The position numbers and the translations under genes were made by a program. DNA of 45,042 bases from Elusimicrobiota bacterium (GTDB lineage Bacteria; Elusimicrobiota; Elusimicrobia; UBA1565), in assembly GCA_016196755.1 (NCBI GenBank), contig JACPXC010000062.1, positions 1-45,042 of the forward strand, in the 5' to 3' direction. The notes under the pieces are model-generated. The model saw nothing but the letters and a program-made list of their open reading frames with translations, was not told the origin of the DNA and searched no databases. Of the stretch, positions 1 through 45,042 are shown piece after piece. Positions within the stretch are counted from its first letter, which is position 1, and every line of letters begins with the position of its first letter.

Positions 1-15
1 CGTTCAAGCGGAGGA

Positions 16-51
16 GCTTCGAGGATTGCCTCCGTCGGCAATCCTCGAAGC
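16..51. repeat. Perfect inverted repeat (hairpin)
   Basis: Bases 16-30 and 37-51 are perfectly complementary, giving a 15-bp stem with a 6-base loop (TCCGTC). No run of T follows on either side, so it is not a standard intrinsic terminator. A smaller stem (ACGCGC at 53-58, GCGCGT at 64-69) follows. It could end transcription of a gene left of the window or be a dispersed palindromic element. Nothing else is visible in bases 1-181. Confidence 0.6.
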
Positions 52-181
52 CACGCGCACGAGGCGCGTAAACGGCTCCGTCAACGGCGCAGGGCGTCCG
101 GTTCAGGATGCCGGGGACCTGGCGACCTGAGCAGTTACGCCCGCGGAGACCCCCCCGACCCCGACTGCAGCGGGCCGCTCG

Positions 182-919
182 ATGACGATGAGTCCAGCTA
201 AGCCCCTGCCGGCCCTCCTAAGCCTGCTCCTTGTCGGGGCCGCCCCGGCCGCGCCTCCCGGCGCGGACTTCGCCGCCGCCTGCCGCCCCGCGCTGGAAGA
301 GATGGCGCAGGAGCTCGGTGCCGACCCCGGCGCGCTCTGCGGCTGCGCCTTCCGACGCTCCCTCCTGATGGGCGCCTCCGCGGAGGACCTGGCCCGAGCG
401 GCGGCGCGCCTGCGCGAGGAGCCCGCGGGAGACATGGGGGACCGCCGCATCGGCAAGGCCATCCGGCTCTGCTTGAACGGGGGAGAGGCGGCCCTTGAGC
501 TGGACGTCCTCGGGGAGCAGGAGCACGAGGCCCAGCAACGGCGCATCGACCAGGCTCCGGCGGTGGAGTACCTCTGGTCGGCCTCGTCGCAGACGGCCGG
601 GGCCGACCCGCGCGCCGTCGACGCCGGCCTGGCCCTGCGCGTCAGCTTCGGCGCTACCGACTGCGTCCTGTCGCCGCAGCGCACCCGTCGGGTCCGGCGC
701 GACGGCGCCCTCCATGAGCAGGCCCTCCGGGACTTTCGCTGCGCCAAGGCGCGCGTGGAATCCTCCGGGAGCCCGGTCGAGAAGCGCTCCGCGGGGTGCG
801 GCCGTGAGGCCGGGTCGGGCCAAGGGCCGGCCGGCCGGACGGTGTTCAGGGTCTTCCCGGCCGGGACCTCCAAAGCCGCGGGAACGCTCACCGTGACCTG
901 CGAGGTCTCCGGACGTTGA
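182..919 (+). CDS. Secreted protein of unknown function
   Basis: Product of 245 residues. The N-terminus (MTMSPAKPLPALLSLLLVGAA) is a signal peptide, probably cut near residue 22-25, so the protein is exported. The mature N-terminal half is Ala/Leu/Glu-rich and helical with a CGC motif near residue 53. The C-terminal half is Arg-rich with scattered cysteines and ends in a beta-type segment (LTVTCEVSG). I recognise no family. It runs in the same direction as the pilin-like genes, but a promoter-like site lies over its last bases, so it may be a separate unit. Long frames lie on the opposite strand here; I prefer this one for its signal peptide and its fit to the neighbours. The second ATG, two codons in, could also be the start. 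Confidence 0.6.
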   Translation: MTMSPAKPLPALLSLLLVGAAPAAPPGADFAAACRPALEEMAQELGADPGALCGCAFRRSLLMGASAEDLARAAARLREEPAGDMGDRRIGKAIRLCLNGGEAALELDVLGEQEHEAQQRRIDQAPAVEYLWSASSQTAGADPRAVDAGLALRVSFGATDCVLSPQRTRRVRRDGALHEQALRDFRCAKARVESSGSPVEKRSAGCGREAGSGQGPAGRTVFRVFPAGTSKAAGTLTVTCEVSGR

Positions 920-944
920 CACCGGAAGGGTCCCCCGCTACCAT
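916..944 (+). promoter_or_regulatory. Promoter for pilin-like operon (leaderless type)
   Basis: A perfect -35 box TTGACA (916-921), a 17-base spacer and a -10-like box TACCAT (939-944) stand before the ATG at 951. Only six bases separate the -10 box from the ATG, so the predicted start of transcription is the A of ATG. The -35 box overlaps the stop region of the preceding gene. Confidence 0.6.
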
Positions 945-950
945 CCAGGG

Positions 951-1397
951 ATGACCGGGAGCGCCCGCGGCACGACGCTAGTCGAGGTCGTGATCGCCAT
1001 CCTGATCCTCTCCGTCGTCGTGGCGGGCTTCAGCTCGGGCCTCTACGCCGCCATCGCCGGCACCAAGCAGGGCGACGCCCGCCAGCAGGCCAGCCTTTCC
1101 GCCCGCCAACTCCAGGAGGAGCTCAAGAACTACGTCACCGCCGACCCGACGACGGCCGAAGGGGCCCCGGGAAGCCCCCCCTGGCACCTGCCCGGCGACG
1201 CCTGCACCGGCTGCGCCGGAGGCTCGGCCTGCTGGGCGCTGACGGAGGCCTGCACCCACGACGTAAGCGGCCGGCTCCCGGAGGAGTATCGCACCGGCTA
1301 CCTGATGACGCTGCGCTATCGCGTGGACCTCGTATCGTCGGGAGGAGAGACGCTCCGCGAGGTCGCCATCGATGTCGACTGGCAAAGCCCGGATTGA
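951..1397 (+). CDS. Type IV pilin-like minor pseudopilin (PilV/GspI-like)
   Basis: Product of 148 residues with a class III prepilin N-terminus: a short basic leader ending in glycine, then TTLVEVVIAILILSVVV with glutamate at mature position 5. It should be cut by a prepilin peptidase (PilD type) and join the tip complex of a type IV pilus or type II secretion pseudopilus. The globular part holds four cysteines in a short stretch (residues about 85-102), probably forming disulfides outside the membrane. The next gene starts 26 bases inside this one, and three pilin-like genes follow each other, as in pilV-pilW-pilX or gspI-J-K minor pilin operons. I cannot tell pilus from secretion use here. 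The ATG sits just after the promoter at 916-944. Confidence 0.85.
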   Translation: MTGSARGTTLVEVVIAILILSVVVAGFSSGLYAAIAGTKQGDARQQASLSARQLQEELKNYVTADPTTAEGAPGSPPWHLPGDACTGCAGGSACWALTEACTHDVSGRLPEEYRTGYLMTLRYRVDLVSSGGETLREVAIDVDWQSPD

Positions 1398-2001
1398 CGC
1401 CGCCGCTCAGGGGGGGTTCACCCTTGTCGAGCTCATCCTGGCTGTGTTCCTCTCGACGATGGTGCTGACCGCCATGATGGGGGTCCAGCAGTTCGCCACG
1501 CGCGGGCAATCGAACGTGCTCGCGCGCGTGCGCCTCAACGGGCACGCCGTCTATGCCTTGGAGTCGGTCCGGCGCTCGGTCTACGGGGCCAGCACCCTGG
1601 TCGTGCCGTCCACCGGGGCCGTTTCCACGCTTTTGACCGGCCACGAGAACGTCGACCCGCTGGACGGCTCGCCGCTCGACGCGGCGGCGCCGCTCACCTA
1701 CTTCCATTTCTGCCTGACCGACGCGGCCCCGAAGTCCCTCTATAGATACGCGGGCGAGCTCCCGGTCCCCGCCATCACCTGCGGCCAAGCGCCCCCCAGC
1801 GGCGCCTTCGAGCTCATAGCCGGCCAGCCCGGCGGCACGCCGGGCGACGCCCTGGCCGTCAACGTGCTCTTCTCGCGGGTCTCGGGCGCCAAGAACCTGC
1901 TCGAGTACCAGTACAGCCTGAGCTATCCGAAGAACGTCGTGCGGGCCGCCGTCGAGAGCCGGGGCGTGACCCAGATCGCCACCCAGGAGGCCCTGGAGTG
2001 A
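1372..2001 (+). CDS. Type IV pilin-like minor pseudopilin (PilW/GspJ-like)
   Basis: Product of 209 residues. It has a 15-residue leader and the prepilin cleavage motif GGFTLVELILAVF with glutamate at +5, followed by a hydrophobic helix of about 20 residues. The length fits PilW/GspJ proteins. The C-terminal part is a beta-rich head with a small number of cysteines. Its start overlaps the previous gene by 26 bases and its stop overlaps the next start (GTGA), so the three are translationally coupled. The likely role is a minor component that starts assembly of, or caps, a type IV pilus or pseudopilus. The assembly ATPase, platform protein and secretin are not in this window. Confidence 0.85.
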   Translation: MSTGKARIDAAAQGGFTLVELILAVFLSTMVLTAMMGVQQFATRGQSNVLARVRLNGHAVYALESVRRSVYGASTLVVPSTGAVSTLLTGHENVDPLDGSPLDAAAPLTYFHFCLTDAAPKSLYRYAGELPVPAITCGQAPPSGAFELIAGQPGGTPGDALAVNVLFSRVSGAKNLLEYQYSLSYPKNVVRAAVESRGVTQIATQEALE

Positions 2002-2339
2002 GGCGGAAAGGGCGCGGCGAGCGCGGGGCGGTCCTGGTCTACGTGCTCGTGGCGGCGATGCTCCTGTCGATGGTAGCCTTCATGGTCCTGAGATGGTCGT
2101 TCGGCTCGCGGCTGGTCCTTGCCAAGTCCCAGGGCCGGACCCAGGCCGTCAGCCTCATGGAGGCCGTCCGCGCCCAAGCCTCCGCCTGCCTCTACGACAC
2201 CGGCTATCCGACCGGTACCTGCTCCCCCAGCGGCGCCCAAGCGGCCTGCCTGCCCTCCTCGTACCAAGGGCACTCGGTGAGCGTATCGCTGGGGGGCAGC
2301 ATGCCCGACTGCAAGATGAGGATCAGCTTCGAACGCTAG
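1998..2339 (+). CDS. Short pilin-like protein (PilX/GspK-position)
   Basis: Product of 113 residues. A basic N-terminus (MRRKGRGERG) precedes a hydrophobic segment AVLVYVLVAAMLLSMVAFMVL. The processing glycine is present but glutamate at +5 is absent, as in GspK/PilX proteins that sit at the pseudopilus tip. It is far shorter than GspK (about 300 residues) and closer to a small PilX. Four cysteines lie in the C-terminal half (ACLY, TCSP, ACLP, DCKM). The GTG start overlaps the stop of the previous gene as GTGA, which fixes the start. It is most likely the third partner of the same minor pilin complex. Confidence 0.75.
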   Translation: MRRKGRGERGAVLVYVLVAAMLLSMVAFMVLRWSFGSRLVLAKSQGRTQAVSLMEAVRAQASACLYDTGYPTGTCSPSGAQAACLPSSYQGHSVSVSLGGSMPDCKMRISFER

Positions 2340-2345
2340 GGAACC

Positions 2346-2993
2346 ATGCGTTACTTCGTCAGGCTCCAGAATTCGATCCGCGGGCCGCTGGAAGCCGCGG
2401 AGCTCGTCCTGCTTCCCGGCATCGACCGCCGCTCGCTGGTCTGTCCCGAGGCCGGCGACCCCAAGAACCGCAAGAACTGGAAGACGGCCAGGAGCTTCCC
2501 GGACCTCCTCCCGCTGCTCCTCGAGCCGCGCGTGGCGGAGAAGTTCGCCGAAGCCCTGGAGCGCTTCAGCGAGGACGTCAAGGCCACCCTGCCGCCGCAA
2601 GCCGCCCAGGCGATCGAGGCGGCCGTCGACCGCTTGCCCGCGGGAACCTGGTGGGGGCTGGCGGGACTCGCCGTCTTCCTCGGCGTCCTAGCCGTGCGGA
2701 CGCCGGGGACCGCCCGCCGCAGCCTCCTCGCGCCGGAGCCGCCCCCCCAGCTGGCGCCCGTCGAACTCGCGAAGGCGGTCACCCTTCCGGGCTGCGGCGG
2801 GCGCTTGGGCGAAGCCTCCGGCGTCCGTCCGCCCAGCGCGGCGCGCAGCGGCGCCGACTCCTACGACCTCAGCTGGTACGACGGGCCCTCGGGACAGGCC
2901 ATCGAGGTCCGCTACGACCATGAGACCCGGGAGTTCCGGCCCCTCAACGACGCCTCCAAGGCGGTCTTCCGATACGGCGCCGCCTGCCGCTAG
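2346..2993 (+). CDS. GYF-like domain membrane protein, unknown role
   Basis: Product of 215 residues. Residues 1-55 (YFVRL...GPLEAAEL...LVCPE...NWKTARSFPDL) resemble the GYF_2-type domain found at the N-terminus of many bacterial membrane proteins and thought to bind partner proteins. This is a pattern match by eye. A helical stretch follows, then one membrane helix (about residues 101-118, WWGLAGLAVFLGVLAV), then a Pro-rich linker and a small C-terminal domain with two cysteines. The start lies 6 bases after the pilin-like gene, behind a short AGGGA-type ribosome site, so it probably belongs to the pilin operon. An accessory role in pilus assembly is inference. The gene ends one base from the convergent gene on the other strand. 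Confidence 0.7.
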   Translation: MRYFVRLQNSIRGPLEAAELVLLPGIDRRSLVCPEAGDPKNRKNWKTARSFPDLLPLLLEPRVAEKFAEALERFSEDVKATLPPQAAQAIEAAVDRLPAGTWWGLAGLAVFLGVLAVRTPGTARRSLLAPEPPPQLAPVELAKAVTLPGCGGRLGEASGVRPPSAARSGADSYDLSWYDGPSGQAIEVRYDHETREFRPLNDASKAVFRYGAACR

Positions 2994-2994
2994 C

Positions 2995-4200
2995 TCAGAG
3001 TTCGTAGACCGCGCCCGGCAGGGCGAGATCGAGGACCAGCGGCTTGAAGGCGACCTGGAGCTCCTGGCGGGCGCGCGCCAGAGCGGCCTCTAGCTGGACG
3101 GCGCCGTAGCGCTCGTCGGCATGGAACAGAGCCAGGCGCCGCACTCCCTCTCGGATGGCGAGCTCGATGACGCGGGAAGGGCAGCCGTGGCCGCGGCCTT
3201 TGGCCCCCGGATAGTCCTCATCGCTGAAGCGCGCGTCATGGATGAGGAGGTCCGCCCCGCGCAGGAACCGGGCAAGCTTCTCGCCGAAGTCGGTCTGGGT
3301 CTGCCCAGGGTCCTCCAGCTCGTTGTCGGGGCAGTACACCACGCTCCGGCCCCGATAGTCGAAGCGGTAGGCCAGCGTGGCGCCGGGGTGCATCGTGTAC
3401 ATGGTCGAGACCCGGACGTCCTCCAAGATCGGAAACGAGGTCTCGGCGAGCTGGAACGCCTTGAACCGCGCGCGCGGCGAGACCGACATGACGCGCGTGG
3501 TCAGGAGCTGGCCGAGCGGGAGGCGGGTGTCGTTGGGGCCGGTGACGCTGACGGAATAGGAAGGGTCGAAGGCGGCGGCCAGCGCCGGCAGCCCGTTGAC
3601 GTGGTCCTCGTGGTAATGGGTCAGGAAGAGCCAGACGTCCTTGTGGGCGGGGGGCGGTGCGGCGCACAACCCGCGCAGGCCGGTGCCGGCGTCGAGGATG
3701 ACCAGACGCTGGCCGAACTCCAGGCTCACGCAGGCGGTCGGCAGGGCCGGGGCGGCGCCGTCGCCCGCCCGGCTGCCCCAGATCCGGACGCGCGCCGACA
3801 CGGGCCCGGCGCTCGGGCCGTCGGCCGGCGCGGGCTGCGGGGAGCCCAAGAGCGTCGTGAACACCTCCCGCAGCCGCAGCGTGTCGTAGGGTTTCGCCAC
3901 GAAGTGGTCCGCCCCGCAGCGCCGCGCCTCGGCCTGGTCCGCCTCGTAGGCCTTCCCCGACACGACGACCACCTTGATCGCTTTGGTGCGCGGGTCCGAC
4001 TTGAGGGCCTTGCAGATGCTCAGGCCGTCCATCCCGGGCATCATGACGTCGAGGACCACCAGGCGGGGCTTGAGATTGCGGATGAACTCGAGGGCGCGGG
4101 CGCCGTCGAGGAACTTGTCGAAGGCGAAGCCGTCCTCGGTCAGCAGCTCCGAGACCAGCTCCGCGCAGTAGGGGTCGTCATCGAAGACCAGGACGTCCAT
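2995..4200 (-). CDS. Response regulator receiver - metallo-beta-lactamase fusion
   Basis: Product of 401 residues. Residues 1-120 are a CheY-like receiver: acidic cluster at D7-D9, phosphoacceptor D51 in VVLDVMMPGMDG, and conserved K103 in AKPYD. After a Pro/Ala linker, residues 135-401 form a metallo-beta-lactamase fold hydrolase with the metal motif HYHEDH at 195-200, a later HPGATLAYRF motif, an aspartate in YCPDNE, and a further DARF motif. The substrate is unknown; relatives cleave RNA, cyclic nucleotides or esters. The output may therefore be an enzyme switched by phosphorylation rather than a DNA-binding domain. It begins 39 bases after the Ser/Thr kinase gene on the same strand, so the two are probably one operon. 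No histidine kinase is nearby. Confidence 0.85.
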   Translation of the reverse strand: MDVLVFDDDPYCAELVSELLTEDGFAFDKFLDGARALEFIRNLKPRLVVLDVMMPGMDGLSICKALKSDPRTKAIKVVVVSGKAYEADQAEARRCGADHFVAKPYDTLRLREVFTTLLGSPQPAPADGPSAGPVSARVRIWGSRAGDGAAPALPTACVSLEFGQRLVILDAGTGLRGLCAAPPPAHKDVWLFLTHYHEDHVNGLPALAAAFDPSYSVSVTGPNDTRLPLGQLLTTRVMSVSPRARFKAFQLAETSFPILEDVRVSTMYTMHPGATLAYRFDYRGRSVVYCPDNELEDPGQTQTDFGEKLARFLRGADLLIHDARFSDEDYPGAKGRGHGCPSRVIELAIREGVRRLALFHADERYGAVQLEAALARARQELQVAFKPLVLDLALPGAVYEL

Positions 4201-4239
4201 GGCCCTAGGAGGATGGCGGGGTAGCTCCGACGGCGCAAG

Positions 4240-6696
4240 TCAGGACAGCTGGTCGGGCGGGCGCAGGCCGATGCGGGGCTGCAGCAGCTCCTGCAGGGCC
4301 TGGGCGAACTGGACGGGGGTCTTGCAGCGCTGGTGGGGGTCGGGCTCCAGAGCCCAGTCGATGACCCGGTCGGTGCCCGGCGGCAGTCCGGCGACCAGGC
4401 CCGAGGCCGGGGCATAGAAGCGCTTGGCCTTGTTGAGCGACATGTTCACGCCCACGCCCTGGAACGGCAGGACGCCGGTGATCATCTCGTAGAGGCAGAC
4501 CCCCAGCGCGTAGACGTCGGACTCGGGGCGCACCGTGCCCGCCTCCTGCTCGGGCGGCATGAACTGCGGGGTGCCGGAGACGGTCTCGGTGGAGGCGATG
4601 GCGCTCAGGGTGTCCTTGGCCTGGCGGGCTACGCCGAAGTCCATGACCTTCACGACGCCCTCGCGCGTGATCATGATGTTGGAGGGCTTGAGGTCGCGGT
4701 GCACCACCCCGCGGGCGTGCGCGTAGTCGAGCGCGGCCGCCGCGCCCTGGACGATGCGCGCGGCCTGGTCGAGCGGTATACGGCGGTAGGCCTGGATGTA
4801 CTCGGTGATGGTATGTCCGTCGACGTGCTCGAAGACCAGGTAGATGTCGGTGGCGTCGCCCACCACGGCGTGGATCTCCACGATGTTGGGGTGCTTGAGG
4901 GCCGCCACGGTGCGCGCCTCGCGCAGGAAGCGCTCGCGCTCGCGGGCGTCGCAGCAGATCTCCTCGCGCATCTTCTTGATCGCCACGCGGCGCTCGAGGT
5001 TGACGTCGACCGCCTCGAAGACCAGGCCCATCCCCCCCGCGCCGATGCGCCGCCCAAGGCGATAGGTCCCGGCCAGCAGGCCGTTGGAACGCGGGGCGGG
5101 GGCTACCGGCACGGGAGCGGGCGCCCCCCCGCCGAGGGCTCCCGCGGCGCGCAGGAGCCCGAAGGCGATGAGCAGGCCCCCCGCCGCGCTGAAGGCGACG
5201 AGGAGGACCATCCGGTCGCCGCCGAACAGGCCGCCGGCCGACGCCGCCTCGGGGTCGGAGCGCCGCGAGGATCGGTTCTGGCCGAGCCAATCCGAGGCGA
5301 AGACCAAGGTGATGTCCTGGTCCTCCGGGGAGGCCGAAGCCTCCTGGTAGTAGGGAACGTAGCGGTCGTTGAGGCGCGCGGCCTGGGCCAGCAGGCGCAG
5401 CGACATCTTGCGGTCGCCCGTCCCGGCCAGCCCCCAGGCCTTCTGGAAGAAGGCCTGAGACATGCCCTTGTCGGAGGCGGGATTGAGGGCCAGGACGCGG
5501 TCGGCCGCCTCGACCGCCTCGGCCCAGCGCCCCAAGCGGTTGAGCACCTGAGAGTGCAGGGACAACAGCGAGGGGTTCGGGCTCTTGCCCGAGAGCTCCA
5601 AGGCCCGGCTCGTGTCGGCCAGCGCCGCGTCGAGACGCTCCTGGCGCATGCGCGCGCGGGCGCGGCGGAACAGGGCGTTGATGTTGGTGGGGTCGGTCTC
5701 GAGGGCCCGGTTCGCCAGGTCCTCGGCGCCCACGTCGTCGCCGGCGAGCAGGGCGCCGCGCGCCTTATCGGCGAAGCCGCGCGAGAGCTCCCTGGTCCCC
5801 GGCGCCGGAGGAGCGGCCCCCAGCGCGTCCTTGGGAAGGGAGGCGTCGTCCATCAGGTCCAGGGAGGCGCTCTCGACCGCCTGCACGGCCGTGGCGACGT
5901 GCTGTTGGGCCACGGACAAGACGCCGTAGGCGATCTTGTCGCCCGGGTCGAGGGACAGGGCCTTCTTCGCGGCGGCCGTAGCGCCGCCGAAATCCTTGAG
6001 CGCGTACTTGGCGCTGGCCAGCGCGGTGTAGGCCCGCGAGGCGTCGGTGGAGAGGCGGATGGCGCGCTCGGCGGTCTGGACCGAGGCGCGGGCGTCGTTG
6101 GTGTCGACTAGGTCGCAGGCCAGGGTCGTCAGGACGGCGGCGTTGTCCGGGTCGGCGTCGGCCAAGCGCCGCGAGAGCTCGAGGGCGGCCGCGCCCGGCG
6201 CGGCCAGGGCGCGCATCCGCGCGAAAAGCCGGCCCGCGGCGAGGCCGCCGCCGGCCTCCCTGCTCCGGCGCGCTAGGATGGCGAAGTCGCGCAGGCGGTC
6301 GGTGAAGCGCTCGTCGTGCCGGCGCCGCAGCTCCGAGGCCAGCTCGGCGTCCTCCTTGCCGTCGTAATGGTTGGCCGCGGCGAGGAAGAGCCGCATGACG
6401 GCGGCGGCCTCCGCGCCGCGCAGCCTAGAAAGGTCGGCCTCGAGGCCGTCGGCCAAAGGCTCGGTGTCGGAGTTGGCGGCCTGCCGCCGTTCGAGGCGGT
6501 AGACGGCCTGCCAGAAGGCCCGCTCGAGTCCGGCCTTATCGGCCGGCGGGGAGAAGGAGGCCGGGTCCGCCGGCGCGGACCGCGCCGCGCGCGAGAGCCG
6601 GGCCGCCGACAGCGGCGGCACGGTCAGGCCGATCAACAGCGCGCCTAGGAGAGGTCCCTTCACTCCTTCGATTTTATACGGAAAGCATCGGAGCAT
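4240..6696 (-). CDS. TPR-domain membrane Ser/Thr protein kinase
   Basis: Product of 818 residues. The N-terminus carries a signal-like hydrophobic segment (GPLLGALLIGLTVPPLSA). Residues about 40-480 are helical with TPR-like repeats, clearest at about 175-460. A membrane helix lies at 496-518, followed by a Pro/Ala linker. Residues 545-805 are a Hanks-type kinase: glycine loop GAGGMG (551-556), K574 in VAIKK, HRDLKPSN (catalytic D668), DFG at 686-688 and PPE at 714-716. All catalytic residues are present, so it should be active. The order is unusual: PknB-type kinases have the kinase first and sensor last, whereas here a probable periplasmic TPR sensor comes first and the kinase last. A GTG 11 codons in would give a shorter signal peptide. 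It probably shares an operon with the receiver-hydrolase gene downstream. Confidence 0.9.
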   Translation of the reverse strand: MLRCFPYKIEGVKGPLLGALLIGLTVPPLSAARLSRAARSAPADPASFSPPADKAGLERAFWQAVYRLERRQAANSDTEPLADGLEADLSRLRGAEAAAVMRLFLAAANHYDGKEDAELASELRRRHDERFTDRLRDFAILARRSREAGGGLAAGRLFARMRALAAPGAAALELSRRLADADPDNAAVLTTLACDLVDTNDARASVQTAERAIRLSTDASRAYTALASAKYALKDFGGATAAAKKALSLDPGDKIAYGVLSVAQQHVATAVQAVESASLDLMDDASLPKDALGAAPPAPGTRELSRGFADKARGALLAGDDVGAEDLANRALETDPTNINALFRRARARMRQERLDAALADTSRALELSGKSPNPSLLSLHSQVLNRLGRWAEAVEAADRVLALNPASDKGMSQAFFQKAWGLAGTGDRKMSLRLLAQAARLNDRYVPYYQEASASPEDQDITLVFASDWLGQNRSSRRSDPEAASAGGLFGGDRMVLLVAFSAAGGLLIAFGLLRAAGALGGGAPAPVPVAPAPRSNGLLAGTYRLGRRIGAGGMGLVFEAVDVNLERRVAIKKMREEICCDARERERFLREARTVAALKHPNIVEIHAVVGDATDIYLVFEHVDGHTITEYIQAYRRIPLDQAARIVQGAAAALDYAHARGVVHRDLKPSNIMITREGVVKVMDFGVARQAKDTLSAIASTETVSGTPQFMPPEQEAGTVRPESDVYALGVCLYEMITGVLPFQGVGVNMSLNKAKRFYAPASGLVAGLPPGTDRVIDWALEPDPHQRCKTPVQFAQALQELLQPRIGLRPPDQLS

Positions 6697-6720
6697 CAGG
6701 GGTCGTAAGGCAAAGAGCGA

Positions 6721-6740
6721 CCTAGGCCCTAGGACCTAGG
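6721..6740. repeat. Triple CCTAGG repeat
   Basis: The palindrome CCTAGG occurs three times with a 7-base period (6721-6726, 6728-6733, 6735-6740) in the 132-base divergent region between the kinase gene and the polyketide cassette. Its regular period and place suggest a protein binding site, but no known motif is recognised. Confidence 0.5.
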
Positions 6741-6769
6741 CCGCCTCCGTTGTCCCGTCATCTTTCCTC

Positions 6770-6775
6770 ATTATA
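6770..6775 (-). promoter_or_regulatory. -10 box for kinase gene
   Basis: Read on the minus strand this is a perfect TATAAT inside an AT-rich patch (6770-6785) of an otherwise GC-rich region. I find no good -35 box at 16-18 bases. It would give a leader of roughly 65 bases before the kinase ATG, containing the CCTAGG repeat. Confidence 0.4.
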
Positions 6776-6793
6776 TTCGTTATACCTCCGGCG

Positions 6794-6822
6794 TTGACGC
6801 GCCAGGCGGGTAATGCTACCTA
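6794..6822 (+). promoter_or_regulatory. Promoter for polyketide cassette (leaderless type)
   Basis: TTGACG (6794-6799), a 17-base spacer and TACCTA (6817-6822), then exactly six bases before the ATG at 6829. The layout matches the site at 916-944 base for base in spacing. The -10 box is weak against consensus; the -35 box is five of six. Confidence 0.5.
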
Positions 6823-6828
6823 GCCGAG

Positions 6829-7953
6829 ATGCCATCGTCGCGCCCGGCCGCCCGGCTCTACGGCCTGGGGACCAGCCTGCCGCCGCAGAGCCTCGAGCAG
6901 TCCCGCATCCTCGGCTTCATGGCCGCCTCGGCGCGCGCCTCCTGGGGCGACGACGGCGCGCGGGCCGTCCCGCTCCTCGAGCGGCTCTACGCGGCCTCCG
7001 GCATCGAGCGCCGGCGCAGCGTGCTCAGCGACTACGCCGGCACGGACCCCGCCGGCTTCGCCTTCTTCCCCCAAAACCCCGCCCTGGAGCCGTTCCCCTC
7101 GACCGCGCTGCGCATGGAAGCCTTCGAGCGCTTCAGCGTCGGCCTGGCCGAGACCTCCGCCCGCGAGGCCCTGGCCCAAGCCGGCTTCCGGGCCAGCGAC
7201 GTCACCCACCTGGTCCTGACGACCTGTACCGGTTTCTTCTCCCCCGGCCCCGACGTCCTGCTCATCGAGCGCCTCGGCCTGCGCGAGGACGTCGAGCGCA
7301 CCAACGTGGGCTTTATGGGCTGCTACGCGGGCTTTACCGCGCTCAGGCTGGCCGGCGGCCTCCTGCGCGGGGACCCGGCGGCCGTCGTCCTGCTCGTCAA
7401 CGTCGAGCTCTGCACCCTGCACTTCCAAAAGCGCCTCCTACCCGACTTCATGGTGGCCAACAGCCTATTCGCCGACGGCGGCGCCGCCGCCGTGCTCGCG
7501 GCTCCCGGCGCGCGCGGCCGGGGCTTGGCCGACCTGGCCGCCTGGCACGGCCGAGTGGTCCCCGAGGGGCGCGCCCAGATGTCATGGCGGGTCGGCGACA
7601 CCGGCTTCGAGATGGGCCTCGACCGCGGCGTGCCGAAGACGATCCGGGAGCGCGCGCCGGGCTTCGTCGCCGAGCTTTTGGAGAAGGCGGGGCTGGCTCG
7701 GGAAGAGGTGACCCGCTGGGCCCCCCATCCCGGCGGCCGGCGTATCCTCGAGGCGCTGTCCGACGGCTTGGGCTGGGGCGACGCCGAGACCGCCTCGGCG
7801 CGCGCGGTGTTGGCCGACTGCGGCAACATGTCGAGCGCCACCATCTTCTTCGTCCTGGCCCGGGAGCTCTCTCGCGGCGCGGGAGCGCTGGCCGCCATGG
7901 GCTTCGGCCCCGGCCTGACGATGGAAGGGGCGGTCTTCGTCCCCCCCGCATGA
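6829..7953 (+). CDS. Type III polyketide synthase (chalcone synthase-like)
   Basis: Product of 374 residues, the usual length of the family. The triad is present at almost the plant chalcone synthase positions: Cys165 in GFMGCYAGF, His300 in WAPHPGG, Asn333 in CGNMSSAT. The enzyme should load an acyl-CoA starter, extend it with malonyl-CoA and cyclise the chain, working as a homodimer in the cytoplasm. The C-terminal GFGPGLTMEG loop is typical. It is followed by a methyltransferase (ATGA overlap) and an FAD oxidoreductase. This set matches bacterial operons for alkylresorcinols or alkylpyrones that are then methylated and oxidised, such as srsABC of Streptomyces. A lipid-like resorcinol or quinone product is inferred; the starter cannot be read from sequence by eye. 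Confidence 0.93.
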   Translation: MPSSRPAARLYGLGTSLPPQSLEQSRILGFMAASARASWGDDGARAVPLLERLYAASGIERRRSVLSDYAGTDPAGFAFFPQNPALEPFPSTALRMEAFERFSVGLAETSAREALAQAGFRASDVTHLVLTTCTGFFSPGPDVLLIERLGLREDVERTNVGFMGCYAGFTALRLAGGLLRGDPAAVVLLVNVELCTLHFQKRLLPDFMVANSLFADGGAAAVLAAPGARGRGLADLAAWHGRVVPEGRAQMSWRVGDTGFEMGLDRGVPKTIRERAPGFVAELLEKAGLAREEVTRWAPHPGGRRILEALSDGLGWGDAETASARAVLADCGNMSSATIFFVLARELSRGAGALAAMGFGPGLTMEGAVFVPPA

Positions 7954-8648
7954 GCCTCCCCTCCTTCGGGGCGCGCAGCGGCGCGCTCGAGCTCATGGAT
8001 ACCCAGGAGCCCGCCGTCGACGAACTGCGCGGCACCCTGCGCGAGTTGGGCCTCATCAATCGCCGCCTGGGCGGCCATGCCGTCACGCTGGAAGGGATGG
8101 AGGCCCTCCTGCCCCCGGGGCTCCGGCGCCTGCGCGTGCTCGACGTAGGCTGCGGCGACGGCGAGGCCGCCGCGGAGATCCTGGTCTGGGCCGAGTCGCG
8201 CGGGCTCGCGGCCGAGGTCCATGGCATCGACCCCTCCGACGCCGCGGTCCGCCTGTCCGGCGAACGGACGCGGCCCGGCCTGTCGTTCTCGCGCCGAAAC
8301 CTCTTCGAACTTCCCCCCGGGGAGGACTACGACGTCGTGCACGCCGGCCTCATGCTGCACCACTGTCCTGGCGCGTCAGCCAGCCGGGCGTTGTCGGCCA
8401 TGCATGCGCGGGCACGGCTCGGCGTGGTCGTCAACGACCTGCACCGCCATCCTCTGGCCTGGTCCGGCATCCGGGCGCTGACCCGGGCCCTCTCCGACGA
8501 CCGCTTCATCCGCCACGACGCCCCGCTGTCGGTCCTGCGCGGCTTCCGGCGCCCGGAGCTCGAGGCCCTCTGCCGCGACTCCGGCCTGCCGGCCCCGGAG
8601 CTAAGCTGGCGCTGGGCGTTCCGCTGGCTCATGGTGGTGCGCCGGTGA
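7950..8648 (+). CDS. SAM-dependent methyltransferase
   Basis: Product of 232 residues. The class I methyltransferase core is clear: motif I VLDVGCGDGEAA at about residues 62-73, the acidic motif II GIDPSD near 92, then FELPPGEDYDVVHAGLMLHH. The ATG overlaps the synthase stop (ATGA), which fixes the start. Tight coupling to the type III synthase suggests it methylates the polyketide ring or a hydroxyl, as SrsB does in the Streptomyces alkylresorcinol operon; this is inference. The central HHC segment and the Trp/Arg-rich tail resemble methyltransferases that recur beside bacterial type III synthases. Confidence 0.85.
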   Translation: MSLPSFGARSGALELMDTQEPAVDELRGTLRELGLINRRLGGHAVTLEGMEALLPPGLRRLRVLDVGCGDGEAAAEILVWAESRGLAAEVHGIDPSDAAVRLSGERTRPGLSFSRRNLFELPPGEDYDVVHAGLMLHHCPGASASRALSAMHARARLGVVVNDLHRHPLAWSGIRALTRALSDDRFIRHDAPLSVLRGFRRPELEALCRDSGLPAPELSWRWAFRWLMVVRR

Positions 8649-9832
8649 CGCTTCCCGAGCGCTGCGGCACGCTCATCGTCGGCGGCGGGCCGGCGGGCAG
8701 CGCCCTGGCCGCCCTGCTGGCCCGGGCCGGCGAGCGCCCGGTGCTCGTCGAGCGCGACCGCTTCCCGCGCGAGAAGCTCTGCGGCGAGTTCCTCTCGATG
8801 GAGGCTCAAGGCCACCTGCGTGAGCTCGGCTGCCTCGACGCCGTGCTGGCCCTGGCCCCGGCCGAGATCCGCCGCGCGCGCTTCGTCGCGCCCTCCGGCA
8901 GGAGCGCCCGGTTCCCGCTGGGCGGGACCGCCCTGGGCATCGGCCGGCGGGTCTTGGACCAGGCGCTCCTGGAGCATGCGCGGGCGTCCGGGGCCGAGGT
9001 ATTCGAGGGGCACGAGGCGGCCAAGCTGCGCGAGGTCCCGGGCGGCGTAGAGGCCGCGGTCGTCTTGCGCGGGGGCCGCGAAAGCCGCCTCATCTTCGCG
9101 GACCTGGCCGTCGTGGCGGGCGGCCGCCAGAGCGCGCCGCCGCCTCCCGACGGGGCCGCGCTGTTTGCCGGCCTCAAGCGCCGGCACCGCCCGGTTTCCG
9201 GCTCCGCCGCGGCGGCGCTGGCCGGGCTCGTCGAGGTCCACCTGTTCCCAGGCGGCTACTGCGGCGTCAGCGCGGTCGAGGACGGCGCGGTCAACGTCTG
9301 CCTGCTGGCCGAGCAGCGCTGGCTGGCGGCCCTGGACTCCCCGCGCTGGGAATCGGCCGCCGCGGCCATGGCGCGCCTTAGCCCGAGCCTGCGGGAGCGC
9401 CTGGCCATGCTCGAGCCCGCCGGCGACATGCTGGCCACGGCCCGGGTCCGGCTCGACGCCGCCGACCCGGGCGGCGGGCGGATCCTCCGGGTCGGCGACG
9501 CGGCGGGGATGATCGCCCCTCTCTGCGGCGACGGCCAGGCCATGGCCCTGGAGTCGGCCCTGCTGCTCGCCGAACTCATCGCCGCCGGCGGCCCGGGCCT
9601 CGGGAAACGTTGGGTCAAGGCCTGGCGCCGGCGCTTTTCCATCCGCCTGCGCCTGGGGCGCGGCCTGCAGGGGCTGCTTCTGCGCCCGGCCGGAGCCGAG
9701 GCCGCCGCCGCCGTCCTGGGGCGCCTGCCGTCCCTGGCCGGGGCGCTCGTGAGACTGACCCGGGGCCCCAAATCTCGGGGGTCCTTCGACCCATGCGCTC
9801 CGACGGCTTCCGGCTATACTTTGCCTAGATGA
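8645..9832 (+). CDS. FAD-dependent oxidoreductase (geranylgeranyl reductase/hydroxylase-like)
   Basis: Product of 395 residues. An N-terminal Rossmann dinucleotide-binding motif is present (LIVGGGPAGSALAALLARAG, then LVERDRFPREKLCGE), as is the second FAD motif RVGDAAGMIAPLCGDG near residues 280-300. The overall pattern fits the geranylgeranyl reductase / flavin hydroxylase family. The GTG start overlaps the methyltransferase stop (GTGA). By analogy with SrsC it may hydroxylate or oxidise the methylated resorcinol toward a quinone, but a reductase role is equally possible from sequence. The C-terminal 60 residues are Arg/Leu-rich and may touch the membrane, which would suit a lipid substrate. 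Confidence 0.88.
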   Translation: MTLPERCGTLIVGGGPAGSALAALLARAGERPVLVERDRFPREKLCGEFLSMEAQGHLRELGCLDAVLALAPAEIRRARFVAPSGRSARFPLGGTALGIGRRVLDQALLEHARASGAEVFEGHEAAKLREVPGGVEAAVVLRGGRESRLIFADLAVVAGGRQSAPPPPDGAALFAGLKRRHRPVSGSAAAALAGLVEVHLFPGGYCGVSAVEDGAVNVCLLAEQRWLAALDSPRWESAAAAMARLSPSLRERLAMLEPAGDMLATARVRLDAADPGGGRILRVGDAAGMIAPLCGDGQAMALESALLLAELIAAGGPGLGKRWVKAWRRRFSIRLRLGRGLQGLLLRPAGAEAAAAVLGRLPSLAGALVRLTRGPKSRGSFDPCAPTASGYTLPR

Positions 9833-10521
9833 GACTTCCCAACGCGGCGTTCTGGGTCTTTGCGGCCTGCCTGCCGGCGGCGGGCGCGGCGGCGCGCTCC
9901 GAGCCCCCTCGGGAACCGGTCCTAGCCAGCGCGGCCCAAGCCCACGTCGGCATTCCTCGGACGCCGCCGCCTTCGCCGGCACGCCCGCCGGCCGCCGCCC
10001 GCGCCGCTCTGGTCGTCCCCGCGCCCCGGCCCGACAAGTCCTACCAGCGCCTTTTCCGCCGGCTGTCCAAGCAGCGCGGGAAGATCGACCGCTACGACGC
10101 CTTCCTCGTCGCCGAGGCGCGTCGGCGCGGCCTCGACCCCCGCCTGCTCAAGTCGATCATAGGGGCGGAGTCGGAGTTCAACCCCCGCGCGCGCTCGCCG
10201 AAAGGCGCCCTGGGGCTCATGCAGCTCATGCCGCCCACCGCCGAGTCGATGGGGATCCAGAAGAACCTGATTTTGGACCCCATCCAGAACATCCGGGCCG
10301 GCGCGGCCTATATCGAATGGCTCTATTCCCTGGTCGGCAAACGCCACCGGCTCAGCGTACGCATGAACGAAGCCCCCCTTTGGGCGGTCCAGCGCGTCCT
10401 GGCCGCCTATCATGCCGGGCCGCGGATGCTGACTCGGGGGTCGTACCCCGAGACGACCCGCCAATACGTCCGCAAGGTCCTGTTGTTCCAAGGATCGAAA
10501 GTCAGCGACCTGCGGCGCTGA
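9829..10521 (+). CDS. Lytic transglycosylase (SLT domain)
   Basis: Product of 230 residues: signal peptide (residues 1-22), a Pro/Ala-rich spacer to about 68, then an SLT-type lysozyme-like domain to the end. The probable catalytic glutamate is E114 in AESEFNP, followed by the family signature SPKGALGLMQLMPPTA and later AYHAG. It should cut the glycan strands of peptidoglycan in the periplasm. The ATG overlaps the stop of the oxidoreductase (ATGA), so it can be read with the polyketide cassette. A TATACT box (9815-9820) eight bases before the ATG could also start a leaderless transcript. A functional link to the polyketide is not evident. Confidence 0.9.
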   Translation: MRLPNAAFWVFAACLPAAGAAARSEPPREPVLASAAQAHVGIPRTPPPSPARPPAAARAALVVPAPRPDKSYQRLFRRLSKQRGKIDRYDAFLVAEARRRGLDPRLLKSIIGAESEFNPRARSPKGALGLMQLMPPTAESMGIQKNLILDPIQNIRAGAAYIEWLYSLVGKRHRLSVRMNEAPLWAVQRVLAAYHAGPRMLTRGSYPETTRQYVRKVLLFQGSKVSDLRR

Positions 10522-10544
10522 CACCGGCTAAAAATTCGTACCAT
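10518..10544 (+). promoter_or_regulatory. Promoter-like site before aromatic catabolism operon
   Basis: CTGACA (10518-10523) and TACCAT (10539-10544), spaced 15 bases, stand seven bases before the ATG at 10552. It shares TGACACCGG and TACCATC with the site upstream of 951. The 15-base spacer is short for a sigma-70 promoter, so the call is tentative. Confidence 0.35.
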
Positions 10545-10551
10545 CGGGGCG

Positions 10552-11475
10552 ATGAAGCTCGCCACCTACCGCCCTGCCGACGGCGGCGACCAGCGCCTCG
10601 GCGCCCTGGTCGACGGCGACTTGCTCGACCTGGCCGCGGCGTCCGGGGGGAATCTCCCCGCGTCCATGCGCGCGCTCCTCGAGGCCGGCCCCGCGGCCTG
10701 GGACGAAGTCCGCCGCTGTCTCGAGCGCCCCGCCGCCGCGCACCGCGTCCCCCTCACCGCCGTCCGGCTCCGCGCCCCGCTTCCCGACCCCGCCGCCCTG
10801 CGCGACTTCTTCGCCTTCGAGGACCATGCCCGCGCCGGGGCCAAGCGCCGCTCCGAGGAGCTGCCGGCGGAGTGGTTCGAGGTGCCGGCCTACTACAAGG
10901 GCAACCACCGCGAGGTCTACGGCCCCGACGACGAGATCCCCTGGCCCAGCTACACGCGCAAGCTCGACTTCGAGTGCGAGATCGCGGCCGTCGTGGGCCT
11001 GCGCGGGCGCGACCTCTCCCCCGAGGAGGCCGGCCGGCACATCTTCGGGTATATGTTGTTCAACGACTTCTCCGCGCGCGACATCCAGAAGAAGGAGATG
11101 GTCCTGCGCATGGGCCCGGCCAAGGGCAAGGACTTCGCCAACGCCTTCGGGCCATGGCTGGTCACCGCCGACGAGGTCGACCCCGCCGCGGACTTCGAGA
11201 TGACCGTCCGCGTCAATGGCGAGGTCTGGTCGCGCGGCCGCTTCGGCGCCCAGCACTGGGGCTTTCCGCTGATGCTCTCCCACGTCTCGCAGGGCGAGAC
11301 GGTCTACCCGGGAGACGTCCTGGGCTCGGGGACCTTTCACAAGGGCTGCGGCCTCGACCTAGACCGTTGGATCAAGCCCGGCGACGTCGTCGAGCTCGAT
11401 GTCCCCAAGCTCGGCGTTCTCAAGAACGCCTGCGGCGAGCCGAAAGCCCGGAAGGAGCTCAACTACAAGCGATGA
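10552..11475 (+). CDS. Fumarylacetoacetate hydrolase family protein
   Basis: Product of 307 residues. The C-terminal two thirds is the FAH fold with metal ligands E141 and E143 (DFECE) and D172 (FNDFSARD). The N-terminal 70 residues are the short cap domain common in bacterial members. The family cleaves C-C bonds in fumarylacetoacetate and related 2,4-diketo acids, or acts as isomerase or decarboxylase. The next gene is homogentisate dioxygenase, joined by an ATGA overlap, so the last step of tyrosine degradation (fumarylacetoacetate to fumarate and acetoacetate) is the best guess. Broad substrate use in the family keeps this an inference. It opens the operon. Confidence 0.88.
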   Translation: MKLATYRPADGGDQRLGALVDGDLLDLAAASGGNLPASMRALLEAGPAAWDEVRRCLERPAAAHRVPLTAVRLRAPLPDPAALRDFFAFEDHARAGAKRRSEELPAEWFEVPAYYKGNHREVYGPDDEIPWPSYTRKLDFECEIAAVVGLRGRDLSPEEAGRHIFGYMLFNDFSARDIQKKEMVLRMGPAKGKDFANAFGPWLVTADEVDPAADFEMTVRVNGEVWSRGRFGAQHWGFPLMLSHVSQGETVYPGDVLGSGTFHKGCGLDLDRWIKPGDVVELDVPKLGVLKNACGEPKARKELNYKR

Positions 11476-12668
11476 TCCTCAAGCGCGGACGCCTTCCCCG
11501 GACCCCACACACCGAGCAGCGCGGCGCCGGCGGCGTCCTGGCCCTCGAGGAGATCCACGGCACCTACGGCTTCTCCGGGCCCTGGTCGCGCAAGCTGCAC
11601 GTCCGCGGCTATCCTACCGAGGTGGCGCGCCCGGCCCGGCTGGCCTCCTGGAGCCTGACCCCCAAGACCGCACCCGCGGCGCCGCTTCAGCCCTTCCACA
11701 TCCCCACCGGCAAGCTGCCCTACGGCGGCGACGCCCTGCGCGCCCGCGTGCCGCTGTTCTTCGGCCCGAGCACGGTCCTCTCCGTCTCCAAGCCCGTTCG
11801 CTCCACACCCGCCGGGACTTTCTTCCGCAACGGCGAGAAACACGAGTTGTGGTTCGTCCAGGAGGGCGCGGGGACCTTAGCCTCGGAGTATGGCGAGCTG
11901 GCCTTCAAGAAGGGGCATTACCTCGTCGTCCCCAAGGGCACGACCTATCGCGTCGAGCTGACTTCGGCCAAGGCCTTCTTCATCCTCATCGAGTCACGCT
12001 GGCCGGTCGGCTTCCCGGGCCGCTACATGAACACGGCCGGGCAGGCCGTGCTGTCCTCGCCGGTCGTCGAGACCGAAGCCGAGGGCCCGGTCTTCCGCGA
12101 GCCGGTCGACCGCGCCGGCCGCTTCCCGCTCCTCGTCAAGCACGGCGGGGGCCGACTCAGCGAGCTGACCCTGTCCCGCCACCCCTTCGACCTGGCCGGC
12201 TGGGAAGGCTCGCTCTATCCCTTCGCCTTCCACATCCTCGACCATCATGGCATCGCCAAGGCCACGCACGCGGCCCCGCCGATGCACCAGACCTTCGAGT
12301 CGGGCGCCGCCCCCCACCACGGCTTCGCGGTCTGCTCGTTTGTCCCCCAGCCCGAGGGCTGGCATCCGCGCGACGTCCCGGCCCCGTACGCCCACTCGAA
12401 CGTCGACTCCGACGAGCTGATGTTCTTCTCGAACACCAACTACGGCGCGCGCAAAGGGGTCATCGCCGACGGGGCGCTGACCTACCACCCCGGGGCCATC
12501 CCCCACAGCCCGCAAGGCGAAGCCGCCCTGCGCTCACTGGCCGACCGCGGGAAGATGTCCGAGCGCCTGGCGGTCATGGTCGACACCTTCTTCGAGCCGC
12601 TCGAGCCCACCGCGGCCGCCTGGCGCGCGCGCGACAAGGGCTACCCCATGAGCTGGCACGGACGCTGA
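11472..12668 (+). CDS. hmgA: Homogentisate 1,2-dioxygenase
   Basis: Product of 398 residues, in the shorter bacterial branch of a cupin-fold, iron-dependent family. It opens the homogentisate ring to maleylacetoacetate. Probable Fe(II) ligands are H308 and E315 in HSNVDSDE and H345 in GAIPHSP. The glycine-rich stretch FFSNTNYGARKGV and the segment LTYHPGAIPHSP match the family pattern. The ATG overlaps the FAH-family stop (ATGA), and the flavin reductase gene starts on its own stop codon (TGATG). The neighbours supply an HPPD-like enzyme and a hydrolase, so three of the four steps from hydroxyphenylpyruvate are encoded. Maleylacetoacetate isomerase is not seen in the operon. Confidence 0.88.
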   Translation: MILKRGRLPRTPHTEQRGAGGVLALEEIHGTYGFSGPWSRKLHVRGYPTEVARPARLASWSLTPKTAPAAPLQPFHIPTGKLPYGGDALRARVPLFFGPSTVLSVSKPVRSTPAGTFFRNGEKHELWFVQEGAGTLASEYGELAFKKGHYLVVPKGTTYRVELTSAKAFFILIESRWPVGFPGRYMNTAGQAVLSSPVVETEAEGPVFREPVDRAGRFPLLVKHGGGRLSELTLSRHPFDLAGWEGSLYPFAFHILDHHGIAKATHAAPPMHQTFESGAAPHHGFAVCSFVPQPEGWHPRDVPAPYAHSNVDSDELMFFSNTNYGARKGVIADGALTYHPGAIPHSPQGEAALRSLADRGKMSERLAVMVDTFFEPLEPTAAAWRARDKGYPMSWHGR

Positions 12669-13282
12669 TGGAGCTCGACCCGCTCTCGCTCGACGACCGC
12701 CGCCGCTACGGCCTGATGATCTCCCTGATCCAGCCGCGCCCCATCGCCTGGGTCTCCACGGCCGACCCCGAGGGCCGGCGCAACCTGGCCCCGTTCAGCT
12801 TCTTCACCGGGATCACCGCCAAGCCGCTGACCGTCTGCTTCTGCCCGGTGCGCACGCGCCACGGCAAGAAGAAGGACACCCTGCTCAACGTCGAGGAGAC
12901 CAAGCAGTTCGTCGTGAACCTGGCCGTCGAGTCCAACGCCAGGCAGATGGTGGCCACCTCGGCCGACGTCGAGCGCGGGGTCGACGAGTTCGCGCTGGCC
13001 GGGCTGACGCCGCTGCCCAGCCTCAAAGTGAAGCCGCCGCGGGTCAAGGAGTCCCCCGCCGCGCTGGAGTGCGAGCTGCACTCGATCGTCACCATCTCCG
13101 AGGGCGCGCTGGGCGGGACCCTGGTCATCGGCACGGTGACCCACATCCACATCGACGACGCGCTTTGGAAGGACGGCGCCTTCACCCACAAGGACCTCAA
13201 GCCCGTCGGGCGCCTCGGCGGCGCCTGGTACACGACCACGAAGGACGATTTCGAGATCCCACGGCCGGGAGGCGGGGCATGA
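12668..13282 (+). CDS. Flavin reductase-like FMN-binding protein
   Basis: Product of 204 residues with the split-barrel flavin reductase fold: SLIQPRPIAWVSTADPEGRRNLAPFSFF near the N-terminus and SPAALEC, GTLVIGTVTHIHIDD in the middle. Such proteins bind FMN and either supply reduced flavin to a monooxygenase or act as flavoredoxins. The start overlaps the homogentisate dioxygenase stop (TGATG) and its stop overlaps the HPPD-like start (ATGA). No flavin monooxygenase lies in the operon, so its partner is unknown. It may work with an aromatic hydroxylase encoded elsewhere or repair the iron centres of the dioxygenases; both are guesses. Confidence 0.87.
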   Translation: MELDPLSLDDRRRYGLMISLIQPRPIAWVSTADPEGRRNLAPFSFFTGITAKPLTVCFCPVRTRHGKKKDTLLNVEETKQFVVNLAVESNARQMVATSADVERGVDEFALAGLTPLPSLKVKPPRVKESPAALECELHSIVTISEGALGGTLVIGTVTHIHIDDALWKDGAFTHKDLKPVGRLGGAWYTTTKDDFEIPRPGGGA

Positions 13283-14049
13283 AGCCATTTCAGAACCTGA
13301 CGGTGGACCACATGACGCTCCTGCTCGACTGCGAGCTCTACGACGTCATGTACCTGGTGTTCCGGGCCGTGTTCGGCGTCTCGCGCGAGGAGATCCTTTA
13401 CGAGCGCCGCCGCAAGGCTCCCGACGGCAAGCGCGAGATCTCGATGACCTTCGCCAGCCGCATCGGCCGCGGCGGCGCGCAGGCCTCGGCCGAGCTCGAC
13501 AACACCATCATCGCCGCGGTCCAGCCCTCCGAGCCGGCCGGCGAGCGCTCGCACGTGCGCGAGATGCTGGCCGACCACGCGGCCGCCGCGCATTGGCAGC
13601 ACATCGCCCTGCGCACCCCCGACCTCGTGGCCTTCCACCGCCACTGCCTCGAGCGCGGCGTCAACTTCATCACCCCGATCCTCGTCGATGACCACGAGGA
13701 CCTCATCCAGGTGTTCTCGGGGGAGCTCTATCACCCCGCCGGGCGACCCAGCGCCGTCTTCTTCGAGTTCGTCCAGCGCAACCCCACGCCCGAGGCGGTC
13801 AAGATGCTCGCCGAGCACAACCGCGAGGCCTGGTTCCGCGACACCACCTTCCTCGGCCTCTACCAGGAGAAGGAGAACGAGTACCGCTCGGGCAAGGTCA
13901 CGCCGTTCATCGACCCCGAGCTGCACGTCCGCCTCAAGGCCATCGCCGGCGGCCGGCAGGTCTTCGAGCTGACCGAGGACGACGTGGCCGCCGCGGAGAA
14001 GGCGATGCTCGAGCACGGCGCCTCGAAGGCGAAGACCGCGGCGCGCTGA
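13279..14049 (+). CDS. HPPD-like VOC-family dioxygenase (short)
   Basis: Product of 256 residues. It is a vicinal-oxygen-chelate protein with the 2-His/1-Glu metal set expected for 4-hydroxyphenylpyruvate dioxygenase: H11 in VDHMTLLL, H108 in WQHIALRTPDL and E163 in FFEFVQRN. HPPD proper is about 350 residues; this protein lacks the non-catalytic N-terminal domain, so it would be a minimal form or act on a related substrate. Position in the homogentisate operon supports formation of homogentisate. The start chosen is the ATG in the ATGA overlap with the flavin reductase stop; the frame is open further upstream, but only within that gene. The C-terminal 60 residues are charged and helical. Confidence 0.75.
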   Translation: MKPFQNLTVDHMTLLLDCELYDVMYLVFRAVFGVSREEILYERRRKAPDGKREISMTFASRIGRGGAQASAELDNTIIAAVQPSEPAGERSHVREMLADHAAAAHWQHIALRTPDLVAFHRHCLERGVNFITPILVDDHEDLIQVFSGELYHPAGRPSAVFFEFVQRNPTPEAVKMLAEHNREAWFRDTTFLGLYQEKENEYRSGKVTPFIDPELHVRLKAIAGGRQVFELTEDDVAAAEKAMLEHGASKAKTAAR

Positions 14050-16247
14050 TGGTCGAAAGCCGTACGAGGGCTTTCGCCGCCGCCGCAGGCATTGGCGTCC
14101 TCGCAGTCTCCCAGCCGCTCTACTCGTTCCTGCTCGCTTCTCCCGAATTTTTCGCCGCAAGGTCCCTAGGTCGCCCCGACATCGCCGCCCTAGGCGTGCT
14201 CCTGTTCCTCCTCCCAGCGCTGGCCTTCGGAGCGCTGGGCGCGATATTCATGCGCCGCGGCCCGGGGACCGTGCTCGGCGAATACCTCCGCATCCTGGCC
14301 CTGCTCTCGCTGGCCTGTCCCATCGTCTTCCTTATCCGTGCACCCTGGCCCGCGCCGAGCTCCCCCGCGCTCGCGGCCGCCGGAGACGCCCCGCCCGTCG
14401 TCGTCCTTATCCTCGACGAGTTGCCGCTGGCGACCCTGCTCGACGCCTCCGGCGCCATCGACGCGGCTTGGTACCCGTCGTTTGCGCGCTTGGCGCGCCA
14501 GGCCGCCTGGTACCGGGAGGCGCGCGCGGTCTCCGACGACACCTTCAAGGCCGTCCCCGCCCTCCTCACCGGCGAGCTGCCGCGGCCCCCGAAGTCGCCC
14601 TGGCACCGCGACTATCCGAGGAACCTCTTCACCCTGCTGGCCGATACGCACCGCATGGACGTGACGGAGACCCAGACCTCGCTCTGCCCCCCCGCGCTCT
14701 GCCGGGCGCCGCGTCCGCCGGCCGCGGCGCGCCTGCGCTCCGCGCTAAGCGACCTGGCCGTGATCTACGCCCACCGCGTCACGCCCCGGGCCTGGGCCGG
14801 CGGCCTGCCGTCGGTCTCCCATACGTGGAAGGACTTCGTGGGCGCGCGCGGCGAGTTCTCCTGGGCCAGGTTCAATGCTTCGGCCGGCACGGCCTACCTC
14901 GACCGCGCGGGAGCGATGGACCGCTTCGTCGCAGGCGCGGGAAGAGACGGCCTGCACTTCCTCCATGTCCTTCTCCCCCATCCGCCCTGGGTATTCTTCC
15001 CGTCGGGCAAGGCGGGCTTCGCGGCCAACGAGCCGGTCGTCATCGGCGACGGCGGACGCGAGGACCGCTGGCTCGCCGACGAGGACGTGGTGCTGGCAGC
15101 CTGGCAGCGCCACATCCTCCAGACCCGCTACGTCGACGCCGTGATCGGACGCATGCTCGACGCGCTCGAGGCCTCGGACGCCTGGCGGGACGCCCTGCTC
15201 GTCGTCGCGGCCGACCACGGGGCTTCGTTCCGCCCCGGCGGCCGGCGCCGCGCGCGCACGGCCGAGAACGCCAGCGAGGTCCTGCCGGTGCCGCTGTTCA
15301 TCAAGTATCCCGGCACGGGTCCCGTCGGCCCGCAGACCCGGGAGGCCTCGACGGTCGACCTCCTGCCCACCGTGCTCGCGGCGCTCGGGAAGCCGCTCCC
15401 CCCCGGTCTCGACGGCGTCGACCTGCGCGCGACTCAAGGCCCGAGACGAGAGCTCAAGTTCATCCTCAAGGACGGCTCCCGCGTCCCGGCGCTCGAGGGC
15501 TGGGCCGCCGCGCGCCGCGAGGCCGACCGCCGCCGCGCCCTGCTCGGCGACGGCGTGAAGCCCGGCCGGCTCTTCGCGCTCGGCCCCGCGCGGGGACTCC
15601 TGGGCCGAACGCCGGTCGAGGCGCCTCCGTCGTCTTGCCGCTTCGCGTTGGAGCAGAACGTCCAGGGCGCGCTGGACTTCAGCCGCGCCTATCTCTCCGG
15701 GCGCCTCTCCTGCCCGGCCCCCGCCCCAGAGCGCATGGCCGTCGCCGCGGCCGCCGGAGGCCGCGTCGTCGCCACGGGGGTCTCCGAGCGCTTCGCGGAC
15801 GGGAGCGCCGCGCTAAGGCTGGTCTTGCCCGAAGGGGCGGCCGCGGACGGCCTCCCCCGGCTCTACGAGGTCCGGAATCTGGGCGCGGAGACCCTGACCG
15901 CGCCGCTGGCCGTGGTCTCGGAGGCGTGGAAGCTCGAGGCCGGCTCCCTGCGCGGAACCGACGGGCGCATGGCGGCGCTGGAAGCACCCTTGGGGGGCCG
16001 GCTGAGCGCCGTAGTCGACGCTAAGGACGTCCTGGTGGTCGAGGGCGACGCCCGGCGGGAAGGCGGCGAAATCGCCGACGAGGTCCTGGTCTTTGCCGGC
16101 GCCGCGTTCCTATACGGCGGCAGGCCCGACGCCAAGACCGGGCGCTTCGACTTCGCCCTGCCCAAGGATTTCCTGCCGCCCGGCTCCGAGCGGACCCTGC
16201 GCGTCTTCGCGCTCGACGGCGCCGGCGCCTGGGAGCTGGCCCGCTAA
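14049..16247 (+). CDS. Sulfatase-fold membrane hydrolase/transferase
   Basis: Product of 732 residues. Three membrane helices are visible in the first 100 residues, followed by an alkaline phosphatase/sulfatase superfamily domain (about 115-475). Metal-site features are VVVLILDELP at its start and VAADHGASF later. The nucleophile region, SDDTFKAVPALLTG, has threonine rather than the cysteine of true sulfatases, as in lipoteichoic acid synthase and phosphoethanolamine transferases. Transfer or removal of a phospho-group on an envelope lipid or sugar is therefore more likely than sulfate release. A C-terminal region of about 250 residues is beta-rich and unassigned. The start overlaps the previous stop (TGATG), but no link to tyrosine breakdown is evident. 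Its 3' end overlaps the convergent metallopeptidase gene by 138 bases. Confidence 0.85.
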   Translation: MVESRTRAFAAAAGIGVLAVSQPLYSFLLASPEFFAARSLGRPDIAALGVLLFLLPALAFGALGAIFMRRGPGTVLGEYLRILALLSLACPIVFLIRAPWPAPSSPALAAAGDAPPVVVLILDELPLATLLDASGAIDAAWYPSFARLARQAAWYREARAVSDDTFKAVPALLTGELPRPPKSPWHRDYPRNLFTLLADTHRMDVTETQTSLCPPALCRAPRPPAAARLRSALSDLAVIYAHRVTPRAWAGGLPSVSHTWKDFVGARGEFSWARFNASAGTAYLDRAGAMDRFVAGAGRDGLHFLHVLLPHPPWVFFPSGKAGFAANEPVVIGDGGREDRWLADEDVVLAAWQRHILQTRYVDAVIGRMLDALEASDAWRDALLVVAADHGASFRPGGRRRARTAENASEVLPVPLFIKYPGTGPVGPQTREASTVDLLPTVLAALGKPLPPGLDGVDLRATQGPRRELKFILKDGSRVPALEGWAAARREADRRRALLGDGVKPGRLFALGPARGLLGRTPVEAPPSSCRFALEQNVQGALDFSRAYLSGRLSCPAPAPERMAVAAAAGGRVVATGVSERFADGSAALRLVLPEGAAADGLPRLYEVRNLGAETLTAPLAVVSEAWKLEAGSLRGTDGRMAALEAPLGGRLSAVVDAKDVLVVEGDARREGGEIADEVLVFAGAAFLYGGRPDAKTGRFDFALPKDFLPPGSERTLRVFALDGAGAWELAR

Positions 16248-16634
16248 CAAGGCTCGGCCGTTGTCCCTCAGCCAGCGGCGACGGCGCCGCTGTTCGGGGC
16301 AATGCCGCGCCACGAGGTCCCAGAAGCGCTTGCCGTGCCCGCGCCAGCGCAGGTGGGCCAGCTCGTGGACGACGACGTAGTCGAGCACCTCGGGCGGGGC
16401 GTCGAGCAGGCGGCGGTTGAAGCTCAGGTCGCCGCGCGCCGAGCAGGAGCCCCACAGGCTCGACATCTCCTTGAGGCGCACCTTGCCGAACTCGACGCCC
16501 ATCGCCGGAGCGTGGTGGGCGCAGCGCTCGCTGAACGGGTCGCTTCCGCGCGGGGCCGGCCGGGAGAACACCTCGGGATGCTCCCCGCGCAGGGCCGCGA
16601 CGAAGGCCCGCACCTCGGCCAGTATCCCGCTCAC
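16110..16634 (-). CDS. YgjP-like zinc metallopeptidase
   Basis: Product of 174 residues. The core holds MSSLWGSCSARGDLSFN and the zinc motif HELAH followed by a third histidine in RGHGKRFW, the signature of the YgjP/DUF45 family. The family is about this size but normally ends soon after the WLRDNG-like segment. Here the frame runs about 45 residues further, through the end of the sulfatase-fold gene on the other strand, so the tail may be an accidental extension after loss of the original stop. The GTG start overlaps the stop of the receiver gene (GTGA). The substrate is unknown. Confidence 0.8.
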   Translation of the reverse strand: MSGILAEVRAFVAALRGEHPEVFSRPAPRGSDPFSERCAHHAPAMGVEFGKVRLKEMSSLWGSCSARGDLSFNRRLLDAPPEVLDYVVVHELAHLRWRGHGKRFWDLVARHCPEQRRRRRWLRDNGRALLAGQLPGAGAVEREDAQGPLGAGRQEILGQGEVEAPGLGVGPAAV

Positions 16635-17041
16635 GCGGCGGGGGGCGGCGCCGGAGCCAGCTTTTCGACCTTGGCCTTGAGGCGCAGGAGCTCGAAGGGC
16701 TTGCTGATGAAGTCGTTGGCGCCCTGCATCAGGCAGCGCTCCACGTCGTCGAGCGTGCCGCGCGCCGTCACCATCATGATCGGCACCGCGTTGAGCTTGG
16801 GGTTGGAGCGCAGGAGCAGCAGGGCGTCGGGCCCGGTCATGACCGGCATGTCGACGTCGAGCAGGATGATGTCGGGGGTCTCGGCCAGGGCCATGTCCAC
16901 GCCCAACTGCCCGTTGGAGGCCTCGCGCACGGCCCAGCCGGTCTCGGTGAAGAACATCGCCAGCATGGTCCGCGCCGACACGTCGTCGTCGACGATGAGC
17001 ACCGAGCGCTTCTTGCCGCCCCCGAAGGGCCACATCCCCAT
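16631..17041 (-). CDS. Stand-alone response regulator receiver
   Basis: Product of 136 residues. Residues 12-125 are a single CheY-like receiver: acidic pair in LIVDDD, phosphoacceptor aspartate in ILLDVDMP (about D60), and the lysine of ISKPFE. No output domain is present, so it must act by binding another protein or as a phosphate relay. A short Gly/Lys-rich N-terminus and Pro-rich tail flank the domain. A second ATG two codons in is an equal start. A TAGAAT box (17051-17056, minus strand) lies ten bases upstream of the first ATG. It is coupled to the metallopeptidase gene downstream. Given the motor operon 1.2 kb away, a CheY-like role is conceivable but unsupported. Confidence 0.92.
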   Translation of the reverse strand: MGMWPFGGGKKRSVLIVDDDVSARTMLAMFFTETGWAVREASNGQLGVDMALAETPDIILLDVDMPVMTGPDALLLLRSNPKLNAVPIMMVTARGTLDDVERCLMQGANDFISKPFELLRLKAKVEKLAPAPPPAA

Positions 17042-17068
17042 AGTGACCTGTATTCTAACCGTCCAGGC

Positions 17069-17087
17069 CCGGGACCGCCAGTCCCGG
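17069..17087 (-). repeat. Short hairpin in the gap after the secreted-protein gene
   Basis: CCGGGAC (17069-17075) and GTCCCGG (17081-17087) form a 7-bp GC-rich stem with a 5-base loop, 35 bases after the stop of the minus-strand gene at 17122-18057 and before the receiver gene. There is no T-run, so termination is uncertain. Confidence 0.35.
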
Positions 17088-17121
17088 AGTCCCCGGTGTT
17101 CTGGTCGGGCCTCGACGAACG

Positions 17122-18057
17122 CTAGCGCGCGGGGTCGGGGGAGAAGGCGCGCAGGATCTCCTGGTAGGCCCCGCCCTGGGCGGTGGGGTCGAGCAGGTCC
17201 CAGCGTTCGTCGCGCGCGGTGTAGGCGCGTCCTTGGAAGCCCGCATGGGCGTCGAGCGAGAAGGCGCTGCGCACGCGCTGGCCCATGCGCATGAATACCT
17301 CTTCGCCGCCGCCAGGCCCCGGCCGGACCTGTTCCACCGTGCCGCCGTGCTCGAAGACCAGGTCGACGCCGTCCGTGCCGGCGGCGGCGACGGCGATGCG
17401 CAGGCCGCCGAACGAGGAAGGAGCCTCCAGCGTCGCGCCGGCGCGCCGCCGTGCCGCCGCGCGGCTGCGCTCGGGGACCAGGCTCCAGAGCGCCGCCTCG
17501 TACACGGAGACGATCCGGGAGTCGGCCGGATAGACGCCCTCCCTGCTCCTCTCGAAGGCGCGCGTCGCCGACTCGACCGCGCCGGCCGCGCTTAGGGAGA
17601 TCTCCAAGCGGGTCGTCTCGCGGTGCGCGGTATCGCCGTTGTCGGGCAGGGCCTGGCGGGTGCGCTCCGTCACCTTCCCCGCCCGCAGGCCTTCGATCAC
17701 GAAGCGCTCGCGGTTGGTCCCGGCGCCGTCCCGAAGCCTGCCGACGGCGTAGAACGAGAAGGTGGTCCGGCCGTCGGGCAAGGCCACGCTCACCGTCCCG
17801 GCGCCTGGGAAGCGCAGGCGCAGTTCGGCCGCGCCGGACTCGACATGGCCCAGGGCGACCTCTCCCTCGGCGCGCAGGCGCGCCACGACGACGGCGGGGT
17901 CCGCGGCGCGCGCGGCCGGCGCGGCGGGCCGCCCCGCGAAACCCAGGGCGGCGGCGGACGCCGAACCGAAGGCTGGGGAGACGTCCTGCGCGGCGGCGTG
18001 CCTAACGGCCGACGAGGAGAAGAGCGATACGGCTGCGGCGATGAGGATGCGGGTCAA
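17122..18057 (-). CDS. Secreted protein of unknown function
   Basis: Product of 311 residues with a signal peptide (TRILIAAAVSLFSSSAVRHAAA). The mature part begins with a low-complexity Ala-rich stretch and continues as a mixed beta protein (LRLRFPGAGTVSVALPDGRTTFSFYAVGRL, later LRIAVAAAGTDGVDLVFEHGG). I recognise no family. The start is a TTG, chosen because a GGAGG ribosome site lies five bases before it and the signal peptide begins there; no ATG fits better. The gene diverges from the motor operon across a 197-base gap that holds the promoter sites, so shared regulation is possible. Confidence 0.75.
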   Translation of the reverse strand: MTRILIAAAVSLFSSSAVRHAAAQDVSPAFGSASAAALGFAGRPAAPAARAADPAVVVARLRAEGEVALGHVESGAAELRLRFPGAGTVSVALPDGRTTFSFYAVGRLRDGAGTNRERFVIEGLRAGKVTERTRQALPDNGDTAHRETTRLEISLSAAGAVESATRAFERSREGVYPADSRIVSVYEAALWSLVPERSRAAARRRAGATLEAPSSFGGLRIAVAAAGTDGVDLVFEHGGTVEQVRPGPGGGEEVFMRMGQRVRSAFSLDAHAGFQGRAYTARDERWDLLDPTAQGGAYQEILRAFSPDPAR

Positions 18058-18116
18058 GGGAGCCTCCGGGCCGACCAGGGCAGTCTATCCGCCGGGAGGC
18101 GCCTGATTAAGGTCTA

Positions 18117-18132
18117 GAGGACCTGGGTCCTC
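18117..18132. promoter_or_regulatory. Near-perfect palindrome in divergent region
   Basis: GAGGACC (18117-18123) and GGTCCTC (18126-18132) are complementary with two bases between them. The tiny loop makes it a better operator for a dimeric regulator than a hairpin. It lies between the secreted-protein gene and the motor operon. Confidence 0.35.
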
Positions 18133-18162
18133 CCCCCTCCTTAGGCCCAAGTTCATCATGGG

Positions 18163-18197
18163 AATCAGAAGTTCAGGGACTGGCCCCAATCAGAAGT
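18163..18197 (+). repeat. Direct repeats upstream of motor promoter
   Basis: AATCAGAAGT occurs at 18163-18172 and 18188-18197 (25 bases start to start). AAGTTCA occurs at 18149-18155 and 18169-18175. The second long copy ends 8 bases before the -35 box, a position typical of activator sites. Confidence 0.45.
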
Positions 18198-18204
18198 CCG
18201 TGTA

Positions 18205-18233
18205 TTGAAAATTTAATGGGATGCTGTTATATA
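18205..18233 (+). promoter_or_regulatory. Promoter of motor operon
   Basis: TTGAAA (18205-18210), a 17-base spacer and TATATA (18228-18233), five and four matches to the -35 and -10 consensus, in an AT-rich island unlike its surroundings. Transcription should start near 18240, giving a 15-base leader. This excludes the in-frame ATG at 18216 and supports the ATG at 18255. Confidence 0.65.
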
Positions 18234-18254
18234 GGGAAGGACGCGTCCGACACC

Positions 18255-19685
18255 ATGACCCGACACCTAGCCCGCGCCGCCGTAGCCTTGCTTTGCGCCT
18301 GCCCGGCCGTATTCGCCGCCCAGGGGACCCAGGAGATCGAGACCGAGGTGGCGCTGGAGAGCGCGCAGGAGGCCCGCCTCCAGACGGTCCTGCGGAAAGT
18401 TCTGGCCAGCGAGGACGTCCTGGTCATCGTCGACATGGACCTGGTTACCGACTCCCGCCCCCGTCTCTCCGAGCTCCTGCCCGGCGTGCCGCTCAAGGAC
18501 ACCCCGGTGGCCGCCGACATGGCCCCCCTGGTCCGCTCCAGCGTGAAGGCGCTCAGCGCCACGGTCATCCTCGACGACTCCCTCTCCGCCGACGCCGACA
18601 CCCCGGCTCAGAAGATCGCCGAGCAGGTGCTCAGCATGGACCTGGGCCGCGGGGACGCGGTGACGGTCAAGCGCATGCGCCTGCGCGGCCAGCTGGCCGC
18701 CGCCCGGGCCCCGGCGCGCGAGTGGATGATGCCCGCCCCTCTGGTCTCCCTGCTCTGGCTGGGCGCGGCGCTGGCGGCCCTAGGCCTGCTCTACGGCCGC
18801 TTCCTCAACCCCCTGCTCGGCGTCCTGCGCGAGATCGGCGCGGCGCGCTCGGCCCCGCCCCCGGCCTCCCCGGCCGGCGGCATGATCGAGCCGGCCACCG
18901 ACAAGATGCCCCCGCTCTCGGCCTCCCTGGGCGCCCCGGAGACCGTCCCCGCCGCCGCGGCCGACGGCGAAGAGCTGCCGTTCTCGTTCTTGCGCGAACG
19001 CCACGCGCCGATGCTCAAGTTCCTCCTGCGCCGCGCCCCCGCGCGCACAGCCGCCGTCATCGTGCACTACCTGCCCGCCCGCGTGGCCGTCGACGTCCTG
19101 GGCGAGCTGCCCGCCGAGACCCGCCGCGAGGTGGCCAAGGCCATGAGCAAGGTGGTCCAGCTCGACGAGGAGAACGTGCGCCAGATCGAGGATTCCCTGC
19201 GCGCGCGCATCGATTACCTGATGGGCGGCGAGGACAAGCTGGCCGAGATCCTCGACCAGGCCCCCCCGGCGCTCCAGGAAGAGATGTTGGCCGCGGTGCG
19301 CGGCGAGGAACCCGACGTGGCCATCCGCCTCGGCCGGCGCATCGTGCGCCTCGAGGACGTGGCCGCCCTCGACGCCAACGACCTCAAGACCCTCTCGCGG
19401 CGCGTGCCGATCCGCAGCCTGGCCTCGGTCTTCAGCAACTCCCCGGAGATGAAGGCCCAGATCCTCCCCAAGCTGGGCGCGGGCCTGGGCGCCTGGCTGA
19501 CCCAGGAGATCGAGCTCGCCGGGGTCATGTCCGGGGACCGCCTCCAGACCGAGCAGCGCAAGGTCCTCGCCGTCCTGACCCAACTGGTGCGCGAGGGCGC
19601 GGTGAAGCTGCACCGCCCCGACGACCCGATGGCGGCGGCTCTGGCCCACGAGGCCGCCCCCCCCGCTCCCCTGCAGGAAGGCTAG
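18255..19685 (+). CDS. FliF C-terminal / FliG fusion, motor rotor-like protein
   Basis: Product of 476 residues. Residues 1-22 are a signal peptide. Residues 25-145 match the C-terminal periplasmic part of FliF, including ALSATVILDD and the GRGDAVTV motif (131-138). A membrane helix lies at about 160-182. After an Ala/Pro linker, residues 243-455 resemble FliG middle and C domains: FLRERHAPML..., LPAETRREVAKAM, GGEDKLAEILDQ, then RLEDVAALDANDL in place of the FliG MFxFEDL region. FliF ring-building domains and the FliG N-domain are absent, so no standard MS ring can form. The protein spans the membrane once with its FliG part in the cytoplasm, where MotA could contact it. MotA and two MotB-like genes follow directly. 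A frame-internal ATG at 18216 is rejected because it lies within the promoter. Confidence 0.75.
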   Translation: MTRHLARAAVALLCACPAVFAAQGTQEIETEVALESAQEARLQTVLRKVLASEDVLVIVDMDLVTDSRPRLSELLPGVPLKDTPVAADMAPLVRSSVKALSATVILDDSLSADADTPAQKIAEQVLSMDLGRGDAVTVKRMRLRGQLAAARAPAREWMMPAPLVSLLWLGAALAALGLLYGRFLNPLLGVLREIGAARSAPPPASPAGGMIEPATDKMPPLSASLGAPETVPAAAADGEELPFSFLRERHAPMLKFLLRRAPARTAAVIVHYLPARVAVDVLGELPAETRREVAKAMSKVVQLDEENVRQIEDSLRARIDYLMGGEDKLAEILDQAPPALQEEMLAAVRGEEPDVAIRLGRRIVRLEDVAALDANDLKTLSRRVPIRSLASVFSNSPEMKAQILPKLGAGLGAWLTQEIELAGVMSGDRLQTEQRKVLAVLTQLVREGAVKLHRPDDPMAAALAHEAAPPAPLQEG

Positions 19686-19688
19686 CCC

Positions 19689-20474
19689 ATGGACCTGATG
19701 ACCATCATCGGCGCCGTCGTCGGCCTCGGCGTCGTCATCTTCATCCTGGTCGTCGGCGAGATGGCCCAGTTCCTGCTCAACTTCGAGGCCATCGTCCTGA
19801 TCTTCGGCGGCACGCTGGGCTCGGTCATGATCAGCTACCCCTGGTCGGCCCTGCGCCACGTCCCCAACGCGGTCAAGATGATGATCCTCCCCCCGCGCCG
19901 GCCCGACGCCAACCTCTTGGTCGCCACCTTCGTGCGCCTGGCCGAGCTGACGCGCCGCTCCGGGTCGGACGCCCTGGCCGCCGAGCTCAGGGCGCTCCCC
20001 CACCCCTTCATGCAGGACTGCGTGCAGATGATCCTCGACGGGCTCGATGAGGAGACGATCGACGACCGCTGCCAGCGCGACATCATCGCCACGCGGCACC
20101 GCCACATGCAGGTCAGCGGCATCTTCCGCTCGGCCGGGACCTATGCCCCCATCTTCGGCCTGCTCGGCACCCTCATCGGCGTCGTCCAGGTCCTGCGCAA
20201 CATCACCAACCCCGCGATGATGGGCACCTCGATGGCGGTGGCGATGACCGCCTCGTTCTACGGGATCTTCGCCGCCAACTTCTTCTTCCTGCCGGTGGCC
20301 AGCAAGCTGAACTTCTACTCCGACGAGGAGGTGCTGAGCCGCGAGCTCATCGCCAAGGGCACGCTCTGCCTGGTCCACGGCGAAGTGCCCTGGCTCCTGG
20401 CCAAGAAGCTCGAGGCCTACCTCTCCTTCCAGCTCCGCAACAGCGGGGCCAAGGGCTACCGCGTCCCCGTCTAG
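19689..20474 (+). CDS. motA: MotA-family stator subunit
   Basis: Product of 261 residues, normal for MotA. Four membrane helices are visible: residues about 5-23, 32-50, a pair around 150-170 (YAPIFGLLGTLIGVVQVL) and about 182-203 (MAVAMTASFYGIFAANFFFLPVASKL). The cytoplasmic loop keeps an arginine where E. coli MotA has R90 (TRRSG), but the E98 position appears to be alanine by hand alignment. MotA pentamers surround a MotB dimer and turn ion flow into rotation. The gene lies three bases after the FliF-FliG fusion with a GGAAGG ribosome site, and two MotB-like genes follow. Flagellar use is unlikely since no flagellar structural gene is nearby. Confidence 0.93.
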   Translation: MDLMTIIGAVVGLGVVIFILVVGEMAQFLLNFEAIVLIFGGTLGSVMISYPWSALRHVPNAVKMMILPPRRPDANLLVATFVRLAELTRRSGSDALAAELRALPHPFMQDCVQMILDGLDEETIDDRCQRDIIATRHRHMQVSGIFRSAGTYAPIFGLLGTLIGVVQVLRNITNPAMMGTSMAVAMTASFYGIFAANFFFLPVASKLNFYSDEEVLSRELIAKGTLCLVHGEVPWLLAKKLEAYLSFQLRNSGAKGYRVPV

Positions 20475-20486
20475 CCGCCTCCCCCG

Positions 20487-21152
20487 ATGATCCCCTTCCT
20501 CCATCGCGTCGCCCCGGAGTCGATGGAGGACAACCCGCTCTGGCTGGTCGTGCTCTGCGACATGATGACCAACCTCATGCTGTTCTTCCTCGTCATGTAC
20601 ACCTTCTCGATCCAGGGCCCCAAGGCCAAGGCCGAGTTCGAGCGCGCTTTCCGGCTCGAGGAGGCGGTGGAGGCGGCGCCCCCCGCCCCGGCCCCCGCGG
20701 CGCCGGTCGACCCCGCCCCCGCCCTCCGGGCCGCGCTGGCCGCCGCCGGCCTCGCCGCCGAGGCCGAGGTGACGGCCGTCGAAAACGGGGTGCGCGTGCG
20801 CCTGCGCGAGGGCGTGCTCTTCCCGTTCGGCACCGCCGAGCTCGCCCCCCGGGCCGCCGCGCCGCTGGCAGTCATCGCCGGCGCGCTCAAGGACGCCCCC
20901 CATGAGGTGGTCGTCGAGGGCTACACCGACGACCGCCCGGTCCTGGGCGGCTCTTACCGCACCAATTGGGAGCTCTCGGTGGCGCGCGCCCACGCCGTCC
21001 TTGCGCGCCTGGCCGGCGAAGGCCTGGCGCCGGCGCGCCTGACCGCGGCGGGCTACGGCCCGTACCGTCCCGCCGCGGCCAACGACACCGAGGAGGGCCG
21101 CGCCAAGAACCGCCGCGTCGAGCTCCTGATCCTGCGCCCGGAGGACGAGTGA
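20487..21152 (+). CDS. MotB-like stator subunit with OmpA domain (first copy)
   Basis: Product of 221 residues. One membrane helix begins near residue 18 with the ion-carrying aspartate D25 in LCDMMTNLMLFFLVM, matching the MotB signature. A Pro/Ala linker follows, then an OmpA-like peptidoglycan-binding domain (about 90-215) with VEGYTDDRPV, TNWELSVARA and AKNRRVEL. It would anchor the stator to the cell wall and carry ions with MotA. The linker is shorter than in E. coli MotB. The next gene, a second MotB-like protein, starts on its stop codon (GTGA). Confidence 0.9.
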   Translation: MIPFLHRVAPESMEDNPLWLVVLCDMMTNLMLFFLVMYTFSIQGPKAKAEFERAFRLEEAVEAAPPAPAPAAPVDPAPALRAALAAAGLAAEAEVTAVENGVRVRLREGVLFPFGTAELAPRAAAPLAVIAGALKDAPHEVVVEGYTDDRPVLGGSYRTNWELSVARAHAVLARLAGEGLAPARLTAAGYGPYRPAAANDTEEGRAKNRRVELLILRPEDE

Positions 21153-21820
21153 AGCGTCCGCGCGCTATGGCCGAGGCGCCCGGCGTCGACCCCGGGCTCT
21201 GGATGGTCCCTTACGCGGACCTCATGTCGAACATGATGATCCTGTTCCTCTCGCTTTTCGCCTACTCCTACGCCTCGCGCAGCCCCGAAATAGACCAGGC
21301 CATGAGCCAGGTGCAGGCCGAGATGTCGAAGGGCATAGACGACCCGCGCGCCGCCCGGCGGCTCGACGAATCCAAGGCCGCCGTCGAGCTCGAGAAGGCC
21401 ATCCGCGGCCTGACGTTGGACGAGCTGGGCGTGAAGGTCACCGCGCGCCGAGTGCGCCTGGCCCTGCCCGCGCCGATCCTCTTTGCCGAAGGCTCCGACC
21501 GGGTCACCGACGAAGGCCGCCGGGCCCTGGCCCCGCTTGCCAAGGTCTTCGCCACCCTGCCCAACACCGTCCTCGTCGAAGGCCACACCGACGACCGCCC
21601 GATCGCCGGCGGCCGCATCCGGACCAACTGGGAGCTCTCCGCGGCGCGGGCCTTCGCCGTCATCGAGGTCCTGGCCGGCTCGGGCCTGCCGCCCGAGCGC
21701 TTCCGGGCCCGCGGCCACGGAGAGTTCCGCCCGGTAGCCGACAACGCCACCCCTCAGGGCCGCCGCGCCAACCGGCGCATCGAGATAAGCCTGGTGCGTG
21801 AAGCCCCGGAGCCCTCGTGA
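21149..21820 (+). CDS. MotB-like stator subunit with OmpA domain (second copy)
   Basis: Product of 223 residues if started at the GTG in the GTGA overlap; the ATG at 21167 gives a form six residues shorter. The membrane helix carries the aspartate in YADLMSNMMILFLSLFAY (D24), followed by a charged helical linker and an OmpA-like domain (EGHTDDRPI, TNWELSAARAFAV, GRRANRRIEI). It differs clearly from the first copy in helix and linker but shares the wall-binding motifs, so it is an old duplication rather than a recent one. The pair may form a mixed MotB dimer inside one MotA ring, or two alternative stators. The myxobacterial AglRQS gliding motor also has two MotB/ExbD-type subunits. Confidence 0.9.
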   Translation: MKRPRAMAEAPGVDPGLWMVPYADLMSNMMILFLSLFAYSYASRSPEIDQAMSQVQAEMSKGIDDPRAARRLDESKAAVELEKAIRGLTLDELGVKVTARRVRLALPAPILFAEGSDRVTDEGRRALAPLAKVFATLPNTVLVEGHTDDRPIAGGRIRTNWELSAARAFAVIEVLAGSGLPPERFRARGHGEFRPVADNATPQGRRANRRIEISLVREAPEPS

Positions 21821-22701
21821 GGCGGGGCTTCCTGCTCCTGCTCCTGGCCGCCCCGCTGCGGGCCGCGGTCTCCGCCGAGGAGGCCCAGCGCATCCGCTCC
21901 ACCGAGCTGGCCGGCCACTACGAGACCGCCCTGCAGTTCTACACCAAGAGGGACTTCAGCCGCGCCGTCATGGAGTGGCGCGAGATCCTGCGCCTGGCCC
22001 CCGACCAGAGCTCGGCCGAGAAGATGATCGGTCTGGCCCGCGAGGAGATCGACAAGCGCGACCGCGAGAAGCAGGACGTCGTCTATGCGAAGGCCGCCTT
22101 CGGCGACTACGCCGGAGCCCTGGTCTCCCTGCAGACCCTCCTGCAGGCCGACCCCCTGCACCCGGCCTACGTGGTCCTGCAGGCCCGGCTCGACCGCATC
22201 TCCTTTGTCGTACCCACGGTCTCGACCGACACCAAGGCCTGGCAGGCCGCGGTAAGCGGCCTGAGCGGCTACCTGGCGCGCGAGGAGGACCTGCCGCTGG
22301 CCTACGACGGCCTGCGCCTGGCCAAGGAGCTCGACGCCAAGGAGCCGCTCTTCGACCGCCTGATCTCGGTGCTGTTGGCCGACAACCCCTCCCTGGCCCA
22401 GGACGCGCTGACCCCGGGGATGGGACTCATCGAGTACAAGCGCTACGTGGCGCTCAACAACATCTACGACGGCAAGTACGCCCAGGCCGCCGTGGTCTTG
22501 GAGCGCGTCCTCAAGCTGGCGCCGGAGGACGACATCGCCCTCAAGCGCCTGGGCTCGGCCTATTTCGCGATGCGCGAGAAGGGCCGGGCGCGGACCCTAT
22601 GGGAGAGGGCCCTCAAGCGCAGGCCAGACGACGCCCAGCTCAAGGAGTTCCTGTCGCGCGTCGAACTGCCGGCGGCGGAAGCCGCGGCGGCCCTCCCCTA
22701 A
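21817..22701 (+). CDS. Exported TPR protein of motor operon
   Basis: Product of 294 residues. A short signal peptide (RRGFLLLLLAAPLRAAVS) is followed by TPR-like helical pairs, clearest at about 35-65 (ALQFYTKRDFSRAVMEWREILRLAP), 85-120 and 205-285 (NIYDGKYAQAAVVLERVLKLAPEDDIALKRLGSAYFAM). It should be periplasmic and act as a scaffold. The GTG start overlaps the second MotB-like stop (GTGA), so it is made with the motor and probably links it to a cell-wall or outer-membrane partner; that link is inference. It is the last gene of the unit: the next gene starts 43 bases on with its own -10-like box. Confidence 0.85.
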   Translation: MRRGFLLLLLAAPLRAAVSAEEAQRIRSTELAGHYETALQFYTKRDFSRAVMEWREILRLAPDQSSAEKMIGLAREEIDKRDREKQDVVYAKAAFGDYAGALVSLQTLLQADPLHPAYVVLQARLDRISFVVPTVSTDTKAWQAAVSGLSGYLAREEDLPLAYDGLRLAKELDAKEPLFDRLISVLLADNPSLAQDALTPGMGLIEYKRYVALNNIYDGKYAQAAVVLERVLKLAPEDDIALKRLGSAYFAMREKGRARTLWERALKRRPDDAQLKEFLSRVELPAAEAAAALP

Positions 22702-22731
22702 GGACCCACGTAATCTTCGCCGCATCGGACC

Positions 22732-22737
22732 TAAAAT
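22732..22737 (+). promoter_or_regulatory. -10-like box (leaderless type)
   Basis: TAAAAT, five of six matches to the -10 consensus, ends exactly six bases before the ATG at 22744. No convincing -35 box is seen at 16-18 bases. The same spacing is seen with TATCCT (23866-23871) before the ATG at 23878. Confidence 0.4.
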
Positions 22738-22743
22738 ACACCG

Positions 22744-23841
22744 ATGCGAGTCCTTTGCGCCGCCGCGCTCCTAGCCACCGGGCCGGCCCGCGTCGTACCC
22801 ATTGCTCCGTCCCTGGCCCTCCCCGACCGGGCGCTGACCGGCCCGGCCGGAGACCGGGTCATCGGGCGCCTTGAAGCCGCCGCTCAGAAAGCCCTCCATA
22901 CCGGCGAACCGGCTCGAGTGGCCGCCTGGACCCTGGGAGCTCAATCGCTCTATCCGGCCCCGCTGCGCCGCTGGAAAGCCGAGTCCGGCGCCGAGTCCCC
23001 CGGCTGGGCCTTGGAGTCCCTGGAAGCGGAGCTGGCGCGCCTCAACGACCTGGGCCCGAAGGTCGACGCCCAAGGCCGTCCGGCTTCCCCCCTCCGACTT
23101 CCTCAGACCTATGTGCTGGAAGACGACGGCGGGTTCAGCCAAGCGGAGGTGGGCGGCCGCCTCAAGGCCCTCGACCTGCCCGACCTGCGCGAGGTCGGGG
23201 CCCTCCACCACCGCGGCAGGGTCGCCGTCACCGCCGAGGTGGCGCGCTACCCCAAGACCACGGCGCGCCTCCTGGCGGCGATGCTGTTCCACGAGGCCAT
23301 GGCGTCCCGGGGCTACCCGCACGCCGAGACGGCGCGCTGGCTCGAGAGCCTCACGGGCATGAGCGACGCCGCGCTCCAGCGCCACGTGGCCGACGCCCGG
23401 CTCTGGGGCCTGAGCGGCAGCGAGGCGCCGGAGTTGGGCTTCGACCCTCGGACCCTGAGCATGGCGCTTCACCCGTTCACGCGGCCCCGCCCATCGGGCT
23501 CCCATGAGGTGTTCTTCGACGCCGAGGGGGCCCGCAAGGTCTCGCTGGGGGTCGAGTATTCCGACGATCCTAGCGAGCGCCCGTCCCTGCGCTTCGGCTG
23601 GCTCGACCCCGACGGTGCGCGGGTCGTCGTCCTCCTGCTTCCCAGGAGCGAAGAGTCGCCCGAGGGACTGGCCGACGACGAGGGCATCATGGACGCCGAG
23701 GTCTTCGCGGCCTATCTCCTGCCGGAGTTCGACCGCGCCGTCGATGACCTCCTGGCGGACCCCGCCGTCCAGGCGGCCCCCGAGGTCGTCAAGACCTATG
23801 GCGCATTCACGGCCGCCCTGCGGGCCATGCTCGGCCGCTAG
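22744..23841 (+). CDS. Exported protein of unknown function
   Basis: Product of 365 residues. The N-terminus (MRVLCAAALLATGPARVVP) looks like a signal peptide. The middle has a helical stretch with MLFHEAMASRG, which contains HE in a helix but not the full HExxH of zinc peptidases, so I do not call it an enzyme. The C-terminal half has beta segments (VSLGVEYSDDP, LRFGWLDPDGARVVVLLLPRS) and an acidic helical tail. I recognise no family. It follows the motor operon with its own -10-like box and may be a separate unit. Confidence 0.75.
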   Translation: MRVLCAAALLATGPARVVPIAPSLALPDRALTGPAGDRVIGRLEAAAQKALHTGEPARVAAWTLGAQSLYPAPLRRWKAESGAESPGWALESLEAELARLNDLGPKVDAQGRPASPLRLPQTYVLEDDGGFSQAEVGGRLKALDLPDLREVGALHHRGRVAVTAEVARYPKTTARLLAAMLFHEAMASRGYPHAETARWLESLTGMSDAALQRHVADARLWGLSGSEAPELGFDPRTLSMALHPFTRPRPSGSHEVFFDAEGARKVSLGVEYSDDPSERPSLRFGWLDPDGARVVVLLLPRSEESPEGLADDEGIMDAEVFAAYLLPEFDRAVDDLLADPAVQAAPEVVKTYGAFTAALRAMLGR

Positions 23842-23877
23842 CTGGCGCGAACGCGCCGTCCGGGCTATCCTCTTGGC

Positions 23878-24486
23878 ATGCTCTCCCTGACGCTCTCGGC
23901 CGTCCTGCTGGCGGCCCCGGCCCGGGCCCAAGACCAGGACCGGAGACCTCTCAAGGGCAAGGTGTCCTTCGCGCTCAAACGCCTCGACATGCAGACCTTT
24001 TCCATGGAGCTCCCCGCGGATTTCGTGGACCTCCTCGAGGTCAAGGTCTCCAACGAAAGGGCCGAAGAGGCGGGGGAGAGCAACAACTCCCGCTTCCAGC
24101 GTTGGGTGCACGGCGCGGTCATAGCCGACCGGCCGCGGATACCCCCCGATGACCTGGCATGGCGCCTCAAGAGCTGCCCTTCGAGCGGCTCCGCGCCGCT
24201 CTTGAGCAGCCGGCGGATAAGCGCGGCGGGGGTGGAGGGGACGCAGGCGGTATGCGGCCCGACACCCAAAGTCCCCCTGCTCTTTCTGAGCGCGATGCTC
24301 AACAGCCGTTCGGAGGACCGCCATTACTCGATCGACCTGGTGTTCAAGGGCCTCCGCTATAGCCCCAAGACCCAGGCCTTCCTCGACAAGATCGTCGATT
24401 CTTTCAGGGCGCGCGCCCCCCGCGAGGTCCCGAAGACCGCGGCGCCCGGACCCGCCGCGCAGGGCTCCGTGCCGCTGCTGCGCTAG
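23878..24486 (+). CDS. Small secreted protein of unknown function
   Basis: Product of 202 residues with a clean signal peptide (MLSLTLSAVLLAAPARAQ). The mature protein has KVSFALKRLDMQTFSMELPADFVDLLEVKVS near its start, a central segment with two cysteines (KSCPSSGS, AVCGPTPK) and HYSIDLVFKGLRYSPKTQAFLDKIVDSF near the end. The last segment resembles the end of small lipid- or ligand-carrier-like secreted domains, but I recognise no family. It converges on the barrel gene with 17 bases between the stops. Confidence 0.7.
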   Translation: MLSLTLSAVLLAAPARAQDQDRRPLKGKVSFALKRLDMQTFSMELPADFVDLLEVKVSNERAEEAGESNNSRFQRWVHGAVIADRPRIPPDDLAWRLKSCPSSGSAPLLSSRRISAAGVEGTQAVCGPTPKVPLLFLSAMLNSRSEDRHYSIDLVFKGLRYSPKTQAFLDKIVDSFRARAPREVPKTAAPGPAAQGSVPLLR

Positions 24487-24503
24487 GACTACGCTAATTC
24501 TCA

Positions 24504-26420
24504 CTAGAACGACCACGACACTCGGGTCGAGGCCAGTATCTCGCTGAACTTGTTGCCCGGCGCCAGCTTGTCGTCGTTCTTGTTGTAGCCGGCCCCCAGG
24601 GTCATGTTGAGGGCCTGGGACTTGGCATAGGTGAACTCGGTGTTGAGCTGGGTGTTGCGCACGTCCGAGGGGAAGAGCGGGGCGGTGTTCTTGGTCTGGG
24701 TCAGCGTGCCCCAGACCTGACTGGTCCAGATCTTGTTCAAGCGCCGCGAGACGCTCGGCGAAACCGACAGCGAGGTGCGCTGGGAGCCGTCGACCTTGTC
24801 CTTGGTCGCCGAGCGGGACACGCCGAAGGAGGCGCTCATGACCGGCGAGATCCCCCAGGTCGAGGCGACCGACATCGTATTGGTGTCGAGGTCGTGGGCC
24901 AAGCGGTTCTTGTCCTTGAACCGGCTGGTGTTGAGGCTGGCGGCCACGCTGTTGCGGCCGAAGCGCTGGCTGACGGCGGCGCCGATGGTGGTGGTCTGGT
25001 TGTCGAGCACGGTCTCGGGCTTGCCCTTGGCCGTGACGAGGGCCCCGCTGAGGCTGATGCTCGTCTGGGTCTTGAGCTGCAGCGAGTCGCTCACCGAGAT
25101 GAAGCGCTGGGTGGTCGAGGTCTTGAGCCTGTCGTTGGCCAGGTTGTCGCGGTACTGGTTGATCGCCAGGCTCATCGAGTTCCAGCTCACCGGGTAGAAC
25201 CCTAAGCTGGCGTCGTAGGTCAGGCGGTCGCCGATCGAGCTCGGGGCTCCGAAGGAGACGAACTTGGGGCCGGCGCGGGACACGAAGGTCTTGAGCTTGA
25301 ACAGAGGCCGCTCCCAGCGCAGCTCGCCGCGCCAGGCGCCGTCCTTGACGCCTGGCTTGGCGGTGTCGGCCGCGAAGGTGGTCTTCTGCCAGTCGAAGAG
25401 CAGCTTGACCTTGTGGAACGGGTCGTAGGCCAGGCTGAGTCCATAGCCCGAGTTCTTCTGCGGCACCAGGGTCGGCCCGCGGAAAGTCGGCGATTTAGGG
25501 TCGGTCGAGAGCGACTGGGACTCGTCGGCGCTCAGGAAATAGTTGACCGCCGTCGTGACCTTGCCGAACAGCCGCCGCCCGAGCTTGCCGGCGTAGAGCG
25601 AGCGGGCGAAGCGGCCGTTGGTCGTGGCGGTGCCGGCCTGCGAGTCCACGGTCATCCCGCCCAGCACCGTCCACTCCCATTCCCCTCTGCGCTGCTCGAG
25701 CATCGCCCCGCGGGCGCTCTGGCCGTTGACGGACAGCTCGGAGAGCTGCGGGGAGATGTCGCCGCCGAAGATCGTCCCCCAGGGCGCGTAGAGCGTGAAC
25801 AGGACGGTGAAGGGATCGAAGACCTTGCCCTTCTCATGGAGGATATAGGCGTTGAGAAGGTAGGAAGAGTCCTTGAGCTTGCCGACGCCGTTGATCGTCG
25901 TGGCGCCGCTGTGGCGGTTCCAGCCGTCTCGGCTCGAGTTGCGGTAGGAGACCGTGACGTTCCCCTGGACCTTGTAGTCGACGTTCTTGGGCGGCTCCGG
26001 CACCGCCTTCTCGATGATGACGAACGGCTTGAGCGGCGAGGCGATGAGGGTCTGGGAGTCCTTGATGAGGAGCACGCGGTAGAGGCGGCGCCCGATGGCG
26101 GTGTCGGGCACGTGGAACGACAGCGACACCGAGGCCACGGCCCCCGCCGCCACCGTCTCGCGGGGCGAGACCTGTTCGGTGCGGCCGACCAGCTTCTCGT
26201 CGAGGTCGTAGACCTCGCCGATCCAGTAGTAGGTGCCCGCCGCCCAGGCCGCGTCGCCGGTGTTCACCGCCAGGGCCTGCAGAGCGACGCTCTCTCCTGC
26301 CTGGACGGGGTCCGGCGCGGGCACGGTGAACTGCAGGGCCGCGGAGTCCAAGGCCCATGCCGCGGCCGCCGTGCCCGTCAACAGCGCGGCGGCCAGCGCG
26401 AGGGACTTGGTTGCGTTCAT
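24504..26420 (-). CDS. Outer-membrane beta-barrel protein
   Basis: Product of 638 residues. A signal peptide (to about residue 23, AWALD) is followed by a periplasmic domain of about 130 residues rich in beta strands, then many amphipathic strands separated by short turns, ending in STRVSWSF with a terminal phenylalanine. That ending and the alternating pattern are typical of proteins inserted by BamA. The N-terminal part resembles CARDB/Ig-type domains (VPAPDPVQAGESVALQALAVNTGDAAWA). I cannot tell a pore from a secretion channel. It is the last gene of the giant-protein operon, 30 bases after the FecR-domain gene, so it may anchor or export the giant surface protein. Confidence 0.8.
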   Translation of the reverse strand: MNATKSLALAAALLTGTAAAAWALDSAALQFTVPAPDPVQAGESVALQALAVNTGDAAWAAGTYYWIGEVYDLDEKLVGRTEQVSPRETVAAGAVASVSLSFHVPDTAIGRRLYRVLLIKDSQTLIASPLKPFVIIEKAVPEPPKNVDYKVQGNVTVSYRNSSRDGWNRHSGATTINGVGKLKDSSYLLNAYILHEKGKVFDPFTVLFTLYAPWGTIFGGDISPQLSELSVNGQSARGAMLEQRRGEWEWTVLGGMTVDSQAGTATTNGRFARSLYAGKLGRRLFGKVTTAVNYFLSADESQSLSTDPKSPTFRGPTLVPQKNSGYGLSLAYDPFHKVKLLFDWQKTTFAADTAKPGVKDGAWRGELRWERPLFKLKTFVSRAGPKFVSFGAPSSIGDRLTYDASLGFYPVSWNSMSLAINQYRDNLANDRLKTSTTQRFISVSDSLQLKTQTSISLSGALVTAKGKPETVLDNQTTTIGAAVSQRFGRNSVAASLNTSRFKDKNRLAHDLDTNTMSVASTWGISPVMSASFGVSRSATKDKVDGSQRTSLSVSPSVSRRLNKIWTSQVWGTLTQTKNTAPLFPSDVRNTQLNTEFTYAKSQALNMTLGAGYNKNDDKLAPGNKFSEILASTRVSWSF

Positions 26421-26450
26421 GGTGTCATCCGAGGTCCGGCCCGCCGGCGG

Positions 26451-27197
26451 CTACTTCTTCTCGAGGATCGCCTCCGTCTCCTTCACCTGCCCGTCCTTGC
26501 CTCGGAACTGGATATTGAGCTTCCGGGTCTTGTCCGCCTCGCCCTGGAGGCGTTTGAGCGCCCGGCCGACGTCCTTCGGGCTGAGCGTCGTCTGCCACCT
26601 GCCGTAGTCGGACTGGCCCATCATCCGCGCGGCGTCGGGCGCCTGCCCGGCCCCGCCCACCTGCGTCATCATCCCGGCCCTAAGCGACTGCAGGCCGAAA
26701 GGGTTCTGCAGGTCGACGAGCCCCTCGTAGACCTTGACGGTCATGCGTCTGTCGACCTCGACGTCGGCCTCGGTGCCGCGCACCGCCGCCACCGCCAGCG
26801 GGCTGCGCACGTTCATCCCCGCCTTGCCGTGCAGCAGCCGCGTCCAGGCCTGCCCGGCCTTGGTGTAGACGCTGGTCGGCTTGGAGCCGCCCCCCGATTC
26901 CACGGCGAACTCCGAGTTCTCGTTGATGCGCATCTCCGCCCCGCCGACGAAGGCGATCGCGGTCCGCTCCCCGGCCCCGGTCTTGATGACGTCGGAGTCG
27001 TACACGAACTGCTGGAGCTTGAGCTTGGAGACCTTCCCGTCGGCCGAGGCCTTGACGGTAGGCGCCCCGCGCAGGTCCACGACCACCCCGGCCACCGGCT
27101 TGGGCGCCGGAGCCGCGGCCAGCCCGCTCGACAACGCCGCCGCCAGGCAGCCCACCGCCGCCAAGCCCAGCAGCCTTTGCATCCCTTGGTTCCTCAT
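26451..27197 (-). CDS. FecR-domain exported protein
   Basis: Product of 248 residues. Signal peptide, then a FecR-type beta domain: VAGVVVDLRGAPTV, DVIKTGAGERTAIAFVGGAEMRINENSEFAV, GKAGMNVRSPLAVAAVRGTEADVEV and KVYEGLVDL. Unlike sigma-regulator FecR proteins it has no N-terminal cytoplasmic part and no membrane helix, so it is probably a periplasmic or surface structural protein. The C-terminal 90 residues are charged and helical. The ATG overlaps the previous stop (ATGA) and has a strong AAGGAGG ribosome site five bases before it. A second Met five codons in is an alternative start. It lies between the CARDB/PrcB-like gene and the barrel gene. Confidence 0.85.
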   Translation of the reverse strand: MRNQGMQRLLGLAAVGCLAAALSSGLAAAPAPKPVAGVVVDLRGAPTVKASADGKVSKLKLQQFVYDSDVIKTGAGERTAIAFVGGAEMRINENSEFAVESGGGSKPTSVYTKAGQAWTRLLHGKAGMNVRSPLAVAAVRGTEADVEVDRRMTVKVYEGLVDLQNPFGLQSLRAGMMTQVGGAGQAPDAARMMGQSDYGRWQTTLSPKDVGRALKRLQGEADKTRKLNIQFRGKDGQVKETEAILEKK

Positions 27198-29203
27198 CGC
27201 CCCTCCTTGCCGCCTTCTTCCTGGAAGTCGCCCTTGAGCCCGGAAAGCCGCACGACCACGCCCGCGAACGGCGCCCCGCCTTCGCGTCGGACCCCGGCGT
27301 CCTCGGCGCCCTCCAGACGGTACGCCACCAGCAGACCGTTCTGGGACTCGGCGACGCGCGAGAACTCCACCCGCGAAGCCCCGCGGCCGGAGCCGGCCAC
27401 GACCAGGACGACCATCGACGCTTCGAAGTCTATCTCGGGGGCCGGGCCGGCGCTGAGCCGCTTCCAGAGGCGGCCGAAGTCCTTGGCGTCGCGGATGATG
27501 GCGCGGGCGCCGCGCGGACCGAAGCTGTCCACCGAGCGGCCGGCGAAGCCCCGCACGGCGCCCTTATTGGCCGTATTCTTCTTGGGCTCTCCTTCCTCGG
27601 TCTCGGCGGGCTCCTCCTCGAGGCCGGTGGGCGGCGGCCCCTCGAAGACTTCGGCCTCGGGAATAGGCGCCGCTCCGTCCCCTCCGGCCGGGTCCCGCCG
27701 CGGCCCACTGAGCGTGAGTCGGGCGGTGCCGCGCTTGAGCTGGTCGAGGAGCGCCGCCGCGTCGCCGGCCGAAAGCCCGTCGAGCCCCCGCAGCTTGTAT
27801 TCGCCCAGATCTAGACCCAAACTCTCCAGGGCAGCACCTAATCCCCCCAGGAGTTCCTCCCCGGACGGCCCGGCCTCCGCGGCCGCCTCTGGGCCCTCGG
27901 CAGGCAGGTTGTCGTCGGGAGCCGCGATCGGGTTGGCGAACATATCCTCGAAGGCGCCGGACACGCCGCCGACGGGCCTGTCGACGGAGATCTGGGCCTG
28001 TCCGCTGGCGAGCTGCTCGAGCAGCGCCTGCATGTCGTCGGCCGAAAGGCCTGCGCCAAAATCGACCAGAGAGTAGCCGCTCATGTCGGTGCCGGCCTCG
28101 GTGAGCTTCTGTTTGAGGGCCTCCCAGAGCTCGTCCTTGGTGAGCGGCCGGGCGGGGTCGGCGCCGCCGAGGCCGGCGGGGCGGGCGACCTGCATGCTCT
28201 TGCAGTTGTTGGGCACGTTGTCGTCGAAGAAGTCCAGGCAGGCTATCGCCAGGCTCTGCGCCTGATCGGGGGGCATCGGCGTGCTGAACGTATAGACGGC
28301 CCCGTCCCCCGGATTGAGAGCCGCCAAGATCAACGGGGAGTTGGGCGCCGGCAGGCCGCCCAGGCTCATGCGCATGGAGATGTTGGATTCGCTGCTTCCC
28401 CCCTGGTTTGCGACGCGGACGGAGAAGTTCATGCTGGCCCCGGTCCGGCCCGTCAGCTCTATCTCGGTCACCGCCAAGTCGCGGGTGAGAGCGGCGCTCA
28501 GGGCGGAGAAGTTCGCCGGGGTCTCGCTCTGGGCCACGACGTTGCCCGCCGCGTCCAGACCCTCGACCTTCCAATAGTACACCTGCCCCCCGGATAAGCG
28601 CAGGCGGGGGTCGGCGGGGTTTTCGGGGTAGGCCAGCACGTTCTCGGCGCCCTGCGTCGATTGGCTGAACAGAGCGTTGTAGAGCGAGGGGTTCTCGCCG
28701 ACGGTCACGCGGTAGCGCGTAGCGCCGCTGGCCGTCCAGCGGAAGGTGACCGGCCGGTCGCCGACCTCGCGCGCCCCGTTGGGCGGGTAGATCAGCAGGA
28801 TATTCGGCGAGGAGAGCGCGAAGCTGGCGCTCTGCGCCACGGTCTGCCCGTCGAGGGCGGCCTCGGCCGTGAAGGAGTAGAGGCCCGGGCCCGCAAAGAA
28901 CTGCGACACCGGGACGCCCGAGACCTGGCTGGCCGAGTTCCCTATCGAGCCCGGGACGGAGTTGCCCTGGTGCCTGAAGACCTCCTGGCCGGTCGGCGCG
29001 AGGATGCGAAAGGTGAAACGGATGCGGTCCACCGAGGCCACGGTATTGGCGACGCGCGCCTGGAGCGTCACGCGCTCGGTGTTCGAGAACTGGTTGCGGT
29101 CGGCCCCGGCGGCGTCCTTGACGAAGGCCCCGGCCCCGGTAAAAGCGGCGCAGGCCGGCCCGGAGGCGGAGAGGAGCGCCACGACGAGCAGGACGGTCCT
29201 CAT
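27194..29203 (-). CDS. Exported CARDB/FN3-like protein with PrcB-like C-terminus
   Basis: Product of 669 residues. Signal peptide (MRTVLLVVALLSASGPACA), then Ig-like domains to about 240, including an FN3-type segment ending YYWKVEGLDAAG. A CARDB-like domain follows (DLAVTEIELTG...FSVRVANQGG...DFFDDNVPNNC). Next come two copies of a short helical repeat: MSGYSLVDFGAGLSADDM then ALLEQLASGQAQISV, and LGEYKLRGLDGLSAGDAA then LLDQLKRGTARLTL. The end (about 560-660) resembles the PrcB C-terminal domain: ARAIIRDAKDFGRLWKRL, PEIDFEASMVVLVVAGSG, PFAGVVVRLSG. It is coupled by ATGA overlaps to the giant gene before it and the FecR gene after it. A periplasmic or surface role supporting the giant protein is inferred. 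Confidence 0.82.
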   Translation of the reverse strand: MRTVLLVVALLSASGPACAAFTGAGAFVKDAAGADRNQFSNTERVTLQARVANTVASVDRIRFTFRILAPTGQEVFRHQGNSVPGSIGNSASQVSGVPVSQFFAGPGLYSFTAEAALDGQTVAQSASFALSSPNILLIYPPNGAREVGDRPVTFRWTASGATRYRVTVGENPSLYNALFSQSTQGAENVLAYPENPADPRLRLSGGQVYYWKVEGLDAAGNVVAQSETPANFSALSAALTRDLAVTEIELTGRTGASMNFSVRVANQGGSSESNISMRMSLGGLPAPNSPLILAALNPGDGAVYTFSTPMPPDQAQSLAIACLDFFDDNVPNNCKSMQVARPAGLGGADPARPLTKDELWEALKQKLTEAGTDMSGYSLVDFGAGLSADDMQALLEQLASGQAQISVDRPVGGVSGAFEDMFANPIAAPDDNLPAEGPEAAAEAGPSGEELLGGLGAALESLGLDLGEYKLRGLDGLSAGDAAALLDQLKRGTARLTLSGPRRDPAGGDGAAPIPEAEVFEGPPPTGLEEEPAETEEGEPKKNTANKGAVRGFAGRSVDSFGPRGARAIIRDAKDFGRLWKRLSAGPAPEIDFEASMVVLVVAGSGRGASRVEFSRVAESQNGLLVAYRLEGAEDAGVRREGGAPFAGVVVRLSGLKGDFQEEGGKEGR

Positions 29204-29510
29204 CGCACCACCGCCAGCTTCTTGATGACCTTCCCGTTCTGGCCGTTGTTTCCCTTGACCTTGGTCATGAAGAGATAGACCCCCGAGGCCACCGACTCCC
29301 CGTCGTCGTTGGTGAGGTCCCAGACCGCGTGATAGAGACCGGGGGACGGGGAGTTGAAGGACGAGCCCGGCAGCTCCTTGACCAGGGTGCCCGCGATGTC
29401 GAAGACCTGGACCTGCGCCTCGAGGCCGGGCAGGCCGGAGACGAAGCGGAAGGTGGTCCGGCTGCGCGCGGGGTTCGGGAAGGCGAACACCTGCTCGGCG
29501 GGCAGCGGGT
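29200..29510 (-). other. FlgD-Ig-like C-terminal domain of giant protein
   Basis: About 100 residues: VFAFPNPARSRTTFRF, VQVFDIAGTLVKEL, GLYHAVWDLTNDDGESVASGVYLF, KKLAVVR. This pattern is shared by FlgD-Ig domains and type A sorting domains of type IX secretion. Without the secretion genes in view I cannot decide between them. Confidence 0.75.
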
Positions 29511-32500
29511 CGAAGACGAAGAGGACCTCGTGGGTCTCGCCTTCCCCGAGCTCGACCTCCTGGGCCTCGGTGTACTCGAGGCCGTTGTAGGCCCGCACCG
29601 CGTACTTGCCGGGCAGGAGGTTGGCGATCGACCAGCGGCCGGTGGGGTCCGGGCGGGCCGCGGCGACCTGAGCGCCCCCGCGCAGGAGCTCCACCCGGCT
29701 GTCCCGATAATCGTTGCCGGCCGCCCGGGCCAGGAAGCCGGCCGGCCCGCTCGACTGCGCCGACAGCGAGGCCAGCGTCCCGGTCAAAGTGGACAGAGTG
29801 TAATTGATTTCCAGGACGAAATCGACGTTGACCGCACCCATCGTCACGTTGTCGATCCAGACCGAGCTGGCGACCTCCCCGGCCGTCCAGGTGGCCTCGA
29901 CTTTGTAGACCCCGCCCGGCACGCTGTCGAGAATATAGGTGCCGCTGCCGTCGGCCAGCGTGAAGGCCGTGGCGACACGCGCGCCGTTGGCATCGAAGGC
30001 CTCGACCTTGACCGCGGTGACGCCCTCGCTGGAGGTCTTCACGACGTGGCCGCTGATCTTTTGCTGGGGCGACTGCAGGGCGAAGGAGCTGGCCACGTTG
30101 GAGACCGCCGACCAGTTCCCATCGTTGTCGGCCGTGAAGACGGCGAAGAAGTAGGTGTCGCCGGGGGTCAGGCCGTTGACGATGACGAGCTGGATGTCGC
30201 CAGGGTTGACCGGGCCGCTCGTGCGCGCCACCTGGGCGGCGGTGGTGCTGAACGCCGCCGCCGCGAAGGAGGCGTGATGGATGCGGAACTCGGCGCTCAG
30301 CAGCTGTCCCGCCGCCCCGTCGTCGCCCGTCGCCGACCAGTTCAAGATGACCTCTCCCGGGCCTGAGCCGAACGTTGCGGCCAGGTTCGCTACGGCGGCG
30401 GGAGGCGTGAGGTCCTGCCAGGTGAAGGTATTGGAGCGCACCTCGAAGGGCTCCGTGTTGGGCGGCACGGCCCCGTCGATCGTGTTGATGGTGAGCTGAT
30501 AGCTGGCCCCGTGGGCGAGGCTGGCCCTGAGCCTCGGCGAGGTGGCGGCCGTCCACGACGTCAGGGCGCCGGCGGCCCCGGTCGAGACCGGGGTCGTCCC
30601 GAACGCGTCGTTGAAGAAGTCCCAATACTTCCCGTCCGAGATCCGGCGCAGCTTGAGCTGGACCGACGAGAGGCCGGCGGTGATCCCGCTCTGGGGCAGG
30701 GGGTCGGCGGCGGTCCCCGAGACCGCCGGCAGGACTGCGATCGCCGCCCCGTCGGCCGGGACCAGGACGCGGCCCGTAGGCGAGGAGGCGTCCAACGTGA
30801 AGCTGGAGGTGGAGTATACCGGCGAGAAGCTGCCGGCCGTGTCCGAAGCGCGGGCGACGACCTTGTAGGCCTCGCCGTCGACGAAGGCGATTCCCGGCGG
30901 CAGGGTCCAGGTCCCGGTCCCGGAGGCGGTGAAGAAGACATGCGGGCCGCTGTCGAAGTCCGCCCCGGACCAGAACAGCCCGGTGCCGGTCTCCTGGAAC
31001 GCCGCCTCCACGCCCTGCATGCCGACGGCGTCGAAAGCCGTGCCGGAGACCAGGCCGAGCGAGGAGCGGAACGCGGAGGCCGGGACGCTCACCGCCACCG
31101 TCGGAGGAGTCGTGTCCTTGATGACTCGGAACGCGTCCACCCTGGTGTTCGTGGTCCCGGCCAGGTCCCAGGCGCGGATCGAGATGAAGTTCGTGGTCCC
31201 GTCGACCAGCGAGTCGAAGTCCAGCGCCCAATCCGCGGTGAAGGCCGTCGTGCCGGCGGCCAGAGGGATGTCCGTCCATGGCAGCACGGCCTGGTCGGCC
31301 AACCCCGCTGCCAGGCTGGCGCTGTACTGGAAGCGCTCGAGGCCGCTGGCCGCGTCCCGGGCGTCGACGTTGAAAGCCGGCGAGGCGCGCCGCGGGGAGG
31401 TCTCGCCCGGCACGTCGACGATGAAGGAGGGCGCGGTGGTGTCCTTGCGCACGAAGAAGGCGTCGACCACGGCCGTGGAGTTGGCGGCCGAGTCGAAGGC
31501 CTCCACCGTCACGTAGTTGGTGGCCCCCTCGATCATGGCGGTGAACACCGAGCCCGGCAAGGCCCAGTCGGTCGTGAAGGATTCGTCGTTGATGTCGGGC
31601 GGGACGTCCGTCGGGCCGGCCAGGCTGGGTCCGCCTCCCCCAGGCACCAGGGAGGCCGTCACCCTGAATCTGAGGAGCTCGGAACCGCCCTGGTCGGCGA
31701 AGTCGACGTCGTAAAGGCCCGTGTTGGCGCGCCGCCAGCGCGTGTCCCCGGCCGCGTTCACGGACATCGTCGGCTTGACGTCGTCGGAGGCCAAGGTCGA
31801 CGTCGTCACGGCCGCCGTGAACGCCGTCGGAGAGCCCGCGCGGTTGAGCGCGCGGACCCGGAAGAAGTAAGGCGTTCCGAACGGCAGGTCCGTCCCCTCG
31901 CCCCTGCGGCCGAAGCGCACCTTGGTGTCGACGGTGGTCGAACTGCGGTCGATCGGCGAGAAGCCCGGGTTGCCGGAGAGCTCGGCCACGTAGCGCGTGC
32001 CGGCGGGATTGCCGTTGGCGCTCCATTGGAAGGAGACGGCGTTGGTGTTGCGCACCGGGAAGGTGGCCAGCGAGAGCTCCGGCGGGGCGGCCAGGGTCAC
32101 CGTGGTCCCGCTCAGCGCGTAGGCGGTAGGCGCGCCGTCGCGGCCGACGGCGCGGACGAAGAGCTGATAGGTCGTATCGGCGCTCAGGTCCGCGAAGTCG
32201 GCGCCGACGGCGCCCTCCGGCGCGGTCGATAGCTCCACGTTCCCGGAGAACAGGTTCGGGAAGCCGGCCCCGGTGCTCAGCACGGCGTCGTAGCGCGTGC
32301 CCGCGGTGTTGCCGGACCCCGACCAGGCCGCCGACAACGTGCTCGACGCAAGCGCCGTGAAGGCCAAAGAAGCGAGGGCGGGGTCCGACGGCCGCGTGGC
32401 CGTCGAGCCCAGCGCTGCGTAGGCCGACGGCACATTGCTCCGGGAAAGCGTGCGCGCGAACAGAAAATAGGTAGCGTTCGAGAGCAGGCCCGTGAACCCG

Positions 32501-35500
32501 GCGCCGGGGCCGAGCTCCGGAGAGGTAGAGACGACGCGCTCATCGGGCGAGCCGTCCGGGACGCCCGCGACGGTGGACGCCACGACCTCGTAGCGCGTCC
32601 CTCCGATGTTCCCATTGGCGTCCCATGAGACGGCGAAGGCCGTCGTCGTCGTCCCGGACACCCCGGCGCCCGGCGCCGGCGCGGAGGCCAGCGTCACGGT
32701 GGATGCCAGCGCGACGTACGCCGTCTCCCCCCCGCCGTGGCTCAGCGCGGCCACGAAGGCGTTGTAGGTCGCGTTGGCGAGCAGCCCGGTCAGGACGATT
32801 CCCGGGGGCCCGAACGGCCGGGTGCTCAGCTGCACCGTGCCCGAGGCGGCGTTCGGGACGATCGTCGCCGTGGCCATGAATACTCGGTACACCGTGCCCG
32901 GCGAGTTGCCGTTGGCCGACCACTGAAGGGTCGCCGAGCTGCGCTCGACGGCGAGGTAAGTCGTCCCGGCGGCCATCGGGTCGTTGGGCAGGGTGGCGGT
33001 CGAGCCGAGCGCGCTATAGGGCGTAGAGGCGCCGCCGCGAGAGATCGCGCGCACGAAGAGATAGTAGGTGGTGTTCGAATCGAGGTCGGTGAAGTCGGCC
33101 TGCGGCGCCCCCTCCGGCGCCGTCGAGACGGAAACGTTGCCCGGGTTCAGAACGGCCTCGTAGAGCGTCCCCGACGAGTTGCCCGCGCCCGACCAGAAGG
33201 CCGTCATCGCGGTCCTCGTCACGGCCGTGAAGGTCTCGGCGACCGTGGCGGGCTGGGCGGCCTGGGTCGCCGTGGCGGGCAGGACCGTGAAGACGCTGCT
33301 GAGGCCGGAATGGTTCTCGGCGGCCACCGAGACGCTGTAGGTCGTGTTGGGTTCCAGGCCCGAGACCAGCGCCGTGGGCGGCGACTGCGCGGGGACCGTC
33401 GAGAAGGAGACGGCGGCGCCCGGCGCCGGCGAGAACACGACCCGGTAGCGGGTGATCCCGTCGGGATTGCCGCCCGTGGCCCACTGGACCGAGGCCGACG
33501 AGACGCCGACGTAGAGCAGCGGCGTGCCGCCCACGCCCGGCGCGGCCGCCAAGGTCGCCGTCGAGCCCAGGACCAGGATGGGGCTGGGCAGGCCGTTATG
33601 GTTGACCGCCCGGACGCGCACGTAGTAGGTCGTGTTCGCCGTCAGGCCGTTGAGAGCCAAGGAGGGAGCCGCGGCCGCCACCGTGCTGCCGACCGCGCCG
33701 TCATCGCTGAAGTCGCTCGAGGTAGCCGCGTGCAGCTCGTAGAGCGTGGTGCCGGCCGCGTTGCCGTTGCGGGACCAGGCCACGGTCAGCGAAGTCTCGC
33801 CCGCGCTGAGGAACGCCTCCGCGGCGGGCGTCGGCACGGCCGCCAACGTGGCGGTGGCGGTAAAGACCAGCGGGGTGGAGGCGGGGACCAGGCCGTGGTT
33901 GACCGCGACGACGCGGACGTAGTAGGTCGTGTTCGAGAGCAGGCCGTCTATCACCGCCGACGGCGAGCCTTGGGGAGCCGTGCTCAGCGGGATGTCCGAG
34001 GAGCCGGTGAAATTCGCGTCTGTCGAGGCCGTGAGGTCGTAGCGTGTCCCAGCGGGGTTGGTGTTCGCCGACCACTCGACGGTCATCGAGCCGGCTTGTA
34101 CCGAGGCATAGACGGCCCCCGACGGGTCATTGACCCGCGTGACAGTCGAGCCCATCGGGACCATGGCGGACGGGGAGCCGCCGTGGTTGAGCGAGCGCGC
34201 GAACAGGTAATAGGTCGTGTTCGCGATGAGGCCGGGAAAGTCGGCGCCCGGCGCTCCGGGCGGCCGCGTCGAGACCCCGACGGTGTTGGCCAGCGAGTTG
34301 GGAAAGACGGGGTCGGTCGACACCGCCGCCTCGTAGAGCGTGCTCCCCAACGGGTTGCCGTTGGCTCCCCAGACCGCGCTCAACGAGCTCACGAAGACAT
34401 CGGGGATGGAGTCCGCCAGCGGAGCGAAGGCCAGCGTGACCGTGGCCCCTAGCGCGGTGAAGGAGGTGCGCTCTCCGTCGTAGGCTACGGCGCGCACGAG
34501 CAGGTAGTAGGTCGTGTTGGCGAAGAGGCTCGAGAGCGCCGCCGACGGGCCTCCCTGAGGCGCGGTCGATGCCGACCGGTTAGCCGTGTCGGCGGCGGTA
34601 AACGACGCGCTCGTCGACAGGACGGCCTCGAACTCCGTGCCGGGGGCGTTTCCTGCCGCGTCCCAGGCGGCCGTCAGGCTCTGCGCGGCCACGGCCGAGA
34701 AGGTCGAGACGGCGGTCTGCGGGACGGCGGGCCGCGTCGCCGTCGAGCCCAGCGCCGTGTAGGCGGTGAGGCCCCCCGAGTGGCTGACGGCGGCGACGTG
34801 GAGGAAATAGGTGGCATTGGAGGCCAGGACGCTGAGCGCCGCCGCGGTCGGGAAGGCGCGCGTCGAGGAGACGACGTTGCCCGAGGCGGCGTTCGGGAAC
34901 GCGCCCGGCACGGTCGTGGCGGCGACCGAGTACAGGGTCCCGTCGGCGTTTCCGGCCGGCGACCACGCGACGGTCAGCGACGTGGAGCTGATCGACGAGA
35001 AGGGAGCGGAGGCGGCCAAGGGGGTGTTGGGCAGGGTGGCGCTGGAGCCGAGGAGAGCCCAGGGAGAGAGCGCGCCGCGGTGGCCGACGGCCCGGACGTA
35101 GAGGTAGTAGGTGGCGTTGCCCGCCAAGGAGGTGAAGCCCGCGCCGGGCGCCGCGAAGGGAGTCGTCGCTACGAACCTCTCGTCGGTGGAGTCGTCGGGC
35201 TCCGACTCCGCCTGGCCGAGCACCGCGTGGAAGATCGTCCCGGCGGGATTGCCGGCGGCCGACCAGGCCGCCGTCATCGATGAGGTCGTCACGCCGGTGA
35301 GCGGCGCGGGGTCGGGCGCCGGGACGGCCGGGAAGGTGACGCTGGAGCCCAGACTCAGGAAAGCCGTCTCGACGTTGACGCCGTTGCGCGCCTGGACGCG
35401 CCCGAAGTAGGTCGTATTGGGGACCAAGCCGCGGATCTGGGTCGAGACGCCGGCTTCCCAATCCGAGGCGAAGAGCTGGCCCGAGAAATCCGCCGCGGCG

Positions 35501-38500
35501 GAGAGCTGGGCGCGGAAGAACGTCCCCCCCGGGTTCAGGTTGAGGCCCCACTGCAGGGTCATCGACGAAGGGCCGAAGGAGGGGAACGAGTCGGCCGCCG
35601 ATGCCGGCACCGCGGCCAGCGTCACCGCCGACAGATTCGGAGACTGGTTCCCGCTGTCGATTCCCAGCTGGTTGCGGGCCTTGGCGCGAAAGGTATAGAA
35701 GGTGTTCGGGGTCAGGTTGTTGAAGCGATGCATCGCCCCGGTCGCGTACTCCTCGTGGGTGGTCAAGGCGCCCGCGCCGGCGTTGCCTCCGAGGACCAGG
35801 ATGGTTCCGCCTCCCGATTCGGCGGCCGCCGCCAGCGAGCGCGCCGTGGGCATGGGTTCCAGGCGAGCCCACGTGTTCCGCGCCGGGTCGTAGACTTCCA
35901 CGACGCCGGAATCGGAGATTCCGTCGCGGCCTCCGAAGACGTAGAGCTTCCCGCCGGCCGCCGCGACGGCGGCTCGCCCGCGCGGGGTCGGCATCGGCGC
36001 GCGCGAGGCCCAGGTGTCGGTCTGCCACAGGTACTCCTCGTTGGCGGCGACCGGTACGCCCGAAGTGTCCTCGCCGCCCACCACGAAGACCCGCGTTCCG
36101 ACGAGGACGGCCGCGGCGCTGGTGCGAGCGGTGGGCATGGGCTGCCGCGTCGTCCAGGTGTCGGAGGCGATCTCGTAGGACTCATGCGTGGCGAGCTCGG
36201 CGCCGAAGATGTCGTCGCCGCCGAACAGATGCACCTTCCCGTCCACGGCCACCGCCGCCATCTTACGGCGCCCGGAGCTCATCGGAAGCAGGGTGGTCCA
36301 GGAATCGGCCGCCGGATCATAGCGCTCGTTGAGCGTCTTAAAGCCGCCTTCGAACCCGCCCATCAGATAGAAAAAGCCGCCGGAGGCGGCGGCCCCGAAG
36401 TACCCGCGCGCCCCGGCGGGCAACGGCGCGCGGCCGGCCGGCCATTGGGCCCGCTCCAGTTCGAAGACGTCGTTGGAGGCCAGCCCTTCGCCGCCGATCG
36501 CGTAGACGTTGTTCTGGTCGACGAGGTAGGCGAAGCCCTGGCGCGCCGCCGGCGCCGCCGTCGTGCTGCGCCAGAACGAAGCCTCGGGGGGATCGTAGTC
36601 CGTGCCGCCATTCTTCGAGTGGCTGATCCCCGAGCGGCCGGCGTGCAGGTTTCTAAATCCGGCCCCGGATAGGAATCCCGAGACTACGATGGTCCGGCTG
36701 CCCACGTGGTCGAGATAGACCGACTCCGGTGTCTCGATGCGGGTCACCGTCGAGCCCAGGACGGCCTCCCCGCCGAACACGCCGTTGTGGTTGTACGACC
36801 GCACGATCAGGAAATGTGTCGTGTTCGAGAACAGGCTCCCCGCCGAAAGCTGCAGCGGCCCGAAAGGCCGGGTCGTCACGTCGACGACGGCGCTCGTGAA
36901 CGGCATCGTGGTGGCCAGGAGCACCTGGTATTGCGTGCCCAGCGGGTTGCCGTTGGCGCCCCAGACCATGGTCAGCATCCCGGTGCTGACGAAGGTGAAG
37001 GTGCTCACGTCGGAGACCGGCGCGTTGGCCAGCGTGGTGGTCGAAGGAGGCACGGCGGCCGCGTAGGTCGTCGCCGAACGATAGAGGCCGCCGACGCGCA
37101 GGTAGTAGGTCGTGTTGACGCCCAGGCCGAGCAGCGTCGCCGAGTTCTGGATCGGCGGTGCCTCCACCGAGGCCGTCAGCGTGGCGAAGACCGGCGAGGT
37201 GGAAGCGTCGACGACGACCCGGGTCTGCCCCGTCACCGTCGAGAATCCGACCGTCACGAAGGTGGGGCCGGCCGCGACGACGCTCCGCCCCTGCACCGGC
37301 ACCGGGACGAACACGTTCGTGGAGAGCTCCAGGCTCCACGAGCTGCGCGCTAGGCCCCCGTCAATCGCCTGCAGGCGGATGAAATAGGTGGTGTCCGAGG
37401 CCAAGCGCCCGCCGGGGGTGTCAAGCCGGAACATCACCCCGTGCTTGGGCGTGGAGTCCCCCGGCCAGACCGTGAAGGCGGGACGCAGGAAGTGGCCCAT
37501 GAGCGGGCTGGCGTCGCCGGGCGCGGCCGCGAAGACCGAGGGATTGGTCACGATGCGCTCATCGAGCGCCCCCAGCGACATCGCGCTGGTGGCCACGACC
37601 AAGGCGTACTGGAGCGAGCCGCTCGAGCCGGGGCCGTCGTAGTCCGCCCCGGGCCACTTTACCGTCAACGTGCTGCCCGTGGCGTCGTAGGCCAGGTGCA
37701 GCTCGGCCGGGTTGAGGGCCGCGGGGCGGGCCGGCACGGTGTTGACGGTGGTGCTCAAATTGCGGACGAAGACGTCGGCGCCCGGCGTCTCGGACACGAA
37801 GAGCAGGTCGAGGTCGCCGTCGCCGTCGAAATCGCCGGGGACGGCCTGCGACATGGCGCCTTCGGTGCCCCGGATGGAGGCGACTGCGAATCCCCCCGCA
37901 CCGTCGTTGCGCAGGAGCTTGCTGCCGCCGGCGGAATTGCGCGCCAGGACGAGGTCGAGGTCGCCGTCCGAGTCCACGTCGGCCCATGCGAGGCGCCGGC
38001 CGGCCAGCCCCGCGCCGCCCACGGTCAGGTTGGAGCCCGTGAACGAGCAGGCCCCGTTGTTGGTCAACAACCGCGCTTCGACGTCATCGAAGGAGAACGC
38101 CAGGTCCAGGTCGCCATCCCGGTCGTAGTCCCCCCAAGCAACGCCGCGGCCTTGCCCGGCGGCGTCCGGCAAGCTCCCCACGCTGAACACCCCGCCTTGG
38201 TTGCGCCAAAGGCCCTGCTGGCCGCCGGCCTTGGCCACCGCCAGGTCCATCTGGCCGTCGCTGTCGCAGTCGCCCCAGGCCAGAGCGGTGTTCGAGCCGC
38301 CGGTGCCGGCCAAGGGCGAGGTGGTCAGAGTCCCGTCGCCGTTGTTGCGGGCCAGGATGGCGTCGCCGACCGCGGTGGCCGCCACGCCGTCCAGATCCCC
38401 ATCATGGTCGACGTCGGCCCAAGCTAGGTCCAAGAGCTCGACGCCGGTCCCGTAGAAGCTGGGAGCGAACGAGCCTCCGTTATTGCGGTATGTGGCGATG

Positions 38501-41500
38501 CCCTTGCCCGTGCCGCCGAAGCTCGCCGCCAAGTCCAAGTCGCCATCGGCGTCGAGGTCGACGAAGGACGCCGAGGTTCCGGTAAGTCCGGAGTTCCCGT
38601 TCACCGACGAATAGGAGAAGACCCCGGCGTTGTTTGTCAGCAGCCCGATCTCCTCCGTCCCGGCGCCGGTCCGCGACACCACTGCGTCCAGGTCGCCGTC
38701 CTTGTCGAAGTCTCCCCAGGCGACGCCGCCCCCCGCCTTCGCCGAGGTCGGCGGAGCCTCCAGGATCGCCAGCGCCGTCGTCTGGTTGGAGAGCTGGGAG
38801 CGCACGCCGGCTCCGCCCGTCGAGTCGAGCGTGGTGATGGCGAAGTACCAGGTCACCGCCGCGTCGAGGGTGTTTATGATGTGGGCCTGGCGCTCGCCGG
38901 CCGCGGCGGTAGTCGTGGTGAAGAACAGCCTATTAGGCGCCGCGGCCGACACGTAGGCTCCGGTGCTCGTGAGAGGGAAGGTGGCCCAGCGCAGGTCGTA
39001 GGAGCCGGGAGTCAAGGCCGTCATGGCCCCCGCGCTGCCGTCGGCGCCGGGAGCCGTCCAGGTCAGCGTCACGCTCATCGTGCTGGCGCTCAAGCCGGTC
39101 GTCACGCGCGCCGCCACGGCCAGGTCGGTGACGGCGCGCGGGGCGGCCAGGCCGAAGGACTGCTCCGCCGAGGGCACGCTGCGCTGGAGCATGCCGTCGA
39201 CAGCGGTGACGGCCCAGTAGGCGGTGGTTTCCTTCGTGAGGGCGATCTTGAGACCGCGTTGTCCGGCCGGGAGCCTCGTGCTGTAGAGGGAGGAGCCGCC
39301 GCCCGAGTAGGCGTCGAGGCCGTACCTGTTGGGAACCTTGAGCGCCTCGCTCGAGCCCGAGATCGTCGTTCCGACGCGCAGCAGATAGTCGAGGGCCGCG
39401 GCCGGGGTCTGCGCGCCATCGTTTCCAGGTCCAAAGAGCATCGTCGCGACGCCAGAGCTAGAGAACGTCGCGAACTCCGTAAACGAGGCGTCGAAGCCGC
39501 TCGACGGGGGAGCCGGCGCGCTGATGCTCAGGGCGAGGTCGTTGCGGAGCAGGACCTCGTCGCTGCTGCCGGCGAGAATCCGGTTGGAGACCAAAAAGTC
39601 GAGGTCGCCGTCGCCGTCGGCGTCGCCCCAGGAGCCGCCCGAGGACTCGCCGCCGCTGCCGTTGAGCTGGAACTTCGTGAAGACCCCGCCGCCTTCGTTG
39701 CGCAGCAAGACCTCGTCGGAACCGCCGGCCTGGGTCAGCATGATGTCAAGGTCGCCGTCGTTGTCGAAGTCCGCCCAGGCCCCGCCGACCGAGGGTAGGG
39801 CGGTGCCGGACAGGGCGACCTTGGTCAAGGTCCCCGCGTCGTTGCGCAGCAGATAGGAGTCCTCGTTGAAGTTGACGACCAGCGCGTCGGGGTCGCCGTC
39901 TCCGTCGTAGTCGCCCCAGGCCACGGCGGACGAGTCGCCGCCCGTTCCCGGCAGATTGACCTTGATCAGGTTGCCCCCGTCGTTGCGCAGCAGATACTCG
40001 TCCCCGCCCCCGGCGTTGCCGACCAGGGCGTCGAGGTCGCCGTCGGAGTCGTAGTCGGCCCAGGCCACCCCGCGGGAGTCGCCGCCCGTGCCGGAGAGCA
40101 CCTCGACGGCGAAGGTGCCGGCGGTGTTGCGCAGCAGGACCTCGTCCTCCGTGCCGCTGTTGGCGACCAGGGCGTCGAGGTCGCCGTCGCCGTCGACGTC
40201 GCCCCAGGCCACGCCGAAGGAGGTCCCGCCGCTGGCTCCCAGCGATACCACGGTGAAGAGCCCGCCGCCGTCGTTGCGCAGGAGCTTCTCGCCCTCCGCG
40301 CTCCCGGCGTTGGCGACCAGGACGTCCAGGTCGCCGTCGTTGTCGTAGTCGCCCCAGGCCACGCCGCGCGAATCGCCGCCCGACGCCGGCGACGCGGTCG
40401 GGCTCAGGACCCCCGCGATGTTCCTCAGGATGATCTCATTCTCCGCCCCGCCGTTGCCGGTGACGGCGTCCAGGTCCCCGTCCCCGTCATAATCCCCCCA
40501 GGCCGCGCCCACCGACGCCCCGCCCGAGCCCACGACCAGGACCGGCTTCAACGGGTTGACGAAGGTCGAGACGACGGCGTCATAGTTGGGGGCGCCGTTC
40601 CAATTGAGCGCCCCGAGGCGGAAATAGTAGGTCGTGAACGGGTCCAAGCCCGCCACGGCCAGACGATCGACGAAGGGGTTCGCGGTCTTGCTCGACAGCA
40701 ATAAGCCGCCGGGTCCGAGCGCGCCAAAAGCCGTCGAAGAGGCCTCCAGGGAATAGCCCTCGTTGCAGTCCGCCTGGACGGCGCAGGCGGCGGCGCTGGG
40801 CGCGTTCCAACGCAGGCTGGCCGACGAAGCGTAGACTTCCATGGCGGACGGCGCGAAGGTCACGGCCTTCGACAAGGAGCTCGTCGAACCCAAGCCGCGG
40901 TAGTTCTTGGCGGCGGCGTCGTTCAAGCTGCCGACCCGGAAGTAATAGGTGGTATTGGAGAAGAGGGCCGGCGGCGTGGGCCCCCCGTCGGCGCCCACCG
41001 TCAGCGTGCTCTGCGCCAGCGCGAACGTGCCGCTAGAGAGCGTCGAGAGGACCTGCCCCGTGAAGTCCGCCACCGAGGAGGCCTCGAGCTGGTAGCCGGA
41101 GGCGCTGGCGGTGGCGGGCGTCAACGGCATGGATTCCCAAGCCGCGGCCACGCTCGACGGATAGACGGCGACGAACGTGGTCGCCAAGATGGACGGCGCG
41201 TTCGCCAGCGTGGGAGTGCCGTTTAGGAGCGTATAGCTCGAGGAGAGGACCCCGTCGATGGCGCGCACGCGCGCGAAATAGAGGGTATTGGGCTCCAGGC
41301 CCGCCACGAGGGCCGTGAACGTCGAGAACGTCGTCGAGGAACGCACCGTGCCGGCCTGGAAGTCCGGCCTGCTCGACAGCGTGATCTCGAACCGGGCGCC
41401 GGCGTCGTTGTTGACCCCGGCCAAGGCCGGGAGGATGCTGTAGACCAGGCGCTGAGAGTCGCTCGAGGCCTCGATGACGGAGTCGGAGCCGTCCACGGGC

Positions 41501-44500
41501 GGCTCGGGAGGAGGCGGCGCCTTGAGAGTCAGCGGCGCCCAGCGGATCTTCGGAGTGGGGTTGGAGGTGTCGTAGTCGAAGCCGTCGCCGGCCAGGGTCC
41601 CGCTGGACTTGCGGAACGTCACGCTCCCCCCGCCGCCGATGCCGTCTTTGACCATGACGTTAAAAAGGAAGGTGCCCGGCGGCGTGCTGCGCGAGAGCCC
41701 GAACTCCACCCCGTAGTAGTCGAACGTTCCGGCAGGGAAGTTCGCTAGATAGCTGATGTAGGCGCTGGTCGCGTTCGTCACGCCCGCCGAGTCGAAGGTC
41801 ATCGTCGACAGAGAGAGGTTCCCGCCCCAGATCTGGAGACCGTCGGAGTCCATATTGGTCACCGACGCGTGGCTGATGCTCAGGTTCCCAGTGGAGGACA
41901 TGATGAAGTAGGTGCTGCCTGAATCGAGCCGGTCGATGATGATCGGGAAGCCCGGGGCACCCCCTAGGTTGACGTTGGCGGGCTGGCCGGGCCCGGACGG
42001 CACCCCGAAGCGGGAGCGGCCGCTGTTGAACGAGGCGTTCGACGGGCCGAAGAGCAGGCGCTTCTGGCGGTTCGCGTCGTCGAGCGCGGGCACGAGCACG
42101 AACTCGACGAGGTCGCCCTCCACTCCGCTGGAATCCTGGAACGAGAACGACACCTGGTTCGGGATGACGATGTTCGGCTGGTTCCCCACGAACGGCGCGA
42201 CGAGGTCCCGGCCGCTGACCGAGCCGTCCACGTGCCACTGTCCGTCGCGATGCTCGATCGAGATCATCTGTCCGACGGCCGTCGCGTCGGCCACCGTCAA
42301 GATCGAGGCGGTATGGGCCGCGCCGATGACGCGTCTCGGGGTGGTGGCCCCCGCCGAGCGCGTCCGCGATGAGTAGAGGAGCTCGAACGATCCGCTGTAG
42401 TCGCCCCAAAGGCGCACGGTGCCCGTCGAGAAGGACTGCTGGGCCGAGAGGAGCCAGGTGTCGGTCTTGTTGAAGGCCGCGGTGGAGATGCGCCCATCCT
42501 CGGCTCGGACGGCCTGCATCAGCAGGCGGTTGAACGCGGAGGACGGGTCGTAGACCAAGTCGCCCAACGCGTTGGCCGAGGTCCCCGCGGGGCCGAAGCC
42601 CAGCGCGCCGCCCGCCCAGGTCGAGAAGTCGACGTTCTGCAGGAAGGCGCCCTCGCGGGCGTTGCCCCAGGCCGACACGTCGACGAAGACGTGGTTCAAG
42701 TCGGTGATCCAGTAGCCCTTGCCGCTGTTGCCGAAGGAGCGCAGGTTGACGCCCCACTGGCCGGAGGCCTCGAGCTGGAAGCCGCCCCGGGACGCGCTGC
42801 CGTTGCCGTACGCCGTCGAGTCGAGGACGTCGGCGTTGCTCGAGTCGGCGAAGACGCCGCCCACGCCGTTGCTGTGGGCGAGCAGACGCGCCAGGCGCAC
42901 CTGGTTGGCGACGCTCTCGGCATAGACGCCGTACTCGGTGTTGCTCGAGAGGCGCATGTCTTCGATCCTGACCTGGGACAGGCTGGCGAGGAGAACACCG
43001 TCGCCGACATTCTTGTAGCTGGCGCCGCCGTCCACGATCGCCCCGCTGAAGGCGGGATTGCCCAGGTAAAACCCGTGCTGGGAGTTGTGCGCCGCAGTGC
43101 TGTCGTAGACGCGGTTTCGCATGCCGTTCATCTGGCGATAGCCGTAGCCGCCGTTGGCCATGGCGACGTTCCGGCGCAGCACGCTGTCGCTCGGACCGTC
43201 GAGCTGGAAGGCGTTGCTCGCCGAGGCGACGACGAAGTTGTCCTGCAGGGCCGTATATTTGGCGGACGTCTTTAGGTAGAAGCCGTACTCTGAATTGCCC
43301 CACATGACCCCGCGGCGGACCGCGACGGCGGTAGAGGATTCGACGATGAGGCCGGAGGCGCCGCTGTTGAACGAGCAGCTAGAGAAATCGGCGGTCGCAT
43401 TCCCTCCGGGCTCCGTCACCTTCACGCCGCCCTTGTCCGTTATTTCCTGGAAGCGGCCCAGGCCGCGGAATTCCGAGTAGCGGTGCCGCATCCCGGCGGT
43501 GTGCGTGGCGCGGCTTAGGAGGTAGGCGGTGTTGGCCTGAGCGCCGCCGGTGGCCGTCCCGGAGGAGCGCACCACGACGTTGCGCGTGAGGTTGCCGACG
43601 ACGATGGGGGAGTCGGGGTCCAGGGGCCGGGCGGTGCTTAGCTGTTCCGACCATGACACCAAGTTCGTGGTCGCGTCCAGCGGGGTCACTCCGGTGATCG
43701 TCCTGGTATCGACGGCCAGCGGCCCGCTCCCGCTGCCGGGGCCGATGACGATGGCGTCGCCGGTCTGCCAGCCCTGGGAATCCGCGGCGCTGATCTTCAA
43801 AGAGGTGGCTAGAGCCGCCACCGTCTCCGTCGCGTAGCCCCAAGGCGACTTGACCGCCCCGCTGGAGGTGAAATTTCCCTCCGGATTGATGATGAGCCCA
43901 TATGTAAAAGGCCCGTTCCCATGGGCCAGCACCAAGGCCGCGGTGACCCCCTGCGGTATGGGCGAGCCGTCGCTGCCCATGTCGAGCGTCCCGCCGGCGG
44001 CCACGGTGAGGTCCCCGCCTACGACCGTCAGGGAGCTCGAGCCCCCGCGGCTGAAGAAGAGCCGTCCGTTGACCGTGGTGACGCCGGCGGTGGCCGTCGT
44101 CGTGTCGACCGTGACCGTGTGGCCGGCTTGGATCGTCACCGCGCTGCAGGCGTTGGGGACGTTCCCCGTGGTCCAGGTGTTGGGGTCGCTCCAAAGCCCG
44201 CTCTGGTTGCTGGACTCCGGCAGGCAGGGGTTGCGGAGCAGGAAGCTCACCTGGCCGGACCAGGCGCTGCGCGCCAGTCCCGCGTCGACGGTCTGCACGC
44301 GGAAGTAATAGGTGGTCTCGAAGACCAGCGGGCTCTCCCCCAGCGCGGCCGCCGCGGAGCTGATGGTCACCCCGTGCTTGGCGCTGCCGTCCCCGGGCCA
44401 GACCTGGTAGCGCGAGCGGCCCACCGCGTTGAGCGACGCCGCGCCGAAGTTCCAGGGCAGGACGAAGGACCCGACGGCGCTCGGAGACGTGATGGTCTTG

Positions 44501-45042
44501 CCGGCCACGGTCATCTGGCTCTTGGCGGCCGCGACGATGAAGGACAGGCCGGTGGTGGAGCCCCTGTGGTCGTAGTCCAGCGCCGGCCATTTGAACGTGA
44601 GGGTGCTCCCCGTGGCGGCGTACTCGATCGTGTAATCCGCGGACCCCAGGGTGGGAGCGTCGGGAACGGCGTTGGGGGTCGAGATGTCGTTGCGGAAGAT
44701 CGTCTCGTCGACGCCCGACGCATCGGCGACCGCCAGGTCGAGGTCTCCGTCCTGGTCGGCGTCCAGCCAGGCGCCGCCGAACGTGTTGGAGCTGCTGCCG
44801 TTGAGCGGGACCTGGGCGAAAGAACCCCCGCCGTCGTTGCGGTAGAGGAACTCGGGCTGGGCAGCGGAGTTGAACACCGCCAGGTCCGGGTCTCCGTCGT
44901 TGTCGGCGTCGCCCCAGGCCGTGCCCTGGCTGTCGCCCCCGGCGCCGCCCAGAGTGCGCAGGAAGAACGTGTCGTTGCCCCGGTTCTCCCAGATCTGGTC
45001 GGCGGAAGAAGCGTCGCGGACCAATGCCAGGTCCAGGTCTCC
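29200..45042 (-). CDS. Giant mosaic surface protein (partial, 5' end outside window)
   Basis: At least 5,280 residues with no stop; the frame runs off the right edge inside an FG-GAP repeat, so the true start is not here. Order from the N-terminal side: FG-GAP repeats, FN3-like unit, G8 domain, right-handed beta-helix, FN3-like units, seven FG-GAP repeats, FN3, seven FG-GAP repeats, FN3-like units, six-blade Kelch propeller, thirteen FN3 repeats, three Ig-like Ca-type units (DTTAPS/DTTPPT linkers), two carboxypeptidase-regulatory-like domains, and a FlgD-Ig-like end. The last part (SGVYLFMTKVKG ... KLAVVR) resembles sorting ends of exported giant proteins, including type IX secretion tails. 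It is almost certainly displayed outside the cell, for adhesion or matrix building. Three genes downstream are coupled to it. The TTG at 45024 is not a credible start. Confidence 0.9.
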   Translation of the reverse strand, partial: GDLDLALVRDASSADQIWENRGNDTFFLRTLGGAGGDSQGTAWGDADNDGDPDLAVFNSAAQPEFLYRNDGGGSFAQVPLNGSSSNTFGGAWLDADQDGDLDLAVADASGVDETIFRNDISTPNAVPDAPTLGSADYTIEYAATGSTLTFKWPALDYDHRGSTTGLSFIVAAAKSQMTVAGKTITSPSAVGSFVLPWNFGAASLNAVGRSRYQVWPGDGSAKHGVTISSAAAALGESPLVFETTYYFRVQTVDAGLARSAWSGQVSFLLRNPCLPESSNQSGLWSDPNTWTTGNVPNACSAVTIQAGHTVTVDTTTATAGVTTVNGRLFFSRGGSSSLTVVGGDLTVAAGGTLDMGSDGSPIPQGVTAALVLAHGNGPFTYGLIINPEGNFTSSGAVKSPWGYATETVAALATSLKISAADSQGWQTGDAIVIGPGSGSGPLAVDTRTITGVTPLDATTNLVSWSEQLSTARPLDPDSPIVVGNLTRNVVVRSSGTATGGAQANTAYLLSRATHTAGMRHRYSEFRGLGRFQEITDKGGVKVTEPGGNATADFSSCSFNSGASGLIVESSTAVAVRRGVMWGNSEYGFYLKTSAKYTALQDNFVVASASNAFQLDGPSDSVLRRNVAMANGGYGYRQMNGMRNRVYDSTAAHNSQHGFYLGNPAFSGAIVDGGASYKNVGDGVLLASLSQVRIEDMRLSSNTEYGVYAESVANQVRLARLLAHSNGVGGVFADSSNADVLDSTAYGNGSASRGGFQLEASGQWGVNLRSFGNSGKGYWITDLNHVFVDVSAWGNAREGAFLQNVDFSTWAGGALGFGPAGTSANALGDLVYDPSSAFNRLLMQAVRAEDGRISTAAFNKTDTWLLSAQQSFSTGTVRLWGDYSGSFELLYSSRTRSAGATTPRRVIGAAHTASILTVADATAVGQMISIEHRDGQWHVDGSVSGRDLVAPFVGNQPNIVIPNQVSFSFQDSSGVEGDLVEFVLVPALDDANRQKRLLFGPSNASFNSGRSRFGVPSGPGQPANVNLGGAPGFPIIIDRLDSGSTYFIMSSTGNLSISHASVTNMDSDGLQIWGGNLSLSTMTFDSAGVTNATSAYISYLANFPAGTFDYYGVEFGLSRSTPPGTFLFNVMVKDGIGGGGSVTFRKSSGTLAGDGFDYDTSNPTPKIRWAPLTLKAPPPPEPPVDGSDSVIEASSDSQRLVYSILPALAGVNNDAGARFEITLSSRPDFQAGTVRSSTTFSTFTALVAGLEPNTLYFARVRAIDGVLSSSYTLLNGTPTLANAPSILATTFVAVYPSSVAAAWESMPLTPATASASGYQLEASSVADFTGQVLSTLSSGTFALAQSTLTVGADGGPTPPALFSNTTYYFRVGSLNDAAAKNYRGLGSTSSLSKAVTFAPSAMEVYASSASLRWNAPSAAACAVQADCNEGYSLEASSTAFGALGPGGLLLSSKTANPFVDRLAVAGLDPFTTYYFRLGALNWNGAPNYDAVVSTFVNPLKPVLVVGSGGASVGAAWGDYDGDGDLDAVTGNGGAENEIILRNIAGVLSPTASPASGGDSRGVAWGDYDNDGDLDVLVANAGSAEGEKLLRNDGGGLFTVVSLGASGGTSFGVAWGDVDGDGDLDALVANSGTEDEVLLRNTAGTFAVEVLSGTGGDSRGVAWADYDSDGDLDALVGNAGGGDEYLLRNDGGNLIKVNLPGTGGDSSAVAWGDYDGDGDPDALVVNFNEDSYLLRNDAGTLTKVALSGTALPSVGGAWADFDNDGDLDIMLTQAGGSDEVLLRNEGGGVFTKFQLNGSGGESSGGSWGDADGDGDLDFLVSNRILAGSSDEVLLRNDLALSISAPAPPSSGFDASFTEFATFSSSGVATMLFGPGNDGAQTPAAALDYLLRVGTTISGSSEALKVPNRYGLDAYSGGGSSLYSTRLPAGQRGLKIALTKETTAYWAVTAVDGMLQRSVPSAEQSFGLAAPRAVTDLAVAARVTTGLSASTMSVTLTWTAPGADGSAGAMTALTPGSYDLRWATFPLTSTGAYVSAAAPNRLFFTTTTAAAGERQAHIINTLDAAVTWYFAITTLDSTGGAGVRSQLSNQTTALAILEAPPTSAKAGGGVAWGDFDKDGDLDAVVSRTGAGTEEIGLLTNNAGVFSYSSVNGNSGLTGTSASFVDLDADGDLDLAASFGGTGKGIATYRNNGGSFAPSFYGTGVELLDLAWADVDHDGDLDGVAATAVGDAILARNNGDGTLTTSPLAGTGGSNTALAWGDCDSDGQMDLAVAKAGGQQGLWRNQGGVFSVGSLPDAAGQGRGVAWGDYDRDGDLDLAFSFDDVEARLLTNNGACSFTGSNLTVGGAGLAGRRLAWADVDSDGDLDLVLARNSAGGSKLLRNDGAGGFAVASIRGTEGAMSQAVPGDFDGDGDLDLLFVSETPGADVFVRNLSTTVNTVPARPAALNPAELHLAYDATGSTLTVKWPGADYDGPGSSGSLQYALVVATSAMSLGALDERIVTNPSVFAAAPGDASPLMGHFLRPAFTVWPGDSTPKHGVMFRLDTPGGRLASDTTYFIRLQAIDGGLARSSWSLELSTNVFVPVPVQGRSVVAAGPTFVTVGFSTVTGQTRVVVDASTSPVFATLTASVEAPPIQNSATLLGLGVNTTYYLRVGGLYRSATTYAAAVPPSTTTLANAPVSDVSTFTFVSTGMLTMVWGANGNPLGTQYQVLLATTMPFTSAVVDVTTRPFGPLQLSAGSLFSNTTHFLIVRSYNHNGVFGGEAVLGSTVTRIETPESVYLDHVGSRTIVVSGFLSGAGFRNLHAGRSGISHSKNGGTDYDPPEASFWRSTTAAPAARQGFAYLVDQNNVYAIGGEGLASNDVFELERAQWPAGRAPLPAGARGYFGAAASGGFFYLMGGFEGGFKTLNERYDPAADSWTTLLPMSSGRRKMAAVAVDGKVHLFGGDDIFGAELATHESYEIASDTWTTRQPMPTARTSAAAVLVGTRVFVVGGEDTSGVPVAANEEYLWQTDTWASRAPMPTPRGRAAVAAAGGKLYVFGGRDGISDSGVVEVYDPARNTWARLEPMPTARSLAAAAESGGGTILVLGGNAGAGALTTHEEYATGAMHRFNNLTPNTFYTFRAKARNQLGIDSGNQSPNLSAVTLAAVPASAADSFPSFGPSSMTLQWGLNLNPGGTFFRAQLSAAADFSGQLFASDWEAGVSTQIRGLVPNTTYFGRVQARNGVNVETAFLSLGSSVTFPAVPAPDPAPLTGVTTSSMTAAWSAAGNPAGTIFHAVLGQAESEPDDSTDERFVATTPFAAPGAGFTSLAGNATYYLYVRAVGHRGALSPWALLGSSATLPNTPLAASAPFSSISSTSLTVAWSPAGNADGTLYSVAATTVPGAFPNAASGNVVSSTRAFPTAAALSVLASNATYFLHVAAVSHSGGLTAYTALGSTATRPAVPQTAVSTFSAVAAQSLTAAWDAAGNAPGTEFEAVLSTSASFTAADTANRSASTAPQGGPSAALSSLFANTTYYLLVRAVAYDGERTSFTALGATVTLAFAPLADSIPDVFVSSLSAVWGANGNPLGSTLYEAAVSTDPVFPNSLANTVGVSTRPPGAPGADFPGLIANTTYYLFARSLNHGGSPSAMVPMGSTVTRVNDPSGAVYASVQAGSMTVEWSANTNPAGTRYDLTASTDANFTGSSDIPLSTAPQGSPSAVIDGLLSNTTYYVRVVAVNHGLVPASTPLVFTATATLAAVPTPAAEAFLSAGETSLTVAWSRNGNAAGTTLYELHAATSSDFSDDGAVGSTVAAAAPSLALNGLTANTTYYVRVRAVNHNGLPSPILVLGSTATLAAAPGVGGTPLLYVGVSSASVQWATGGNPDGITRYRVVFSPAPGAAVSFSTVPAQSPPTALVSGLEPNTTYSVSVAAENHSGLSSVFTVLPATATQAAQPATVAETFTAVTRTAMTAFWSGAGNSSGTLYEAVLNPGNVSVSTAPEGAPQADFTDLDSNTTYYLFVRAISRGGASTPYSALGSTATLPNDPMAAGTTYLAVERSSATLQWSANGNSPGTVYRVFMATATIVPNAASGTVQLSTRPFGPPGIVLTGLLANATYNAFVAALSHGGGETAYVALASTVTLASAPAPGAGVSGTTTTAFAVSWDANGNIGGTRYEVVASTVAGVPDGSPDERVVSTSPELGPGAGFTGLLSNATYFLFARTLSRSNVPSAYAALGSTATRPSDPALASLAFTALASSTLSAAWSGSGNTAGTRYDAVLSTGAGFPNLFSGNVELSTAPEGAVGADFADLSADTTYQLFVRAVGRDGAPTAYALSGTTVTLAAPPELSLATFPVRNTNAVSFQWSANGNPAGTRYVAELSGNPGFSPIDRSSTTVDTKVRFGRRGEGTDLPFGTPYFFRVRALNRAGSPTAFTAAVTTSTLASDDVKPTMSVNAAGDTRWRRANTGLYDVDFADQGGSELLRFRVTASLVPGGGGPSLAGPTDVPPDINDESFTTDWALPGSVFTAMIEGATNYVTVEAFDSAANSTAVVDAFFVRKDTTAPSFIVDVPGETSPRRASPAFNVDARDAASGLERFQYSASLAAGLADQAVLPWTDIPLAAGTTAFTADWALDFDSLVDGTTNFISIRAWDLAGTTNTRVDAFRVIKDTTPPTVAVSVPASAFRSSLGLVSGTAFDAVGMQGVEAAFQETGTGLFWSGADFDSGPHVFFTASGTGTWTLPPGIAFVDGEAYKVVARASDTAGSFSPVYSTSSFTLDASSPTGRVLVPADGAAIAVLPAVSGTAADPLPQSGITAGLSSVQLKLRRISDGKYWDFFNDAFGTTPVSTGAAGALTSWTAATSPRLRASLAHGASYQLTINTIDGAVPPNTEPFEVRSNTFTWQDLTPPAAVANLAATFGSGPGEVILNWSATGDDGAAGQLLSAEFRIHHASFAAAAFSTTAAQVARTSGPVNPGDIQLVIVNGLTPGDTYFFAVFTADNDGNWSAVSNVASSFALQSPQQKISGHVVKTSSEGVTAVKVEAFDANGARVATAFTLADGSGTYILDSVPGGVYKVEATWTAGEVASSVWIDNVTMGAVNVDFVLEINYTLSTLTGTLASLSAQSSGPAGFLARAAGNDYRDSRVELLRGGAQVAAARPDPTGRWSIANLLPGKYAVRAYNGLEYTEAQEVELGEGETHEVLFVFDPLPAEQVFAFPNPARSRTTFRFVSGLPGLEAQVQVFDIAGTLVKELPGSSFNSPSPGLYHAVWDLTNDDGESVASGVYLFMTKVKGNNGQNGKVIKKLAVVR
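31790..35650 (-). repeat. Array of thirteen FN3-type repeats in giant protein
   Basis: Thirteen units of about 97 residues. Each has a strand like SSLTVAWSANGNPAGTRYEA and a second like LxxNTTYYLFVRAVxHxG followed by STATLPxxP. The GNxxGT motif is repeated with small changes in nearly every unit. At DNA level the strand-F segment appears as a recurring near-identical block on the plus strand (for example near 33620, 33920, 34205 and 34500). Confidence 0.85.
35730..36560 (-). repeat. Six Kelch repeats (one beta-propeller) in giant protein
   Basis: Six blades with the double-glycine signature: YAIGGEG, YLMGGFEG, HLFGGDD, FVVGGED, YVFGGRDG, LVLGGNAG. Each is followed by a Tyr and a spaced Trp (YDPAADSWTTL, YDPARNTWARL), as in Kelch proteins. 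Six units can close one propeller. Confidence 0.85.
37755..38735 (-). repeat. FG-GAP/VCBS block of seven repeats
   Basis: Seven units of roughly 45 residues, each with a calcium-loop-like acidic core (for example GDFDKDGDLDAVV, ADVDHDGDLDGVA, GDYDRDGDLDLAF) and an aromatic or Asn turn (LLTNNAG, LLRNDGAG). Seven blades would form one integrin-type propeller. Confidence 0.85.
39530..40550 (-). repeat. FG-GAP/VCBS block of seven repeats
   Basis: Seven units of about 50 residues with cores such as GDYDGDGDLDAVTGN, GDVDGDGDLDALVAN and GDADGDGDLDFLVSN, each ending in LLRN. The DNA is also repetitive: the plus strand carries several near-identical copies of a GTCGTAGTCGCCCCAGGCC-type block at about 160-base spacing. 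Confidence 0.87.
42520..43490 (-). other. Right-handed parallel beta-helix region of giant protein
   Basis: About 320 residues of short repeating turns (GLIVESSTAVAVRRGVMWGNSEYGFYL, then FYLGNPAFSGAIVDGGASYKN, then GVYAESVANQVRLARLLAHSN). The roughly 22-24 residue rhythm of Asn/Ser-Gly turns is typical of pectate lyase-type beta-helices, often found after G8 domains. Confidence 0.75.
43850..44235 (-). other. G8-like domain of giant protein
   Basis: About 125 residues: SGLWSDPNTWTTGNVPNACS, VTIQAGHTVTVDT, VNGRLFFSRGGSSSLTV, LTVAAGGTLDMGSDGSPI. The W-x-W-x-P opening and glycine-paired strands match the G8 domain known from PKHD1 and CEMIP proteins and from some bacterial surface proteins. Assigned by eye. 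Confidence 0.65.
44690..45042 (-). repeat. FG-GAP/VCBS block, cut by window edge
   Basis: Two full repeats (GDADNDGDPDLAVFN, DADQDGDLDLAVADASG) and part of a third at the very end. The block must continue to the right, which shows that the protein is larger than seen here. Confidence 0.85.

Follow-up and report, generated by a model that had tools for sequence, protein, structure and literature searches.

A five-gene operon of rotor and stator genes

The DNA analysed here (hereafter the window, 45,042 nucleotides) corresponds to contig C33 of the Elusimicrobiota genome G000, an assembly of 4.59 Mb rated 100% complete; statements on the host genome rest on family searches. Five genes on the + strand span positions 18255-22701, with spacings of 3 and 12 bases followed by two overlaps of 4 bases. 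They encode, in order, a rotor fusion made of an exported FliF RBM3-like domain, a single transmembrane (TM) helix and the FliG M and C domains (18255..19685), a MotA of the flagellar type (19689..20474), two MotB proteins and an exported TPR protein (21817..22701). MotB-1 (20487..21152) and MotB-2 (21149..21820) both comprise a TM segment with an Asp residue (the conserved Asp25 and Asp24, respectively), a plug and a peptidoglycan-binding OmpA domain. Coordinates and Pfam searches confirm the composition and tight spacing described in the initial annotation: FliG_M (4.7e-11) and FliG_C (5.5e-10) in the fusion, MotA_ExbB (8e-23) in the MotA gene product and MotB_plug and OmpA in both MotB proteins are all above cut-off, and TPRs are found in the fifth protein. 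Flagellar MotA/PomA models fit the operon MotA better than ExbB does: its best NCBIfam matches are MotA/MotP/PomA models, each below its own equivalog cut-off, and ExbB reaches just 0.002. Upstream, a CheY-like receiver protein (16631..17041, - strand) may act as a regulator; L041 and L044 likewise have a receiver gene immediately before the operon. The two + strand genes located just 3' of the operon (22744-24486) gave no family match, are missing from the locus of the nearest relative and are not counted among the parts of the system.

The relation of the fusion to FliF and FliG, as initially claimed, is borne out by profile and fold searches. Since the Pfam model YscJ_FliF_C is not significant on the window protein alone (E 0.36), membership of the FliF family is argued from the family profile, the fold and the paralogues. 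Searched against the PDB, a profile of 16 fusion family members retrieved FliF/SpoIIIAG RBM domains (E 0.0013-0.03) and FliG (1.2e-47). The AlphaFold2 model of the fusion (pLDDT 75.6, pTM 0.41) displays an alpha-beta-beta-alpha-beta RBM-like domain leading through a long helix (161-199) to FliG M and C, and Foldseek relates this model to FliG (7.8e-10) and then to FliF S-ring structures (8e-5 to 5e-4). Furthermore, paralogues from the same genome pass YscJ_FliF_C with 31.7, 31.0 and 24.1 bits for a cut-off of 23.8. The proposal that the rotor is anchored by one helix instead of an MS ring holds in part: RBM1 and RBM2, which correspond to the M-ring, and the first TM segment are indeed missing, but RBM3 is retained. 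As this domain forms the S-ring in flagella, the fusion rotor probably still makes a ring.

Conservation of the stator was assessed on 76-80 sequences and that of the rotor on 66. The ion-binding position is D in 94% of the sequences for MotB-1, and D in 80% and N in 11% for MotB-2. In MotA, positions 89 and 90 are basic in 97% and 92% and position 99 is acidic in 86%. In FliG, 85% of the rotor sequences have an acidic residue at 373 and 96% a basic one at 382. The MotA-FliG contacts of E. coli involve R90/D288-D289 and E98/R281 (PMC12505986), and these positions were matched to the present MotA and FliG by eye, not via an alignment with the E. coli proteins. The ion-binding Asp of both MotB proteins and the MotA charges predicted to face FliG thus appear largely conserved.

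Distribution of the gene order and search for flagellar genes

A search of the five-gene order across genomes, as suggested by the initial annotation, indicates that it recurs across classes of Elusimicrobiota and in Nitrospirota. Using the operon MotA as query, a contig scan for relatives returned mostly Elusimicrobiota records and a few titled Nitrospirae or Clostridia, and a fusion-related protein was identified in 122 of 295 Elusimicrobiota genomes, a count that includes longer paralogues. Of the first 15 neighbourhoods, 14 show the full order, with both MotB proteins in a single frame in one case, and the remaining one is truncated by the end of its contig; the order is also kept in five Nitrospirota neighbourhoods. 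Among roughly 100 neighbourhoods uncut by contig ends, 5 of which are from Nitrospirota, essentially all have the core order rotor-MotA-MotB-MotB; the 80 scan loci, taken by themselves, give the same result wherever contig ends leave the order uncut. At these scan loci, the TPR gene follows the core in most cases, precedes it in a minority (e.g. L120, L125, L127 and L128) and was not recognised at several (e.g. L115, L130 and L134). A gene order kept between classes, and in Nitrospirota too, excludes chance. The record of L130, 'Ca. Obscuribacterium magneticum', was considered as a further phylum and rejected, the search of its phylum having returned the same Elusimicrobiota genomes.

Among 198 Nitrospirota genomes, 7 match the fusion across the rotor and the FliF part; 123 match FliG only, as canonical FliG does. 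At four flagellated Nitrospirota loci, the fusion profile matches, through its N-terminal half, the frame adjoining canonical fliG (22-28 bits), and the match of these putative FliF frames fits a descent of the fusion from a fliF-fliG pair. In a FliG tree, the window-type fusions group with the Nitrospirota fusions (SH-aLRT 89) and canonical FliG stands apart (99), in a topology obtained by a short search with long branches, four canonical rows only and mixed labels for some TPR-first loci. In Nitrospirota, L227 (G503) has a MotA gene adjoined by one for a protein of 576 residues that combines an N-terminal extension with the FliG N, M and C domains.

The lack of flagellar genes, initially noted over 45 kb, extends to the whole genome for FlhA, FliM/FliN and the FliF N-domain. 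Searches of 74 Elusimicrobiota genomes that have a fusion-related protein, the host included, returned no FlhA, nor did those of ten further genomes reached via the loci, and the C-domain of FliM/FliN (FliMN_C) and the N-domain of FliF (YscJ_FliF) were each found in none of 56 such genomes; four flagellated control genomes matched in each of the FlhA, FliMN_C and YscJ_FliF searches. With these three not found, and with FliF and FliG confirmed by profile and fold, neither outcome named at the outset as contrary to the idea of a non-flagellar machine applies. Elusimicrobia have been described as devoid of flagellar genes (PMC7031533, Fig. 4 legend).

Putative outer-membrane partners and paralogous motor loci

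Convergent with the motor operon are genes, all on the - strand, for a predicted outer-membrane beta-barrel with an N-terminal Ig-like domain (24504..26420), a FecR-domain protein probably sharing the transcription unit of the barrel (26451..27197), an exported protein that matches CARDB weakly and whose start is approximate (27194..29170), and a giant exported protein (29200..45042). The barrel model (AlphaFold2, pLDDT 83) has about 26 strands and its Foldseek matches are outer-membrane barrels; of the 80 scan loci, many of which end before a barrel could appear, 40 have a homologue next to the motor. The giant, an open frame of 6006 codons that continues past the window, contains FG-GAP, G8, beta-helix, kelch and fn3 domains and a C-terminal type A sorting domain of the type IX secretion system (T9SS; TIGR04183, 35.3 bits vs a cut-off of 23). 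A giant matching TIGR04183 is the neighbour of the motor in L174 and L178 as well as in the window, and of a paralogous motor in L140. A matching C-terminal tail is present in 25 of the 80 scan loci, many again ending before a tail could appear. The host genome has 13 T9SS-tail matches, of which three are no more than 7 kb from a motor locus, where 0.3 would be expected (P 0.003); this is a rough guide, the loci being already known when the count was designed. Open frames of 8968 codons (G000:C14:27798) and 11824 codons (G263:C21:71942) also have T9SS-type tails at or near their ends. In the five Nitrospirota operons (L228-L232), an exported protein of about 560 residues is encoded divergently from the rotor gene, with RCC1 repeats and an Lcl_C domain in the two tested.

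A SprA-like translocon is nearly phylum-wide in Elusimicrobiota: with a phylum profile, the protein was detected in the host genome (on contig C22) and in 34 of the 39 genomes searched, although Pfam SprA_N gave no match in the host. Two SprA-like relatives match TIGR04189 (2.7e-51 and 5.3e-35), below its equivalog cut-off. The protein also occurs in G003, G016 and G034, small genomes where the fusion was not found, and among the Nitrospirota genomes there was no match in G295 and G296 and a weak one in G297. Taken together, SprA in genomes without the fusion and Nitrospirota operons without clear SprA indicate that the link with T9SS is not obligatory, and it may fail in Nitrospirota. GldL, the known T9SS motor subunit, was above cut-off in none of 33 genomes, with a model that matched no control genome either.

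The host genome carries four more loci combining FliF/FliG and MotAB (L139, L140, L141 and L142), making five in all. Each of the four encodes a protein joining a PorV-family barrel to TPRs, and the profile of the window TPR protein matches their TPR portion. NF033709 (PorV family) passes its cut-off for L139 and L141, and the matches of L140 and L142 are significant but fall below it. The PorV-TPR protein of L141 has, in addition, a weak match to the TPR of GltE, from the Glt envelope complex of AglRQS gliding (4e-4, below cut-off). In L139, L140 and L141, a gene for a large protein lies directly upstream of the PorV-TPR gene on the same strand; TIGR04183 gives 29.2 bits for that of L140 and is above cut-off for that of L141 (at C38:81082), and the L139 protein ends with a C-terminal FlgD_ig domain. 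The L142 stretch ends at the PorV gene, so that the neighbour beyond it falls outside the data. The machine was initially viewed as self-contained, which it probably is not: its neighbourhood ties the motor to outer-membrane barrels and to giants with T9SS tails, in genomes having a SprA-like translocon.

A candidate surface motor and its alternatives

The identity of the motor is well supported, a FliF/FliG ring turned by MotAB being the reading that best suits the parts and the conserved residues. The set shares with the flagellar motor the RBM3 of FliF, FliG M and C, a flagellar-type MotA and a MotB with plug and OmpA domain; it differs by the fusion of FliF to FliG, the loss of RBM1/2, of the first FliF TM segment and of a full FliG N, the presence of two MotB proteins and the lack of detectable FlhA and FliM/N. 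The Myxococcus gliding motor AglRQS has one A subunit and two B subunits, as here, whereas the MotA described here is of the flagellar type and is paired with a FliG rotor; AglRS has been placed in a non-flagellar clade (PMC12505986). With the T9SS and gliding apparatus of Bacteroidota (GldLM, SprA, PorV and SprB), the likeness lies in the SprA-like translocon, the PorV-family barrels and the giants with a type A sorting domain, and the difference in GldL not reaching its cut-off and in MotAB-FliF/FliG motors adjoining the giants. We found no description of a system of such composition in the open-access PubMed Central literature; a discussion of 'half a motor' is relevant to the motor set (PMC12199754).

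We propose, with a probability of about 0.6, that the operon encodes a rotary motor driven by ions, which uses the flagellar rotor and stator core outside any flagellum and is coupled to T9SS-delivered surface proteins that it would move or help to export. The fusion would form an inner-membrane ring through its FliF RBM3, with FliG M and C on the cytoplasmic face, and the peptidoglycan-anchored stator, presumably using both MotB proteins together with MotA, would turn this ring through a MotA-FliG contact of the flagellar type. On the periplasmic side, the TPR protein would couple the ring to outer-membrane barrels and giant T9SS-delivered proteins, a role that the PorV-like-barrel-TPR protein may take at the paralogous loci. 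Judging from the neighbourhood, the load would be the giant surface proteins, either moved in gliding or adhesion or assisted in their export. The initial interpretation of a rotary or gliding machine without a flagellum is therefore supported, with refinements on the ring, the partners and the paralogues. More tentatively, a flagellar core devoid of rod, hook, filament and export gate might drive gliding by moving giant T9SS-delivered adhesins, the five motor loci of the host genome each serving different adhesins, in the place of the GldLM of Bacteroidota; this would be a new class of rotary machine.

That the MotAB-FliF/FliG motors replace GldLM solely to energise the secretion of giant T9SS cargo, and take no part in movement, would suit the SprA-like translocon, the PorV-like barrels, the sorting tails and the failure to find GldL. 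We consider it rather unlikely, as SprA is kept in three genomes where no fusion was found, the Nitrospirota operons lack a clear SprA, and five motor loci against one SprA match exceed the need of a single secretion system. Movement of surface proteins is thought likelier than the powering of secretion because of this persistence of SprA without the fusion and of the number of motor loci. The peptidoglycan-binding MotB proteins, the TPR protein, the nearby receiver gene and the L140 paralogue, in which a histidine kinase is fused to FliF_C-FliG, could also be accounted for by an envelope or signalling device that performs PMF-driven work between inner and outer membranes (Tol-Pal-like) or senses load, the surface proteins remaining unmoved. 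This appears improbable, for it leaves the recurrent neighbours with giant T9SS tails unexplained, and proteins of TolQ/ExbB size are encoded separately in the host genome.

Homology of every motor part to flagellar parts in genomes without a flagellum might suggest the decaying remnant of a lost one, yet decay is very improbable: the five-gene order is intact across classes and two phyla, the ion-binding and charged residues are conserved, and genomes hold several paralogous loci each, all of which points to use. An antiphage system akin to Zorya (ZorAB), with which the set shares MotB-family subunits, is hardly credible: both MotB proteins do match the PADLOC ZorB models (6e-22 and 1e-24), but these are MotB-family models, and ZorB was the only component retrieved when nine window proteins were scanned for ZorA-E. 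MotA, the fusion and the TPR protein had no PADLOC match, and the FliF-FliG rotor and the TPR partner further set the operon apart from Zorya.

In many uncultured Elusimicrobiota, this compact gene set, at times present several times per genome and next to genes for giant secreted surface proteins, suggests the use of flagellar motor parts in another kind of surface machine, perhaps for gliding. The proposed motor would unite the flagellum with the T9SS, two rotary systems that are generally considered apart, and has a bearing on whether flagellar-type stators form a flagellum-specific group, as has been held (PMC12505986). It leads one to expect motility on surfaces, or active display of surface proteins, in a phylum said to be without flagellar genes (PMC7031533), and a T9SS with a SprA-like protein beyond Bacteroidota, whereas a review of 2023 restricts this system to that phylum (PMC10202324).

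Several proteins encoded at the paralogous loci of the host genome have a distinctive architecture. In L140 (11376-13835, - strand, contig C44), a histidine kinase with HisKA and HATPase domains is fused to FliF_C and FliG M/C, giving a rotor with a built-in kinase. The paralogous rotor of L139 (4953-6935, contig C25) has TPRs at its C-terminus, and after it comes a protein of about 800 residues (6951-9341) that looks like a coiled coil and has no Pfam match. Similar exported or membrane proteins of about 700 residues, with the appearance of sensors, adjoin the paralogous motors in L141 (11217-13271) and L142 (10543-12672).
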